A DNA stretch of 54,584 nucleotides. Origin: a virus. The stretch lies in the IMG/VR virus record IMGVR_UViG_3300044641_002452, positions 1-54,584 of that record; one strand, given 5' to 3'. Shown here in pieces: positions 1 through 54,584 of the stretch. The notes below the pieces were generated by a model that was not told where the DNA came from, made no database searches, and saw only the letters and a program-made list of their open reading frames with translations. Numbering within the stretch: position 1 is the stretch's first letter; each line of letters begins with the position of its first letter. The position numbers were made by a program, and so were the translations under genes.

Positions 1-78
1 AAAGTAAAGAAAGACACACTATAGTGTTACTTAGATGATGGTTGGCAACTTGGTGGCAAAAAGCGTAAACTAGCATAA
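1..78 (+). pseudogene. C-terminal remnant of a homing-endonuclease-like or related phage gene, with in-frame TAG
   Basis: Frame 1 from the window edge reads seven codons, a TAG at 22-24, then CYLDDGWQLGGKKRKLA and a TAA at 76-78. The ending 'YLDDGW-LG-KK' is the type of tail seen at the C-termini of many phage HNH and related proteins, where it usually continues from a basic stretch like the KKDT seen just before the TAG. The TAG therefore seems to fall inside the motif. Only the end of the gene is visible, so it could be a decayed gene, a sequencing error or chance. The protein identity is inferred from motif memory only. Confidence 0.35.
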
Positions 79-112
79 ATACAATATCTCAACGGGATGG
101 GAAGTTACAATC

Positions 113-136
113 AAGCACTATTTGTAGTGCTTTTTT
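113..136 (+). terminator. Rho-independent terminator
   Basis: A perfect 8-bp stem (AAGCACTA / TAGTGCTT) with a TTTG loop is followed by a run of T. It lies after the TAA at 76-78 and before the desaturase, and probably ends the transcript of the upstream gene. A CATAAATA motif at 74-81 precedes it. Confidence 0.85.
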
Positions 137-208
137 GTTGGCTGAAAATATCTTACACATATAGTAATAGCTAGAGTAGTAGACTATGTTTTTTGGGTTA
201 AATATTTA

Positions 209-916
209 ATGAACGAAATATTATACACTTTGATAGTTACACACATCACTATAGTATGTGTTACTCTGTTCTTACATAGAGGTCAAGCACATAAAGCAAT
301 CGAATTCAATCCCATATTAAGTCACTTCATGCGTTTTTGGTTGTGGCTAACGACCGGTATGATTACTAAACAATGGGTCGCTATACATAGAAAGCATCAT
401 AGTGCGACTGACAAAGAAGGAGATCCACACAGTCCTGTATTATATGGTATATGGAATATATTATTCAGAGGTGTATATTACTATTATGTTGCAGGTAAGA
501 ACGCTAAAATGATAGTTAATTTTGGTAGAGACACACCTGATGATTGGTTAGAAAGAAAATTATACACACCTTATAACTATGCGGGTGTGGTATTAATGTT
601 ATTAATAGATGTTTTACTATTTGGTCCTATTGGTATTTTGATATGGTTAGTACAGATGATTTGGATACCATTTTGGGCGGCCGGAGTTATTAATGGTGTA
701 GGTCACACATGGGGTTATCGAAACGGGGACAGTAAAGATTACAGTACAAACATGATTCCAATTGGAATTATTATAGGTGGCGAAGAACTACACAACAATC
801 ATCATTTAGAACCCGCTAATCCAAAGTTAAGTAGACGTTGGTTTGAGTTTGATATAGGTTATATGTGGTTATCAATTTTTAGATTTTTTAGATTAGCTAA
901 AATACGCACTATATAA
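209..916 (+). CDS. Fatty acid desaturase (acyl-CoA delta-9 type), copy 1
   Basis: 235 residues. Membrane di-iron desaturase family: inserts a double bond into a fatty acyl chain at the cytoplasmic membrane. The three histidine boxes are visible: HRGQAH near residue 23, HRKHH near residue 60, and HNNHH near residue 196, with GDPHSP after the second box as in delta-9 desaturases. Hydrophobic stretches at about 5-22 and 127-160 fit membrane insertion. It is shorter than typical bacterial members (about 300 or more), but like its two phage paralogues at 34821-36325. No clear ribosome site precedes the ATG. It is followed after 4 nt by a DUF6165-like gene. Substrate is unknown; a role in altering host membrane lipids during infection is inference. 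Confidence 0.88.
   Translation: MNEILYTLIVTHITIVCVTLFLHRGQAHKAIEFNPILSHFMRFWLWLTTGMITKQWVAIHRKHHSATDKEGDPHSPVLYGIWNILFRGVYYYYVAGKNAKMIVNFGRDTPDDWLERKLYTPYNYAGVVLMLLIDVLLFGPIGILIWLVQMIWIPFWAAGVINGVGHTWGYRNGDSKDYSTNMIPIGIIIGGEELHNNHHLEPANPKLSRRWFEFDIGYMWLSIFRFFRLAKIRTI
716..723 (+). other. No promoter called here; see 1716-1723
   Basis: This short stretch lies inside the first desaturase gene and carries no separate feature. The late promoter of the fibre operon is at 1716-1723. Confidence 0.05.
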
Positions 917-920
917 TCTT

Positions 921-1292
921 ATGATTATACATGCGCCAATCTCATTAGGTGAACTAATAGACAAGATTACTATTTTGGAACTTAAATTAGAGTTTTTAAC
1001 AGATTCTACTAAATTAGAAAACGTTAAAACAGAGTTAACTCATCTGAATAATACATTGGATGCACTAACTATTCCTGATATAGTTCCTGAACGTGAAACA
1101 CTAAAACTTGTCAATAGACGATTATGGCACATTGAAAATCTCAAACGTGAATGTGAAAAAAATAAAACTTTTGGTGAAGAGTTTATCGAAGCCGCAAGAC
1201 AAGTCTATCTTAAGAATGATTTACGTGCTGAAATCAAACGCAGAATCAATACAATCGTTGGTAGTACTATAATTGAAGAAAAAAGCTATTAA
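921..1292 (+). CDS. DUF6165-like protein
   Basis: 123 residues. The N-terminal 'SLGELIDKITILELK' pattern followed by a charged helical region matches the DUF6165 family as I remember it, found in marine bacteria and phages; the function is unknown. The protein looks almost entirely alpha-helical with coiled-coil-like spacing at residues 15-60. It starts 4 nt after the desaturase stop and is probably co-transcribed with it. Its 3' end overlaps the convergent HNH-like gene by 4 nt. Confidence 0.6.
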   Translation: MIIHAPISLGELIDKITILELKLEFLTDSTKLENVKTELTHLNNTLDALTIPDIVPERETLKLVNRRLWHIENLKRECEKNKTFGEEFIEAARQVYLKNDLRAEIKRRINTIVGSTIIEEKSY

Positions 1293-1654
1293 AGCGTATA
1301 GTCACTATCAACAGTGATATCTAAGATAGATTTTTTCTTTTCTTTATTTTTCTTTGTGTGCAACCTATTGCAATTAGCACATAATGTTTTTAAGTTACTT
1401 TTATCTTTGTTCTTTTTATTACCATCTTTGTATATAATATCAAGTTGACAACTATCTTCTGGAACAAATCCACACTTCTCACATTTGTTTTTCTTGTGTA
1501 ATAAGTATCCATACTTAGTATTGTATGCACCTTTAGCACAATCAACACAGTACTTGTGCCATTTCTTAAACCCATGCTTACTGACACCATTAGCTTTTGC
1601 TAATGATACTTTACAATGAGTACATAGTGGTCTCGATGGTTGTCTTGTTAACAT
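1289..1654 (-). CDS. HNH endonuclease-like protein, probably degenerate
   Basis: 121 residues from the ATG at 1654; a longer reading upstream has no acceptable start codon. Two zinc-binding CxxC pairs near the N-terminus and a second CxxC...C-N-C set in the C-terminal half match the treble-clef HNH fold of phage homing endonucleases. The usual 'LDVDHIDGN' catalytic segment is here LDIIYKDGN, so the first catalytic His is replaced by Tyr. This suggests loss of nuclease activity or a DNA-binding remnant. An AGGAG sits about 20 nt upstream, further than ideal. The gene runs opposite to its neighbours, as expected for a mobile insertion. Confidence 0.7.
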   Translation of the reverse strand: MLTRQPSRPLCTHCKVSLAKANGVSKHGFKKWHKYCVDCAKGAYNTKYGYLLHKKNKCEKCGFVPEDSCQLDIIYKDGNKKNKDKSNLKTLCANCNRLHTKKNKEKKKSILDITVDSDYTL

Positions 1655-1715
1655 GTTGTATTTAGAAAAAAGATCTCCTGGGTGTTTTTTTCTATGGTAT
1701 AAAACATAATATTTT

Positions 1716-1723
1716 GATAAATA
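1716..1723 (+). promoter_or_regulatory. T4-like late promoter (GATAAATA)
   Basis: GATAAATA lies 31 nt upstream of the first fibre gene. The same core recurs before the fibre genes at 3564-3571 and 9613-9620. T4-like phages use TATAAATA as the sole late promoter element, read by gp55/gp33-modified RNA polymerase, so this is probably the late start site for the fibre block. Confidence 0.65.
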
Positions 1724-1754
1724 TATTATTAATATAACAATTTCGGGACATACT

Positions 1755-3557
1755 ATGGCATCAGAATTATTCAATACGTTAACTGGGTACTCCGTAGGAA
1801 TACCTGCCGTCACAGTTATTGATAGTAGTGGAAACGTAGTTTCTAATTTTTTAAATTTAACAGGTAATGTAACTGCTAACAAAGTTTACGCAAATAGTTT
1901 TTTCTATGCTAATGGTCAACCATTCAACGCTAATCCAGGTGGTAGTAATACTCAATTACAATTTAACAACAACGGTGCATTAGGTGGTATACCTAACGTA
2001 ACTTGGAATGGTAATATACTATCATTAGGTAATGTATCTAGACTTAGCATCGGTGGTGGACTAAACGGATACGTACTACAAACAGATGGTACTGGTAATT
2101 TAACTTGGACAGCACAAACAGGTAATGGTGGTGGTAATGGTAGTCCTGGTGGCAGTAATACACAAATTCAGTTCAATGACGCAGGGTCATTTGGTGGTGA
2201 CGCTGGATTTACATATGATAAAAACACAAATACATTATATGTAGAAAACATTTCTGCTGGTAATAGTTCAGATGATACTATTACTACATATGGTAATTTA
2301 AATGTTTTAGGTAATATTTCTGCTGTAGAAAACATTACAGCAAATGGTAATATAACAGCCGATTATTTTATAGGTAATGGTTCCTATATAACTGGTATTA
2401 GTATTGATGTTGCAAACTTTGTATCACAACCAAATCAATCAAACATTACTTCTGTAGGTACTCTTACTAGTTTAGCATTGTCTGGTAATTTAACTAGTAC
2501 TGCAAATATTGCAATTTCAGGTGATTACTCAGGTGGCAATTTAAGTTTAAGTTCGAATATAACTGCATCCAATGGTGCGTTTAGAAATTTAGTTACTATA
2601 GGTAGTAACTTAACAATTAATAACTCTGCGGTATTAAGAGTTGCTGGCAATTTGAATAGTGCAGGAAGTCCAAATATATCTTTAGGTACTTTGGCAAATA
2701 TTCACATCACGGGTGGCCTTGGTGGACAAGTTATTACTACTGACGGTACCGGTAATTTGTATTGGTCAACTGGCGGTGGTGGTGGCGGTGGATCACCTGG
2801 TGGTAATAATCAATCTGTGCAGTTTAATAGTGGCGGAGACTTCGGTGGTGATAACACATTCCAATATGATACTGGTACTGGAAGATTAACAGTACCGCAA
2901 ATTAGAAGTAATACTAGTGCTAACTTCTTTGGATCTACTAGTGTTAACCTGGGTAACGTAGCAAACTTGCGTATCTTAGGTGGTACTAATGGACAAGTTT
3001 TGGCAACTGATGGGTCTGGTAATTTAAGTTGGTCAACTGGCGGGGGCGGAGGTAATGGTGTTCCGGGCGGCTCTAATACCCAAGTTCAGTTTAATAATGG
3101 TGGTGAATTTGGTGGTAGTGCTTTCTTAACGTATAATGATTATACCAAAGTACTTCAAGTAGGTGGAAACTTAATTGCAAATAGTTTTCAAATGGGAGCT
3201 GGAGTTTATAAATGGTCTACTAGCTTAGTATATTTTGCCTCAACTGCAAGTACAGCACCGGGTCAACTATTATATTCAGTTCCTGTAGACGATTTATCAG
3301 GTGTTGAATTTGAAATCATTGCTACTGAGCCAGCTGGACCTAGTAGACAATCATGCAAAATTAGTTCATTATATTACAACGGAACAGTTCAATTTACTGA
3401 ATATGCAAGTTTGTTTGTAAATGGTGGTGTGGGTAATTTTGAAGTGGATTACAACGCAGGTAATATCATAACTCCAGCATCATTGGAACTCAAAGTAACT
3501 CCAAATTCTGCAAATCCAATCACATATAAAATGTTGATTACAGTATATGCAGAATAA
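1755..3557 (+). CDS. Tail fibre / virion structural protein, repeat-rich
   Basis: 600 residues. It begins with a 'FNTLTGYSVG' motif shared with the proteins at 3591 and 7522, probably a common attachment segment. The middle holds several copies of a Gly/Asn-rich unit, 'PGGSNTQ-QFN--G-FGG---F-YD', each separated by 'G-LTWS/T-TGGGGG' linkers (around residues 60, 135, 345 and 435), typical of beta-rich trimeric fibre shafts. The last 100 residues look globular and may be a receptor-binding or capping domain. First gene of the late fibre block; no enzymatic motif seen. Exact role in the virion is unknown. Confidence 0.75.
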   Translation: MASELFNTLTGYSVGIPAVTVIDSSGNVVSNFLNLTGNVTANKVYANSFFYANGQPFNANPGGSNTQLQFNNNGALGGIPNVTWNGNILSLGNVSRLSIGGGLNGYVLQTDGTGNLTWTAQTGNGGGNGSPGGSNTQIQFNDAGSFGGDAGFTYDKNTNTLYVENISAGNSSDDTITTYGNLNVLGNISAVENITANGNITADYFIGNGSYITGISIDVANFVSQPNQSNITSVGTLTSLALSGNLTSTANIAISGDYSGGNLSLSSNITASNGAFRNLVTIGSNLTINNSAVLRVAGNLNSAGSPNISLGTLANIHITGGLGGQVITTDGTGNLYWSTGGGGGGGSPGGNNQSVQFNSGGDFGGDNTFQYDTGTGRLTVPQIRSNTSANFFGSTSVNLGNVANLRILGGTNGQVLATDGSGNLSWSTGGGGGNGVPGGSNTQVQFNNGGEFGGSAFLTYNDYTKVLQVGGNLIANSFQMGAGVYKWSTSLVYFASTASTAPGQLLYSVPVDDLSGVEFEIIATEPAGPSRQSCKISSLYYNGTVQFTEYASLFVNGGVGNFEVDYNAGNIITPASLELKVTPNSANPITYKMLITVYAE

Positions 3558-3563
3558 AAAGTA

Positions 3564-3571
3564 GATAAATA
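3564..3571 (+). promoter_or_regulatory. T4-like late promoter (GATAAATA)
   Basis: GATAAATA 19 nt before the ATG at 3591, directly after the stop of the preceding gene. A TAGGAT purine-rich ribosome site follows. Same arrangement as at 1716 and 9613. Confidence 0.65.
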
Positions 3572-3590
3572 TAGATAATAGGATACAATC

Positions 3591-6500
3591 ATGGCACTAA
3601 AACCCCTAAACTCGGTAGCAGGTTTCTCAGTAGGTGAAACACCCGCTAATATTATATTAGCGAACGGTGATGTTACTACGAATAACATTACGACTACCGG
3701 CAAAGCAAATCTAAACGCAATTAGTAATGTTATTATTACCGGCGGTACAGCTGGTCAAGTAATTCAAACTGACGGCGCCGGCAACTTATCGTTCACTACA
3801 ATTAACACTGCACAACTAGCTAATGGTAACAGTAATGTTCAAGTTCTTGCTAATAGTAATGTTATTATTAGCGTAGGTGGTACTACAAACATTGCTACAT
3901 TTACTAGCACAGGGATGAATGTTGCTGGTTATATAACTGGTGCAAATATTACTGCTACAGGAAATATTAGTGTCAATAATTATCTAGTTACTCCATCTAC
4001 TGTAGATTTGATTGTTGCTCCTAATACTCAAATCACACGATTCAATTCTAATGCAAATCCATTCTCTGGTGGTTTTAGTTTAGGTAATTCACTAGCACGT
4101 TGGGACAATGTATTTGCAAATACTGCTAATATCGACGGCAATGTATCAGCTGGTAATGTTTTAACTAACAATTTATTATATGCTAATGGTCAGCCTTGGG
4201 ATTTACAAGAAGCGGCCGGCGCAAATACAGAGATTCAATTTAATGAAGGTGATAACTTCAGTGCAAGTGCAAACTTTACTTTTAATCCTAGTACAAATTT
4301 ATTAACAGTTAACGGCAATGCTAATATAACTGGAGCTGTAAATACAGCTAATATTAACAGTGGTGCAAGCACTTTTGTTATTAATGCTAATGGTTATACA
4401 ACCACATTTAATGCTAATGGTTTAGTTGAATTTAGTGACGGTATTCTCACTACAGGAAATTTGACAGTTGGAAATGCTAATTTAGGTAACGCAACAACCG
4501 CTAATTTTGTTAATGTATCAAGTAATACAACTACAAATAATCTAACAGTTAATTTACAATTAGATGGTAATACAGCTAATTTTACCGGCAATATTATTGC
4601 ATTAAATGCTAATCTTGGTAACTTAGCAACTGCTAATTATGTAAACGTAAGTCAGCAAGTTAATGGTAATGTTGCAAACTTTAGTGGCAACTTAACTGCT
4701 GCCAATGCAAATTTAGGTAATTTAGCAACTGCTAATTTTGTAAACGTATCAAGCAATCTTCAAGTTACTGATACTGCAAACGTAGGTAACTTACGCACAA
4801 ACAACTTATTATACGCAAACGGTCAACCTTGGGACTTGCAAGAAGCGGCTGGATCAAATACACAGATTCAATACAATGATGGATCAAATAATTTTGGCGC
4901 AAGTGCTAATTTTACATTCAACGATACAACAAATGTATTGACTGTAACTGGTAATGCAAATGTAACTAATACATTATTGACACCAAATATCAATAGCGGC
5001 ACTGGTAACCTAACACTAACATCAAACGGCTTTAGTACTGTTTATGATAATACAGGTAACGTCACGTTCCCAGCCGGCGGCACAGTAACAGCAGGTACAT
5101 TCGTTGGTAACGTACAAGCTAATATTACTATTACAGCGGCTAACACAACAGTATTGTTCTCTAATGCTGGTTTAGTTGATGGTAGCACAGGATTTACTTT
5201 TGACCATACTTCAAATGCTGTAACTGCAAATGGTAACTTAACAGTTAATAATGCTAATTTAGGTAACTTAGCAACAGCTAATTATATAAACGTTTCAAGT
5301 AATGTAACAGCAAGTAATCTTACAGTTAACCTAGAACTAGCCGGTAACACAGCTAACTTTGCAGGTAATGTAAATGCAGGTAACTTAAGTACAACAGGTT
5401 CAGGTGGCAACATTACAATGTCCGGTGGCAATCTCACTGGTGCAAATGTAGTAAGTGCTAATACATTTACTAGTAATGCAGTAACAGCAAACTTTGCTAA
5501 CATTTCAAGTAACACAATTACTAACAACTTAACAGTTAACTTAGAACTTGCAGGCAATACTGCAAACTTCATAGGTAACGTAACACTAAGCGGTGCAAAC
5601 GTAACGGTTAACAATCACTTGTCAGGCAACGTTGCAAACTTCAGTGGTAATATTAGTTCACTAAATGCAAACTTGGGCAACATTGCTGATGCTAACCACA
5701 TTCGTACAAGTCAGTTATACAACGGTAGTGCAAATATTGACATCATAAACAATGGCAATATTGCGTTCTCACCAAATCTTGGAAACGTAATGGTTCTAAG
5801 CAATGTTGGTGCAAACATTGTTGGTTATGTAACCGCTAACGGTAACGGTACATTTGGTGCAGTAAAGAGTAATAGCGTAACTGCCCAAGGCGGAAACTTA
5901 GAATTATATTCTGAGCAAGCAGGTAATACATATATTCAATTGCGCCCGTTTGGTAACGGTACAGTTGACGTTGGTAACGTAAGAATCACAAGTCTTGCTA
6001 TGCCTAACTTGGCCAGTGATGCGGCAACTAAACAATATGTTGATGATGTTGCTCAAGGTCTAAATGTGCATGAAAGTTGCGGTGCCGCAACTCCAAACAC
6101 ACTTGCTGTCTTATCAGGTGGTGTTGTAACTTACAATAACGGTACTGCTGGTGTTGGCGCAACATTAATAACTACTGGTACTTATACGTTGATCGACGGT
6201 GTAAACGTTGCTAGTTCTGGATTTAGAATTCTTGTTAAGGACGAAGCAAATACAGCACATAATGGTATCTATACCTATACAAATGGCACTACACTTACAC
6301 GTGCTACTGACTTTGATACTGCTGCCGAGATTCAAGGCGGAGATTTTACATTCGTTACTGGTGGTACAACATATAACTCAACAGGTTGGGTGCAGATTGA
6401 TGAAGTTAATACAGTAGGTACAGATCCTATTGTTTGGGATCAATTCAGTGGTGCTGGTGAATATACAGCAGGCCAAGGTTTAACATTAACTGGTACAGTA

Positions 6501-7511
6501 TTCAGTGTAAACGTTGATAATATCACAACTGAAATCAGTGGTGGTAATGTTATCGTCAAAGCAAATGCTCAGTTCACTACACCAAACATCGGTGCGGCAA
6601 CTGGTACTAGTGTAGACTTGACAGGTAATGTATTAGCAGGTAATGTTAATAGCAATGCTAAAGTAACGGCGATTGACTTTGAAGCGTCGGGTAACATTAT
6701 TGCTGCCAATATCAGCGCAAATGCTAACTTATTAGTAAACAATGCAACAGTTAACTTAGAGTTAAGTGGTAACACAGCAAACTTCAGTGGTAACGTTGTA
6801 ATAGCAAATCTACAAGTTAACACTACACTAAGTGGTAATGTTGCAAACTTCAGTGGCAACTTAACTGCTGCCAATGCAAACTTAGGTAATTTAATAATTG
6901 CTAACTTTGCGAACATTGCAAGTAACATAACTACAAGTAATTTAACAGTTAATTTACAATTAGATGGTAATACAGCTAATTTTACTGGTAACATTATAGC
7001 ATTAAATGCTAATTTAGGTAACTTAGTAACTGCTAATTATGGCAACTTTGCTAACGATTTGGTTGTTCAGGGTAATATTGCTAATGCAAACAACATCAGC
7101 GTTACAAATCTTATCAATGGTAATACAGCTAACTTTAGTGGCAATATTGTTTCACCTACATTTAGTGCAAATACTTCAGTAGTAATTGCTAATACTACAA
7201 TCACAACTGGCACACTAACAACTTCATCTATTTCTGCTAATCAAACGATTGCTAGTTTCAATATTACCGGAGTTACTGGTATCGAATATTTGGTTAAAGG
7301 TATTGATTCTACCGGATCAAAATATAGTGTAGCAACTGTTTTAGCAGTAACAGATGGAACTAATGCAGACTATGCAATATATGGATCTAGTCAATTAGGT
7401 GGATATACAGGTAGTTTAGCAGTCAACGTTGTTGGTTCAACTGTAAGGTTACAAGTGACACCGGCAAGTAGTAATTCAACTGTTTGGACAACACAATACA
7501 GATTGATTTAA
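3591..7511 (+). CDS. Large repeat tail fibre protein
   Basis: 1306 residues. Starts with 'LNSVAGFSVG', the N-terminal motif shared with two neighbours. Most of the protein is made of short degenerate repeats of the form 'A-FVNVSSN-TTNNLTVNL-L-GNTANF-GN', giving a very Asn/Thr/Ala-rich beta shaft. Two 'YANGQPWDLQEAAG' units at about residues 198 and 407 match the fibre at 1755. A module beginning 'AATKQYVDDVAQGLN' at about 810-970, with 'RILVKDEANTAHNGIYTYT', is the same fibre domain found three times in the giant protein at 9639. The C-terminal 90 residues lose the repeat and look globular. Probably a long tail fibre or baseplate-attached fibre of this phage. Confidence 0.78.
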   Translation: MALKPLNSVAGFSVGETPANIILANGDVTTNNITTTGKANLNAISNVIITGGTAGQVIQTDGAGNLSFTTINTAQLANGNSNVQVLANSNVIISVGGTTNIATFTSTGMNVAGYITGANITATGNISVNNYLVTPSTVDLIVAPNTQITRFNSNANPFSGGFSLGNSLARWDNVFANTANIDGNVSAGNVLTNNLLYANGQPWDLQEAAGANTEIQFNEGDNFSASANFTFNPSTNLLTVNGNANITGAVNTANINSGASTFVINANGYTTTFNANGLVEFSDGILTTGNLTVGNANLGNATTANFVNVSSNTTTNNLTVNLQLDGNTANFTGNIIALNANLGNLATANYVNVSQQVNGNVANFSGNLTAANANLGNLATANFVNVSSNLQVTDTANVGNLRTNNLLYANGQPWDLQEAAGSNTQIQYNDGSNNFGASANFTFNDTTNVLTVTGNANVTNTLLTPNINSGTGNLTLTSNGFSTVYDNTGNVTFPAGGTVTAGTFVGNVQANITITAANTTVLFSNAGLVDGSTGFTFDHTSNAVTANGNLTVNNANLGNLATANYINVSSNVTASNLTVNLELAGNTANFAGNVNAGNLSTTGSGGNITMSGGNLTGANVVSANTFTSNAVTANFANISSNTITNNLTVNLELAGNTANFIGNVTLSGANVTVNNHLSGNVANFSGNISSLNANLGNIADANHIRTSQLYNGSANIDIINNGNIAFSPNLGNVMVLSNVGANIVGYVTANGNGTFGAVKSNSVTAQGGNLELYSEQAGNTYIQLRPFGNGTVDVGNVRITSLAMPNLASDAATKQYVDDVAQGLNVHESCGAATPNTLAVLSGGVVTYNNGTAGVGATLITTGTYTLIDGVNVASSGFRILVKDEANTAHNGIYTYTNGTTLTRATDFDTAAEIQGGDFTFVTGGTTYNSTGWVQIDEVNTVGTDPIVWDQFSGAGEYTAGQGLTLTGTVFSVNVDNITTEISGGNVIVKANAQFTTPNIGAATGTSVDLTGNVLAGNVNSNAKVTAIDFEASGNIIAANISANANLLVNNATVNLELSGNTANFSGNVVIANLQVNTTLSGNVANFSGNLTAANANLGNLIIANFANIASNITTSNLTVNLQLDGNTANFTGNIIALNANLGNLVTANYGNFANDLVVQGNIANANNISVTNLINGNTANFSGNIVSPTFSANTSVVIANTTITTGTLTTSSISANQTIASFNITGVTGIEYLVKGIDSTGSKYSVATVLAVTDGTNADYAIYGSSQLGGYTGSLAVNVVGSTVRLQVTPASSNSTVWTTQYRLI

Positions 7512-7521
7512 GAGGTAACAA

Positions 7522-8772
7522 ATGGCAATAAGACCTTTTAATTCAGAAGCTGGTTATAGCGTAGGTAATGGTACCAACAAAGTTGTATTTGATGCCGACG
7601 GCAATCTATTAGATACATCACAAAACATTATCTACGTTGGTAAAAACGGTAATGATAGTAATAACGGTAGTATTAATAGCCCGTTCTTAACTATCAAAGC
7701 CGCACTGACTGCGGCAGCGGCTGGAAACATTGCAGTTCATGTTGCTCCGGGCACTTATACTGAAGCAAATCCTGTTACTATTCCTGCTAATGTATCATTG
7801 ATGGGTGACAATTTAAGAAGTGTATTTGTAATACCACAAACTCCATCATCTGATTTATTTTATGTAAAAAACGGTTCTTATGTTTGGGGTATCACAATTA
7901 AAGATTATACAGCTAATGGATTTAGCTATGACCCATCGACACCGTCACAGAATGTATTTGTAAGCCCATACATACAGAATTTAACATCAAGTACTACGAC
8001 TGGTACTGCTGTTTATATTGATGGTAACAATGTCAGTAGTATAAGCACTAAGGCAATGATTGTAGGATTCTTTACTATTATCAATCGCGGTGGTAAAGGT
8101 ATACATATTGTAAATTCAGGCTACAGTCAGTTAGTTAACATTTACACTATTGCATGTGATATTGGTATTGAAGTAGAATCCGGTGGATTCTGTACATTAA
8201 ATGGTAGCGATTGTTCTATTGGTAACTATGGTTTAATTGCTGACGGTGTTGGACCGTTGCAAACATCTGGAACATTAGAATCAGAACAGTTTGGAACATT
8301 TGTGCTTAATACTTTGACTAATGGTCAACCACATGTAAATACTGTTATGCTTGTTGATGGGGATCCAACTTATTATACCATTGATACTATTTTACCTAAT
8401 CAACCAAGTGCTGGAAAATCAACAGTAGTAATACAACAAATTTATAACGGGACTCCGGCACCTGGTACAAATATTGAATTTTTTGTAAGAAGCTCAATCA
8501 TAGCAAGTGCTCATACATTTGAATATGTAGGAGCTGGAACTAATCCTGCAACAGCATTACCACAATATGGTGGTATACCTATCGAAGCAAATGAAGTTAT
8601 CGCTACCAATGGAGCAGTCATAACATTTACAAGTACAGATCAAAAAGGAAATTTTAAAGTAGGTGATGGATTTACAATCAGTCAAGCTACTGGTACTATT
8701 ACAGGTACCGATTTTTATGTAAGTTTATTTGCTCAAATGACACCATTTATATTGGCGTTGGGTAGCGATTAA
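7522..8772 (+). CDS. Virion protein with right-handed beta-helix (DUF1565/pectate-lyase-like fold)
   Basis: 416 residues. The 'FNSEAGYSVG' start is shared with the two fibre proteins upstream. Residues 34-85 read 'IYVGKNGNDSNNGS-NSPF-TIKAAL' then 'VAPGTYTE', the classic opening of DUF1565-type parallel beta-helix proteins. The following region has helix-like rungs ('MIVGFFTIINRGGKGIHIVNSGYSQLV'). Phage baseplate and tailspike proteins often use this fold, some with carbohydrate-cleaving activity; no catalytic residues can be assigned here. It starts 10 nt after the preceding stop, with AGAGGTAA as ribosome site. Confidence 0.72.
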   Translation: MAIRPFNSEAGYSVGNGTNKVVFDADGNLLDTSQNIIYVGKNGNDSNNGSINSPFLTIKAALTAAAAGNIAVHVAPGTYTEANPVTIPANVSLMGDNLRSVFVIPQTPSSDLFYVKNGSYVWGITIKDYTANGFSYDPSTPSQNVFVSPYIQNLTSSTTTGTAVYIDGNNVSSISTKAMIVGFFTIINRGGKGIHIVNSGYSQLVNIYTIACDIGIEVESGGFCTLNGSDCSIGNYGLIADGVGPLQTSGTLESEQFGTFVLNTLTNGQPHVNTVMLVDGDPTYYTIDTILPNQPSAGKSTVVIQQIYNGTPAPGTNIEFFVRSSIIASAHTFEYVGAGTNPATALPQYGGIPIEANEVIATNGAVITFTSTDQKGNFKVGDGFTISQATGTITGTDFYVSLFAQMTPFILALGSD

Positions 8773-8797
8773 ATATAATAAAGAATAAAGGAAGATT

Positions 8798-9136
8798 ATG
8801 CCAGCCGCATTAAATAATTTTAAAACGACATTAGAAAATTTGACAACGACTACAGCCAATGTGTATACACCACCTGTAGGTTATTCTACGGTTGTTTTGA
8901 TGGCCCAAGTTAGTAATACTGGTAACAGTACTGTACAAATATCAGCTGGAGTTAATCGTTCAAACAATTATACATCTCTTATTAATCTAGCTAGTGTTCC
9001 GGTCAATGACGCTATCACAGTACTAACCGGACGCTTAATTTTAAACTTTGGAGATACATTGCAATTTACAAGTAGTGCTAATAACAGCTCACAATTGGTG
9101 TTGAGTTATTTAGAAACATTGGTTACTGGATCATAA
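8798..9136 (+). CDS. Small beta-sandwich virion protein
   Basis: 112 residues, rich in Thr, Ser, Val and Asn with alternating hydrophobic residues, suggesting an all-beta fold. It starts after an AAAGGAAG ribosome site and ends 3 nt before the next fibre gene. It has no recognised motif. Its place within the fibre block supports a structural or fibre-cap role. Confidence 0.6.
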   Translation: MPAALNNFKTTLENLTTTTANVYTPPVGYSTVVLMAQVSNTGNSTVQISAGVNRSNNYTSLINLASVPVNDAITVLTGRLILNFGDTLQFTSSANNSSQLVLSYLETLVTGS

Positions 9137-9139
9137 AAT

Positions 9140-9601
9140 ATGGCAATTAATAATGCAAAGCTGTTAAGTGGTCGAGTTCCGGTTACTCCATATAGTAGTC
9201 TGACTAATGACCGCCATCTGTTCTTAGGACTTAGTGAAGCAGAACCAAGTCTTGGCGCGGGCGCAAATAACTCAGTATTGACAATAAGCACAAGCAATAG
9301 CAGAGTTTGGAGTAATGCTCTTACTCTGAGTTCACTAACAGTTAATGGTATAAGTAATCTTGGCAATGTTGGCAATGTAAAGATTACCGGCGGTTCTAAT
9401 GGACAAGTAGTAACTACTGATGGATTGGGAAACTTAGCCTTCACTTCGGTATCTGCAACTAGTAATTTAGCGGCACCTATGCCGTACTTTATTCCCGTAG
9501 GAGAGTCGTATACAGTATCAAATAACTTTCAAGGACTTTTTACTATACCCATTACAATTGATGGTGCATTGGAAGTTGATGGGATACTTATAGAATTATG
9601 A
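9140..9601 (+). CDS. Short fibre-like virion protein
   Basis: 153 residues. The N-terminus ('LLSGRVPVTPYSSLTNDRHLFLGLSEAEPSLG') looks globular, then a segment 'GNVKITGGSNGQVVTTDGLGNLAFTS' matches the repeat linkers of the larger fibres at 1755 and 3591. The C-terminal 45 residues form a separate beta-rich tail ending 'EVDGILIEL', common at the end of small phage fibre proteins. No strong ribosome site is visible; coupling to the gene ending 3 nt upstream is likely. Confidence 0.65.
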   Translation: MAINNAKLLSGRVPVTPYSSLTNDRHLFLGLSEAEPSLGAGANNSVLTISTSNSRVWSNALTLSSLTVNGISNLGNVGNVKITGGSNGQVVTTDGLGNLAFTSVSATSNLAAPMPYFIPVGESYTVSNNFQGLFTIPITIDGALEVDGILIEL

Positions 9602-9612
9602 ATTCAAAAAAA

Positions 9613-9620
9613 GATAAATA
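9613..9620 (+). promoter_or_regulatory. T4-like late promoter (GATAAATA)
   Basis: GATAAATA 18 nt upstream of the giant fibre gene, followed by TAGGATAA as a possible ribosome site. Same layout as at 3564. Confidence 0.65.
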
Positions 9621-9638
9621 CATATAATAGGATAATTT

Positions 9639-12600
9639 ATGTCATTAATTTTAAAACAAGAAAACGCTAACTCAGTACCAACACCGCCTGCTGGAAAAGG
9701 TACAGTATTCCTTAATGGATCCGATCAACTAACAATTAAAGACAGTGCTGGCAACACCACCTCAATACCTACGTTCACCGCTACTGGAAATGGAAGTGTA
9801 TTTTTCAATGATGCTGGCTCGTTGGGACAGGATGCTAACTTAACGTTTGACAAAACAACAGATTTAATGACAGTTGCAAATCTAACGGTCACTGGAACAT
9901 TGATTGCTGGAGATATTGCAGTTTCTAGTATTGCAAACGGAACAAGTAATGTTGATATTGTTGGTGTAAGTGGTAATATAACAACAAGTGTAGCAGGTGT
10001 AGCTAACGTATTGGTAGTAACATCTACCGGAGCAAATATCACCGGTACACTGAATGCTACTGGAAACGCTAATGTAGGTAACTTGGGTGCTACTGGTATT
10101 GTAGCAACAACTTTAGCTGGTTCTCTAATTACTAATGCACAACCAAATATTACAAGTGTTGGTACATTATCAACATTAGGTGTCAATGGCAATCTTACTG
10201 CATCAAATGTCATTGCAAACACCGGAGCATTTTATGGTAACGGTGCTGGATTAACTAACATTCCTGGTGGTAACATTACTGGTAACATTAGTGGTAATAT
10301 TTCAAATGCTAACTTTGCCGCTTTTGCCGCAGAAGTAACAGATGCATCACAACCAAATATTACTAGTGTTGGTACTCTTGTTGATTTAACTGTTACAGGT
10401 AATGTCAGCGCAGGTAATTTTAATACAGCAGGTAAAGTAGTTGCTTCAACATTAGAATCAAACGTAACAACAGGCACTGCACCATTTGTAGTTGCATCAA
10501 CGACCAAAGTAACAAACTTAAACGCTGACTTACTTGATGGCTATAGCACAGCAACAGCGGCAACAGGAAATACAGTAGTAATTCGTGATACTGACGGAAG
10601 TTTTAGCGCAAACATCATCACAGCGACATTAAGTGGTGCAGCCACAACAGCAGGTACTGTTACAACAGCCGCACAACCTAATATTACAAGTGTTGGTTCA
10701 CTAACCTCATTAACGGTGACAGGTAATGCTTCAGCAGGTAACATATCAACTGGTGGTGTGTTATCAGTAACAGGCAACGCTAACGTTGGTAATTTAGGAA
10801 CAGCCGGTCTTATCACAGCAACAGGTAATGTGTCAGGTGGTAACTTAACAACGGCTGGTGCAGTAGTAGCAACAGGTAATGTAACTGGCGGCAACTTAAC
10901 TACTGCCGGCGCATTGAGCGTAACTGGCAATGCAAATACAGGTAACTTAGGTACAACTACTCTAATCGCAACTACTGGTAACATCACAACTATCAATAGT
11001 GGATTGTTACAGAACGGTAATAGCAATATCGCAATCACTGCTAACGGCAACGTTTCAATTCAAGCAGCCGGCAGCACTGTTGAATTAGTAGTTACAAACA
11101 CTGGTGCAAATATATCAGGTACATTAAATGCAACAGGTAATGCTAATGTTGGTAACTTAGGTACTGCAGGTTTAATCGTTGCAACTGGTAACGTAACTGG
11201 TGGCAACTTAACAACGGCTGGTGCAGTAGTAGCAACAGGTAATGTAACTGGTGGCAACTTAACTACTGCTGGAGCATTAAGCGTAACTGGTAATGCGAAC
11301 GTTGGAAATATTGGAGCAGCCGCAGGTGTGTTTACAACTGTTGCAGGTAGTTTAACTACAGGATCACAGCCAAACGTTACTAGTGTTGGAACTTTAACTT
11401 CTGTAGCAGTAACGGGTAATACAACTGCAGGTAATGTTTATGCTAACTCAGGTACAATTGGTGCTAGTTTATTAACTGGCACACTTACAACAGCCTCACA
11501 ACCAAACATAACAAGTGTTGGCACATTAAGTTCATTAGCTGTAACAGGGAACGCAAGTGCAGGAAACGTTAATGCAGGTAATTTACTAACAGCAAACTTT
11601 GTTGCTGGTACATTAACAACAGCCGCACAGCCAAACATCACAAGTGTAGGTACACTATCTAGTGTTACTGCATCAGGTAATATTCAAACTAGTGCAAACG
11701 TTGTTACAGATTTAATTGTTGGTAGAACTAGTGGTGTAACAATTACTGCTACCGGCACAAATCAAAATATCAACTTAGTTCCAACAGGAACTGGTAAAGT
11801 TAACGTTGGTAACTTTATAATTTCTAATGTTGCTACTCCGGTAGCAAGCACTGATGCGGCAACGAAACAATACGTTGATGACGTTGCTCAAGGACTACAT
11901 ACACATGATAGTTGTAATGCAGCCACTTCAACTACTCTAGCAGTGGCATCAGGTGGTACAATTACATATAATAACGGTACATCGGGAGTAGGGGCTACAC
12001 TAACAACAACAGGATCATACACAACTATTGACGGTGTTACATTGTCAAACGGTATGCGTATTCTTGTTAAGAACGAAGCAAATACGGCACATAATGGTAT
12101 CTATGACAGAACAAGTTCAACGGTATTGACTCGTTCAACTGATTTTGACACTCCAACAGAAATGGCAGGTGGCGACTTTACCTTTGTTACAGCAGGTACA
12201 TTGTATGACAACACAGGTTGGGTAATGCCCGACCCAGTAACAACAGTTGGTACAAGTCCAGTTGTTTGGGTACAGTTCAGTGGGGCTGGAACATTTACTG
12301 CTGGTACAGGATTAACATTAACAGGATCACAGTTTAGTATTACTAATACTGCTGTGACAGCAGGTAGTTATGGCAATGGAGACAGCGTAGGATCATTTAC
12401 AGTTAACGGTCAAGGTCAACTTACAGCGGCAGCTAACGTTGCAATTACAGCTAACGCCGCAAATTTATCTGGCACAACATTAAAATCAACAGTCGTTAAC
12501 TCTAGTTTAACAAGCGTTGGTACACTAACATCATTGGCCGTAACAGGTAATGCAAGTGCAGGAAACTTAAATACTGCCGGAGCAGTAGTAGGAAGTACAT

Positions 12601-15600
12601 TAACAAGTAATGTAGCAACAGGTACTGCACCGTTAACAGTAACAAGTACAACACGTGTTAGTAACTTGAATGTTGCATATGCAAACGTTGCAGATAATAT
12701 TAATGTAGCAGCCGGCACAGGAAATAACTTCCTTATTTTTGCAAATGCGGCAACAGGTAATGTAGCAGAAATAACTAGTACAGGTCTCACTGCCAACTTA
12801 TCTAACAACTCTATTACCGCAACAACATTTGTTGGTGCCCTATCTGGTGCAGCCACAAGTGCAACAACTGCCGGTACAGTAACAACTGCGGCTCAACCAA
12901 ACATCACATCAGTTGGTACGTTAAGTTCATTAGCGGTAACTGGTAATATTAGTGCCGGTAACGTATCAGCAACAACATTCACAGGTGCATTAAGTGGTGC
13001 GGCAACGACAGCCGGTACAGTAACAACTGCGGCTCAACCAAACATCACATCAGTTGGTACACTAACTAGTTTGGGTGTAACTGGTAATATTAGTGCCGGT
13101 AACGTATCAGCAACAACATTCACAGGTGCATTAAGTGGTGCGGCAACGACAGCCGGTACAGTAACAACTAATGCACAACCCAATATCACATCAGTTGGTA
13201 CGTTAAGTTCATTAGCGGTAACTGGTAATCTATCTTCGGGTAACGCTAACTTAGGTAATGCCGCAAGGGCTAATTTCTTCATTGGTGATGGTAGTTTACT
13301 AACTAATATCCCAATTGGCACATCTCTTTCAAACGGTAACTCAAACGTAAGTATTCCTGCCGCAAACGGTAACGTCAACATCAGTAGTGCAGGTAATGCA
13401 AATATTGCAATAGTCACTGGTACTGGCGTTAACGTAGCTGGTACATTGAATGCTACTGGTAACGCTAACGTTGGCAATATTGGTGCAACGAATGGTGTAT
13501 TCACTAATGTATCAGGTAACGGTTCATCATTAAGTTCAATCACAGGCGCCAATGTTACTGGTGCAGTAGCATTTGCAACAACCGCTAATGCAGTAGCAGG
13601 TGCTAACGTGTCAGGTCAAGTTGGCAACGCTCTTGTAGCAGGTACAGTTTATACTAATGCTCAACCAAACATAACAAGTGTTGGCACATTATCATCATTA
13701 GCGGTAACTGGCAATGCATCCGCCGGTAATCTAAATACAGCAGGAGCAGTAGTAGCAAGCACGTTAACTTCAAACATAGCAACAGGTACCGCACCACTAA
13801 CAGTAACAAGTACTACCCGTGTTTCAAACTTAAACGTTGCGTATGCTAACGTTGCTGATACTATTAATGTAGTAGCCGGAACAGGAAACAATTTCTTAAT
13901 TTTTGCAAACGCGGCAACAGGTAACGTAGCAGAACTAACAAGTACTGGTCTAGTTGCTAACCTATCAAATAACTCTATTACTGCTACAACATTTGTTGGT
14001 GCACTAAGTGGTGCGGCAACTAGTGCTACAACTGCAGGTACGGTTACAACTGCGGCTCAATCTAATATTACGTCTGTTGGTACGTTGACAAGTCTAAATG
14101 TAAGCGGTACTGTAACAGCTCCTGCATTTACTGCAAACACAGGTGTGTTTACGGGTAATGGTAGTGGATTGAGTGCAATAGCAGGTGCTAACGTAACCGG
14201 TACTGTATCAAGTGCTACTGCGGCAACCAATGCATCTGCACTGTTACAGAACACCTCAACTGCAACTACAGTCTATCCAACATTCAGTACATCAAGTGCT
14301 AATGGAAACTCAAGTGCTGTTATTAACACTGGAATCAGTGCTAACTTAGGCAATGCCTCTATCACAGCAACAACATTCGTCGGTGCTTTATCGGGAGCGG
14401 CAACAAGTGCGACAACTGCGGGTACTGTTACAACTGCGGCTCAGCCAAATATTACGTCAGTCGGTACTCTAACTAGTTTGGGTGTAAGTGGTACTGTCAC
14501 TGCTTCGGCATTTACAGCTAATACAGGTGTATTTACAGGTAATGGTTCAGGATTGAGTGCCATCGCAGGTGCTAATGTAACTGGTGCCGTATCATTTGCA
14601 TCAACCGCAAACGCAGTAGCAGGTGCTAATGTTTCTGGTCAAGTAGCAAATGCACTTGTAGCAGGTACTGTCTATACGGCAGCACAGCCAAATATTACGT
14701 CAGTCGGTACGCTAACTGGTTTAGGCGTTAATGGCACTATAACCGGCGTAAACATCACTGCAAATACAGGTGTGTTCACTGGTAATGGTAGTGGATTAAG
14801 TGCGATTGCAGGTGCTAATGTTACCGGCACAGTATCAAGTGCAACTACAGCCGGCACAGTAACAACAGCCGCGCAACCAAACATAACTTCAGTAGGAACA
14901 CTAACAAGTGCTACTGTTACTGGTAACGTTGCAGCCGGCAACTTGACAACAACTGGTGTACTAAGTGTTACTGGTACTGGTGTAAGCAGTATTGCTGGCA
15001 ATTTGGATATGACTAGCAATACCATTATCAATCTTGCTACTCCAACTAACTCATCTGATGCCGCAACAAAACAATATGTTGACGATGTTGCACAGGGATT
15101 GCATATTCACGCTTCTTGTAACGCAGCCACTCAAACTACATTAGCAACTATCTCAGGCGGTACAGTTACCTATAACAATGGTACAGCTGGTGTAGGTGCA
15201 ACACTAACAACTACTGGTTCATATACCACTATTGATGGTGTCACACTATCAAACGGAATGCGTATTCTTGTTAAGAACGAAGCAACTCAAGCAAATAACG
15301 GTATCTATGTAAGAACAAGCTCAACTGTGTTGACTCGTGCTACTGACTTTGATACTGCTGCCGAAATTGCAGGCGGTGACTTCACTTTTGTCACGGCTGG
15401 TACTCTATATAATTCAACTGGTTGGGTACAAATTGACGATGTTACTACAGTTGGCACAGATCCAATAGTTTGGGAGCAGTTCTCAGGTGCAGGAACCTAT
15501 CAAGCAGGCACTGGTTTAACATTAACTGGTTCTACTTTCAGTGTAAATGCAAGTCAGACACAGGTTACCGCTGTCGGTACGCTAACTGGTTTAAACTCAA

Positions 15601-18600
15601 GTGGTACTATAACCGCCCCCGCATTCACTGCTAATACAGGTGTGTTTACGGGTAATGGTAGTGGATTGAGTGCTATTGCAGGTGCTAACGTAACTGGTAC
15701 AGTAAGTAGTGCAACTACAGCGGGTACTGTAACAACTGCGGCTCAGCCTAATATCACTTCAGTAAGTACTTCATTTAGTGGATTGACTTTTGTAGCAAAT
15801 GCACAAATTACAATGTCAGGCGCTGGATCACAGATTTCTGGAGTTAACTTAGTAAGTGCTAACTCTTTCTCAGGTAACGGGTCATCAATAACTGGAATAA
15901 ACGCATCTAGTATTGCAAGTGGTACACTAGCACAAGCAAGACTTGCAAACAGTACGTTAACATTAGGTAACACTACTTTAACATTGGGTGGTACAACTAC
16001 TACTGTGGCGGGCTTATCTAGTGTTACATCTACTACGTTTGTCGGTGCATTAACCGGGGCGGCAACTAGTGCTACGACAGCGGGTACAGTAACAACTGCG
16101 GCACAACCAAACATCACTAGTGTTGGTACATTAAGTTCTTTAGCAGTAACTGGTAACGGTACATTTGGTAATATCAACACATCTGGAACAGAAACAGCAA
16201 CTCGTTTTATATCAAATATTGCAACAGGTACAGCACCATTGACTGTAACTTCTACTACACGTGTCGCAAACTTAAACGTTGATTATGCTAACGTGGCAGA
16301 CTTTATTAGTGTGGCAGCCGGTACAGGAAATAACTTCCTTATTTTTGCAAATGCGGCAACAGGTAATGTATCAGAACTAACAAGTACTGGTTTAGTTGCT
16401 AACCTATCAAATAACTCTATTACAGCGACTACATTTGTTGGTGCACTAAGCGGCGCCGCAACTAGCGCAACAACAGCAGGTACGGTTACAACTGCGGCTC
16501 AATCTAATATTACAAGTGTTGGTACATTGACTGGTTTGTTAGTTGGTGCAACCGCGGCACAAGTTGATTTCCCAAATGCTAAAGCAATCATATCACAAGA
16601 TAATAGTGGTCAAACACACTCAGAAAATATTGGTGTTGTTGGTGAAGCTGTTGCAGATTCTGGTAATGCAAACACATGGGGTATTGGTGTATTGGGTGAA
16701 GCACGTGCAAATGGTGCTACTAAAGCAACTGGTGTTCAAGGTGGCGGTTATGTAACAAACTCAGCCGATACCGGCGCCGCAGTTGGTGTACGTGGTTACT
16801 CTACTCAAACACACTCAGGTGGTTACAACATTGGTGTTTTAGGTAACGCATCTGGTTCTGGTATAGGTAGCTATGCTTTCTATGTGCAAGCAGGTAACAT
16901 TGGTTCTATTGAAACTGCAACAATTTGGGATTTAGTAGATAACTCAAATGCGGCACTAACATTTAATTCAACTGGCAAAGCAAACATCTTTGGTATTGAA
17001 ACTACAGATGGCGCAGAAGGTATATATACACAGGGTTACTTAAACGTAACCGGTAATGCCGCAGTTGGTGGTATTAAAACAAATAATTATTATTATGCTA
17101 ATGGTAGCCCAGTTGACTTCCAACAAGCAGGTGGTTCAAACGCACAAATTCAATTTAATGATGCTGACGCCTTTGGTGGTAGTGCAGCCTTCACATTTAA
17201 TAAAACTTCTAATGTAGTACAAATTGGTAATGCATTAAGCGTTGTTGGTAATGCTAACATTGGTAACATTGGTACAGGTGGTTTAATAACTGCTACAGGT
17301 AATATTGGTGGTGGTAACTTAGTAACCGGCGGTTTAGTAACTGCTACAGGTAATGTAACTGGTGGTAACTTAACTACAGGTGGTTTAGTAACTGCTACTG
17401 GTAATGTTACTGCTGGTAATTTAGTAACAGGTGGCATTGTAAGTGCTACTGGTAATGGCACATTTGGCAACATAAGTACTGGTACTGCTAATGTAGTTAA
17501 CTTAAATGTATCAGGCAATGTAACCAGTGCTTTGTTACCTAATGTAGATGTTACATACGATTTAGGTTCTAATACACAACGCTGGAAAGACATATACTTA
17601 TCTAATAGCACAATCTATTTAGGCAATGCCAGAATGACTTCTAATGGTAGTGCTATTAGCATGTCAGGTAATGTAGCTGGTGCTAATTTAATAACAACCG
17701 GAAGTTTATCAGTAGGTGGCAATGCTAATGTTGGTAACTTAGGCACATCTGGTTTAATCACTGCTACAGGTAACATTACCGGTGGTAATGTAATTGGGAC
17801 ATTATTAACAGGTACATTGACAACCAACGCACAACCTAATATTACATCGGTTGGAACTTTAACTAGTGTATCAGTGTCAGGTAATGCAAACATCGGCAAT
17901 ATTGGTACAGGTGGATTGATTGCCGCTACAGGTAATATCACTGGTGGTAATTTAATAACCGGTGGTGTTATATCTGCTACAGGTAATGCTAATGTAGGTA
18001 ACATTGGTGCAACTGGAGTATTTGCAACTACACTAAGTTCTAGTGGTAATGCTAATGTAGGTAATTTAGGCACAGCTGGTTTAATTACTGCTACCGGTAA
18101 TTTGAATGCCGGTAATGTCATTACAGCAGGTATTGTAAGTGCTACAGGTAATGGTACATTTGGTAACGTATCTGCTACAACATTTACTGGTGCATTGAGT
18201 GGTGCGGCAACTACAGCAGGTACTGTTACTACTGCGGCTCAGCCAAATATTACATCAGTTGGTACACTAACAAGTGTTAGTGTTTCAGGTAATGCTAACG
18301 TAGGAAACATCGGAGCAGCCGCAGGTATATTTACAACAGTTGCAGGTAGTTTAACAACAGCCGCACAACCTAACATTACTTCAGTTGGTACACTAACAAG
18401 TGTTAGTGTTTCAGGTAATGCTAACGTAGGTAATTTGGGTACAGGTGGATTGATTACTGCTACAGGTAATATCACTGGCGGTAACTTGACTACCGGTGGT
18501 TTAGTAAGTGCAACCGGTAATATTGTAACTAATGCTAACTTAGTAACTGATTTGATTGTTGGCAGAACAACAGGTGTATCAATTACTGCAACTGGTACAA

Positions 18601-20783
18601 ATCAAAACATCAATTTAACTCCTACAGGAACTGGTAAAGTTAATGTTGGTAACTTTATTATTTCTAATGTTGGTACTCCAATTGCATCAACTGATGCCGC
18701 AACAAAACAATATGTTGATGATATTGCACAAGGTCTACACGTACATGCAAGTTGTAACGCAGCCACTCAAACCACATTAGCAAGTATCTCAGGTGGTACT
18801 GTTACATATAATAATGGTACAGCAGGTGTAGGCGCAACATTGACAACAACAGGTTCATATACAACTATTGACGGTGTAACATTAACAAATGGTATGCGTA
18901 TTCTTGTTAAGAATGAAGCGACTGCCGCAAATAATGGTATATATGTTCGCACAAGTTCAACAGTATTAACCCGTGCTACTGACTTTGATACCGGTGCTGA
19001 GATTCAAGGCGGTGACTTCACTTTCGTTACTGCCGGCACATTATACAACTCAACTGGTTGGGTTCAAACTGACGAGGTCACTACAATCGGTACAGATCCA
19101 ATTGAATGGGTACAGTTCAGCGGCGCCGGCGAATACACTGCTGGTACAGGATTAACATTAACAGGTGGTGCGTTTAGTATTACTAATACTGCTGTGTCAG
19201 CAGGTAGTTATGGTAACGGAGATGCAGTAGCATCATTTACTGTTAACGGTCAAGGCCAACTAACTGCTGCCGCTAACGTTGCAATCACTGCAAATGCCGC
19301 AAACTTGTCAGGCACAACATTAAAATCAACAGTTGTTACTTCTAGTTTGACAAGCGTTGGTACACTAGGATCACTGGCAGTAACAGGCAATATTAGTGCA
19401 GGTAATGTAAGTGCAACAACATTTACTGGTGCATTGAGTGGTGCGGCAACTACTGCTGGTACTGTTACTACAGCGGCACAACCTAATATTACATCAGTAG
19501 GTACATTAACATCACTTGCTGTTACAGGTAATATATCTGCTGGTAATGTAAGTGCAACTACGTTTACAGGCGCACTAAGTGGTGCGGCTACTAGTGCAAC
19601 TACAGCGGGCACCGTAACTACTGCGGCACAACCTAATATTACTTCAGTAGGTACACTAACAAGTTTAGCAGTAACTGGAAACATCAGCGCAGGTAACGTA
19701 TCTGCTACAACATTTACTGGTGCTCTATCAGGTGCGGCTACTAGTGCAACTACAGCAGGTACTGTTACTACAGCGGCTCAACCTAACATTACAAGTGTTG
19801 GTACACTAACTGGTTTGGGTGTTAACGGCACTGTAACAGCCTCAGCATTTACTGCAAATACAGGTGTGTTCACTGGTAACGGTTCTTCTTTAACTGCATT
19901 GAACGCAAGTAATATCAGTTCTGGTACATTAGCACAAGCAAGACTTGCTAATAGTTCATTAACTGTTAACGGTACGGCAATTTCACTTGGTGGATCTGGT
20001 ACTATTACTGCAACAGCAACTAATGCACTTACAATCGGTACAGGTCTTGGTGGCACAAGTTATAACGGCAGTTCTGCTGTAACTATTACTAATACAGGCG
20101 TAACCAGTATTGTAGCAGGTACTAACATTGCAGTCAGTGGCGCAACCGGAGGAGTCACAGTTAGCGTAACTGGAACAGTAGCAAGTGCAACTACAGCAGG
20201 TACTGTAACAACAGCGGCACAGCCAAATATCACATCAGTTGGTACATTGACTGGCTTAACATTATCTGGTACACTGACCGGCGCAGTTCAAATTGGTACA
20301 GGTACAGCAACTCACTTTGGTACGACTCTAACAACTGGTGCAAATACTACAGCAGGTACGGTTACTGGTAACTGGACATTGAGTGCAGGTTCTAGATTGA
20401 ATGCAACATACGCTGACTTGGCAGAAAAATATACTGCTGATGCTGATTATGAGCCAGGAACAGTTTTAGTATTTGGTGGCGAACATGAAGTTACATTATC
20501 AACAGAAACAGATTCATTCAGAGTAGCTGGTGTTGTAACAACTAACCCAGCATATACTATGAATAATGGTTGTGAAGGTGAACACGTTGCTACTATTGCT
20601 CTACAAGGTCGTGTGCCAGCTAAAGTAATTGGCCCAATCTTTAAAGGTGATCTATTAGTATCAACAGGTAATGGATATGCTACCGCTAATAACATAGCAC
20701 GTGCAGGTACTATTATTGGTAAGTCACTAGAAAACTTCACTGGTGCTTCTGGCATAGTTGAAGTAGCTGTAGGACGATTCTAA
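9639..20783 (+). CDS. Giant repeat tail fibre protein (3714 residues)
   Basis: An 11-kb gene. Most of the protein is built from dozens of units like 'TTAAQPNITSVGTLTSL-VTGN' and 'SATTFTGALSGAATTAGTV', some identical over about 30 residues. Three copies of the 'AATKQYVDDVAQGLH' fibre module lie at about residues 740-890, 1810-1955 and 3020-3165. A distinct globular insertion, Gly/Ala-rich with 'GVVGEAV' and 'GVRGYS' turns, lies at about 2300-2480. The final 130 residues begin YADLAEKYTADADYEPGTV and form a conserved fibre C-terminal domain I remember from marine T4-like phages. Much of the DNA is repetitive, so length may vary by recombination or be affected by assembly. No enzyme motif is evident. 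Likely host recognition. Confidence 0.8.
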   Translation: MSLILKQENANSVPTPPAGKGTVFLNGSDQLTIKDSAGNTTSIPTFTATGNGSVFFNDAGSLGQDANLTFDKTTDLMTVANLTVTGTLIAGDIAVSSIANGTSNVDIVGVSGNITTSVAGVANVLVVTSTGANITGTLNATGNANVGNLGATGIVATTLAGSLITNAQPNITSVGTLSTLGVNGNLTASNVIANTGAFYGNGAGLTNIPGGNITGNISGNISNANFAAFAAEVTDASQPNITSVGTLVDLTVTGNVSAGNFNTAGKVVASTLESNVTTGTAPFVVASTTKVTNLNADLLDGYSTATAATGNTVVIRDTDGSFSANIITATLSGAATTAGTVTTAAQPNITSVGSLTSLTVTGNASAGNISTGGVLSVTGNANVGNLGTAGLITATGNVSGGNLTTAGAVVATGNVTGGNLTTAGALSVTGNANTGNLGTTTLIATTGNITTINSGLLQNGNSNIAITANGNVSIQAAGSTVELVVTNTGANISGTLNATGNANVGNLGTAGLIVATGNVTGGNLTTAGAVVATGNVTGGNLTTAGALSVTGNANVGNIGAAAGVFTTVAGSLTTGSQPNVTSVGTLTSVAVTGNTTAGNVYANSGTIGASLLTGTLTTASQPNITSVGTLSSLAVTGNASAGNVNAGNLLTANFVAGTLTTAAQPNITSVGTLSSVTASGNIQTSANVVTDLIVGRTSGVTITATGTNQNINLVPTGTGKVNVGNFIISNVATPVASTDAATKQYVDDVAQGLHTHDSCNAATSTTLAVASGGTITYNNGTSGVGATLTTTGSYTTIDGVTLSNGMRILVKNEANTAHNGIYDRTSSTVLTRSTDFDTPTEMAGGDFTFVTAGTLYDNTGWVMPDPVTTVGTSPVVWVQFSGAGTFTAGTGLTLTGSQFSITNTAVTAGSYGNGDSVGSFTVNGQGQLTAAANVAITANAANLSGTTLKSTVVNSSLTSVGTLTSLAVTGNASAGNLNTAGAVVGSTLTSNVATGTAPLTVTSTTRVSNLNVAYANVADNINVAAGTGNNFLIFANAATGNVAEITSTGLTANLSNNSITATTFVGALSGAATSATTAGTVTTAAQPNITSVGTLSSLAVTGNISAGNVSATTFTGALSGAATTAGTVTTAAQPNITSVGTLTSLGVTGNISAGNVSATTFTGALSGAATTAGTVTTNAQPNITSVGTLSSLAVTGNLSSGNANLGNAARANFFIGDGSLLTNIPIGTSLSNGNSNVSIPAANGNVNISSAGNANIAIVTGTGVNVAGTLNATGNANVGNIGATNGVFTNVSGNGSSLSSITGANVTGAVAFATTANAVAGANVSGQVGNALVAGTVYTNAQPNITSVGTLSSLAVTGNASAGNLNTAGAVVASTLTSNIATGTAPLTVTSTTRVSNLNVAYANVADTINVVAGTGNNFLIFANAATGNVAELTSTGLVANLSNNSITATTFVGALSGAATSATTAGTVTTAAQSNITSVGTLTSLNVSGTVTAPAFTANTGVFTGNGSGLSAIAGANVTGTVSSATAATNASALLQNTSTATTVYPTFSTSSANGNSSAVINTGISANLGNASITATTFVGALSGAATSATTAGTVTTAAQPNITSVGTLTSLGVSGTVTASAFTANTGVFTGNGSGLSAIAGANVTGAVSFASTANAVAGANVSGQVANALVAGTVYTAAQPNITSVGTLTGLGVNGTITGVNITANTGVFTGNGSGLSAIAGANVTGTVSSATTAGTVTTAAQPNITSVGTLTSATVTGNVAAGNLTTTGVLSVTGTGVSSIAGNLDMTSNTIINLATPTNSSDAATKQYVDDVAQGLHIHASCNAATQTTLATISGGTVTYNNGTAGVGATLTTTGSYTTIDGVTLSNGMRILVKNEATQANNGIYVRTSSTVLTRATDFDTAAEIAGGDFTFVTAGTLYNSTGWVQIDDVTTVGTDPIVWEQFSGAGTYQAGTGLTLTGSTFSVNASQTQVTAVGTLTGLNSSGTITAPAFTANTGVFTGNGSGLSAIAGANVTGTVSSATTAGTVTTAAQPNITSVSTSFSGLTFVANAQITMSGAGSQISGVNLVSANSFSGNGSSITGINASSIASGTLAQARLANSTLTLGNTTLTLGGTTTTVAGLSSVTSTTFVGALTGAATSATTAGTVTTAAQPNITSVGTLSSLAVTGNGTFGNINTSGTETATRFISNIATGTAPLTVTSTTRVANLNVDYANVADFISVAAGTGNNFLIFANAATGNVSELTSTGLVANLSNNSITATTFVGALSGAATSATTAGTVTTAAQSNITSVGTLTGLLVGATAAQVDFPNAKAIISQDNSGQTHSENIGVVGEAVADSGNANTWGIGVLGEARANGATKATGVQGGGYVTNSADTGAAVGVRGYSTQTHSGGYNIGVLGNASGSGIGSYAFYVQAGNIGSIETATIWDLVDNSNAALTFNSTGKANIFGIETTDGAEGIYTQGYLNVTGNAAVGGIKTNNYYYANGSPVDFQQAGGSNAQIQFNDADAFGGSAAFTFNKTSNVVQIGNALSVVGNANIGNIGTGGLITATGNIGGGNLVTGGLVTATGNVTGGNLTTGGLVTATGNVTAGNLVTGGIVSATGNGTFGNISTGTANVVNLNVSGNVTSALLPNVDVTYDLGSNTQRWKDIYLSNSTIYLGNARMTSNGSAISMSGNVAGANLITTGSLSVGGNANVGNLGTSGLITATGNITGGNVIGTLLTGTLTTNAQPNITSVGTLTSVSVSGNANIGNIGTGGLIAATGNITGGNLITGGVISATGNANVGNIGATGVFATTLSSSGNANVGNLGTAGLITATGNLNAGNVITAGIVSATGNGTFGNVSATTFTGALSGAATTAGTVTTAAQPNITSVGTLTSVSVSGNANVGNIGAAAGIFTTVAGSLTTAAQPNITSVGTLTSVSVSGNANVGNLGTGGLITATGNITGGNLTTGGLVSATGNIVTNANLVTDLIVGRTTGVSITATGTNQNINLTPTGTGKVNVGNFIISNVGTPIASTDAATKQYVDDIAQGLHVHASCNAATQTTLASISGGTVTYNNGTAGVGATLTTTGSYTTIDGVTLTNGMRILVKNEATAANNGIYVRTSSTVLTRATDFDTGAEIQGGDFTFVTAGTLYNSTGWVQTDEVTTIGTDPIEWVQFSGAGEYTAGTGLTLTGGAFSITNTAVSAGSYGNGDAVASFTVNGQGQLTAAANVAITANAANLSGTTLKSTVVTSSLTSVGTLGSLAVTGNISAGNVSATTFTGALSGAATTAGTVTTAAQPNITSVGTLTSLAVTGNISAGNVSATTFTGALSGAATSATTAGTVTTAAQPNITSVGTLTSLAVTGNISAGNVSATTFTGALSGAATSATTAGTVTTAAQPNITSVGTLTGLGVNGTVTASAFTANTGVFTGNGSSLTALNASNISSGTLAQARLANSSLTVNGTAISLGGSGTITATATNALTIGTGLGGTSYNGSSAVTITNTGVTSIVAGTNIAVSGATGGVTVSVTGTVASATTAGTVTTAAQPNITSVGTLTGLTLSGTLTGAVQIGTGTATHFGTTLTTGANTTAGTVTGNWTLSAGSRLNATYADLAEKYTADADYEPGTVLVFGGEHEVTLSTETDSFRVAGVVTTNPAYTMNNGCEGEHVATIALQGRVPAKVIGPIFKGDLLVSTGNGYATANNIARAGTIIGKSLENFTGASGIVEVAVGRF
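12939..13169 (+). repeat. Direct repeat pair inside the giant fibre gene (90 bp, offset 141 bp)
   Basis: The stretches 12939-13028 and 13080-13169 appear identical over 90 bp and are 141 bp (47 codons) apart, in frame. They are the cleanest of many near-identical repeats in this gene, and could support in-frame expansion or contraction. Confidence 0.8.
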
Positions 20784-20790
20784 TACAATT

Positions 20791-20827
20791 TCACACTGTA
20801 CTTTTTGTAATGATAAGTACAGTGTGA
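20791..20827 (+). promoter_or_regulatory. 13-bp perfect hairpin covering the GTG start of the next gene
   Basis: Arms 20791-20803 and 20815-20827 are perfectly complementary (TCACACTGTACTT / AAGTACAGTGTGA) with an 11-nt loop. The right arm contains the GTG start codon at 20824. No U-run follows on the plus strand, so it is less likely a simple terminator for the fibre gene. It may block ribosome entry or mark the 3' end of the fibre mRNA. Confidence 0.6.
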
Positions 20828-21261
20828 TTAATGTATTTCAATTAAACTATGATTCCAGACTAAGAAGCTGGTATGATCTAAGACAAACTCTCCAAAACGC
20901 GGATACCAAAACCAAATGTTTAGAAATAGACAAGTGGTGGCAATCCGCACCATTGGTTAACCATTATCTTCACCCACATGAAATAGATACATGGCCAACG
21001 CCCTGGGAACTATTATATGACAACGAATACTGTCATCTTGCACGAGGTTTGGGAATGATATATACACTTATGTTAACGGGTATAAAAGATATTGACTTTT
21101 GTTTAGGAAAAGACGATAATAATGAAGACGTGGCATTAGTCATGGTTGACCGCGCAAAATATGTATTGAATTACTGGCCTAATATGGTAGTAAATATCAA
21201 TCTAAAGAATTTTAAGATAACAGATAGTTTAAGTTTAAAAAACATAACAACAAAAATATAA
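20824..21261 (+). CDS. Conserved phage protein of unknown function
   Basis: 145 residues, starting at GTG 20824; the next Met is far inside, so GTG is the only reasonable start. The segments 'TKCLEIDKWWQSAPLVNHYLHPHEIDTWPTPWELL' and 'KYVLNYWPNMVVN' are highly Trp-rich and match a protein I remember as conserved in marine T4-like phages, always near structural genes. The function is not known. The start lies in a hairpin stem, and the gene ends 10 nt before nrdA. Confidence 0.7.
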   Translation: MINVFQLNYDSRLRSWYDLRQTLQNADTKTKCLEIDKWWQSAPLVNHYLHPHEIDTWPTPWELLYDNEYCHLARGLGMIYTLMLTGIKDIDFCLGKDDNNEDVALVMVDRAKYVLNYWPNMVVNINLKNFKITDSLSLKNITTKI

Positions 21262-21271
21262 TAGGTAAAAT

Positions 21272-23593
21272 ATGATTATAAACGTCACTAAACGTAGTGG
21301 TAAAAAAGAACCACTAGATTTGGCAAAATGGCAAGCACAAGTATCAACAGTATGTAAAGGGATAGCAGATGTAAGTCCCTCAATGATTGAAATTAAAAGT
21401 CAACTACACTTCTATGATGGAATCTCAACTACAGAGATAGATGGAATAACATTACGAGCAATTGTTGATTTAATTGACGTAGAAAATAATCCTGATGTTG
21501 GTCACACTAACTATCAATTTGTAGCGGGTAAACAACGTGTATCTATGTTACGTAAAGATGTATATGGATCATACGAAGTTCCGCATCTCTACGAGATTGT
21601 TAAAAAGAATGTAGCTACAGGATTATATACCAGTGAACTACTAGAATGGTATACAATGGAAGACTGGAACAAGATGAATGATATGCTTGACCATTCTAAA
21701 GATGAGCAATATAGTTATGCCGCCATTGAGCAATTGATTGAAAAATACTTAGTAAAGAATAGAAGCACAAAGGAAATATATGAAACTCCGCAAATTAGAT
21801 ACATGGTTGCAGCCGCTACAGTCTTTCATAAAGAAGAACCTAACAATGCTAGAATGCGCTATATCAAAGAGTATTACAACGCTGCCAGTGATGGTCTTTT
21901 TACTCTTGCTACTCCTGTCCTCGCTGGGCTTGGCACTCCTACTAAGCAGTTTAGCAGTTGTGTTCTCATTCGCTCAGATGATGATTTAGACAGTATTTTT
22001 GCTAGTGGAGAAATGATGGCTAAATATGCTAGCAAACGTGCTGGCATAGGCTTAGAGATTGGACGATTACGTCCTTTGGGCTCACCGATTCGCGGTGGTG
22101 AGATTATGCATACAGGCATGATACCTTTCTTAAAGAAATGGTTTGGTGACCTACGTTCGTGCAGTCAAGGAGGTATTCGTAATGCAAGTGCTACTGTTTT
22201 TTACCCTATTTGGCATCATCAGTTTGATGATCTTATTGTACTTAAGAACAACCAAGGAACCGAAGAAACCCGAGTCCGTCATATGGATTATGGGGTTGTG
22301 CTTAGTGCTTTCTTCTGGAGACGATTTAAAAACAAAGAAAACATAACCTTCTTTGATCCTAATGAAGTTCCTGATTTATATGAAGCATTCTATTCAAATA
22401 CAGAGTTGTTTGAAGAACTATATGTGAAATATGAAAAGCGTAAAGACTTACGCAAGAAAACAATGAATGCAGAAGATGTATTCAAAGGTGGTATTCTTAA
22501 AGAGAGAACAGATACAGGTCGTATCTATTTGGTATTCGTAGACAATGTTATGAATCAAGGTCCGTTTGACCCCGAGTACCATACAATTTACCAGAGTAAC
22601 TTATGCTGTGAAATTCTTCTTCCTACTAAATCTTTTAAACGTCTTGATGATCCTGACGGTCGTATTGCTTTATGTACGCTCGGATCTATTAACTGGGGTG
22701 CATTCCGCAATCCTGAAGATATGCGCCGCGCTTGTCGCATTCTACACCGTAGCCTCAATAATATATTGGACTATCAAGACTTTCTAAGCATACAATCTAA
22801 ACTAAGTAATGACGAGATTCGTCCATTGGGTATTGGTGTAACTAACTTAGCATACTGGCATGCAAAACGTAGTCTTAAGTATGGAGAGAAGGATGCCCTA
22901 CAAGAAGTAAAATCTTGGATGGAACACTTAGCATTCTATCTAACTGAAGCAAGTGTAGAACTAGCACAAGAACGTGGTCGTTGTGCCCATAGTGATAAAA
23001 CACGTTATGGACAAGGTATATTCCCCTGGGAACTACGTGCTAAAGGTGTTAATGAATTAGCTAACTTTGAACCAGAACTAAACTGGGAAGGTCTACGTGC
23101 TATGATGCGTAGTTATGGTGTCCGTAACGCTACACAAATGGCTGTAGCTCCTGTAGAATCAAGCAGTGTAGTTATTAACTCTACGAATGGTATCGAAATG
23201 CCAATGAGTTTAATCTCAGTTAAAGAAAGCAAAGCAGGATCGTTTGTACAAGTTGTTCCTGAATATCATAAGTTGAAAAACAAATATCAAATGATGTGGG
23301 AACAAAAAGATTGTGATGGTTACTTAAAGACAGCGGCAGTTATTGCGGCTTATGTTGACCAAAGTATCTCAACTAATACATTCTATAACCCTGCTCATTT
23401 CCCTGAGAGAAAAGTCCCAACAACATTGATTGCTAAAAACTTGATGCAAAGTCACTATTGGGGCTTAAAGACTTTCTACTATAGCTTGATTAATAAAGCA
23501 GGTAGCAAGAGCCAAGATGAAACTGTATTAGATTTGCCAAGTGGCTTTAATGATATGGATGACGAAGAATCATGTGAGTCATGTAAGCTGTAA
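21272..23593 (+). CDS. nrdA: Ribonucleoside-diphosphate reductase class Ia, alpha subunit
   Basis: 773 residues, full length for NrdA. Reduces ribonucleoside diphosphates to deoxy forms together with NrdB, supplying dNTPs for phage replication. An N-terminal ATP-cone-like region covers about 1-90. The first active-site Cys is in 'QFSSCVLI' (about residue 229). 'NLCCEILLP' (about 446) and 'CTLGSINWG' (about 470) supply the other active-site region, and 'PLGIGVTNLAYW' follows. The C-terminal tail ends ESCESCKL, the CxxC pair that passes electrons from glutaredoxin. The ribosome site is AATAGGTAAA. It is the first gene of an nrdA-nrdB-glutaredoxin operon, with an 8-nt gap to nrdB. Confidence 0.96.
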   Translation: MIINVTKRSGKKEPLDLAKWQAQVSTVCKGIADVSPSMIEIKSQLHFYDGISTTEIDGITLRAIVDLIDVENNPDVGHTNYQFVAGKQRVSMLRKDVYGSYEVPHLYEIVKKNVATGLYTSELLEWYTMEDWNKMNDMLDHSKDEQYSYAAIEQLIEKYLVKNRSTKEIYETPQIRYMVAAATVFHKEEPNNARMRYIKEYYNAASDGLFTLATPVLAGLGTPTKQFSSCVLIRSDDDLDSIFASGEMMAKYASKRAGIGLEIGRLRPLGSPIRGGEIMHTGMIPFLKKWFGDLRSCSQGGIRNASATVFYPIWHHQFDDLIVLKNNQGTEETRVRHMDYGVVLSAFFWRRFKNKENITFFDPNEVPDLYEAFYSNTELFEELYVKYEKRKDLRKKTMNAEDVFKGGILKERTDTGRIYLVFVDNVMNQGPFDPEYHTIYQSNLCCEILLPTKSFKRLDDPDGRIALCTLGSINWGAFRNPEDMRRACRILHRSLNNILDYQDFLSIQSKLSNDEIRPLGIGVTNLAYWHAKRSLKYGEKDALQEVKSWMEHLAFYLTEASVELAQERGRCAHSDKTRYGQGIFPWELRAKGVNELANFEPELNWEGLRAMMRSYGVRNATQMAVAPVESSSVVINSTNGIEMPMSLISVKESKAGSFVQVVPEYHKLKNKYQMMWEQKDCDGYLKTAAVIAAYVDQSISTNTFYNPAHFPERKVPTTLIAKNLMQSHYWGLKTFYYSLINKAGSKSQDETVLDLPSGFNDMDDEESCESCKL

Positions 23594-23601
23594 GGAAAAC
23601 A

Positions 23602-24702
23602 ATGTCAAAACAACAATATAACTTAAACACTAAGACAGATTATTTGAATAGAAAAATGTTTTTGGACCCGGAAGGTCCCGTAACCATTCAACGATTTGAA
23701 GAAGTAAAATATAAAAAGATTGCAGACTTTGAAACAACGGCACGTGGTTTCTTCTGGGTGCCAGAAGAAGTTAGTCTTACCAAAGATGCTAATGACTTCA
23801 AAGAAGCCAGTGATGCAGTAAGACATATCTTTACTAGTAACTTATTACGTCAAACAGCATTAGATAGTTTACAAGGTAGAGCACCTAGTCAAGTGTTCAC
23901 GCCTGTAGTGTCATTGCCTGAACTAGAAGCATTGATTTATAACTGGTCATTCTTTGAAACTAACATTCACAGTCGCAGTTATAGTCACATCATTCGTAAC
24001 ATCTATAATGTACCTAAAGATGTATTCAATACTATACATGATACAAAAGAGATTGTAGACATGGCATCTAGTGTTGGTCGTTACTATGATGAACTACACA
24101 AAGTTAACTGTCGCAAAGAGTTAGGTCAAGATGTGAACGAAAAAGAACACATCAAAGCAATTTATATGGCATTACATGCTAGTTATGCATTAGAAGCATT
24201 CCGCTTTATGGTATCATTTGCTACAAGTTTGGCAATGGTTGAGAACAAAATCTTTATTGGTAATGGCAATATTATCAGTTTAATTCTCCAAGATGAATTA
24301 TTACATAAAGGCTGGACTGCTTACCTTATCAATCAAGTAGTTAAAGAAGATAGTCGTTTTGCACAAGTTAAGTCAGAGTGTGAAAGTGAAGTCTATCAAC
24401 TTTATATGGATGTTATACGTGAAGAAAAAGACTGGGCAGACTATTTGTTTAAAATGGGTCCAGTCATTGGATTAAACGCTACGGTGTTAAAAGACTTTGT
24501 AGATTATACAGCAAATATCGCATTGAAAGAAATTGGTATTAGATATACTAGTCCAGCACCAAAGACAACTCCTATCCCTTGGTTCAATAAACACAGCGAT
24601 ACTAGCAAAAAGCAAACTGCACTACAAGAAAATGAATCAACTAATTATGTTATCGGTGTTATGACTGATATTATTAATTATGATGAACTACCGACTATTT
24701 AA
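23602..24702 (+). CDS. nrdB: Ribonucleoside-diphosphate reductase class Ia, beta subunit
   Basis: 366 residues, normal size. Carries the di-iron centre and tyrosyl radical that NrdA needs. Metal-ligand patterns of the ferritin-like fold are visible: 'ALIYNWSFFETNIHSRSYSHI' (E...E..H) around residues 110-135 and 'LILQDELLHKGW' (E..H) around 230. The ribosome site AAGGAAAAC precedes the ATG. It sits between nrdA and glutaredoxin in the usual phage order. The C-terminus, 'VIGVMTDIINYDELPTI', resembles the acidic tail that docks onto NrdA. Confidence 0.95.
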   Translation: MSKQQYNLNTKTDYLNRKMFLDPEGPVTIQRFEEVKYKKIADFETTARGFFWVPEEVSLTKDANDFKEASDAVRHIFTSNLLRQTALDSLQGRAPSQVFTPVVSLPELEALIYNWSFFETNIHSRSYSHIIRNIYNVPKDVFNTIHDTKEIVDMASSVGRYYDELHKVNCRKELGQDVNEKEHIKAIYMALHASYALEAFRFMVSFATSLAMVENKIFIGNGNIISLILQDELLHKGWTAYLINQVVKEDSRFAQVKSECESEVYQLYMDVIREEKDWADYLFKMGPVIGLNATVLKDFVDYTANIALKEIGIRYTSPAPKTTPIPWFNKHSDTSKKQTALQENESTNYVIGVMTDIINYDELPTI

Positions 24703-24715
24703 AAGGAGAATAATA

Positions 24716-24946
24716 ATGAAAGCAATCGTATGGAGTAAATATCACTGCCCTTACTGTGATCAGGCAAAGGCATTATTAACAAGTAAAGGTATACAATTTG
24801 AAGAACGTAAGATCGGAGATGGTTATACCAAAGAAGAATTGCTAGAAGCAATCCCAACAGCACGTACAGTACCTCAAATTATATTAGACGGGGTATTAAT
24901 TGGTGGTTTCACCGAACTTAAACAAAAACTAACAGAAAGTATCTAA
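24716..24946 (+). CDS. grx: Glutaredoxin
   Basis: 76 residues from the ATG at 24716, which has an AAAGGAG ribosome site; an upstream in-frame start would overlap nrdB and adds an unrelated leader. The active site CPYC is at about residues 11-14, and 'TVPQIILDG' is the cis-proline and glutathione-binding segment, followed by 'IGGFTEL'. It reduces the RNR alpha subunit. Normal length for a phage or bacterial glutaredoxin. Third gene of the RNR operon; its stop overlaps the next start by one base (TAATG). Confidence 0.94.
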   Translation: MKAIVWSKYHCPYCDQAKALLTSKGIQFEERKIGDGYTKEELLEAIPTARTVPQIILDGVLIGGFTELKQKLTESI

Positions 24947-25251
24947 TGCAAATAGCACTAAAATCAAACGAAGTATACACATTCAAATTAAACTCAGGTG
25001 AAGAACTCATCGCTAAAGTTATTTTAGCAGGGGCAGACTTTATTGTCATAGCAGAGCCAGTTTCTATTGCACCCGGACAACAAGGTCTACAAATGATTCC
25101 TAGCGTTTTTACCGCAAATCCGAAGGAAGAATTTAAACTAAATACTAATAGTATTGCAATGGTTGCACAAACTGATGATGGTATCAAAGTCAAGTATATT
25201 GAGGCAACTACAGGTATTCAAGTACCAGAGAAGAAATTAATTCTAGGATAA
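24946..25251 (+). CDS. Small beta-rich phage protein (Sm-like?)
   Basis: 101 residues. It opens with 'YTFKLNSGEELIAKVI' and continues as alternating beta strands, a pattern like Sm/Lsm-fold proteins in which a strand carries 'G-E-I-A-V'. The fold is inferred only. Its start overlaps the glutaredoxin stop by one base and it ends 3 nt before the PAAR gene, so it is co-transcribed with both. Function unknown. Confidence 0.55.
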   Translation: MQIALKSNEVYTFKLNSGEELIAKVILAGADFIVIAEPVSIAPGQQGLQMIPSVFTANPKEEFKLNTNSIAMVAQTDDGIKVKYIEATTGIQVPEKKLILG

Positions 25252-25254
25252 AAT

Positions 25255-25539
25255 ATGGCAGGGTTGAGTAGAAAAGGGGATACTAATTCAGAAGGTGGTG
25301 CAATTATGCGAGGAGCTGGCACTGTGTTCTGTAACGGTATACCTGTGGGGTTACATGTAAGTGTAATTTCCCCTCACGCTCCCTGGTCTAGAAAAGCTCA
25401 CCCTCCGCATAAAGCCGCAACTACTACGTCGGCTAGTCCTACTGTATTTGCTGAGGGTAGTCCAGTACTAAGAATAGGCTCAACTAATTCATGTGGTCAT
25501 AGTATTACTCAGGGTAGCGGAGATGTGTTTGTCCCATGA
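25255..25539 (+). CDS. PAAR-domain baseplate spike-tip protein
   Basis: 94 residues, the size of a stand-alone PAAR protein. The early 'GLSRKGDTNSEGGAI' and the C-terminal 'RIGSTNSCGHSITQGSGDVFV', with His and Cys residues that bind a metal, are the PAAR signature. These proteins cap the central tail spike (T4 gp5.4 equivalent) and help it pierce the outer membrane. It overlaps the following tail gene by ATGA, so the two are translationally coupled. Confidence 0.88.
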   Translation: MAGLSRKGDTNSEGGAIMRGAGTVFCNGIPVGLHVSVISPHAPWSRKAHPPHKAATTTSASPTVFAEGSPVLRIGSTNSCGHSITQGSGDVFVP

Positions 25540-27008
25540 GTAATACAGGAAAACAAAGTCCCTTAGGCGTTAATGTTATGAGTGGTTTAATCCAAGGCAA
25601 AGGCTTTTGGATTAATAACACAGCCGCTAGTTACATGGGATCGTTTACAACTACTTATCCTTACCCAACAACACCGCCATATGACAACTATACTTATACC
25701 AATGGTTCAATCTCATCATTGAATAAATTAACTGATGCCATACAAGCAGGTTGGGCATTGTATGATGCTAGTCAAATTACAGATACTACTTATTTTAATT
25801 TAATTAATATTGGCAAAACAACGATACCTGCATTGGGTAATACTAAACCACCAGACTATACATACTTTGATGAAAATGTACCACCGTTAAGTCCAAATTG
25901 GGTAGCACCATATGATAACATAGCTGACGTAGACAAAAATACTAGTTACGGCTTTGTTGGTTTATATGCGTTACAAGCATATAAAGAATTTAATTATAAC
26001 AATACATTATACTATAAACAAAATGTTACTAACTATACAGATTTTGTAGGATCATGGTTAGAGGCAAGTTCATTCATTGATTACACTAATCAAGGTGTGA
26101 TGGCTATGCAGAATTCATTTAATTTTCTAAATGGTACGTATAGTAACATGAATGATTTGATTACCGGTGATATCACTGGAATCAGCTTATCACCTAGCGT
26201 ATTTGGACAAGACTTGATTGCATTAGGCAAAGCAATTAATTTAAATAAAATTAGAACATTTGGTTTTCCATCTAATTTGCTAGAAACTTTAAAAACATAC
26301 AATGCATTAACAGAATCAGTTGTATTAGCATTATTAGCTAGTGGTTTAACTAATTCAGAAGTAGAACAAGTTTCTAATAATATAAATGTTACTAAATCAC
26401 AACAACAAAAAATATATGCAGCCTTTAATATAATATCCGGAGTAGACTTAGAATCTATACTAATTTCATTAAATTGCAAAACTCAAGGGCTTGAAACATT
26501 AGCTGACTTATTAAATATTAGAAAATTATTTCCTAATAGTTTCTTAACGTTAACAGTTCCTATATACAATGCAGTACCTGGATTGCCTACTAATAGTAAA
26601 ACATACTATCCTATCTATGGATATGCTATACTTTCTCCTGCTGTAGCCGCAACAGTCGGCACTGTAATACCTCCAGGTATACCAGTAATAGATCCTCCCG
26701 AATTTACTGCGTTTGGTGGCGTATTTAATGGTGGAGGTGATGGTATAGGTACGGGCATAGGTGATGGTGTAGGTGGCGATGGCAACGATGGTAGCGCCGG
26801 CAGTGGCGCCGCTGATGGCACCGGCAGTGATAGTGGCGATGGCAACGATAGTGGAGCAGACAGCGGTGCAGATGGCGCAGATGGCGCAGATGGCGCCGAC
26901 GGTGCAGATGGCGCAGATGGCGCAGATGGCGCAGATGGCGCAGATGGCGCAGACGGGGGTGATGGTGGCGGCGATGGCGGCGGAGATGGTGGCGGTGATG
27001 GAGAATAA
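25536..27008 (+). CDS. Tail/baseplate protein with collagen-like Asp/Gly tail
   Basis: 490 residues. Residues 1-390 have no recognised domain; they are Asn/Tyr/Thr-rich with a helical section at about 210-330. Residues 395-490 are almost only Gly, Asp and Ala, including eight or so 'GAD' triplets in a row, giving a highly acidic collagen-like tail. It is coupled to the PAAR gene by ATGA overlap. Together with the protein at 28025, which picks up similar helical text, it may be one half of a larger tail protein split by the oxygenase gene between them (see findings). Confidence 0.6.
   Translation: MSNTGKQSPLGVNVMSGLIQGKGFWINNTAASYMGSFTTTYPYPTTPPYDNYTYTNGSISSLNKLTDAIQAGWALYDASQITDTTYFNLINIGKTTIPALGNTKPPDYTYFDENVPPLSPNWVAPYDNIADVDKNTSYGFVGLYALQAYKEFNYNNTLYYKQNVTNYTDFVGSWLEASSFIDYTNQGVMAMQNSFNFLNGTYSNMNDLITGDITGISLSPSVFGQDLIALGKAINLNKIRTFGFPSNLLETLKTYNALTESVVLALLASGLTNSEVEQVSNNINVTKSQQQKIYAAFNIISGVDLESILISLNCKTQGLETLADLLNIRKLFPNSFLTLTVPIYNAVPGLPTNSKTYYPIYGYAILSPAVAATVGTVIPPGIPVIDPPEFTAFGGVFNGGGDGIGTGIGDGVGGDGNDGSAGSGAADGTGSDSGDGNDSGADSGADGADGADGADGADGADGADGADGADGADGGDGGGDGGGDGGGDGE
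26860..26955 (+). repeat. Tandem 9-bp repeat (GATGGCGCA) coding for Gly-Ala-Asp
   Basis: At least eight near-perfect copies of GATGGCGCA or a one-base variant. This low-complexity tract is GC-richer than its surroundings and codes for the collagen-like tail. It is prone to slippage. Confidence 0.9.
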
Positions 27009-28023
27009 TATACAACAAATTGAAAACTGCTTCCCCGTTGAATTAGCTGATCAACTAAATCTGCTAATTTCTAATTCAGATTGGAAATACGGTTGGCGCA
27101 GTAATAATAATATGGGCTATGGACATTGGAACAAAGATTTCACAAGAGCCGGGCCATCAAACGGTTTGGATGTTGAAAATAAAGTAAAACATCCGGAATT
27201 ACAACAAGCATGGAGTCATTTAAAAAATAATTACTTCCACAATGCTACATTGTTGAGATGCTATGCTAACTCACATACCTTTGGTGTAGAAGGGTATCCT
27301 CACACGGATTCATTGAGAACATGTGATTACACCGCAGTAGTATATCTTAATAAAACATGGCGCCGCGAATGGGGAGGTGAAACTATGATTTATAACGACA
27401 ATGTTATCACACACGCAGAAATACCAAAATTTAATAAAGCATTAATATTTCCAGGAAGTCAATGGCATGTAGCTAAATCACCTAGTAGAATATGCCCGGA
27501 TCTAAGAATAACATTAATGTTTAAATTTAGTTTAGAACAAGACCTATTACGTAATAAAATACAAGAATTCTTAATTTATCTTGGTGCTGATAAAATTAAA
27601 CATGGTAGTAGCAACCTATTTAGTCATTTACTAAGAACTTATGATTTGTTAAAAAAGCATGGATGTTCTGATGTAGTATGTTCTGCTGGTGCATTACATA
27701 GTGTATTTGGTACCAACATATTTACAACTAAAACACTAGATATTACTCAACGTGAATTAGTTGTAAGAATGATTGGATCTGAAGCAACTGACCTAGTAGA
27801 ATTATTCTCAACATTAGATAGACCAAACACATTAGAACTAGCATTATTAACTAACACATTAACATTAAATACTAATGACGGTACAACAAAAACAGTTGAC
27901 CAAAAAACATTTGATAATTTATGTATAATGGAAGCTATGAATTTGTACGAGCAATCTTCTTTATCTAAGTATCCCGAACTACATAAATGGTTTTTAGATA
28001 ATAAACAAAAGGTGAGGGAATAA
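26998..28023 (+). CDS. 2OG-Fe(II) oxygenase fused to a DUF6817-like domain
   Basis: 341 residues from the ATG at 26998, which overlaps the previous gene's end by 11 nt; longer readings run through the shadow of the Gly/Asp tract. Residues 1-180 are a prolyl-4-hydroxylase-type domain: iron ligands HTD (in 'GYPHTDSLRTCDYTAVVYLNK') and a distal His in 'FPGSQWHVAKSPS', followed by the Arg that binds 2-oxoglutarate ('RITLMF'). Residues 185-341 look like DUF6817: 'KIQEFLIYLGADKIKHGSSNLFSHLLRTYDLLKKHG' and 'AGALHSVFGTN', an HD-like helical fold. It lies between two tail genes. The oxygenase could hydroxylate a protein or nucleic acid; the substrate is unknown. Confidence 0.8.
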   Translation: MENNIQQIENCFPVELADQLNLLISNSDWKYGWRSNNNMGYGHWNKDFTRAGPSNGLDVENKVKHPELQQAWSHLKNNYFHNATLLRCYANSHTFGVEGYPHTDSLRTCDYTAVVYLNKTWRREWGGETMIYNDNVITHAEIPKFNKALIFPGSQWHVAKSPSRICPDLRITLMFKFSLEQDLLRNKIQEFLIYLGADKIKHGSSNLFSHLLRTYDLLKKHGCSDVVCSAGALHSVFGTNIFTTKTLDITQRELVVRMIGSEATDLVELFSTLDRPNTLELALLTNTLTLNTNDGTTKTVDQKTFDNLCIMEAMNLYEQSSLSKYPELHKWFLDNKQKVRE

Positions 28024-28024
28024 C

Positions 28025-29476
28025 ATGGCGGGCATACGTTTTGAGAGCTTTCGCTTCATCCAAACTGATGGAGGAGGAGGCATCCTACAGGCTTTAGAAA
28101 ATGATGGTGCCGGTACCGGAAGTGCCATCTCTCCCCCTGCAGGATATTTTGATGCTGAACTAGTTGGAATACCAGCTTCAATACCCGTAGCCGTAGTTGA
28201 ATCAGCATTAAAATTATCTGATACTATAGTTATCACCGATCAAGTTTTAGCAGAAGGTTTCGGATCATATCTAGCAGATATTTTACCAAACGACATAGCT
28301 GTAACAGCAGGCGCATTTGGCGCGTCAATGCAACAAGTAAAAAACATTACACAAATACCTATAGAAAAATTTGCACAAGTAGTTGCAAGTATGGAAACAA
28401 TACAGGGTCTTGATTTAATCAATGGTACGAATGTTCCTACTGATGTATCAGAAGCTCAGGCAGCATATGAATTAGTAGCATTAGGTACAGGACCATATAA
28501 AACATTTACATATTCTGATTTTTATGGATGTATGTCTGGATTGCCATATAATTGGCCACAATTACAAACAGCAATTACAGATTTACAAACTCCTGCACTA
28601 GTCACTATATATGAAAATTTATATAATGCTACGCAAGGTTCTAATCCTGGATTAGACGCCGCAATACAAGCACAAATTGAGTTAGCAAATGATGAAATTG
28701 CATCCATACGCACTCTACGTCCAGGCGCATCAGTAGATTTAAATGATTTATATAATACATTTGCTGTACAATTAGGAAATGAACAACGTGCTAGAAATAC
28801 AGGTCTATCTCCTTTGCCTGATCCTAGAGACCCTTATATAAATAAATTCCCAATAACTATATATTCATTTGTGGACTCATTACCTTTATACGGTAAACAA
28901 ACACAACCGCATATGGCAGCTCAAACACTTGAAGCAATATCAGATTTAACATTTGTTGCTGGTCAAAGTATTATAGGTGCAATGCGTCAAGCTAGAAATC
29001 AAGATAGATTAGATTATGTTGGTGTATCATTAGATGACAATATACCAGACTTCATTGAAGAACAAAAAGAATGGATAGGTAACGGTGTTCTTGCTAATTC
29101 AGTGCCTGCATTCCCGAATAATACTTTACCTGCGGGTTATTATGATCCTGTTGATCAAAATTATTATGTATCTAATTCACCCGGCATTACTGGCAATCCA
29201 ATAGTGCCAGGTACTATTGGTAGCCCGTTATTGCCAGGTACTATTGGTAGCAATATTGGTAGCACTATAGGCAGTCCGTTAACAGGCAGTCCGTTTGTAC
29301 CAGTAGATACAGGTGGCCCAAAAGTGCCAGGCAGTTTAGCAAAGTCACCTTATCAAACTTTAATACCACCACAGTTAAACACACTTTTCACATCGGATGT
29401 ATTGTTACCGGCACAATACTCGGTACCGGAAGCAATCGAACAAGTTATCGACTGTAACTGTGATTGCTGGTTGTAA
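28025..29476 (+). CDS. Tail/baseplate structural protein
   Basis: 483 residues starting 1 nt after the oxygenase stop. The helical central part ('AVTAGAFGASMQQVKNIT', 'EKFAQVVASMETIQGLDL', 'SDFYGCMSGLPYNW') resembles a tail protein of marine T4-like phages as I remember it. Residues 385-440 are a Pro/Gly/Ser/Thr-rich linker with repeats of 'VPGTIGSPL'. The C-terminus, DCNCDCWL, is unusually Cys-rich. The role in the baseplate or tail is inferred from its position behind PAAR and the protein at 25536. Confidence 0.62.
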   Translation: MAGIRFESFRFIQTDGGGGILQALENDGAGTGSAISPPAGYFDAELVGIPASIPVAVVESALKLSDTIVITDQVLAEGFGSYLADILPNDIAVTAGAFGASMQQVKNITQIPIEKFAQVVASMETIQGLDLINGTNVPTDVSEAQAAYELVALGTGPYKTFTYSDFYGCMSGLPYNWPQLQTAITDLQTPALVTIYENLYNATQGSNPGLDAAIQAQIELANDEIASIRTLRPGASVDLNDLYNTFAVQLGNEQRARNTGLSPLPDPRDPYINKFPITIYSFVDSLPLYGKQTQPHMAAQTLEAISDLTFVAGQSIIGAMRQARNQDRLDYVGVSLDDNIPDFIEEQKEWIGNGVLANSVPAFPNNTLPAGYYDPVDQNYYVSNSPGITGNPIVPGTIGSPLLPGTIGSNIGSTIGSPLTGSPFVPVDTGGPKVPGSLAKSPYQTLIPPQLNTLFTSDVLLPAQYSVPEAIEQVIDCNCDCWL

Positions 29477-29489
29477 TAACCAAAAACAC

Positions 29490-29518
29490 TTGAATTTATT
29501 TTGTTCCTGTGTTACAAT
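29490..29518 (+). promoter_or_regulatory. Host-type sigma70 promoter before the wall hydrolase
   Basis: TTGAAT at 29490-29495, 17-nt spacer, TACAAT at 29513-29518. It would start transcription near 29525, just ahead of the hydrolase ATG at 29536. This argues for ATG 29536 rather than the GTG at 29509. Confidence 0.6.
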
Positions 29519-29535
29519 ATGGGAGAAAGAACTAT

Positions 29536-30096
29536 ATGTTAACCTTTTCAAAAAACGTTAAACTATTATTAACCGCACTATTGTTATGGGCAAGTATACT
29601 TACCATAAGCCCATTGGGTACTGCTATGCCCAATATAACTTTTAATGGTACTAACCCCGTAACTAAAATTGATGCAAAACAATTAGCTTGTATGGCTAAA
29701 AATATATTCTATGAAGCAGGTGGCGAATCAATCAAGGGTCAAGCCGCCGTTGCTGTAGTTGTAATGAATAGAGTGAATCACGGTTTTGCAAATAATCCCT
29801 GTAATGTGGTTTATCAAAAGATAACGGTACAAGATAGAATTGTTTGTCAATTTAGCTGGGTTTGTGAAGGTAAAAGTGAGCCCAATAAAAATAGTTATAG
29901 ATATAAAGTAGCAGAGCAAATTGCATATGAGGTTATGTATTTGGGTATGCATAAAGATGTAGTACCAAAATCAACATTATTTTTTCATTCAATTAATATA
30001 GACCCAATGTGGCCCTATAAGAAAGTTGCTACAATAGGTGGTCACGTGTTTTATAGTAAAGCTAAAAAACCCAAAGAATCTGTTAATGACCGATAA
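29536..30096 (+). CDS. Cell wall hydrolase, SleB / Hydrolase_2 family (probable endolysin)
   Basis: 186 residues from the ATG at 29536, which has a GGGAG ribosome site and its own promoter. Residues 6-31 form a hydrophobic N-terminal signal or signal-anchor. The domain begins at about 45: 'CMAKNIFYEAGGESIKGQAAVAVVVMNRV', with the family's catalytic Glu in YEAGGE, then 'CQFSWVC' and 'LFFHS'. It cleaves peptidoglycan, so it would act in the periplasm after export, as for signal-anchor endolysins. It overlaps the next gene by 11 nt. No holin is recognised nearby. Confidence 0.87.
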   Translation: MLTFSKNVKLLLTALLLWASILTISPLGTAMPNITFNGTNPVTKIDAKQLACMAKNIFYEAGGESIKGQAAVAVVVMNRVNHGFANNPCNVVYQKITVQDRIVCQFSWVCEGKSEPNKNSYRYKVAEQIAYEVMYLGMHKDVVPKSTLFFHSINIDPMWPYKKVATIGGHVFYSKAKKPKESVNDR

Positions 30097-30562
30097 ATTA
30101 AACTCAGCAAATGGTGTTAGTAGTTATGATTCTACTAGTTCCGGTTCATTAATTCATTTCTTTAATCGAAATGTTACACCATATGCTACTGAAAGTTCAG
30201 GTCCTAAATTTGATTTAGTTCCAGTTGAAAAGCATAAAGACATAATGCTTAACGTTGCAAGGTTGCATGCCAAGCAAGAGTATGATAGAATCATGGAACT
30301 AGTAACTGTTTTACAAAAGCAAGCAGAACAAATCAAACATAGATTAGACTTGACTGATATGGTTCATGCCGCTAAATATGATTTTCAATTATTCAATGGA
30401 CAAATATATTGGTTGTTATACGACCATAGAAAACAGTTTACTAGATTGAGTATCAATGGCCCAATCGATTGGTGTACAGGTAAGCCAGAAGAATATGAAT
30501 ACTTAGCAAGAGTTAAATGGTTAGGAGATCACACATGGATAGAGGTAGAGGATGATAAGTAA
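30086..30562 (+). CDS. DUF2452-like phage protein
   Basis: 158 residues from the ATG at 30086, inside the end of the hydrolase gene. The core 'FDLVPVEKHKDIMLNVARLHAKQEYDRIMELVTVLQKQAEQIKHRLDL' then 'YDFQLFNGQIYWLLYDH' resembles DUF2452, which occurs in T4-like phages and some bacteria. A helical N-terminal half is followed by a beta-rich C-terminal half. Function unknown. Its end overlaps the next gene by 11 nt, so the three genes 29536-31115 form one run. Confidence 0.62.
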   Translation: MTDKLNSANGVSSYDSTSSGSLIHFFNRNVTPYATESSGPKFDLVPVEKHKDIMLNVARLHAKQEYDRIMELVTVLQKQAEQIKHRLDLTDMVHAAKYDFQLFNGQIYWLLYDHRKQFTRLSINGPIDWCTGKPEEYEYLARVKWLGDHTWIEVEDDK

Positions 30563-31115
30563 AAGCCCTGATCGGAATACCTTCCAGAAAGAAGGTTATA
30601 TTAAACGGTGCGAAGAAGAAGGTAAGTTGCCTAATCCTGAATATATTGAAATGTTCAAGTCTTGGCAACAACAAAGATTAGAACTTGAAGAAACTAATGA
30701 GTGGAAAATAGACAACATGGAATATGACCTACGTTCTACTCAGTGGATTGTTGATAAAGTAAAAGGTGATGAAGTGTATGCACAACACTTATATGCCGCT
30801 ATATGTAACAATGACTTTACTAGAAATGATGTTATTCCTATACTAACTGAAAAACGTTGGTGCGCCAGTTGGAGAAGCGCCGGCGGTATTGTGGCAGATA
30901 TGCGTGGAGAGGGTGATTACATTGACTGGTACTGTAGTGGCATACGGGATGCAAATGAACTAGACGATGACCAGTTTCGTCAACTAACTAAAGAACAACA
31001 ACAAGCATACCTAGTAGGAAAATCCTTTGTAGCCGAAAGTGTAGTCACTGACGAAATTCGTGCTGACCTATTAAAATTAGGTTGGATTGTAACCGATACA
31101 AACGATAACTTTTAA
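30552..31115 (+). CDS. Conserved phage protein of unknown function
   Basis: 187 residues, acidic and mostly helical, starting at ATG 30552 in the end of the preceding gene. The segment 'CASWRSAGGIVADMRGEGDYIDWYCSGI' is conserved in marine T4-like phages as I remember. The protein ends with an 'EIRADLLKLGWIV' motif. No enzyme motif is recognised. Followed by a 57-nt gap and the HNH gene's late promoter. Confidence 0.66.
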   Translation: MISKSPDRNTFQKEGYIKRCEEEGKLPNPEYIEMFKSWQQQRLELEETNEWKIDNMEYDLRSTQWIVDKVKGDEVYAQHLYAAICNNDFTRNDVIPILTEKRWCASWRSAGGIVADMRGEGDYIDWYCSGIRDANELDDDQFRQLTKEQQQAYLVGKSFVAESVVTDEIRADLLKLGWIVTDTNDNF

Positions 31116-31159
31116 ACTTACTAAATATAACATCTAAATCTCACAAACGGGTGCACCGA

Positions 31160-31167
31160 GATAAATA
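31160..31167 (+). promoter_or_regulatory. Late promoter (GATAAATA) just before the HNH gene
   Basis: GATAAATA ends 5 nt before the ATG at 31173, so the transcript would begin at or near the start codon. One of a set of late motifs placed unusually close to the start (see findings). Confidence 0.5.
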
Positions 31168-31172
31168 GTTAT

Positions 31173-31778
31173 ATGAAAACGAAATATGGCTTATTAATAC
31201 AGTGTATACATTGTAGCTCTGAGTTTGTGACAAAACCTAGATTTTTAGAGTACTGTTCAACTCCCTGTAAGAATCCCATAAATCGTAAAGGTAATATACC
31301 TTGGAATAAAGGTATACAAATGACACCTGACCAAAAGTCTAAATTAAATACAGAAGGTCTTAAAAAAGGACATGGATGGAATAAGGGTGTGCCAAATCAA
31401 GTACAAAAAGAAAAATGGACCGGTCTTTCAAATCCAAATTGGGAAGGCAAATTAAACAATATACGACCGAAAAATCAAATAAATGATGAATTTGTTAAAT
31501 ACAAGAGAGAATGCAGGAAAGCAACCCGTCGTACTCTATATAGACTTATAAAACAAAATTTAATGCCAGTGACTGGAAAAAAGAAAACAGATATTCAAGT
31601 AGATCATATAATACCCTTTAAACAAGGATATGAACTTAAAATTGATCCTATGATTATAGGGCATCTATGTAATTTAAGATTTATAACAGGTGAGGAAAAC
31701 AGAAAGAAATGGGATACATTTCAATCTGAGGAAATAGTTAATAATATATTGGAGAACTATAATGGCATATTCAGATAA
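31173..31778 (+). CDS. HNH homing endonuclease
   Basis: 201 residues. The N-terminus is a small zinc-binding module with two CxxC pairs (CIHC and CSTPC), followed by NUMOD3-like DNA-binding repeats ('GNIPWNKGIQMT', 'GHGWNKG', 'LSNPNWEG'). The C-terminal third holds the nuclease: 'IQVDHIIPFKQGY' with Asp-His and 'LCNLRFITGEEN', the HNH centre. It starts right after a late promoter and its last 17 nt overlap the start of iscU. T4 MobA occupies a comparable position next to the gene 60 bypass, which suggests that iscU carries or carried its target site. Confidence 0.88.
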   Translation: MKTKYGLLIQCIHCSSEFVTKPRFLEYCSTPCKNPINRKGNIPWNKGIQMTPDQKSKLNTEGLKKGHGWNKGVPNQVQKEKWTGLSNPNWEGKLNNIRPKNQINDEFVKYKRECRKATRRTLYRLIKQNLMPVTGKKKTDIQVDHIIPFKQGYELKIDPMIIGHLCNLRFITGEENRKKWDTFQSEEIVNNILENYNGIFR

Positions 31779-32160
31779 AGTGTTGGATCACTATAATAAC
31801 CCCCGCAATGCGGGAACCTTTGATAAGGAGGACACGCACGTTGGGACTGGTATGGTAGGAGCCCCGGCGTGTGGTTAGTTAGGTGATGTAATGAAACTAC
31901 AAATAAAGGTTGACAATGATACAGGTATTATTACAGATGCAAAATTTAAAACGTATGGCTGCGGATCGGCTATTGCGAGTTCGAGCCTCGTTACAGAATG
32001 GGTCAAAGGAAAAACCCTTGATGAAGCCGCACAACTCAAAAACTCCCAAATTGCCGAAGAACTAGCATTACCCCCAGTCAAAATCCACTGTAGCATCCTC
32101 GCCGAAGACGCCATCAAAGCCGCAGTAGAAGATTACAAAAAGAGACATGATGCCTACTGA
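31762..32160 (+). CDS. iscU: IscU iron-sulfur scaffold protein, with in-frame TAG at codon 39 (possible ribosome hop)
   Basis: Reading from ATG 31762 (GGAG ribosome site 8 nt before) gives a near-perfect IscU through 'GAPACG', then TAG TTA GGT, then 'DVMKLQIKVD' to the end at 32160, about 129 residues after skipping the 9 nt. IscU is the scaffold on which IscS and frataxin build [2Fe-2S] clusters. Cys37 is in PACG, Cys63 in 'KTYGCGSAI', and the 'LPPVKIHC' HscA-binding motif with Cys106-equivalent is intact. The order of identity suggests a betaproteobacterial donor. Base use is more C-rich than neighbours ('CTCGCCGAAGACGCCATC'), as for recent transfer. The HNH gene overlaps its start by 17 nt. 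The second half alone can be read from an ATG at 31891, but it would lack Cys37. See findings for the recoding hypothesis. Confidence 0.85.
31873..31884 (+). promoter_or_regulatory. Candidate bypass/hop site: GGT-TAG-TTA-GGT
   Basis: Take-off codon GGT (Gly38), UAG stop, UUA, then an identical GGT landing codon. Hopping over 'TAGTTAG GT' from one GGT to the other restores 'PACG-DVMK', the universal IscU sequence. No obvious take-off hairpin or strong Shine-Dalgarno-like element was seen nearby. Confidence 0.55.
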
Positions 32161-32812
32161 GGACATTATCCCTGTAACTTTTATGGGGGGAACTGGCGGA
32201 AATTTTTTATGCCATTTAATAATTAGTGCTAAGAGAAACATACAAGATATTATTGAACTTTCTAAATATGGAAACGCTCATGTCCATTCTTTAAAAGATA
32301 TTGGTGGATCGCCGTATGGTGTAGTAGTGCCTGACCATCTAAAAATTGATTATATACTTAATAAGGCAAACTTAGCTAAAGTAGAAAAACCATACTTAGA
32401 AAAACCATACTATACACCCGTACATCTGGTTGACATTGCTTTAATTAATTCTGCTTTTAAAAAATCAATAAGAATTACATATGATCTTGATGATATACCG
32501 GAGATATCTGCCGCGTTTTATGGAAAAAATAGAGTTGATGCGAGAAAAACAAAATTAAATATAAATCATTCGGTAAACGTAGCGGCTATATTACCGAGAT
32601 ATACGTTTAACGAAAAATTTAAAAAAATTGAAAATATGCCAAATGTATTGTTTGTGTCTTGGAAAGAATTGTTTAAAGAAAATATTGATGATCTAATTGC
32701 AAAACTAAGTACATTTACTAGCATTAATTATGTTAACTTTTCCGTTGAATCAGTAATTCATTGGAGAACTAAAACTCAATATTGCATAGACACTTTTATG
32801 GACCCTTCATGA
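32147..32812 (+). CDS. Possible sulfotransferase-like P-loop protein
   Basis: 221 residues. Starts at the ATGATG at 32147, overlapping iscU's end. The N-terminus 'IPVTFMGGTGGNFLCHLIIS' matches the start of the paralogue at 38522 ('YFIVFHPGAGGNFLAGL'), a GxGGNF pattern like the nucleotide-binding loop of sulfotransferases. The C-terminal 'NVLFVSWKELFKENIDDLIAKLSTFT' resembles the end of sulfotransferase domains. The substrate and even activity are uncertain. It overlaps the next gene by 4 nt. Confidence 0.5.
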   Translation: MMPTEDIIPVTFMGGTGGNFLCHLIISAKRNIQDIIELSKYGNAHVHSLKDIGGSPYGVVVPDHLKIDYILNKANLAKVEKPYLEKPYYTPVHLVDIALINSAFKKSIRITYDLDDIPEISAAFYGKNRVDARKTKLNINHSVNVAAILPRYTFNEKFKKIENMPNVLFVSWKELFKENIDDLIAKLSTFTSINYVNFSVESVIHWRTKTQYCIDTFMDPS

Positions 32813-33111
32813 GTAACGAAACCGCAAAATACATAAATAGCCGCCGGCGTCATAAAAATGATGTAGCAATTGCTCGACAAGTACGAATTGCTAAAACACA
32901 TGGTTTAGGTTTTAATGACAAAGCAATCAAAGAACCTCATCGTCTAGTGAAACATCATGTTATGGATTGCGGTAATCCTGATTGCTATCTATGTGGTAAT
33001 CCGCGCAAAACTCACAAAGACAGACTCACAGCACAAGAGAAACGCTTGTTCCAAGATACTGAAAAAATAACAGACAAACACAGTAATGGCTTAACCACCG
33101 CCGAAGAATAG
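32809..33111 (+). CDS. Small conserved zinc-binding-like protein
   Basis: 100 residues from ATG 32809, overlapping the preceding stop (ATGA). The middle 'MDCGNPDCYLCGNPRK' carries three cysteines (CxxxxCxxC) and a nearby His pair in 'HRLVKHH', a possible zinc site. Similar short proteins with 'H-MDCGNP-C-MC-NPRK' occur in bacteria and phages as I remember; no function is assigned. Ends in TAG, one of few TAG stops here, then converges with a minus-strand gene. Confidence 0.65.
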   Translation: MSNETAKYINSRRRHKNDVAIARQVRIAKTHGLGFNDKAIKEPHRLVKHHVMDCGNPDCYLCGNPRKTHKDRLTAQEKRLFQDTEKITDKHSNGLTTAEE

Positions 33112-33147
33112 TTTACACTTTTTATTGAATATATAACATAGAAGTGG

Positions 33148-33717
33148 TTATAGGTCTGTTATGTTCATAACATCCTCAAAGTTTTGACCAAACTTATACG
33201 AATATGGAAATCTTAAACTTAATACCAATCTACGTGTAGGTTTATCATTTACTATACCATGTACTACATCTGTCCTGACAAATGTAGGGCAGTCGATTAC
33301 AGTTGTATCTATTTTTACTAACTTAGTAAAATCTATAACTTTACTAGCGGTTGTTTTGTTAAAACCTAAATGACCGTTATCAAAGTTGTCATCAGGGCAA
33401 CTATACCAATCCATAGTAGTATTTTGATATCCACTAATAGGTATATTTAATCCAATCGGCGATCTCCAATTTGACGTTCCGTCTGCATGTGGTTCTAAAA
33501 AATCATATGCAGGAGTTAGGTAAAATCTACACATTCTGATAGGGACTTTTTTTCTACTTTCAATAAAGTTATAAAAAGTAGGACTATGATTTTTAAACCA
33601 TGAATATTCTTCTCCCCAAAATCTTATATTTGCGTTTACTTTATCAATAGTTGCCGCTTCTAATTCAAGCCGCATTGTTTCAAAATTATCAACATTTAAT
33701 TTTTTATAATGTATCAT
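33148..33717 (-). CDS. 2OG-Fe(II) oxygenase-like protein (aspartyl hydroxylase-like fold)
   Basis: 189 residues. Putative iron ligands: 'YDFLEPHADGTSNW' (HxD) around residue 77 and a distal His in 'RTDVVHGIVNDKPTRRLVLSLRF' around residue 155, where the Arg pair could bind 2-oxoglutarate. The substrate is unknown. It overlaps the upstream gene on the same strand (33704) by 14 nt, forming a three-gene minus-strand run 34797-33148. One of several such proteins in this window. Confidence 0.65.
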   Translation of the reverse strand: MIHYKKLNVDNFETMRLELEAATIDKVNANIRFWGEEYSWFKNHSPTFYNFIESRKKVPIRMCRFYLTPAYDFLEPHADGTSNWRSPIGLNIPISGYQNTTMDWYSCPDDNFDNGHLGFNKTTASKVIDFTKLVKIDTTVIDCPTFVRTDVVHGIVNDKPTRRLVLSLRFPYSYKFGQNFEDVMNITDL

Positions 33718-34213
33718 TAATTAATTCCTTTTTATGATGCATTTCTTTTAAATCATTGTATCTATTATTTTTAAATCCAATAGATAACATTATACGTTCA
33801 CTATCAGGATTTTCATTTCTTACATAATGCGGTTTAGTCACATTCAACATAGTAAAATAATTTGTTTTGTATACAATTGCTTCCATCTTTTTTCCAGTAA
33901 ACATACTAGAATCAAATCCTGGTGTTTCTTCAAATAAAGGCATATTAATGGCTGCAATTCTAAACTTATCAGTATGAGTAGGATATACAGTTAATGGTAA
34001 CGTTTTTAAAAAACCACAACACGTAAACGGTGCATTTATAACTTTAGATAATTCTGTACTCAAATATGTACTAACATCACATCTTAACACATTAACCGGA
34101 CTTAAGTAATAATTATCAGAACGTGAGGCTTCATCATACATTATAGATAGCAGGTGTTTAGGTGAGTAATTTAAATTTAAAAAATAGTCGTTTAACATTT
34201 GATAGTAGTCCAA
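33704..34213 (-). CDS. 2OG-Fe(II) oxygenase-like protein, diverged
   Basis: 169 residues. 'VYPTHTDKFRIAAINMPLF' gives HTD, and 'KPHYVRNENPDSERIMLSIGF' gives the distal His and the Arg/Ser of the 2-oxoglutarate site, so the fold and ligands of the family are present. The enclosed region is shorter than in well-studied enzymes. Its start overlaps the acetyltransferase end by 22 nt, so translation is probably coupled. Alternative: a catalytically dead relative. Confidence 0.55.
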   Translation of the reverse strand: MDYYQMLNDYFLNLNYSPKHLLSIMYDEASRSDNYYLSPVNVLRCDVSTYLSTELSKVINAPFTCCGFLKTLPLTVYPTHTDKFRIAAINMPLFEETPGFDSSMFTGKKMEAIVYKTNYFTMLNVTKPHYVRNENPDSERIMLSIGFKNNRYNDLKEMHHKKELINDTL

Positions 34214-34797
34214 TCAAATAAAAAATCTTTGTCAAGATTTTCATATATAACCCATTGAGGAGTGTATTGGATCATTACAGGAAATTCAACTTCTCCTATT
34301 CCAGCGTAGAACATATGCTTTGGTTCTCTGTTATTGATTCTATTGTTCTTCTCACCCAATCGATTTCGTTTAAAAATTTCTATGATATTTTTGTTGTAAT
34401 CATTGAATGATAGTGCTATCAATTTAACGTGTCTTTCTATACACCATTTTTTATGCTCTATTAATAGATAGTCTCTGTGTAGCGATAAATGACGATAATC
34501 TTGGCTTACCCAAGTTCTAACACCTGCCAAAGCAATGTGTTTGTTGAAATCACTTAGATAAACCCCACCGCACCCGGCTATTTTATCACCGTCAAATAAG
34601 ACAAAAAACTCGCCATTTATCCCATCAAACCTGTTAGTATTCTCTAGTATGTAGGGAAGAGTATGATGATTATTCACATCGTCACTCCACATGTTTGCTG
34701 ATGATTGGTTGTCATCTAACAATGATTGTTCCTTACAAAAAGTAAGAAACTGTTGTTTGTCCTCTAGTGAGTTATAGGTCTTTATTTGCATGAACAT
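34192..34797 (-). CDS. GNAT-family N-acetyltransferase-like protein
   Basis: 201 residues if started at the ATG at 34797; an earlier ATG at 34830 would overlap the start of the divergent desaturase by 10 bp and lie at the promoter, so I prefer 34797. The 'FFVLFDGDKIAGCGGVYLS' and 'ALAGVRTWVSQDYRHLSLHRDYLLIEHKKWCIE' segments match the beta4/beta5 and acetyl-CoA-binding parts of GNAT enzymes. Then 'LSFNDYNKNIIEIFKRNRLGE'. It may modify a small molecule or protein; the substrate is unknown. First gene of the minus-strand run. Confidence 0.62.
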   Translation of the reverse strand: MFMQIKTYNSLEDKQQFLTFCKEQSLLDDNQSSANMWSDDVNNHHTLPYILENTNRFDGINGEFFVLFDGDKIAGCGGVYLSDFNKHIALAGVRTWVSQDYRHLSLHRDYLLIEHKKWCIERHVKLIALSFNDYNKNIIEIFKRNRLGEKNNRINNREPKHMFYAGIGEVEFPVMIQYTPQWVIYENLDKDFLFDWTTIKC

Positions 34798-34807
34798 ATT
34801 CGTATAA

Positions 34808-34821
34808 GATAAATATTTATA
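34808..34821. promoter_or_regulatory. Overlapping bidirectional late promoter pair
   Basis: GATAAATA on the plus strand (34808-34815) overlaps TATAAATA on the minus strand (34814-34821), because the region ATAAATATTTAT is nearly palindromic. It lies between the divergent acetyltransferase (minus) and desaturase (plus) genes. Confidence 0.55.
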
Positions 34822-35573
34822 TGTTTTCATCTAATGCCCAAACAATTACCAAAATTCAAATGATTACCGGATTATTGTCAATTGCCGGATTGTTTTATTT
34901 TGACTTTACTTTATCAAACATTGTTTTGCTATTAGTCAGTTTCTATGCTTATAGTGTTATAGGGGTTGGATTAACGTTACACAGATACTATGCACATAAA
35001 TCATTTGAATTTAGATTTATATTTATGAAATGGATATGTACATTGATTGCAATACTATCTGGTAGAGCCAGTATCCTAGGATGGGTTTATGTTCATAGAT
35101 TGCATCACGCACACTCTGACACTGAAAAGGACCCGCACGGTCCCGGCAACATTGGATTTAAATTGTTTAACTTCAAACACATAGAAGCTACAGCAGGAAA
35201 GATGAATGTATTCTTAGTCAAGGACTTGATGAACAAACAGCATATTTTTATACACGATTACTATCTTGCTATAATCTTGGCATTCGTTTCTGTGTTAGCT
35301 ATATTTGGTCTAGATGTAGCGTATTTCGTTTGGGTTCTACCTGTGTTTTTAGTACAAATGAGCCAGAATAGTTTTAACTATTTTGCACATACATATGGTT
35401 ATAGAAACTACGAGACAAAAGATACCAGTAGTAACAACATATTGTTGTGGCCGTTGATAATGGGTGATGCTTGGCATAACAATCATCACGGTAATCCTGC
35501 TTCTATGACTACGCAAATGAAATGGTGGGAAATTGATCCTGCTGGATATCTTATTAGGATGATTAGAAAATGA
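34821..35573 (+). CDS. Fatty acid desaturase, copy 2
   Basis: 250 residues. Histidine boxes: HRYYAHKSFEF (about residue 54), HRLHHAHSDTEKDPHGP (about 91) and HNNHHGNP (about 218). Hydrophobic segments flank each box. It ends 4 nt inside the next desaturase gene (ATGA overlap), so copies 2 and 3 are translationally coupled. Different from copy 3 in sequence, so it is not a recent duplicate. The start ATG sits 5 nt after the late promoter core, giving an almost leaderless mRNA. Presumed to alter acyl chains in host membranes. Confidence 0.88.
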   Translation: MFSSNAQTITKIQMITGLLSIAGLFYFDFTLSNIVLLLVSFYAYSVIGVGLTLHRYYAHKSFEFRFIFMKWICTLIAILSGRASILGWVYVHRLHHAHSDTEKDPHGPGNIGFKLFNFKHIEATAGKMNVFLVKDLMNKQHIFIHDYYLAIILAFVSVLAIFGLDVAYFVWVLPVFLVQMSQNSFNYFAHTYGYRNYETKDTSSNNILLWPLIMGDAWHNNHHGNPASMTTQMKWWEIDPAGYLIRMIRK

Positions 35574-36325
35574 AACAATATTTGTATCCAAGAGAATGGT
35601 TTTTTATATTAATGCAGATTATTGCTAGCATTGTCACAATGTGGGCAATCTTTAATCCTGCAGGATTGAGTTATTGGCTTACCGCAATATTTGGTTACTT
35701 TTTGATAACATGCTTAGGTGTGTCTGTTACATTTCATAGATTATTAACTCATAAATCCTACAAGTTAGCGAAGCCTTTAGAATATTTTTTCAGTTATCTA
35801 GGTAATCTGGGATGTACAGGTAGTTCTGTGGGGTGGGTTTTTGTACATAGAACTCATCATAAATTTGCAGACAAGCCCGGCGACCCGCATAGTCCTGTTG
35901 TACTTGGCCCAATGGGGGCAATCATAGGAGACTATACAAGCAAGTTTAACAAGTGGGAAGTCAGAGATATCATTAATGATCCTGTGCACAGATTTATGCA
36001 TGAATACTACATGCTAATAGTGTTAGCAACTGTACTTGTATTGTACATGATTGATCCATTGTTATCTGTATATCTATTCTGGATTCCAATGTTCTTAAAC
36101 ACAGTAGCATCTAGATTGAGTAACTGGATCGATCATGATCCTAAATTTGGCACACAAGCTGATAAAAGTAAAGATCAATCTCATAATGTTTGGTGGTGGG
36201 CTTTACTAACATTTGGTGAAGGTTGGCATAACAATCATCATTTATATCCCGGTGACTATCGAATAGGAAGAAAATGGTGGGAGTTTGATCCGGCGGGACT
36301 TATTATTAAATTGATAAAAACGTAA
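35570..36325 (+). CDS. Fatty acid desaturase, copy 3
   Basis: 251 residues. Histidine boxes: HRLLTHKSYKL (about residue 51), HRTHHKFADKPGDPHSP (about 96), and HNNHHLYPGDYR (about 222), with 'WWEFDPAG' at the end as in acyl-CoA desaturases. Overlaps copy 2 by 4 nt and the PP-loop gene by one base (TAATG). Tandem desaturases in one operon may act on different positions or chain lengths; this is inference. Confidence 0.89.
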   Translation: MKQYLYPREWFFILMQIIASIVTMWAIFNPAGLSYWLTAIFGYFLITCLGVSVTFHRLLTHKSYKLAKPLEYFFSYLGNLGCTGSSVGWVFVHRTHHKFADKPGDPHSPVVLGPMGAIIGDYTSKFNKWEVRDIINDPVHRFMHEYYMLIVLATVLVLYMIDPLLSVYLFWIPMFLNTVASRLSNWIDHDPKFGTQADKSKDQSHNVWWWALLTFGEGWHNNHHLYPGDYRIGRKWWEFDPAGLIIKLIKT

Positions 36326-37242
36326 TGATTTTTACTAGTGAAAACAATTGGTATAGCTGGAGCTATGGTGATGGCTCAAAGTTTGGTAGACAACAAAATA
36401 ATGACAAGCTACAAACACATTATGAAAAGTTTAATGGGTATGTATCAAGTTTTAGCAAAGAAATGACAAACGCGGCAGCAAGTACATTAGAGCATTATCC
36501 TAACATACGTCCTAGTATACTTTTTAGTGGTGGAGTAGATAGTGAAATTGTATTGAGATCCTACTTAAAGATTGGCGCCAATCCTAAAGTATACATCATT
36601 AGGTATGAGAATGATTACAACATATATGATGTAAGTTATGCTGTTACTATTTGTTCATTGTTAAATGTAGATTATACTATTGTTGATTTTAATCTACAGA
36701 AGTTTTATGAAAATGACGCAGAGAAAATCTCAGAGTTGGCACAAATATGTAGACCTAGAGCATTGCCGCAATGTAAGTTTGCAGATTTAGTAGAAGGGTT
36801 ACCTATTATTTGTTCAAGCGATTTGACCGGTGTTAGAACAAATGATGATTACAACGTAGAGGGTACATGGCTTATACGTTGTTGGGAGCATGATATAGGT
36901 TGGTCAAAGTATTTACGTGAGACTAATAGACCTGGAATTGCTGAATGGTTCAAATGGACTCCTGGACTAGTAATATCGTTTACTCAACTTAAATGGTTCA
37001 CCAACATAACGAACGATAAATATTACGGTAAAACGGGATTCAACTCGACTAAAATTATAGGATACAGGGAAGCGTTCCCTGATCTGATAGAAAGAAAAAA
37101 ACAAACAGGATTTGAAAAAACTGATTTACTTGTAAGTGAGTTTGAATCTTTTTTGCAGAAAAAGTATAACGGATTGCCGTACAGGCAATCTGTAGACAGA
37201 ACGCCCGATCAATTGAAATTAGAAATATTGGGTAATTATTAA
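36325..37242 (+). CDS. PP-loop ATPase-like protein (asparagine-synthase C-terminal type)
   Basis: 305 residues. 'SILFSGGVDSEIVLRSYL' at about residues 65-82 is the SGGxDS pyrophosphate-binding loop of the N-type ATP pyrophosphatase family (asparagine synthetase, NAD synthetase, tRNA modification enzymes). It is followed by a Rossmann-like section ('PKVYIIRYENDYNIYDVSYAVTICSLLNVDYTIVDF'). No glutaminase domain and no zinc cluster is seen. It might adenylate a carboxylate or modify a tRNA; the substrate is unknown. Its start overlaps the desaturase stop by one base, which links it to the lipid operon. Confidence 0.75.
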   Translation: MIFTSENNWYSWSYGDGSKFGRQQNNDKLQTHYEKFNGYVSSFSKEMTNAAASTLEHYPNIRPSILFSGGVDSEIVLRSYLKIGANPKVYIIRYENDYNIYDVSYAVTICSLLNVDYTIVDFNLQKFYENDAEKISELAQICRPRALPQCKFADLVEGLPIICSSDLTGVRTNDDYNVEGTWLIRCWEHDIGWSKYLRETNRPGIAEWFKWTPGLVISFTQLKWFTNITNDKYYGKTGFNSTKIIGYREAFPDLIERKKQTGFEKTDLLVSEFESFLQKKYNGLPYRQSVDRTPDQLKLEILGNY

Positions 37243-37254
37243 TAAGGAATAAAA

Positions 37255-38178
37255 ATGATATCAATCGTAAAAACACAAACAAGACCTAGCGCAGACATTC
37301 CATTCTTTTATCAGACTAAACTTGTCAGACCCGAATACGGATCATATTTAAAAGCAAATTATATAGATACCGGTAAACTATTAAGATTTGAGAGAACAAT
37401 GTCAGAGGATCAGTTGACTATAACTGCTACGTCAGAATGGGAATCACAAGAAGCCTTTGCTGAATTCTTCACCGACTCGTTTTGTATAGAAAACTTTTTA
37501 AAAATTAGTGCAGAATATGACCAATTGAATGGCATAACATCATCATCAACATCTGATGCTGGATTTATTAGACCAACTTGGAAAACAATCAATGCTGATG
37601 ATTATTTTAAAGATGTTAAAATTCCAGAGGATTGGTCCAGTCTTGAAGATTTTGTAGATTGGTATTGTGAACAAAGAATGCCTATGATGATTCCGTGGAA
37701 TGCAAATGTAATACGCAGTGATGATGCTGTAGCTATTTGTTTATTCAGAAAGGGTAATTATCAAGTTGAATTTTACATTGAGTATCCAAACATGTATATT
37801 TGGAAACACTCACATCCTAGAATGGAAGTAATTACTATGACAATGGGAGGTGGGGGAAATTGGAAACCAAATGAAGGATCAACCACCAATACAGGTAGCA
37901 CTTGGGGAGGACTTAGTACTAAGTTAGTTAATGGTGCATACCATGGCGGTGATGCAGATGCAAGCACTGGTAATGGTTTTGTCATTTTAGCATTCCAACG
38001 TTGGGAAAATCCAGAAGAAATGACCAGTGCCGCAGTGCAATGGAAAGGTCAAATTCAAGGAAAATATCAAGAAGATTTAATTAAAAGTTACTATCCTGAA
38101 GCCTTTATAAAAGAAGGTTACGCTGATATTACAAAAGATGTAACAGGAAACCTTGCAACTATGATAAATATAATATAA
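37255..38178 (+). CDS. Unknown phage protein with ABM-like N-terminal half
   Basis: 307 residues, with a TAAGGAATA ribosome site. Residues 1-105 resemble the whole of the small protein at 38198: 'KTQTRPSADIPFF', a charged beta section and 'ITATSEWESQEAFAEFF', a layout like dimeric alpha/beta ABM-type folds. Residues 125-307 include 'VRSDDAVAICLFRKGNYQVEFYIEYP', then a Gly/Asn-rich loop. No enzyme motif recognised. It may be a virion-associated or metabolic accessory protein; the link to 38198 is the only solid clue. Confidence 0.5.
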   Translation: MISIVKTQTRPSADIPFFYQTKLVRPEYGSYLKANYIDTGKLLRFERTMSEDQLTITATSEWESQEAFAEFFTDSFCIENFLKISAEYDQLNGITSSSTSDAGFIRPTWKTINADDYFKDVKIPEDWSSLEDFVDWYCEQRMPMMIPWNANVIRSDDAVAICLFRKGNYQVEFYIEYPNMYIWKHSHPRMEVITMTMGGGGNWKPNEGSTTNTGSTWGGLSTKLVNGAYHGGDADASTGNGFVILAFQRWENPEEMTSAAVQWKGQIQGKYQEDLIKSYYPEAFIKEGYADITKDVTGNLATMINII

Positions 38179-38197
38179 TCAATTTAAGGAATTACTT

Positions 38198-38515
38198 ATG
38201 TATCTTATTAAACAAAAAGTCATTAGACCCAATGAATCAGTAGAATTTATATCTATGGGACATGAAAGTATTTCGAGTGAAGTCAGAGATTATTGGATAG
38301 CCAATTACAGAGATACACATAAATGTATACTTGTAACTTCTGAATTATCTGAAAATAATCTAGAAAGAGTTATTACTATGCTTTGGGATAATAAAGCATC
38401 TTGGCTAGAATATCTAGATGACCCGATCATCACTGCAGGATTGTTCGTTCACATGCGTAGACAAAAAGAAGAACACGGATTTATTAAAGAATTAATTTCA
38501 GAAGAAGAAGTTTAA
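38198..38515 (+). CDS. Small protein related to the N-terminal half of its neighbour
   Basis: 105 residues, with TAAGGAATT as ribosome site. It begins 'LIKQKVIRPNESVEF' and continues 'HKCILVTSELSENNLERVITMLWDN', similar in layout to residues 1-105 of the protein at 37255. It could be an ABM-like dimeric protein. Function unknown. It stands between 37255 and a P-loop-like gene, 6 nt ahead of that gene. Confidence 0.5.
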   Translation: MYLIKQKVIRPNESVEFISMGHESISSEVRDYWIANYRDTHKCILVTSELSENNLERVITMLWDNKASWLEYLDDPIITAGLFVHMRRQKEEHGFIKELISEEEV

Positions 38516-38521
38516 TATGTG

Positions 38522-39526
38522 ATGAGCGATGTATATAACTTAAGACATTATTTTATCGTTTTTCACCCGGGCGCCGGTGGTAATTTTCTAGCAGGATTGA
38601 CAGATAAACTAATGTCAAACAACTTGTCTAAGTTAGACATTTCTTCAACTGGAAGTTTTCACGTAATATCAAATACTACATCTAATAAAGTAAATTTACC
38701 ACGTACTACTTTTGTACGACCGTTATCATTAGCACACAATAGGTTAGCTAAAATTTCTGACGTTCAACAACAATTCACCCAACTTGATATAAAAAAACCA
38801 ATAATAAGCTGTACACACGATTTTACAAACATCCCAATTTACCGCCACCTGTTTCCAAACGCAAAAATACTAGTAGTTACCCAAGAGTCCTTGGCTGAAA
38901 AATTAACAATTACAATATTACAACAATTAAAAAACATATTAGATCCTAATGTGATATCAACCATTTCCAAAAACAGACGTAATGTTGCATTAGATAGATG
39001 GAAAGAATATGCTGAATATAAAATTACTAAACTATTTGATGATAAAGAGTTAGCAAAAACGATTGTAGATGATAGATTCAATCCTGATTACCAAGATATA
39101 GTAACTTATATTACCCTGGTTCGCATGTTTGAATACTACAAGTTATTAGGGGATACACCTGACGTAGTTAATTATGTGTTGTTGCCAACGGTCGGTCATC
39201 ATGTATTATTACCCAATGTGGGTCATGAAATTGGTCAACAAGAACCTTTTAAGGTAATCGCACCTTATTCTGATTTTATAGATGAAGAATGTATAATATT
39301 ACCATATGATGTTATTAGACTAAATGACGGAGACCAGTTAACTCATATATTTACAAAACTTTTTGGGCAATTGGAAGTTGACAAACAAGAATTTATCAAA
39401 TATACTTTAAGTAACTATCATGCAAAACAAAATCAACTGGTATTGAATAATCCGATACAGTATATTAATGATTTAAAAAACAAAATGACATTCAAATATG
39501 AAATATTTAATAACACTGGGATGTAG
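38522..39526 (+). CDS. Possible sulfotransferase-like P-loop protein, larger paralogue
   Basis: 334 residues from ATG 38522 (GTG at 38519 is possible). The N-terminal 'YFIVFHPGAGGNFLAGLTDKL' matches the loop in the protein at 32147. A second loop-rich segment ('RHLFPNAKILVVTQESLAEKLTITILQQLKN') and 'DDRFNPDYQDIVTYITLVRMFEYYKLLG' follow, and the C-terminal 'LTHIFTKLFGQLEVDKQEFIKYTLSNYHAKQNQL' resembles the helical end of sulfotransferase-like phage proteins. Ends in TAG. It overlaps the next gene by 29 nt. Confidence 0.5.
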   Translation: MSDVYNLRHYFIVFHPGAGGNFLAGLTDKLMSNNLSKLDISSTGSFHVISNTTSNKVNLPRTTFVRPLSLAHNRLAKISDVQQQFTQLDIKKPIISCTHDFTNIPIYRHLFPNAKILVVTQESLAEKLTITILQQLKNILDPNVISTISKNRRNVALDRWKEYAEYKITKLFDDKELAKTIVDDRFNPDYQDIVTYITLVRMFEYYKLLGDTPDVVNYVLLPTVGHHVLLPNVGHEIGQQEPFKVIAPYSDFIDEECIILPYDVIRLNDGDQLTHIFTKLFGQLEVDKQEFIKYTLSNYHAKQNQLVLNNPIQYINDLKNKMTFKYEIFNNTGM

Positions 39527-40322
39527 TTGGACATGGGGAGCTGGTGTTGGTTATACATCTGGTATGTCTGATGTAGATTTTAAAAAAATCGTATTTGATA
39601 AAAATGTAGCCGACACCCTAAGTTTCAGAAACATACTAGCTGAACAATATGGGTATAAAAATATAAACATGTCAATATGGCGATCTAGTAATAGACGACA
39701 ATTTAGACTAGCCAGGAATTTTTTTTCAGGAACTTCTTTTAACTCTATCAAACAATCTGGTAGTGAAGTTATCGTACTGTGGGGGATAACCTCTACTGGA
39801 AGAAATGAATGGTTTTCCTCAATGAATAATGACTATACGAACTTCTTATTGTCAAGTGACAAACACCCTTGTCCTGTAGAAAAAAACATGTCTGAATTCA
39901 TGCTCAAAAATATATATGACCATAATCATGAAATCTTTGAACTGGCACAGGAAATGAATCATTGGAATTCATTCTTTAATGCGTTGGGCATAAAAAATTA
40001 TTGGTTCGATTCATTTAACCATCATGATTACACTTTAGATAGTCCGGGTCTTAAACAAGGATCAGAATCTAATTATAAGAACAATACTCAAATCAATAAT
40101 TTTGTTATAGATCATCCAACATCAAGAGACCTTATGAGTCAACTTGCAATAGATTCTGAATTCAATAATAATATTGACGGCTACCATACTAGTCAATGGG
40201 TAAAAGACACAAATAGAATAGATCATCTTATTGCAAATGACCTAATTAACCCATATTCCTTCCATCCAACTCTACTTGGTCATACAAAAATTGCCAAACT
40301 GTTTGATCATTTATTTAAATAA
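39498..40322 (+). CDS. SGNH-hydrolase-like protein
   Basis: 274 residues. Opens 'LITLGCSWTWGAGVGY', with the Gly-x-Ser-x-x-x-Gly nucleophile block of SGNH/GDSL esterases. The later 'FHPTLLGHTKIAKLFDHL' supplies the Asx/His of block V. Blocks II and III cannot be assigned with certainty. Start lies inside the end of the preceding gene. Two related proteins sit at 47255 and 53419. These phage proteins may deacylate surface sugars or lipids. Confidence 0.62.
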   Translation: MKYLITLGCSWTWGAGVGYTSGMSDVDFKKIVFDKNVADTLSFRNILAEQYGYKNINMSIWRSSNRRQFRLARNFFSGTSFNSIKQSGSEVIVLWGITSTGRNEWFSSMNNDYTNFLLSSDKHPCPVEKNMSEFMLKNIYDHNHEIFELAQEMNHWNSFFNALGIKNYWFDSFNHHDYTLDSPGLKQGSESNYKNNTQINNFVIDHPTSRDLMSQLAIDSEFNNNIDGYHTSQWVKDTNRIDHLIANDLINPYSFHPTLLGHTKIAKLFDHLFK

Positions 40323-40383
40323 TAACTAGGGTATACGGGCTAATCATAAACAAAATTTTTGGGCAACATGCTTTAAAAAAATG
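40323..40383 (+). other. Short intergenic stretch
   Basis: Nothing recognised between the SGNH-like gene and the promoter at 40384 beyond AT-rich sequence. Confidence 0.4.
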
Positions 40384-40412
40384 TTGACATCAATTCCTAG
40401 CTATGCTATACT
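40384..40412 (+). promoter_or_regulatory. Host-type sigma70 promoter (TTGACA-17-TATACT)
   Basis: TTGACA at 40384-40389, 17-nt spacer, TATACT at 40407-40412. It is in the gap after the SGNH-like gene and drives a short unit ending at the terminator at 40657. Near-consensus and identical in spacing to five other promoters in the tRNA region. Confidence 0.82.
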
Positions 40413-40488
40413 TCAGCATGAATTGAGAAAAGGTGCAAAAAACATATGTAATTTGCACTAATTTTAAACCAGGACTAAATAAAAGACT

Positions 40489-40626
40489 ATGATGAATAAA
40501 ACTTGTAACATGTTGAAGCATAACGGGCAATGGCAGACAACAGCCAGTGTATCCTTTGTACCAGCATATCCAACAAGTATTCGTGGCTACAATGATTCAA
40601 ATGAACATGGCCCGGGGACTAGGTAA
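40489..40626 (+). CDS. Small ORF (45 residues) in its own transcription unit, or part of an sRNA
   Basis: Reads MMNKTCNMLKHNGQWQTTASV... to a TAA at 40626. It lies between a strong promoter (40384) and a terminator (40657), giving a transcript of about 270 nt from the expected start near 40419. There is only a weak ribosome site (AGGA at 14-15 nt). The transcript's first 70 nt are non-coding and start with a leader shared with the ncRNA unit at 43690. It may therefore be an sRNA with or without the peptide. Confidence 0.4.
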   Translation: MMNKTCNMLKHNGQWQTTASVSFVPAYPTSIRGYNDSNEHGPGTR

Positions 40627-40656
40627 CAAGTTAACATCATAACTAAATTTATCTAA

Positions 40657-40689
40657 CCCCTGGGAAACTAAAAAGTCTCAGGGGTTTTT
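40657..40689 (+). terminator. Rho-independent terminator
   Basis: A 9-bp stem (CCCCTGGGA / TCTCAGGGG, one G-U pair) with a 10-nt loop and a following TTTTT. It closes the short unit that begins at 40384. Confidence 0.85.
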
Positions 40690-40706
40690 ACTTATACAGA
40701 ATGGAT

Positions 40707-40735
40707 TTGACAATAAATGGATGAACAGATAGAAT
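40707..40735 (+). promoter_or_regulatory. Host-type promoter (TTGACA-17-TAGAAT)
   Basis: TTGACA at 40707-40712, 17-nt spacer and TAGAAT at 40730-40735. Its first bases (TTGACAATAAATGGA) match the promoters at 43479, 43608 and 43690. It could start the transcript that carries the structured RNA and the first tRNAs. Confidence 0.55.
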
Positions 40736-40884
40736 ACACAACTTCTAAAGACAAGACAGATTGGTTTAGCAATCATGTTTTGACTAAGGAGCAAGTAGCA
40801 CGGTTGATAGAAAATAAACTTGAACGTGCTAAAGTCTATCAAGAGGCTACTAAGAAAGTTAACCAACTAACTTATACTGATTGA
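40717..40884 (+). CDS. Small ORF, 55 residues
   Basis: Reads MDEQIEYTTSKDKTDWF... to a TGA at 40884; a charged, helical peptide. It has no good ribosome site, and its start overlaps a -35/-10 pair, so expression from that promoter would miss the start codon. It could be a real small gene read from an upstream promoter, or a chance ORF. Confidence 0.35.
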   Translation: MDEQIEYTTSKDKTDWFSNHVLTKEQVARLIENKLERAKVYQEATKKVNQLTYTD

Positions 40885-41103
40885 TGACAGCGTGAATAGG
40901 CAACGAGAGCCGTAATACAGCGCAAAATGTATAGAATGGGCGGACAGTACACATGAAATTTGTGGCGGTAACACAAAAAGTAAGACTACTGGATAGGGTA
41001 TCGACCCTATCATGTCGTGTAGAAATACACGGCATTCTAAAACATACTATGGGTAAACAGTACCCTGACCCCTGAAAGGTTAAGCCATAGTATGTTTTAG
41101 AAT
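40885..41103 (+). ncRNA. Structured non-coding RNA region before the first tRNA
   Basis: No gene of more than a few codons. Three clear stems: ATAGGGT/ACCCTAT with an ATCG loop (40993-41010), CGTGT/ACACG (41016-41031), and a 20-bp perfect inverted repeat, 41033-41052 with 41085-41104, whose last base is the first base of tRNA-Arg. Inside the big loop is GGGTAAACAGTACCC, a 5-bp stem. GCGGACAGTAC near 40937 resembles the TGGACAG motif of the elements at 44373 and 48919. Probably processed with the tRNA transcript; function unknown. Confidence 0.6.
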
Positions 41104-41104
41104 G
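41033..41104 (+). repeat. 20-bp perfect inverted repeat abutting tRNA-Arg(ACG)
   Basis: Arms 41033-41052 and 41085-41104 are perfectly complementary, with a 32-nt loop that contains GGGTAAAC...ACCC. The right arm ends on G1 of the tRNA. Confidence 0.9.
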
Positions 41105-41180
41105 CGACCTTAGCTCAGATGGATAGAGCACCAGGCTACGAACTTGGGGGTCAGGAGTTCAACTCTCTTAGGTCGTACCA
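41104..41180 (+). tRNA. tRNA-Arg(ACG)
   Basis: Anticodon ACG at 41138-41140 in a CTACGAA loop, acceptor 7 bp with a G-U at position 1, discriminator A, CCA encoded. Reads CGU, and CGC/CGA if A34 is deaminated by the host. Confidence 0.95.
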
Positions 41181-41187
41181 ATAGTAT

Positions 41188-41264
41188 GGTGCTTGTCGTC
41201 AAGCGGTTAAGACCTCGGATTGTGATTCCGATATACGTGGGTTCGAATCCCATCAAGCACCCCA
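41188..41264 (+). tRNA. tRNA-His(GTG)
   Basis: Anticodon GTG at 41222-41224. The extra G at -1 (41188) faces C73, the His identity feature. CCA is encoded. Confidence 0.95.
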
Positions 41265-41265
41265 T

Positions 41266-41340
41266 GGATGTATAGCACAGCGGTAGTGCATCTCCTTCAT
41301 ACGGAGCAGGTCAGTAGTTCAAATCTACTTACATCCACCA
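41266..41340 (+). tRNA. tRNA with CAT anticodon (Met elongator or Ile2)
   Basis: Anticodon CAT at 41298-41300, acceptor GGATGTA/TACATCC, discriminator A, CCA encoded. If C34 becomes lysidine it would read AUA as Ile; sequence alone does not decide. Confidence 0.9.
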
Positions 41341-41344
41341 ATTC

Positions 41345-41419
41345 ACCGCTATAGCTCAGTGGTAGAGCACCGCCTTGATAAGGCGTAGGTCCCTGGTTCA
41401 AGTCCAGGTGGCGGTACCA
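41345..41419 (+). tRNA. tRNA-Ile(GAT)
   Basis: Anticodon GAT at 41377-41379, standard D and T arms, one G-U in the acceptor, CCA encoded. Confidence 0.94.
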
Positions 41420-41437
41420 AATTTTAAGGAGACTCAA

Positions 41438-41527
41438 ATGAGTTGGAATCAATCAGTAGAAAAGCATAAACAAGAAATTGAAGCATGGACACATTTATGT
41501 AATGTGTACAAGGAGTCTCTTTATTAA
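41438..41527 (+). CDS. Very small ORF (29 residues) between tRNAs
   Basis: MSWNQSVEKHKQEIEAW..., with a good AAGGAG ribosome site 8 nt before the ATG. Amphipathic and helical. It ends 9 nt before tRNA-Gln. The strong ribosome site is the only support for expression; function unknown. Confidence 0.5.
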   Translation: MSWNQSVEKHKQEIEAWTHLCNVYKESLY

Positions 41528-41536
41528 AGATAAAAT

Positions 41537-41614
41537 ACCCCCTTCGCCAAGTTGGTCTAAGGCATCGGATTTTGATTCCGACACACCGAGGTTCGAATCC
41601 TTGAGGGGGTGCCA
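41537..41614 (+). tRNA. tRNA-Gln(TTG)
   Basis: Anticodon TTG at 41572-41574, acceptor ACCCCCT/AGGGGGT, discriminator G, CCA encoded. Confidence 0.93.
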
Positions 41615-41621
41615 AACATTA

Positions 41622-41629
41622 TATAAATA
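41622..41629 (+). promoter_or_regulatory. Late promoter (TATAAATA), 8 nt before the next start
   Basis: TATAAATA ends 8 nt before the ATG at 41638. Same close spacing as at 31160, 51247 and others. Confidence 0.55.
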
Positions 41630-41637
41630 GTTATATT

Positions 41638-42306
41638 ATGATTAATCTTAACCCACCCATTGTTGATACTAGAGTTATAGATAATTTTTTATCTAATACA
41701 GAGGTTGAATCTATTTTACTTGAAGCTATTACCGTAGATCCAAACGCTATATCTGAAACATATTCCGAAAATGAATTAGAATGTAAAATTACGTCAATAT
41801 TAGATAATCCGTCGATGAAAAATTCTGATTTGTTATTAAGAGAAAAAATGCATAAAGAATTTGGAGCTGATTTAGTTATAGGTGGGATGCATATATTAGA
41901 ATCATATACTCCATACCGAACACATATAGATGGTATATATGGGGAATATGGAATAGATGATGACCACTATGGTGCATATACAGTTGTTATTCCATTAGAA
42001 ACAGTAGATTCTAATACTGTCATTTTTAATGAATGGTATACCACTAGTAAAAATATTGACGAATACATTCAAAAAGCAGACCCCATTGATTCTATAGATG
42101 ACGAAACATATGAAAAATACCTTTCATATGAGTTGAGAGAAAAAATGAGATACTTATCAATTGAAACCGTTTTCCCATGGAAGACCGGTTCATTGTTGGC
42201 AGCCAGCCGATATAAATGGCACTGTAGCGATAACTATCTTAAAAATGGCATAGAATCGAAAACTGCTGTAATCATGTGGTGTACGTTGCCTTATAAAAGT
42301 AAATAA
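41638..42306 (+). CDS. 2OG-Fe(II) oxygenase-like protein
   Basis: 222 residues. 'ESYTPYRTHIDGIYGEYG' gives a HxD pair near residue 100 and 'LLAASRYKWHCSDNYLKNGIESKTAVIMW' gives the distal His near residue 199 with an Arg/Lys partner. The core between them, 'YGAYTVVIPLETVDSNTVIFNEW', is the jelly-roll typical of the family. It is an isolated gene between tRNAs with its own late promoter, like a mobile accessory module. Substrate unknown. Confidence 0.65.
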   Translation: MINLNPPIVDTRVIDNFLSNTEVESILLEAITVDPNAISETYSENELECKITSILDNPSMKNSDLLLREKMHKEFGADLVIGGMHILESYTPYRTHIDGIYGEYGIDDDHYGAYTVVIPLETVDSNTVIFNEWYTTSKNIDEYIQKADPIDSIDDETYEKYLSYELREKMRYLSIETVFPWKTGSLLAASRYKWHCSDNYLKNGIESKTAVIMWCTLPYKSK

Positions 42307-42479
42307 TAATTTTCAAAGTTTATGGGATAGACGATAGGTTCGAGTCCCTGCCAATCTAGTCACCGTGGGGTTAACTGTGATGACACTATAGTATGATTGA
42401 TGGGTGTATAAACTTGCCTATACGAGACAATCTAGCGAGGCTTACTAACAATAAGATAGTTAGGCTCCCACCTTTATAA
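42307..42479 (+). ncRNA. Structured non-coding stretch with a tRNA-like T-arm fragment
   Basis: No gene. GGTTCGAGTCCC near 42337 looks like the T-loop of a decayed tRNA without the rest. A hairpin built on CTAAC/GTTAG occupies 42436-42475. It may be a tRNA pseudogene remnant followed by a leader of the tRNA-Phe transcript. Confidence 0.4.
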
Positions 42480-42555
42480 GCCAAGATAGCTCATCAGGTA
42501 GAGCACTAGTTTGAAGCACTAGGTGTGGTTGGTTCGAGTCCAACTCTTGGTACCA
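42480..42555 (+). tRNA. tRNA-Phe(GAA)
   Basis: Anticodon GAA at 42513-42515, clean 5-bp anticodon stem CTAGT/ACTAG, G-U at acceptor position 1, CCA encoded. Confidence 0.93.
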
Positions 42556-42557
42556 AT

Positions 42558-42632
42558 GGGTCCTTAGTTCAATGGATAGAATACGATGCTTCGAACTTCG
42601 GGATGTGGGTTCGATTCCTGCAGGACCCGCCA
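42558..42632 (+). tRNA. tRNA-Arg(TCG)
   Basis: Anticodon TCG at 42591-42593 in CTTCGAA, one mismatch in the anticodon stem, acceptor GGGTCCT/AGGACCC, discriminator G, CCA encoded. Reads CGA/CGG. Confidence 0.85.
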
Positions 42633-42680
42633 ATACGGCATTAAATACAATTAGTGACAATAGCAGAAAAGGAGTTTTAC

Positions 42681-43241
42681 ATGGCTGTTCTAGCACTAGA
42701 TATCTCAGGAGTTCCCCGGCAGTGGATCTCAAATGATGACGCAATTACCTATAAAGCAAAAGATGCCATAGCATGGTCAATGGGGGAAATTGTGGCTAAA
42801 TATCGTGGTGGCATACAAAAAGACGGTACATTAAGTTACTTGGAAGCTACTAGTATTATTGCTATCAAAGGACACGGATTCAACCCATACAAACATTCTT
42901 GTGTAGCACTAACTAACAAAACATTATTTGGTCGTGATAGACATGTATGCGCTTACTGCGGTGAACACTTTCCTAACTTTCACTTACTAAGTAGAGATCA
43001 TATTCATCCAAAGAGTAAAGGTGGTGAGAACACCTGGATGAACGTTGTTACAGCTTGTAAAGATTGTAACAGCAAGAAAGGTCACAAGACATTGAAAGAA
43101 GCACGTATGGAATTAATTTATGCACCTTACGTACCTAATCATTACGAGAATATGATATTACAACATAGAACTATTCTTGCAGACCAAATGGAATACTTGC
43201 TTGCCGGTGTTCCCAAACACAGTAGAATATTATTATCATAG
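42681..43241 (+). CDS. HNH endonuclease
   Basis: 186 residues from ATG 42681 with AAGGAG as ribosome site. The HNH core is in the middle: 'HVCAYCGEHFPNFHLLSRDHIHPKSKGGENTWMNVVTACKDCNSKKG', with two CxxC zinc knuckles and RDHI as the catalytic His. The N-terminal 90 residues are of unknown type; the C-terminal 'PNHYENMILQHRTILADQMEYLL' is a helical tail. This kind, with a long N-terminal extension, is also common in bacteria as a free-standing HNH protein. It lies between tRNAs, so it may be a homing element or a host-DNA nuclease. Ends in TAG, just before a promoter. Confidence 0.85.
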   Translation: MAVLALDISGVPRQWISNDDAITYKAKDAIAWSMGEIVAKYRGGIQKDGTLSYLEATSIIAIKGHGFNPYKHSCVALTNKTLFGRDRHVCAYCGEHFPNFHLLSRDHIHPKSKGGENTWMNVVTACKDCNSKKGHKTLKEARMELIYAPYVPNHYENMILQHRTILADQMEYLLAGVPKHSRILLS

Positions 43242-43242
43242 G

Positions 43243-43271
43243 TTGACAAAAAAGTTTTCCTATGATACAAT
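43243..43271 (+). promoter_or_regulatory. Host-type sigma70 promoter (TTGACA-17-TACAAT)
   Basis: TTGACA 43243-43248, 17 nt, TACAAT 43266-43271, starting 2 nt after the HNH stop. Drives tRNA-Thr and tRNA-Asn. Confidence 0.85.
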
Positions 43272-43301
43272 ACTGTTAAATAAACAAGTCGTAAGACAAA
43301 A

Positions 43302-43376
43302 GCCCTTGTAGCTCACTGGTAGAGCACCCGCCTTGTAAGCGGTAGGTAGTTAGTTCGATTCTAACCTGGGGCACCA
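43302..43376 (+). tRNA. tRNA-Thr(TGT)
   Basis: Anticodon TGT at 43334-43336; one acceptor mismatch near position 6; CCA encoded. Confidence 0.9.
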
Positions 43377-43381
43377 AATAT

Positions 43382-43457
43382 TCCTCGATAGCTCAGTTGG
43401 TAGAGCACCGGACTGTTAATCCGTAGGTCCCTGGTTCGAGCCCAGGTCGGGGAGCCA
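43382..43457 (+). tRNA. tRNA-Asn(GTT)
   Basis: Anticodon GTT at 43415-43417, good stems, discriminator G, CCA encoded. Confidence 0.95.
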
Positions 43458-43478
43458 ATCAAATAGTTATTGTCACAC

Positions 43479-43507
43479 TTGACAATAAATCAATTCTCTG
43501 CTATAAT
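43479..43507 (+). promoter_or_regulatory. Host-type sigma70 promoter (TTGACA-17-TATAAT)
   Basis: Perfect consensus boxes with a 17-nt spacer (TTGACA 43479-43484, TATAAT 43502-43507). Starts tRNA-Arg(TCT). Confidence 0.9.
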
Positions 43508-43528
43508 AGAGGCAAGTTAGACATTTAT

Positions 43529-43603
43529 CTGGGGTTAGTATAATGGATAATACAGCTGCCTTCTAAGCAGTCAATACAGGTTCGATTCCTGTACCCCGGA
43601 CCA
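43529..43603 (+). tRNA. tRNA-Arg(TCT)
   Basis: Anticodon TCT at 43562-43564, acceptor CTGGGGT/ACCCCGG with one G-U, discriminator A, CCA encoded. Reads AGA/AGG, frequent in AT-rich phage genes. Confidence 0.93.
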
Positions 43604-43607
43604 AAAT

Positions 43608-43636
43608 TTGACAATAAATCAGTTTAGTGCTATACT
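43608..43636 (+). promoter_or_regulatory. Host-type sigma70 promoter (TTGACA-17-TATACT)
   Basis: TTGACA 43608-43613 and TATACT 43631-43636, 17-nt spacer, 5 nt after tRNA-Arg. The spacer resembles that at 43479, so these two promoters are probably duplicates. Confidence 0.85.
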
Positions 43637-43689
43637 CTAGTTATAGATTGATTGAACAAGTTCTTGGAAACAGAGACACAAAAAAGAAT

Positions 43690-43718
43690 TTGACAACAAA
43701 TGGAAGTTATGATACAAT
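43690..43718 (+). promoter_or_regulatory. Host-type sigma70 promoter (TTGACA-17-TACAAT) before the ncRNA and tRNA-Glu
   Basis: TTGACA 43690-43695, 17 nt, TACAAT 43713-43718. Followed by a GCATGAGTTGAGAAA leader almost the same as that after the 40384 promoter. Confidence 0.87.
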
Positions 43719-43724
43719 CATAGC

Positions 43725-44146
43725 ATGAGTTGAGAAAGTCATCAGACATTTCAACAAAGTTCTTTAAAATTTAGAATTCATATATCCCTGTTAAGTTCAG
43801 GGCTCTATATGTAAACATATTAAGGGTTACCTGATCCGTTAGGTACTCTATGGAAGCATAACCAGTTGACGGACTGGCTTCGCATAGAGTACAAGAAGCG
43901 TATGATAACGAAAGTTACGAACGTGACGGGCAGTTAGGCAGTAATGACGAATGACATTGAATCAGTAGACGGTACTGACTATTTGTTTAGTAGTTCCCAT
44001 AGTGTGTTTTCATATAGTGTGTTATTAGTTTTGCTGATGTAAGCCCTTGGGTAAACGTCAACCCTACGTAACTATGACGATAAACGGTAGTGTGGCCACC
44101 AATTCCGTTGAGACATAGCAAATAGTGCGTCAGCAAAACTAATAAC
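43725..44146 (+). ncRNA. Structured non-coding RNA between a strong promoter and tRNA-Glu
   Basis: About 420 nt with no ORF of note. Structures seen: a stem of GTACTCTATG/CATAGAGTAC with GAAGC/GCTTC above it, enclosing CCAGT/ACTGG (43850-43892); a GAAA tetraloop stem TAACGAAAGTTA near 43905; and an 18-bp (plus one G-U) inverted repeat at 44021-44039 and 44128-44146, 5 nt from tRNA-Glu, with GGGTAAAC...ACCCT inside. A GTTCTTTAA sequence at 43759-43767 resembles rRNA boxA. Not identified as a known RNA family; perhaps analogous to the stable RNAs C and D of the T4 tRNA cluster. Confidence 0.6.
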
Positions 44147-44151
44147 ATAAT

Positions 44152-44227
44152 GCTCGGTTCATCTAGTGGCCTAGGATAGTGCCCTTTCACGGCATTCACA
44201 CGGGTTCGAATCCCGTACCGAGCTCCA
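44152..44227 (+). tRNA. tRNA-Glu(TTC)
   Basis: Anticodon TTC at 44186-44188 in CTTTCAC, acceptor GCTCGGT/ACCGAGC, discriminator T (unusual; Glu normally has G), CCA encoded. Confidence 0.92.
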
Positions 44228-44432
44228 GTATCCCGTTACTATTTTCGTTAAAATAGCGTTTGATTAATGATAGAGATCCGGTGGCAGAAAACCGTTAGCG
44301 TGAGGATTAAAAATACCCTCGCAGGCTCTGATAGGCAGATTCTCACTGCACACAGACTTTGAATAAATGAGATGGACAGAGTAACCGCTCAATTAAGGGC
44401 TTGTGTGGAAACAAGTAGCTTATACTAATTTT
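44228..44432 (+). ncRNA. Structured non-coding RNA element (repeat family copy 1)
   Basis: No ORF. Contains a 7-bp stem CTATTTT/AAAATAG (near 44242), and a stretch TGGACAGAGTAAC..CTCA..GGCT..TGTGG..GTAGC at 44373-44419 that closely matches 48919-48964. Located between tRNA-Glu and tRNA-Tyr, so probably cut from the same precursor. Confidence 0.6.
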
Positions 44433-44516
44433 GGAGATGTAGGAAAATTGGTAACCCCAGGAGACTGTAAATCTTCCGCTTCGGCACTGTTGGTTCAACT
44501 CCAACCGTCTCCACCA
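44433..44516 (+). tRNA. tRNA-Tyr(GTA)
   Basis: Anticodon GTA at 44467-44469, long variable arm as expected for class II, CCA encoded. Confidence 0.94.
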
Positions 44517-44588
44517 AGACAAATAGTGTAGCAATATACTCAATGTTTGTTAGTTTCAATGGGTTGTATAGAAACTATCACAGATTTT

Positions 44589-44665
44589 GCACCGTTAGAT
44601 CAGTTGGTTAGATCGCATGCCTGTCACGCATGAGGCCAGGGGTTCGAGTCCCCTACGGTGCGCCA
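44589..44665 (+). tRNA. tRNA-Asp(GTC)
   Basis: Anticodon GTC at 44623-44625, textbook arms, discriminator G, CCA encoded. Confidence 0.97.
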
Positions 44666-44671
44666 TAATAT

Positions 44672-44700
44672 TTGACTACAATCATTGTATGATATATAAT
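44672..44700 (+). promoter_or_regulatory. Host-type sigma70 promoter (TTGACT-17-TATAAT)
   Basis: TTGACT 44672-44677 and TATAAT 44695-44700, 17-nt spacer. A start near 44707 would give tRNA-Leu with a 6-7-nt leader. Confidence 0.75.
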
Positions 44701-44713
44701 GATAACAAGATTT

Positions 44714-44799
44714 GCGACTGTGGTGAAATAGGTAGACACAAGAGACTTAAAATCTCTCGCCGTAACAGCGTGCCGGTTCGATTCCGGCCAGTCGCACCA
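44714..44799 (+). tRNA. tRNA-Leu(TAA)
   Basis: Anticodon TAA at 44748-44750, long variable arm present, acceptor GCGACTG/CAGTCGC, CCA encoded. Confidence 0.95.
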
Positions 44800-44835
44800 A
44801 ATTTTTAAGTTCTCTGTCCATATAAAGGGTGATAC

Positions 44836-45240
44836 ATGAAAAAAATAGGCTTAGTATTAATGTTTCTTTTACTTACCGGGTGTTCAACATTAAAACCAAT
44901 CTCAACTAATAGTTGTGGTATAGAATACCCCACAGTAACAGATAACTATGTATGCTCTAAGTTAACAGGTAATCATTTAGCTAGAGACATGCGACCTTCA
45001 ATGCCCGATCATACATGTATAACCTGTCATGCAGTAGATAACGGAATGTGGAAAAGACCCTTTAACGGCCTTCGCGGGTTATTACCAAATGAATTAGAAG
45101 TTGCTAAACTTGTTAGAAAAAATATGGCATTACCTGACGATTGTATTAGAGATTGTTTGGATATACAAAAAATAAAAGATGTTAGTAAAAGAAATGAAAT
45201 CGTCAAAGAAAGGCGAGAACAAGTTTTAAGAAATAATTAA
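44836..45240 (+). CDS. Lipoprotein with a CxxCH motif
   Basis: 134 residues. Signal peptide at 1-15 ending in a lipobox 'LLTGCS' (Cys16), so it is probably a lipoprotein in the host inner or outer membrane. Residues about 60-64 read CITCH, the haem c attachment motif, in 'DHTCITCHAVDNGMWKRPFNG'. Four other cysteines are present, so a metal-binding or disulfide role is also possible. The C-terminal third is a charged helix. Ribosome site AAAGGGTG. Between tRNA-Leu and another tRNA. It could be a spanin-like outer protein, but no partner is seen. Confidence 0.7.
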   Translation: MKKIGLVLMFLLLTGCSTLKPISTNSCGIEYPTVTDNYVCSKLTGNHLARDMRPSMPDHTCITCHAVDNGMWKRPFNGLRGLLPNELEVAKLVRKNMALPDDCIRDCLDIQKIKDVSKRNEIVKERREQVLRNN

Positions 45241-45247
45241 AAATAGC

Positions 45248-45324
45248 GCCTCGGTAGCTCAATTGGTTAGAGCAGTGGACTCATAATCCATTGGTTACAG
45301 GTTCGAGTCCTGTCGGAGGCACCA
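45248..45324 (+). tRNA. tRNA with CAT anticodon (Met elongator or Ile2)
   Basis: Anticodon CAT at 45282-45284. Body is like elongator Met, but an Ile2 role is possible. One acceptor mismatch; CCA encoded. Confidence 0.88.
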
Positions 45325-45330
45325 TGTATA

Positions 45331-45418
45331 GGAGAGTTGGGTGAGTGGTTAAACCAACAGATTGCTAATCTGTCATCCAGCAATGGGTGCGTGGGTTCGA
45401 ATCCCACACTCTCCACCA
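45331..45418 (+). tRNA. tRNA-Ser(GCT)
   Basis: Anticodon GCT at 45364-45366, long variable arm TCATCCAGCAATGGGTG, acceptor GGAGAGT/ACTCTCC, CCA encoded. Confidence 0.96.
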
Positions 45419-45419
45419 A

Positions 45420-45602
45420 TCATTTCTTTTTTGCTCGGTCTATGATTTCATTGCGAAACATAGGATTTTCAATCATCATCCGAGCAAGCATACCAGTAAG
45501 GTAACCTCGTTCATATAATAATTGTTCGTGGCTATCCTTATAATTACGGTTGTTTTGACGCAACAACTTTTCAACTATATCAATGCAGTCTTGGATATCC
45601 AT
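45420..45602 (-). CDS. Small ORF on the minus strand with a late promoter
   Basis: 60 residues, helical: MDIQDCIDIVEKLLRQNNRN..., ending in a basic RAKKK. On the minus strand TATAAATA (plus-strand 45607-45614) is followed after 4 nt by the ATG at 45602, the same close spacing seen for other accessory genes. No function is recognised. Confidence 0.55.
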   Translation of the reverse strand: MDIQDCIDIVEKLLRQNNRNYKDSHEQLLYERGYLTGMLARMMIENPMFRNEIIDRAKKK

Positions 45603-45823
45603 ACTGTATTTATAAAAGAACGTTCCGGGTGTCTCCGGATACTGTGACCCACAGGATGAGAAGTAGCGTGACAGCTACGGGTGGTAGTCTTTAAACCCAA
45701 AGGCCGCTGGCAATGCGAGAACGGTCCCTGTTTCGGGAAGCGGGTGGAAGGAGTGTGTGATGGGTATGATAGCGTCATGTCTTGATACTCTATAATTACC
45801 GCCGGGGGATGCCAGAGCAATAT
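45603..45823 (+). ncRNA. Structured non-coding stretch before tRNA-Cys
   Basis: No ORF of note. Stem GTAGC/GCTAC (near 45663), and TCCCTG/CGGGA (45724-45737) are visible. The minus-strand late promoter of the small ORF overlaps its start. It may be a leader or an RNA of its own. Confidence 0.4.
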
Positions 45824-45899
45824 GTGGGTGTGTACTGAATGGTTAGGTAGCGGATTGCAAATCCGTGACATGCAGGTTCGACCCCTGTCACCCACTCCA
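45824..45899 (+). tRNA. tRNA-Cys(GCA)
   Basis: Anticodon GCA at 45857-45859, acceptor GTGGGTG/CACCCAC, discriminator T, CCA encoded. Confidence 0.93.
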
Positions 45900-45922
45900 A
45901 ATTTTTTAACAAAGGAAACGAC

Positions 45923-45979
45923 ATGAAACGCAGTAAGCGATAGTGTCATCATAGACTTCCGTAGGTCTATGATTGGCAC
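45923..45979 (+). promoter_or_regulatory. Mini-ORF MKRSKR followed by a 14-bp hairpin
   Basis: An AAAGGAAA ribosome site precedes ATG 45923; the ORF reads six codons and stops at TAG 45941-45943. The stop's G begins a stem (45943-45956 with 45964-45979, one bulge). The pairing could let a ribosome on the mini-ORF affect the hairpin, as in a leader peptide. tRNA-Lys follows at 46004. Confidence 0.4.
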
Positions 45980-46003
45980 GTAAAATCAATCATTACGACT
46001 TAT

Positions 46004-46077
46004 GGGAGTGAAACTTTAAGGTGAAGTAACCGGCTTTTAACCGGTAAAATTCGGATCGTTCCCGAACACTCCTACCA
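46004..46077 (+). tRNA. tRNA-Lys(TTT)
   Basis: Anticodon TTT at 46036-46038, acceptor with one G-U, CCA encoded. The T-loop reads ATCGTTC rather than the usual TTCRANY, and the D arm is irregular, so it may be diverged. Confidence 0.8.
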
Positions 46078-46180
46078 TATAAAAACACATTTACCCTACG
46101 CCCGATTAGTAAGGGAGATAGCGACTAAACGCTGAAGAAAGGTTTAAAAGTGTGTTTCTATATGGTATAATAAATACTAT
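46078..46180 (+). ncRNA. Structured stretch after tRNA-Lys
   Basis: The CCA of tRNA-Lys and the following bases (46075-46090, CCATATAAAAACACA) pair with 46150-46165 (one mismatch), closing a loop with ACCCTACG and CGACTAAACGCTGAAG. No ORF. A late promoter (AATAAATA, 46169-46176) lies just after it. Confidence 0.45.
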
Positions 46181-46369
46181 ATGATAGTACAAAGTATAAC
46201 AAACAGTTGGGATATGGTTTATAACCAATATCGCAACACCGAGTATCGTACTCTAGTAGATCCTAAGACAAATAAAACAGTTTTAGAAGTCATACAATAC
46301 CTTTACGACAATACAGGAAAAATAGAACCTGCCGCTAAAGGTCAAAACGTAGATATACTAATAAAATAG
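46181..46369 (+). CDS. Small ORF with late promoter, abutting tRNA-Ser
   Basis: 62 residues: MIVQSITNSWDMVYNQYRN.... AATAAATA ends 4 nt before the ATG. Its stop TAG shares its last G (46369) with the first base of tRNA-Ser(TGA). Function unknown. Too short to exclude a chance ORF, but promoter and layout match other accessory genes. Confidence 0.5.
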   Translation: MIVQSITNSWDMVYNQYRNTEYRTLVDPKTNKTVLEVIQYLYDNTGKIEPAAKGQNVDILIK

Positions 46370-46460
46370 GAAGCGTGGCAGAGCCCGGTTTATTGCAACA
46401 GTCTTGAAAACTGTCGGATGTTAATGCGTCCCGTGAGTTCGAATCTCACCGTTTCCACCA
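46369..46460 (+). tRNA. tRNA-Ser(TGA)
   Basis: Anticodon TGA at 46405-46407, long variable arm, acceptor GGAAGCG/CGTTTCC, CCA encoded. First base overlaps the stop codon of the ORF before it. Confidence 0.93.
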
Positions 46461-46469
46461 AGAGAATTT

Positions 46470-47015
46470 ATGAAAAAAGATTTAATATTAATTGCATTGA
46501 AAGAAGAAGCACCTGACATGGCTTTCAGTATGAAAGTATTTTACACAGGTGTAGGAAAAGTAAATGCCGCAATGACTGCGGCTGAGTTGATTGCCAAGTA
46601 CAACCCTGATCGTGTTATCAACTTTGGTACAGCAGGTGGAGTTACTGTTAAGTCAGGATTCCATCAAGTGTCAAAGTTTATTCAACGTGATATGATGTGC
46701 TGTGAGTTAGGTAGTCTACCAGGTCAAACACCATTTGAAGATACTATCATCATTGATAATGGTGATGGATTAACTTGTAGTACAGGTGATAACTTTGTCA
46801 CAGATAGTAACTTATTAATTCCTGCTGATGTAGTAGATATGGAAGCATACGCTATTGCGAAAGTATGCAGGAAACATAAAGTAGAGTTTCTATGTTACAA
46901 GTTTGTTAGTGACGGAGCCAATGATGATTCACTAAATGACTGGCGTTCAATGGTCAGTAAAGGTCAATCACATTACTTAGACAAATTAAAAGAATTAAAT
47001 ATCTCCCTAATGTAA
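46470..47015 (+). CDS. MTA/SAH nucleosidase-like protein (PNP/UDP phosphorylase fold)
   Basis: 181 residues. Family enzymes cut adenine from 5'-methylthioadenosine or S-adenosylhomocysteine. Seen here: 'VFYTGVGKVNAAMTAAELI' (N-terminal loop), 'RVINFGTAGG', 'CSTGDNFVTD' and 'VDMEAYAIAKVCR', the ribose-binding Met-Glu of the family. The Asp near the C-terminus ('SDGAND') fits the catalytic Asp. It is about 50 residues shorter than MtnN, mostly in loops. It may dispose of SAH left by SAM-using methylases. Overlaps the tRNA-Trp gene by 15 nt. Confidence 0.8.
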   Translation: MKKDLILIALKEEAPDMAFSMKVFYTGVGKVNAAMTAAELIAKYNPDRVINFGTAGGVTVKSGFHQVSKFIQRDMMCCELGSLPGQTPFEDTIIIDNGDGLTCSTGDNFVTDSNLLIPADVVDMEAYAIAKVCRKHKVEFLCYKFVSDGANDDSLNDWRSMVSKGQSHYLDKLKELNISLM

Positions 47016-47074
47016 TGGCAGCATACCGGTCTCCAAAACCGTTAGTCAAGGTTCGAATCCTTGGGGGGATGCCA
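47001..47074 (+). tRNA. tRNA-Trp(CCA)
   Basis: Anticodon CCA at 47033-47035, acceptor ATCTCCC/GGGGGAT with one G-U, discriminator G, CCA encoded. The 5' 15 nt are also the last codons of the upstream gene. Confidence 0.92.
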
Positions 47075-47076
47075 AA

Positions 47077-47244
47077 TTATTCTAGTGATTGAATAAATGC
47101 TCTAGCAGGCTCAACGCTACTAAAGAACTTCATTTGCATAGTGAAGTTCACAAGATCATGTACCATAATGTAAAAGGATTCATCTTCCATCATTGAAAGA
47201 TGGATGTGTAATCCGGAATTTGTAATAGCATCGTAAATGTGCAT
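47077..47244 (-). CDS. Small ORF on the minus strand with a late promoter
   Basis: 55 residues from ATG 47244: MHIYDAITNSGLHIHLSMM..., ending VEPARAFIQSLE. On the minus strand CATAAATA (plus 47250-47257) lies 5 nt before the ATG. The same positions form the start of the divergent SGNH-like gene (ATG 47255). Function unknown. Confidence 0.45.
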   Translation of the reverse strand: MHIYDAITNSGLHIHLSMMEDESFYIMVHDLVNFTMQMKFFSSVEPARAFIQSLE

Positions 47245-47254
47245 AAGTATATTT

Positions 47255-48022
47255 ATGAAAAAATTATTAATCACCTCAGGTTGTAGTTTTAGTGAATGTA
47301 TTAGTTATGCAAATAAAGCGTGGCCTATACATTTATCTAAAGAATTAACTGACTATGATCATAAGAGTTATGCAATGGGTAGTCAGGGTAACGGACTTAT
47401 AAGTAGAAGTATAATATATGGTGTACTAGAAGCACTAAAGACACATAAACCAGAAGATATACTAGTAGGTGTTATGTGGAGTGGTTCTAATAGACATGAC
47501 TTTAGATGTACATCACCTGGTTTATTACATTTTGTATCTGATAAAGTACATAATGGATGGATGGAAAATCCAACTGGTTTTGTAAAAGATAGTACAAAAA
47601 ATTGGGTAATACTTAATACCAATTGGGCAGAAAATAATAAAGAAGCGATGACATATTATAAAATGTTCCATGATGAAATAGGATCAAGTATATATTCGAT
47701 TGAGCATATATTGAAAACACAATGGTTTCTAAAATCAAAAAATATTAAATATTTTTTTACTAATTATATGGACGATAATATTGTTCTGCCTGAAAATATA
47801 ACACATCCTGAAATAGATTACTTATATAAACAAATTGATACAGAGCAGTATCTTCCTATAACTAGTCAGTATAATTGGATATCAAAAAATTCAAAATACG
47901 CAGAGTCTAATCCTGAAGAATGGAATATTCTTACAGGTCCACATCACCCCACAACAGAGATGCATAAAGAATTTGTTGATGAGGTTATTGTGCCCTGGTT
48001 AAGTGAAAGAAAATATATATAA
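47255..48022 (+). CDS. SGNH-hydrolase-like protein
   Basis: 255 residues. Starts at ATG 47255 (a further upstream start, 47237, adds six residues). N-terminus 'LLITSGCSFSECISY' carries GxSxxxx block I, and 'MGSQGNGLISRSI' gives a second Gly/Asn block; 'LTGPHHPTTEMHKEFVDEVIVPWL' has the His of block V. Related to the proteins at 39498 and 53419. Its stop is directly followed by tRNA-Gly at 48023. Confidence 0.6.
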   Translation: MKKLLITSGCSFSECISYANKAWPIHLSKELTDYDHKSYAMGSQGNGLISRSIIYGVLEALKTHKPEDILVGVMWSGSNRHDFRCTSPGLLHFVSDKVHNGWMENPTGFVKDSTKNWVILNTNWAENNKEAMTYYKMFHDEIGSSIYSIEHILKTQWFLKSKNIKYFFTNYMDDNIVLPENITHPEIDYLYKQIDTEQYLPITSQYNWISKNSKYAESNPEEWNILTGPHHPTTEMHKEFVDEVIVPWLSERKYI

Positions 48023-48096
48023 GCGGGGTTCGTATAGTGGTAATACCTCAGATTTCCAATCTGATGCGGACAGTTCGATTCTGTTACCCCGCTCCA
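48023..48096 (+). tRNA. tRNA-Gly(TCC)
   Basis: Anticodon TCC at 48055-48057, acceptor GCGGGGT/ACCCCGC, discriminator T, CCA encoded. Starts in the base after the SGNH-like gene's stop codon. Confidence 0.94.
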
Positions 48097-48111
48097 AGTT
48101 ATCCAAAACAG

Positions 48112-48140
48112 TAGACAGATAAATAGTTCTCTGTTACAAT
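48112..48140 (+). promoter_or_regulatory. Host-type sigma70 promoter (TAGACA-17-TACAAT)
   Basis: TAGACA 48112-48117, 17 nt, TACAAT 48135-48140, upstream of tRNA-Leu(TAG). A GATAAATA (48118-48125) lies in the spacer, so this start could serve both early and late transcription. Confidence 0.6.
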
Positions 48141-48156
48141 ACGTATTGAAATGAAT

Positions 48157-48233
48157 GCCCTGGTGGTGAAATTGGTAGACACAGCGGTCTTAGAAGCCGT
48201 AAACTGAGAGTTCGAGTCTCTCCTAGGGCACCA
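48157..48233 (+). tRNA. tRNA-Leu(TAG), with short variable arm
   Basis: Anticodon TAG at 48191-48193, acceptor GCCCTGG/CTAGGGC. The variable region is about 5 nt (AAACT), where Leu tRNAs normally carry a long arm. Body otherwise typical of Leu; CCA encoded. Confidence 0.85.
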
Positions 48234-48278
48234 AAGAATATTGGGGGTGTAGGTAAATATCAAAATGTAGAGCGTTTG

Positions 48279-48286
48279 CATAAATA
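48279..48286 (+). promoter_or_regulatory. Late promoter (CATAAATA) before an HNH gene
   Basis: CATAAATA 26 nt before the ATG at 48313. A more usual leader than the close-set examples. Confidence 0.4.
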
Positions 48287-48312
48287 GTATACGGACTACA
48301 AAGAATTATACT

Positions 48313-48699
48313 ATGAATACATTTAACTGCCTACACTGTAACAGAGAAAACACTGTAAAGCGTAATAATAAAAATAAGTTTTGCGACAATCAATGTCAGG
48401 CTGATTTTACTTTTAAAGATTTAACTATGCCTAAATTTTACTTAGGTGAGGTAAAAGATAGACGGACACTGAATAAGATTATCACAAAACTAACAGGATA
48501 TAAATGTGCTTGTTGTAGTAATAACGGAATACATAACAATGTGCCGTTAGCATTACAGTTAGATCATATAGATGGCAATGCTGGTAATAATATGCCTGAA
48601 AATGTAAGGCTGTTGTGTCCAAACTGTCATAGCCAAACTGCATCATATGCTGCCAAGAATAAAGGTAGTGGACGAGGAAGTAGAGGCTTACTGAGATGA
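48313..48699 (+). CDS. HNH endonuclease
   Basis: 128 residues, compact. A zinc-ribbon start ('CLHCNRENTVKRNNKNKFCDNQC') is followed by the HNH centre 'LQLDHIDGNAGNNMPENVRLLCPNCHSQT' with the full catalytic His. This is the common phage homing type that cuts in conserved genes. Stop TGA at 48697-48699 directly precedes tRNA-Ala. It may target a tRNA-region or conserved gene in rival phages. Confidence 0.88.
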   Translation: MNTFNCLHCNRENTVKRNNKNKFCDNQCQADFTFKDLTMPKFYLGEVKDRRTLNKIITKLTGYKCACCSNNGIHNNVPLALQLDHIDGNAGNNMPENVRLLCPNCHSQTASYAAKNKGSGRGSRGLLR

Positions 48700-48775
48700 G
48701 GGGGATTAGCTCAGTTGGGAGAGCGACTGGTTTGCAACCAGTAGGTCATCGGTTCGATCCCGGTATCCTCCACCA
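48700..48775 (+). tRNA. tRNA-Ala(TGC)
   Basis: Anticodon TGC at 48733-48735, acceptor GGGGGAT/ATCCTCC with one G-U, CCA encoded. It starts immediately after the HNH stop. The Ala G3-U70 determinant is not at the usual place; the G-U at pair 3 is consistent with Ala identity. Confidence 0.92.
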
Positions 48776-49043
48776 ATAAACCCGCGTTAACTCAGCGTAA
48801 TAGAGTTAGGTAATTGCTAATACCTTAATAGCACAGTGCATTGGATCTACTGCAAGGCTTGTTTAAAGCGACTTGAAAAATCACAAAGGCGGACTTCTAA
48901 CCGTCTAGATTGAAGAAGTGGACAGTGTAACAACTCAGAGACTGGGCTATGTGGTGTAGTAGCAGTCTCACTTTATAAATGTGTTTCATACCCAGCTGAT
49001 AAGACTGGCTCTGTAAGTGAAAAAGAAATACATTTATAAATTA
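48776..49043 (+). ncRNA. Structured non-coding RNA element (repeat family copy 2) before initiator-like tRNA
   Basis: No ORF. Includes a TGGACAGTGTAAC..CTCA..GGGCT..GTGG..GTAGC stretch at 48919-48964 matching 44373-44419. Ends in a 16-bp stem, 48972-48987 with 49025-49040 (one G-U), 3 nt before tRNA-fMet. ACCCGCG at 48780-48786 is complementary to the tRNA's first seven bases. Likely processed together with the tRNA. Confidence 0.6.
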
Positions 49044-49118
49044 CGCGGGTAGGGTTGGTCACCACACCGGTCTCATAAGCCAGGTGCATCGGCAGTTCGA
49101 ATCTGTCACCCGCATCCA
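49044..49118 (+). tRNA. Initiator-like tRNA-Met(CAT)
   Basis: Anticodon CAT at 49074-49076. The first base pair is C1-A72, the unpaired end that marks bacterial initiator tRNA; the rest of the acceptor is 6 bp. The anticodon stem has two of three expected G-C pairs (28-42 is a mismatch). Discriminator T, CCA encoded. Initiator identity is inferred from C1-A72. Confidence 0.75.
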
Positions 49119-49121
49119 AAT

Positions 49122-49649
49122 ATGAAATATTTTAATCAGATTGAAATACAAAACTTTGAGGTCATTCAAGAAAAGACCAAAAAGTTTCTTGAACATCATT
49201 CATCGGTGAGAGTAGGGTTCTCCTTACTAGATAAGGACTACCTTGAATATTGTCCTGAAATATTGTCTGCGTTTGCAGACTATAATCTAAAGGTAAAAAA
49301 AGTTGCGTTGTACGTAACCTTCCTACAAGAACATTCTAAAGTTCATATTGACTATAAGAGTAATCTTAAATCACAATGTCGAATCAATATTCCTATTTTG
49401 AATTGCGAAGGCTCACGCACTGAATTTTATTCAGGTGGTGAGTATACTATGTTTTTTCAACAGAATGGAATACCTTATTACTTATTGAAAGATAATTCAA
49501 TACCTACTAAGGTAGCAGAGGTTGAAATCATTAGACCTACAGTAATTAGGGTTCAAGAACCACATAGAGTGCATACAAATATGAATACAGTTCCAAGAAT
49601 CTGTATGACGGTTGCTACAGATATTGATCCAGTGTTTCTATTAACATAA
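49122..49649 (+). CDS. 2OG-Fe(II) oxygenase-like protein
   Basis: 175 residues, starting 3 nt after the tRNA. 'LQEHSKVHIDYKSNLKSQCRINIPIL' gives a HxD pair at about residue 79 and 'VQEPHRVHTNMNTVPRICMTVATD' a distal His at about 149 with Arg behind. Same fold plan as 33148 and 33704. Together with the next gene it forms a pair of related oxygenases. Substrate unknown. Confidence 0.62.
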   Translation: MKYFNQIEIQNFEVIQEKTKKFLEHHSSVRVGFSLLDKDYLEYCPEILSAFADYNLKVKKVALYVTFLQEHSKVHIDYKSNLKSQCRINIPILNCEGSRTEFYSGGEYTMFFQQNGIPYYLLKDNSIPTKVAEVEIIRPTVIRVQEPHRVHTNMNTVPRICMTVATDIDPVFLLT

Positions 49650-49652
49650 ATA
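49645..49652 (+). promoter_or_regulatory. Late promoter (CATAAATA), 6 nt before the next start
   Basis: CATAAATA ends 6 nt before ATG 49659 and overlaps the stop of the preceding gene. Confidence 0.5.
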
Positions 49653-49658
49653 TATTAT

Positions 49659-50294
49659 ATGATTAAACCAGCCGATAATTTGTTGTTTGCTAGAATAGAT
49701 GGTATACCCATCTTAGATAAGAAAAAAGCCTCCAAAGAAATTTTAGCACTTGATAGTAAGTTAAGTTTTTGGGACAACTATAGACATACACAAATGTTTC
49801 CTTTAAACACTAAAGGCGGGATAGGTGTCGACGGAACTAGTAATAATCAACCGGGTGACTTTTGTTGGGTTAGTCATACTCCTGCAGTAATCGTTGATTG
49901 GTTTGAAGATTATATTTTTCCCTGGATAGGCTGTAAAGCTAGAGTAATGGCGTTGATAACAAAACCAGGTGGGGCAAACAACGAACATATTGATTGTAGT
50001 CCCCATGAGTTGAACACGTTACAACATAAGATAAGAATTGTTTTGCAAGGTAATACTAGTACACTATACTGGATTACTGATAAAGGAAAAGTATCTGCTC
50101 CTGATATAGAACATGCATTTGTAATGGATGGTGGCTTCCCTCACGGGATGATTAACACATCAGATGAATGTAAGGTTACATTAGCATTAGGTGCACCTTG
50201 GAATGGTAAAGATCAGTATGATGATATTACTATATTGCAATATCGAAATGAATACAAAATGCCTGATGATGTGAGTCACTTGTGGAAAAAGTGA
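49659..50294 (+). CDS. 2OG-Fe(II) oxygenase-like protein
   Basis: 211 residues. 'GGANNEHIDCSPHELNTLQHKIRIVL' gives HxD at about residue 110 and 'VMDGGFPHGMINTSDECKVTLALGAPW' a distal His at about 163. Typical jelly-roll strands between. Sequence differs strongly from the upstream gene, so the two are old paralogues. Substrate unknown. tRNA-Pro follows after a late motif. Confidence 0.62.
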   Translation: MIKPADNLLFARIDGIPILDKKKASKEILALDSKLSFWDNYRHTQMFPLNTKGGIGVDGTSNNQPGDFCWVSHTPAVIVDWFEDYIFPWIGCKARVMALITKPGGANNEHIDCSPHELNTLQHKIRIVLQGNTSTLYWITDKGKVSAPDIEHAFVMDGGFPHGMINTSDECKVTLALGAPWNGKDQYDDITILQYRNEYKMPDDVSHLWKK

Positions 50295-50310
50295 TTCGAT
50301 AACATCGGGC

Positions 50311-50318
50311 TATAAATA
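50311..50318 (+). promoter_or_regulatory. Late promoter motif (TATAAATA) before tRNA-Pro
   Basis: TATAAATA ends 3 nt before tRNA-Pro at 50322. It may start late transcription of the following tRNA and small-gene unit. Confidence 0.4.
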
Positions 50319-50321
50319 ATT

Positions 50322-50398
50322 CGGAGTGTGGCGCAGTCTGGTAGCGCACCTGGTTTGGGACCAGGGGGTCCAAGGTTCGAATCCTTGTACTCCGACCA
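50322..50398 (+). tRNA. tRNA-Pro(TGG)
   Basis: Anticodon TGG at 50356-50358, acceptor CGGAGTG/TACTCCG with one G-U, discriminator A, CCA encoded. Confidence 0.95.
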
Positions 50399-50420
50399 AG
50401 TTTAATTTAAAGGAAATCAA

Positions 50421-50606
50421 ATGAGTAAAGGTAGTAGACCAAGACCATTTAGTATAAGTTTAGAGGAATTAGCCGATAAGCATGATGCTATATTCGGTAA
50501 GAAGCCACCAAAAGAACGATACGTTCCTCCTCCTCTCCCTGACATGAATGTAGAAAAGCCAGTCATTGATTGGGGAAATGTTAAAGACAGTGAACAAGGT
50601 GGTTAA
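50421..50606 (+). CDS. Small phage protein, 61 residues
   Basis: AAAGGAAA ribosome site. 'GSRPRPFSISLEELADKHDAIFGKK' at the start recalls short conserved proteins of T4-like marine phages, with a Pro-rich middle. Function unknown. It lies between tRNA-Pro and tRNA-Val. Confidence 0.65.
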   Translation: MSKGSRPRPFSISLEELADKHDAIFGKKPPKERYVPPPLPDMNVEKPVIDWGNVKDSEQGG

Positions 50607-50616
50607 ATAAAATAAA

Positions 50617-50692
50617 GGGTCGTTAGCTCAGTTGGTAGAGCGTCTGCCTTACACGCAGAATGTCGGCAGTTCGAGCCTGTCACGACCCACCA
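50617..50692 (+). tRNA. tRNA-Val(TAC)
   Basis: Anticodon TAC at 50650-50652, acceptor GGGTCGT/ACGACCC, discriminator A, CCA encoded. Confidence 0.96.
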
Positions 50693-50698
50693 ATCATT

Positions 50699-50848
50699 AT
50701 GAAATTATTTGAAGCAACAGTAAGAGTGAACGGTAAAGAGTTCACAGACAGAGTAGGAGCAAACAATGCTGAAGAAGCACGTATGCTATTACAACAACGT
50801 CATGGACCTAGAGCAGTTCCTTATATGCCAAAAATGATACCAAGTTAA
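50699..50848 (+). CDS. Small protein, 49 residues
   Basis: From ATG 50699, 6 nt after tRNA-Val: 'KLFEATVRVNGKEFTDRVGANNAEEARMLLQQRHG', an alpha/beta pattern seen in short phage proteins. A longer reading would run through the tRNA. No ribosome site. Function unknown. Confidence 0.6.
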   Translation: MKLFEATVRVNGKEFTDRVGANNAEEARMLLQQRHGPRAVPYMPKMIPS

Positions 50849-50850
50849 AT

Positions 50851-50926
50851 GCGGGATTAGCTCAGTTGGTAGAGCGATACCTTGCCAAGGTATAGGTCGA
50901 GAGTTCGAGCCTCTTATCCCGCTCCA
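50851..50926 (+). tRNA. tRNA-Gly(GCC)
   Basis: Anticodon GCC at 50884-50886; reads GGC and GGU. Acceptor GCGGGAT/ATCCCGC, discriminator T, CCA encoded. It is the tRNA that would decode the GGU codons of the iscU hop site. Confidence 0.96.
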
Positions 50927-50951
50927 TTTTTTACAACCAAAGAAAGAAACT

Positions 50952-51164
50952 ATGACAGAATCAAGAGCACGTTATACAAGTGAAGAAGCCGCCAACGCAG
51001 TTGGAAATCGGTTTGATTTAGTACTCATTGCCGCACAGCGTGTAAGAGAATTAAAGCGAGGACATCGTTCTACACTTAATACTAAAGCAGGTCCTACAGT
51101 TACAGCATTGATGGAAATTGAAAAGGGTCTTGTTGGCAGAGACTATTTAAGACGTATTCGATAA
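50952..51164 (+). CDS. rpoZ: RNA polymerase omega subunit-like protein
   Basis: 70 residues. 'VGNRFDLVLIAAQRVRELKRGH' followed by 'KAGPTVTALMEIEKGLVGRDYLRRI' matches RpoZ: helix 1 with NRF-LVL-A--R-R-L, then the loop and the 'PTV-AL-EI--G' helix. Length is near the bacterial norm (80-90). Omega chaperones the beta' subunit and supports ppGpp response. A phage version may replace or compete with the host subunit. Ribosome site AAAGAAAG. Confidence 0.82.
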   Translation: MTESRARYTSEEAANAVGNRFDLVLIAAQRVRELKRGHRSTLNTKAGPTVTALMEIEKGLVGRDYLRRIR

Positions 51165-51173
51165 ACTATAATA

Positions 51174-51195
51174 GCGGGCATCATTAGATGCCTGC
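51174..51195 (+). terminator. Hairpin after rpoZ, weak terminator
   Basis: 9-bp stem GCGGGCATC/GATGCCTGC with an ATTA loop. No T-run follows, so factor-independent termination would be poor; it could stabilise the 3' end. Confidence 0.4.
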
Positions 51196-51246
51196 CAAAC
51201 CATCCAGAATGGTAATTTACTCAAAATTTTAATACATCATATTGTA

Positions 51247-51254
51247 TATAAATA
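51247..51254 (+). promoter_or_regulatory. Late promoter (TATAAATA) before the sugar cassette
   Basis: TATAAATA ends 6 nt before ATG 51261, the first gene of a coupled cassette running to the window's end. Confidence 0.6.
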
Positions 51255-51260
51255 TGTTGT

Positions 51261-51968
51261 ATGCTTAATATTTTAATTCCATTGGCAGGTGAAGGTAGTA
51301 GATTTAAAAATACCCACAGTTTACCTAAACCCTTAATATCAATAAATGATAAGCCTATGATTGTAAGAGCAATCGAAAGTTTAGGGATTACTGGTAAGTA
51401 TCATTTTGTTATTCGCAATAATGAATTCATGCAACAAACAATAGGTGCAATTTACAGCATCTGTCCTGATCCAAACATTGTTTCAGTTAATTATACTCCC
51501 AATGGAGCTGCCGCATCCGCATTAATTATGGAAGACTATATTAATAAAGATGATGAATTAATTATTGCAAATTGTGATCAAATAATGAATTGGAATGCAT
51601 ATGATGTAATTTCTGACATGAGAACATATGACGGGGCAGTAGTTACAATAACTGATAATGATCCAAAACATAGTTATGTAAGAATAGAAGATGGCTTTGC
51701 AATACAATTTGTTGAAAAGGAAGTGATTAGCAAACATGCACTAACCGGCATACACTATTGGAAACATGCAAAATATTTTTTTGAATCAGCAAAACGTATG
51801 ATAAACGATGGTAAAAAATCAGCGAATGGTGAATATTACATAGCACCTACATACAATTATCTAGTAAAAGAGGGGATGGATATTGGAGTATGCAGAATAC
51901 AAAATTCAGAATTTTACCCGGTAGGCACTCCCGAAGATTTGGAGAAGTATTTATATGATAGTAGGTAA
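51261..51968 (+). CDS. Sugar-phosphate nucleotidyltransferase
   Basis: 235 residues. 'NILIPLAGEGSRFKNTHSLPKPLISINDKPMI' is the N-terminal G-x-G-x-R...PK signature of NTP_transferase enzymes, which join a sugar phosphate to an NTP. 'DELIIANCDQIMNW' supplies the metal-binding Asp; 'NGEYYIAPTYNYLVKEG' and 'FYPVGTPEDLEKYL' resemble RmlA-type C-terminal parts. First gene of the cassette; overlaps the next by 14 nt. Sugar unknown. Confidence 0.85.
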   Translation: MLNILIPLAGEGSRFKNTHSLPKPLISINDKPMIVRAIESLGITGKYHFVIRNNEFMQQTIGAIYSICPDPNIVSVNYTPNGAAASALIMEDYINKDDELIIANCDQIMNWNAYDVISDMRTYDGAVVTITDNDPKHSYVRIEDGFAIQFVEKEVISKHALTGIHYWKHAKYFFESAKRMINDGKKSANGEYYIAPTYNYLVKEGMDIGVCRIQNSEFYPVGTPEDLEKYLYDSR

Positions 51969-52275
51969 ACTATCTGACCACGACCGTGGTTGGATCATCG
52001 GAGACTTTGACAAAAGTTTATTACGCACAAAAGATTTTGAAGTGTGTGTTAGAGTGCATCCTAAAGGTGAAGTATACGGCGCACACTATCATAAACTAAT
52101 CACAGAATATAATGTGTTAATATCAGGCAAAATGACAATGTGCGGAGTAGAGTTAAATGCAGGTGATACATTCATCGTAGAAACAAACGAAATTGCAGAT
52201 CCTATATTTTTGGAAGACTGCACTGTGGTATGTGTTAAAACACCTAGTATACCGGGAGACAAATATATAGTATGA
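51955..52275 (+). CDS. Cupin-like protein
   Basis: 106 residues. 'VHPKGEVYGAHYHKLITEYNVLISGKMTMCGVELNAGDTFIV' holds cupin motif 1 with the G(x)HxH and Glu ligands, then motif 2. Such small cupins are sugar isomerases, epimerases or sensors. Starts inside the nucleotidyltransferase; overlaps the next start by ATGA. Role in the sugar pathway is inferred. Confidence 0.72.
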   Translation: MIVGKLSDHDRGWIIGDFDKSLLRTKDFEVCVRVHPKGEVYGAHYHKLITEYNVLISGKMTMCGVELNAGDTFIVETNEIADPIFLEDCTVVCVKTPSIPGDKYIV

Positions 52276-52973
52276 CAACTTGGATATTTGATGTTGATGG
52301 CGTATTATGTGATACTGGTCAAAAAATTGATCCAGATTTTCATGCATGGTTTCTTGAATGGAGTAAAAATAAAAAATATGTCATACTTACCGGTGGTGAA
52401 AGACATTCTACCATAAACCAAATAGGATCAGAAATACTTAACAATGCAAAAATACAGTTTCATTGTATGGGTAATCATGTATTCATTGAAGGTAGAGAAT
52501 ATAAATTAAATCAATTTACATTAAGACCCGAAGAATTATATTGGCTTAATAGTTATATACAAGAAAGCCCATATACCACTAAAACAGGTAACCACATAGA
52601 ACAACGAACAGGTAGTTTGAATGTTTCAGTGGTGGGAAGAAATGCAACAATTGATGACCGTAATAAATATATTGAATGGGATAGAAAGCACAACGAGCGT
52701 AAGTTACTAGCTACTAAATTTGTAGAACAATTTCCTAGATTTGAAGCATATCTAGGAGGTAATACAAGTATTGATATTTGTTTACGTGGCGCCAACAAGG
52801 GTAGCTGTACGGGTCTTTTGATGATTGATTATGATTTAACTGATTCATATTTTTTCGGGGATAAATGTTTTACTGATGGAATAGATTATCCCATGACTAT
52901 TAATAAGGTTAATAAATATTTTCAAATTGACAATGGTTATAAAGAAACTTGGGAAATACTAAAAACATTATGA
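52272..52973 (+). CDS. HAD-superfamily phosphatase
   Basis: 233 residues. 'WIFDVDGVLCDTGQ' is the DxDGT/V motif I with nucleophile Asp; 'VILTGGERHST' is motif II. Motif III/IV Asp residues appear in 'YFFGDKCFTDGIDYP' near the C-terminus. This layout, with a cap after motif II, is like phosphomannomutase/phosphatase-type HADs. Would free the sugar from a phosphate. Coupled to both neighbours by ATGA overlap. Confidence 0.8.
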   Translation: MTTWIFDVDGVLCDTGQKIDPDFHAWFLEWSKNKKYVILTGGERHSTINQIGSEILNNAKIQFHCMGNHVFIEGREYKLNQFTLRPEELYWLNSYIQESPYTTKTGNHIEQRTGSLNVSVVGRNATIDDRNKYIEWDRKHNERKLLATKFVEQFPRFEAYLGGNTSIDICLRGANKGSCTGLLMIDYDLTDSYFFGDKCFTDGIDYPMTINKVNKYFQIDNGYKETWEILKTL

Positions 52974-53428
52974 TATACATTGCACATAGGGGATTGTTTA
53001 ATGGTCCTGATGTTAATTTAGAGAACAGACCACAGCAAATTGAATTAGCATTAAGTAAAGGCTATCATTGTGAAGTAGATGTGTGGTATGTAGATGATAA
53101 GTGGTTTCTAGGACATGACCATCCTGACTATGAAGTGTCATATGAATTTATAGAACAACCTAATTTATGGTTACATGCAAAGAATTTAGATGCACTATAT
53201 GTCATGGGTGCAAACAGAATACTAAATTTCTTTTGGCATGAAAGTGATAGTTGTGTGTTAACTAGTCAAGGTGACATATGGACACAACCCGGTAAGCCAC
53301 TGACACGGAACAGTATTATGGTCATGCCGGAGTATATAGACAATACATTAAACAATGTATTAAATGTAGAATGCATGGCTATATGTAGCGACTATATAAA
53401 TAAAATAAAGGAAATAAGATGCGACTAA
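52970..53428 (+). CDS. GDPD-like (glycerophosphodiester phosphodiesterase fold) protein
   Basis: 152 residues from ATG 52970. 'IYIAHRGLFNGPDVNLENRPQQIELALSKGYHCEVDVWYVDDKWFLGHDHP' has the HR, E-N and E-D...H motifs of GDPD enzymes in order. It is about half the usual length and misses the C-terminal metal Lys region, so it may have a shorter barrel or a distinct phosphodiester substrate. Overlaps the HAD by ATGA and the SGNH-like gene by 10 nt. Confidence 0.75.
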   Translation: MIYIAHRGLFNGPDVNLENRPQQIELALSKGYHCEVDVWYVDDKWFLGHDHPDYEVSYEFIEQPNLWLHAKNLDALYVMGANRILNFFWHESDSCVLTSQGDIWTQPGKPLTRNSIMVMPEYIDNTLNNVLNVECMAICSDYINKIKEIRCD

Positions 53429-54258
53429 TTGGATGCGGTGATAGTTGGTGTTGGGGGTCAGAGTTAGTTGATCCAATAGAGGAACCTATTCCAATAATGA
53501 AATTAGGTATCGATGCCCATCACCTACATCTTAAACCAGTGAACGAAGCATTTAGATTAAAACACAAATATCTCAATATATTTGCCAAATCAATAAATGC
53601 AACAGAAATTGTTGATTTAAGTAAATGTGCATACAGTAATGACGCTATATCACGTACACTACTTGAATGGCTAAGTATTGAGGGATATACTTCTGGTAGA
53701 GACACTAGTGATTTATTCATTACTATTGGTTGGACAAGTCCAGAAAGAACTGAGTTTTATTACAAAGACAACCCTCAAGGTATTCGATGGCAAGAATTTG
53801 GGCCTTGGGCTTTAGATTACGATTGCAAAAATGATGATATAAATCAACTGATGCGTTTATACTTTGAACATTTTTATTGTGAAGAAGAATTTTTACTTAG
53901 ATGGGTTACAACTGTTTGGCATACTGAAATGATGTTAAAACAACTTAATATAAAATATGTAATGCATCAGGCATTTTATCATCATTACCAACAAATGATT
54001 TACCAATGGGATGATAAAAAATATACAGAAAAAATTCATACTACTGAATTAGGAATTAAAAAAATATGGGAAAGCATTGACAAAGTTAAATTTATTAACA
54101 AAGATAGTAAAGAACAAGGTACAATGCACCACTATCTTCTTTCACAAGTAAATAACGACTATGAAAAAGTATTTGAAGTGTTCCATCCTAACAGTTATGG
54201 TCACAAATTGTGGGCTGAATATATGTACAAATACTGTGTTGAACATAATTTACTGTGA
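53419..54258 (+). CDS. SGNH-hydrolase-like protein
   Basis: 279 residues. 'RLIGCGDSWCWGSELV' holds GDSxxxG block I; 'ITIGWTSPERTEFYY' is a possible block III and 'VFHPNSYGHKLWAEYM' block V. An acyl-sugar esterase role fits the cassette but is inferred. Ribosome site AAAGGAAATAAG. Its stop overlaps the next start (GTGA). Confidence 0.65.
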   Translation: MRLIGCGDSWCWGSELVDPIEEPIPIMKLGIDAHHLHLKPVNEAFRLKHKYLNIFAKSINATEIVDLSKCAYSNDAISRTLLEWLSIEGYTSGRDTSDLFITIGWTSPERTEFYYKDNPQGIRWQEFGPWALDYDCKNDDINQLMRLYFEHFYCEEEFLLRWVTTVWHTEMMLKQLNIKYVMHQAFYHHYQQMIYQWDDKKYTEKIHTTELGIKKIWESIDKVKFINKDSKEQGTMHHYLLSQVNNDYEKVFEVFHPNSYGHKLWAEYMYKYCVEHNLL

Positions 54259-54584
54259 AAAATATTGCTGTAATTTTAAGAGGTCATTATAGAACATGGG
54301 ACTATAATCATAAAGCCGCTTTCAAGTTTTACGAATCAATAGCAGAGAACGTTGAGTATTATTTTGTTACTTGGCAACTTGAGAATATGCCCACAAAAAG
54401 AATAACTGACAGCTTTATAGATAATAATCAAAAACTAATTAAGTTTTTACCTGTTTTTATTGACCCCTTTCACTATACTTCTTGGCTTGGACCAAGTCAC
54501 TTAAATTATTCAATCATTCCCTATAAAAAACAACGTGAACGTGAGATAGTATATGATGCAGTATTTGATACAAGACCTGATATT
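54255..54584 (+). CDS. Partial gene, possible glycosyltransferase-like
   Basis: 110 residues visible, cut by the window edge. GTG start at 54255 overlaps the preceding stop. Reads 'NIAVILRGHYRTWDYNHKAAFKFYESIAENVEYYFVTW', then 'IVYDAVFDTRPDI'. The start and the 'DTRPD' segment resemble viral and bacterial proteins annotated as glycosyltransferase-like. Identity is uncertain because the rest is missing. Confidence 0.5.
   Translation, partial: MKNIAVILRGHYRTWDYNHKAAFKFYESIAENVEYYFVTWQLENMPTKRITDSFIDNNQKLIKFLPVFIDPFHYTSWLGPSHLNYSIIPYKKQREREIVYDAVFDTRPDI

Follow-up and report, generated by a model that had tools for sequence, protein, structure and literature searches.

Does a large phage that carries a gene resembling rpoZ make a true omega subunit of RNA polymerase, and if so, what might that subunit do to transcription in the infected cell? 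Phages usually seize host RNA polymerase (RNAP) by way of new sigma factors, small inhibitors or polymerases of their own, and in the literature that we searched we did not find exchange of a core RNAP subunit for a phage version. The question is raised by a short gene near the end of a 54,584-base IMG/VR virus record, which as a whole is referred to here as the window, and in which the endolysin and RNR resemble phage ones.

A phage gene for a true omega subunit

The gene lies on the plus strand at positions 50952-51164, starting with an ATG at 50952 and ending with a TAA stop at 51162-51164, and its product is the 70-residue protein MTESRARYTSEEAANAVGNRFDLVLIAAQRVRELKRGHRSTLNTKAGPTVTALMEIEKGLVGRDYLRRIR. 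This protein matched both PF01192 (Pfam RNA_pol_Rpb6; E 1.7e-11, 44.4 bits against a cut-off of 26) and TIGR00690 (NCBIfam rpoZ; E 2.5e-10, 40.3 bits against a cut-off of 23.6), and a phmmer comparison with omega chains from the PDB returned matches down to 4e-12. Similarly, a profile of the phage family matched solved omega chains at 3e-17, and PF01192 was matched by 31/31 aligned phage relatives. A PHROGs search with the window protein matched no omega family, and PADLOC gave no match for the gene.

The predicted fold agrees with this assignment. An AlphaFold2 model, made from an input alignment of 34 sequences, reached a pLDDT of 84 and a pTM of 0.74, with low confidence for the first ten residues (mean pLDDT 56). 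The structures closest to the model were omega subunits of bacterial RNA polymerases: the top Foldseek match was 6pss_K (E 1.8e-5), and comparison with E. coli omega by VIA gave a Z score of 10.0 with E. coli residues 3-69 aligned. By sequence and fold, and far above chance, the window protein is a true omega subunit, a point that we regard as settled. A sequence-only reading of the window had already named the product RpoZ from two motifs, NRF-LVLIAA--R and PTV-AL-EI, and had proposed a search with an RpoZ HMM as a check, naming the lack of a fold match to omega as a ground for rejection. Both motifs are indeed present, at residues 19-30 and 48-56, profile search and fold comparison returned omega, and the identification is borne out by sequence, fold, genomic context and the phage-only clade described below.

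Omega is common in one lineage of uncultured jumbo phages

A viral scan recovered 71 relatives of the window omega, and a profile-guided scan of IMG/VR raised the count to at least 209 viral loci with an omega of the window type. Omega-bearing phage contigs reach 349-364 kb and carry a terminase; the gene is common inside one uncultured jumbo-phage lineage. Because the median pairwise dN/dS among the phage omega genes is 0.14, we conclude that they are under purifying selection.

Host contamination of the window was considered and ruled out, both by the conserved place of the gene in phage tRNA clusters and by the lack of a close copy in the bacterial contigs and genomes that were scanned. True contaminants in the phage collection provide a useful contrast, since they show the bacterial gene order gmk-rpoZ-spoT, which argues that the window is not host DNA. 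For example, the omega match in 'Campylobacter phage A11a' proved to be E. coli gmk-rpoZ-spoT DNA, and the match in an Acinetobacter phage record was likewise bacterial, with the same three genes. Records filed as phage that hold bacterial chromosome include MG065691 and CAKLQH020000003, in which gmk-rpoZ-spoT was seen, as well as MG065686 and CAKLQF020000004, which were judged bacterial from the same match alone. Apart from such host DNA, no omega was found among 50,697 records of cultured phages, and PF01192 gave 0 matches in seven jumbo phages (Phosso, Paride, PA5oct, Vibrio 2.275.O, GAP32, XacN1 and Atu_ph07). The earlier statement that omega is uncommon in phages is therefore right for cultured phages. 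When the terminase of a 352-kb relative (G001) was used as query, the nearest cultured terminases, at 50-52% identity, were those of Pseudomonas phages Paride and PA5oct (Wroclawvirus) and of Sinorhizobium phage Phosso.

Several other features of the window and its relatives deserve mention. The window encodes an intact RNR large subunit (21272-23593), but in two relatives (G002:399511-402797 and G415:2656-6359) the gene is interrupted by some 0.9-1.4 kb of inserted sequence that may be an intron or intein. The first of these, the G002 contig (524,565 bases), contains two different omegas (loci L026 and L041), and its two genes for the RNR large subunit are in inverted order. We rejected the idea that it represents one phage with two functional omegas, since it has only one main terminase and is probably a chimera in which two phages were assembled together. 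The window also has three fatty acid desaturase genes (209-916, 34821-35573 and 35570-36325), two of them assigned by Pfam and the third by similar histidine motifs only, and a single strongly repetitive ORF of 3714 aa (9639-20783) that probably encodes a giant virion fibre or adhesin.

The phage omegas form a clade of their own

To place the phage omega among cellular ones, we compared it with species-level bacterial contigs (the GTDB species scan) and with 398 Pseudomonadota genomes. The closest cellular omega, from an Alteromonadaceae MAG, was about 57-61% identical, and most others were 39-55% identical. No close bacterial relative was found in the 398 Pseudomonadota genomes or in the GTDB species scan, which used two peptide patterns only and could miss an odd host omega. 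A tree built from 146 sequences united the 47 phage omegas of the window lineage in one group (support 96/100) whose stem measured 1.61 changes per column; the group was placed among Pseudomonadota omegas in an alignment whose 78 columns are too few to fix its exact sister group or its host. The window omega belongs, in other words, to a phage-only clade.

These comparisons bear on the proposal that the phage simply copies an unusual omega from a group of hosts not yet sampled, in which case the differences described below would mirror the host RNAP rather than adaptation by the phage. Should the omega of the host share these changes, the phage version would be a simple mimic. In addition, a second, unrelated phage lineage has a different omega that also lacks the M-A-R start of bacterial omegas, which is what one would expect of phages that track their hosts. 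Given that the phage clade is a single group on a long stem, and that neither the two-pattern GTDB scan nor the 398 genomes yielded a close bacterial relative, we consider such mimicry very improbable. The second lineage comprises L070 (9965-10234), L071, L072 and L283-L286, on contigs of 52-138 kb; its omega begins MNTDIQKIYSRTGNLFEA, keeps the equivalent of Arg52, and is encoded directly after a tRNA-Gly(tcc) gene.

The gene sits at the end of a tRNA cluster

Upstream of the omega gene, ARAGORN and Rfam identified a cluster of 26 tRNA genes with small ORFs in between (41104-50926, plus strand), at the end of which the omega gene is located. The tRNA gene directly upstream, tRNA-Gly(gcc) (50851-50926, plus strand), is separated from it by 25 bases, and the next one upstream is tRNA-Val(tac) (50617-50692, plus strand). 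Among 86 loci with enough upstream sequence, 85 have a tRNA gene no more than 1.41 kb upstream of omega, and in 44 of the 86 it is within 100 bases. The nearest upstream tRNA was Gly(gcc) in 63/86 loci and Val(tac) in 19/86, and in 50 loci a tRNA-Trp(cca) gene was present within 3 kb downstream. This setting differs from that of bacterial rpoZ, which is found beside gmk/spoT. In addition to the tRNAs, a phosphoesterase is conserved near phage omega, as is a DUF2828/DUF7788 protein; the latter (e.g. L044 5627-7210) was seen in 16/24 representative loci, and none was seen near the window omega.

The tRNA cluster of the window includes two HNH endonuclease genes (42654-43241 and 48313-48699) as well as a gene for a short PF01048 nucleoside phosphorylase-family protein (46470-47015), which showed a weak match to a PADLOC effector model. 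A PF01048 gene is also found in L002 (10215-10757), where its start overlaps the end of the gene for omega. The sequence-only reading had further invoked host-type promoters on the tRNA genes. This claim found no support in our promoter scan, which covered positions 50300-51400 and returned 3 promoter-like sites as compared to 2.8 expected by chance from shuffled sequences.

The phage omega is predicted to serve the host polymerase

Which polymerase might the phage omega join? Profiles for beta (PF00562) and beta' (PF00623) matched nothing in a set of 12 large contigs, three of them 352, 364 and 524 kb long, although contigs may be incomplete, and the profile for sigma-70 region 2 (PF04542) matched nothing in 14 contigs; in both cases the controls were positive. 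The profile for single-subunit RNAP (PF00940) matched neither the 14 contigs searched nor any control genome. As far as beta, beta' and sigma-70 region 2 are concerned, these searches led us to reject a phage RNAP operon. Since the phages show no multisubunit beta/beta' gene and no sigma-70 region 2, the likely partner is the RNAP of the host. Most simply, the phage omega would join this enzyme, and we strongly infer that it would assemble with host beta'. Jumbo phages of the phiKZ/AR9 type are likewise large phages with parts of a multisubunit RNA polymerase; however, they encode beta/beta'-like subunits, whereas in the present phages we found omega only, without beta/beta'.

A phage omega on host RNAP could act as a recruitment platform, marking the enzyme for a phage transcription factor that would redirect it to phage promoters. 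There is a precedent in GafA of gene transfer agents, which activates RcGTA through direct contact with omega (PMC9638019). GafA is also a case of a virus-like element controlling transcription via omega, but it acts on the host omega, whereas the phage described here brings its own. The lack of a sigma-70 region 2 match in the 14 contigs would suit a platform of this kind, as would the many clade-specific residues that are invariant or nearly so outside the ppGpp region discussed below, namely Val31, Glu33, Lys35-Arg36-Gly37-His38, Gly62-Arg63 and Tyr65-Leu66. However, the conserved neighbours (tRNAs, the phosphoesterase and the DUF2828/DUF7788 protein) include no obvious regulator, and no partner gene was found. 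We judge recruitment to be unlikely, and treat it as the main rival to a model based on ppGpp.

Every phage omega is altered on its side of ppGpp site 1

In E. coli, ppGpp site 1 is positioned between omega and beta'. Omega coordinates the phosphates with residues 2-5 and others, and beta' with Arg417 and Lys615; deletion of omega residues 2-5 results in a ppGpp Kd of more than 100 uM (PMC7676912). The MAR motif has been taken as the signature of a ppGpp-binding RpoZ (PMC6416229).

To see how the phage proteins relate to this site we compared 47 distinct phage omegas with 97 distinct bacterial ones. The bacterial set consists of Pseudomonadota only and was taken from the better-scoring matches; therefore, the 97/97 figures below hold for Pseudomonadota and for this sample. 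The omega core is kept in all or nearly all of the 47 phage proteins (E. coli numbering: Ala2, Arg3, Thr5, Asn15-Arg16-Phe17, Arg26, Arg28, Val48, Ala50, Leu51 and Glu53), with Val at the Ala2 position in 4 of them. In fold and core residues the phage omega is thus like its counterparts (RpoZ) in E. coli and Vibrio cholerae, to which it is 42-45% identical over residues 6-70. It differs from bacterial omega in having a shorter C-terminus, and in a set of uniform changes.

First, bacterial omegas start with M-A-R in 97/97 cases and phage omegas in 0/47. The phage proteins instead follow the pattern M-[T/S]-[E/Q]-S-R-A-R, in which an extension of 4-6 residues places Arg where the bacterial start Met would be; in this pattern four residues precede the Arg, and a few members have one more. 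In the window, the extension corresponds to codons 1-5 (M-T-E-S-R; 50952-50966, plus strand), with Arg5 at the start-Met position, and an equivalent is present in 47/47 phage and 0/97 bacterial sequences. Translation from an internal start would not bring M-A-R back, since Arg5 is not encoded by a start codon. Second, codon 47 (51090-51092, plus strand) specifies Gly at the position of E. coli Lys45, as in 46/47 phage omegas, where 97/97 bacterial omegas have Lys. Third, codon 54 (51111-51113, plus strand) specifies Met at the position of E. coli Arg52, a residue that we take to contact ppGpp in the E. coli RNAP-ppGpp structures. This Arg is found in 97/97 bacterial omegas and is replaced by Met, Gln, Glu or Lys in all of the phage ones; its equivalent was present in 0/68 phage sequences and in 0/22 further ones, which also have the extension. 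Further positions that vary little or not at all in the bacteria are likewise uniformly different in the phages, where Val4 is replaced by Tyr, Val6 by Ser, Ala27 by Val and Gln29 by Glu.

Judged from these residues, every phage member has a remodelled omega half of ppGpp site 1, and for this reason the earlier suggestion that the phage omega alters ppGpp sensitivity gains support. With both the M-A-R end and Arg52 changed in all members, an RNAP containing the phage omega would be expected to respond differently to ppGpp, and that it weakens site-1 control is a reasonable inference from the sequences. In line with it, the omegas of B. subtilis and S. aureus lack MAR and have Glu at the Arg52 position. 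Arg52 alone is not diagnostic, since the omega of Streptomyces, like that of M. tuberculosis, retains Arg there without MAR. Moreover, ppGpp binding could persist or even tighten, because equivalents of Ala2, Arg3 and Thr5 remain and Arg5 adds a positive charge. The extra Arg5 could equally make a different or tighter pocket.

The same comparison bears on the null model, in which the phage omega is a plain chaperone or stoichiometry booster that helps beta' to fold and keeps host RNAP stable while a long infection lasts, with no regulatory effect. Folding and recruitment of beta' is the best established role of omega (PMC7700224), and conservation of the residues common to all omegas, together with strong purifying selection, is what such a role would predict. 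It leaves unexplained, however, the uniform phage changes at positions that are invariant in Pseudomonadota (the Met-Ala-Arg start, Val6, Lys45 and Arg52), and we regard it as unlikely.

A model for the phage omega

The reading that we prefer, and to which we give an even chance, is that the phage omega is a working subunit that replaces or supplements host omega on host beta' and changes, most likely weakens, the site-1 response to ppGpp. The omega gene would be expressed during infection, and its product would bind host beta', taking over from host omega or acting alongside it. The resulting RNAP would have altered, most likely weaker, ppGpp sensing at site 1, by which stringent control of the phage genes and the tRNA cluster would be lifted or reshaped. 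Host RNAP could then go on transcribing these genes when ppGpp rises because of the infection or because the host is short of nutrients. A further-reaching version, which we put forward only tentatively, is that evolution in this phage clade has produced a substitute RNAP subunit by which the site-1 sensor is disabled or re-specified, so that host transcription during infection is no longer coupled to the stringent response. Site 2, formed with DksA, is the more critical ppGpp site (PMC7700224), and with the phage omega in RNAP it would still respond to ppGpp. A phage ppGpp synthetase beside omega was also considered and was set aside, as RelA_SpoT was not found in 14 phage contigs.

We found no description of a phage-encoded omega in the open-access literature searched, where absence is not proof, and a study that compared 224 jumbo phages uses neither the word omega nor the word RpoZ. 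What is new here is the genomic setting of a known protein family. As a natural variant, the phage omega offers a tool to probe omega function, and because its changes fall on the omega half of the alarmone site, the gene gives a direct test of whether phages escape ppGpp control. The finding also fits the wider question of how large phages manage to multiply in hosts that are starved and poor in nutrients. Paride, for example, replicates on starved hosts and under an induced stringent response (PMC10761892); as a distant relative by terminase, it provides ecological context only. In the phages described here, a virus may rewire a host enzyme to keep working in starvation.
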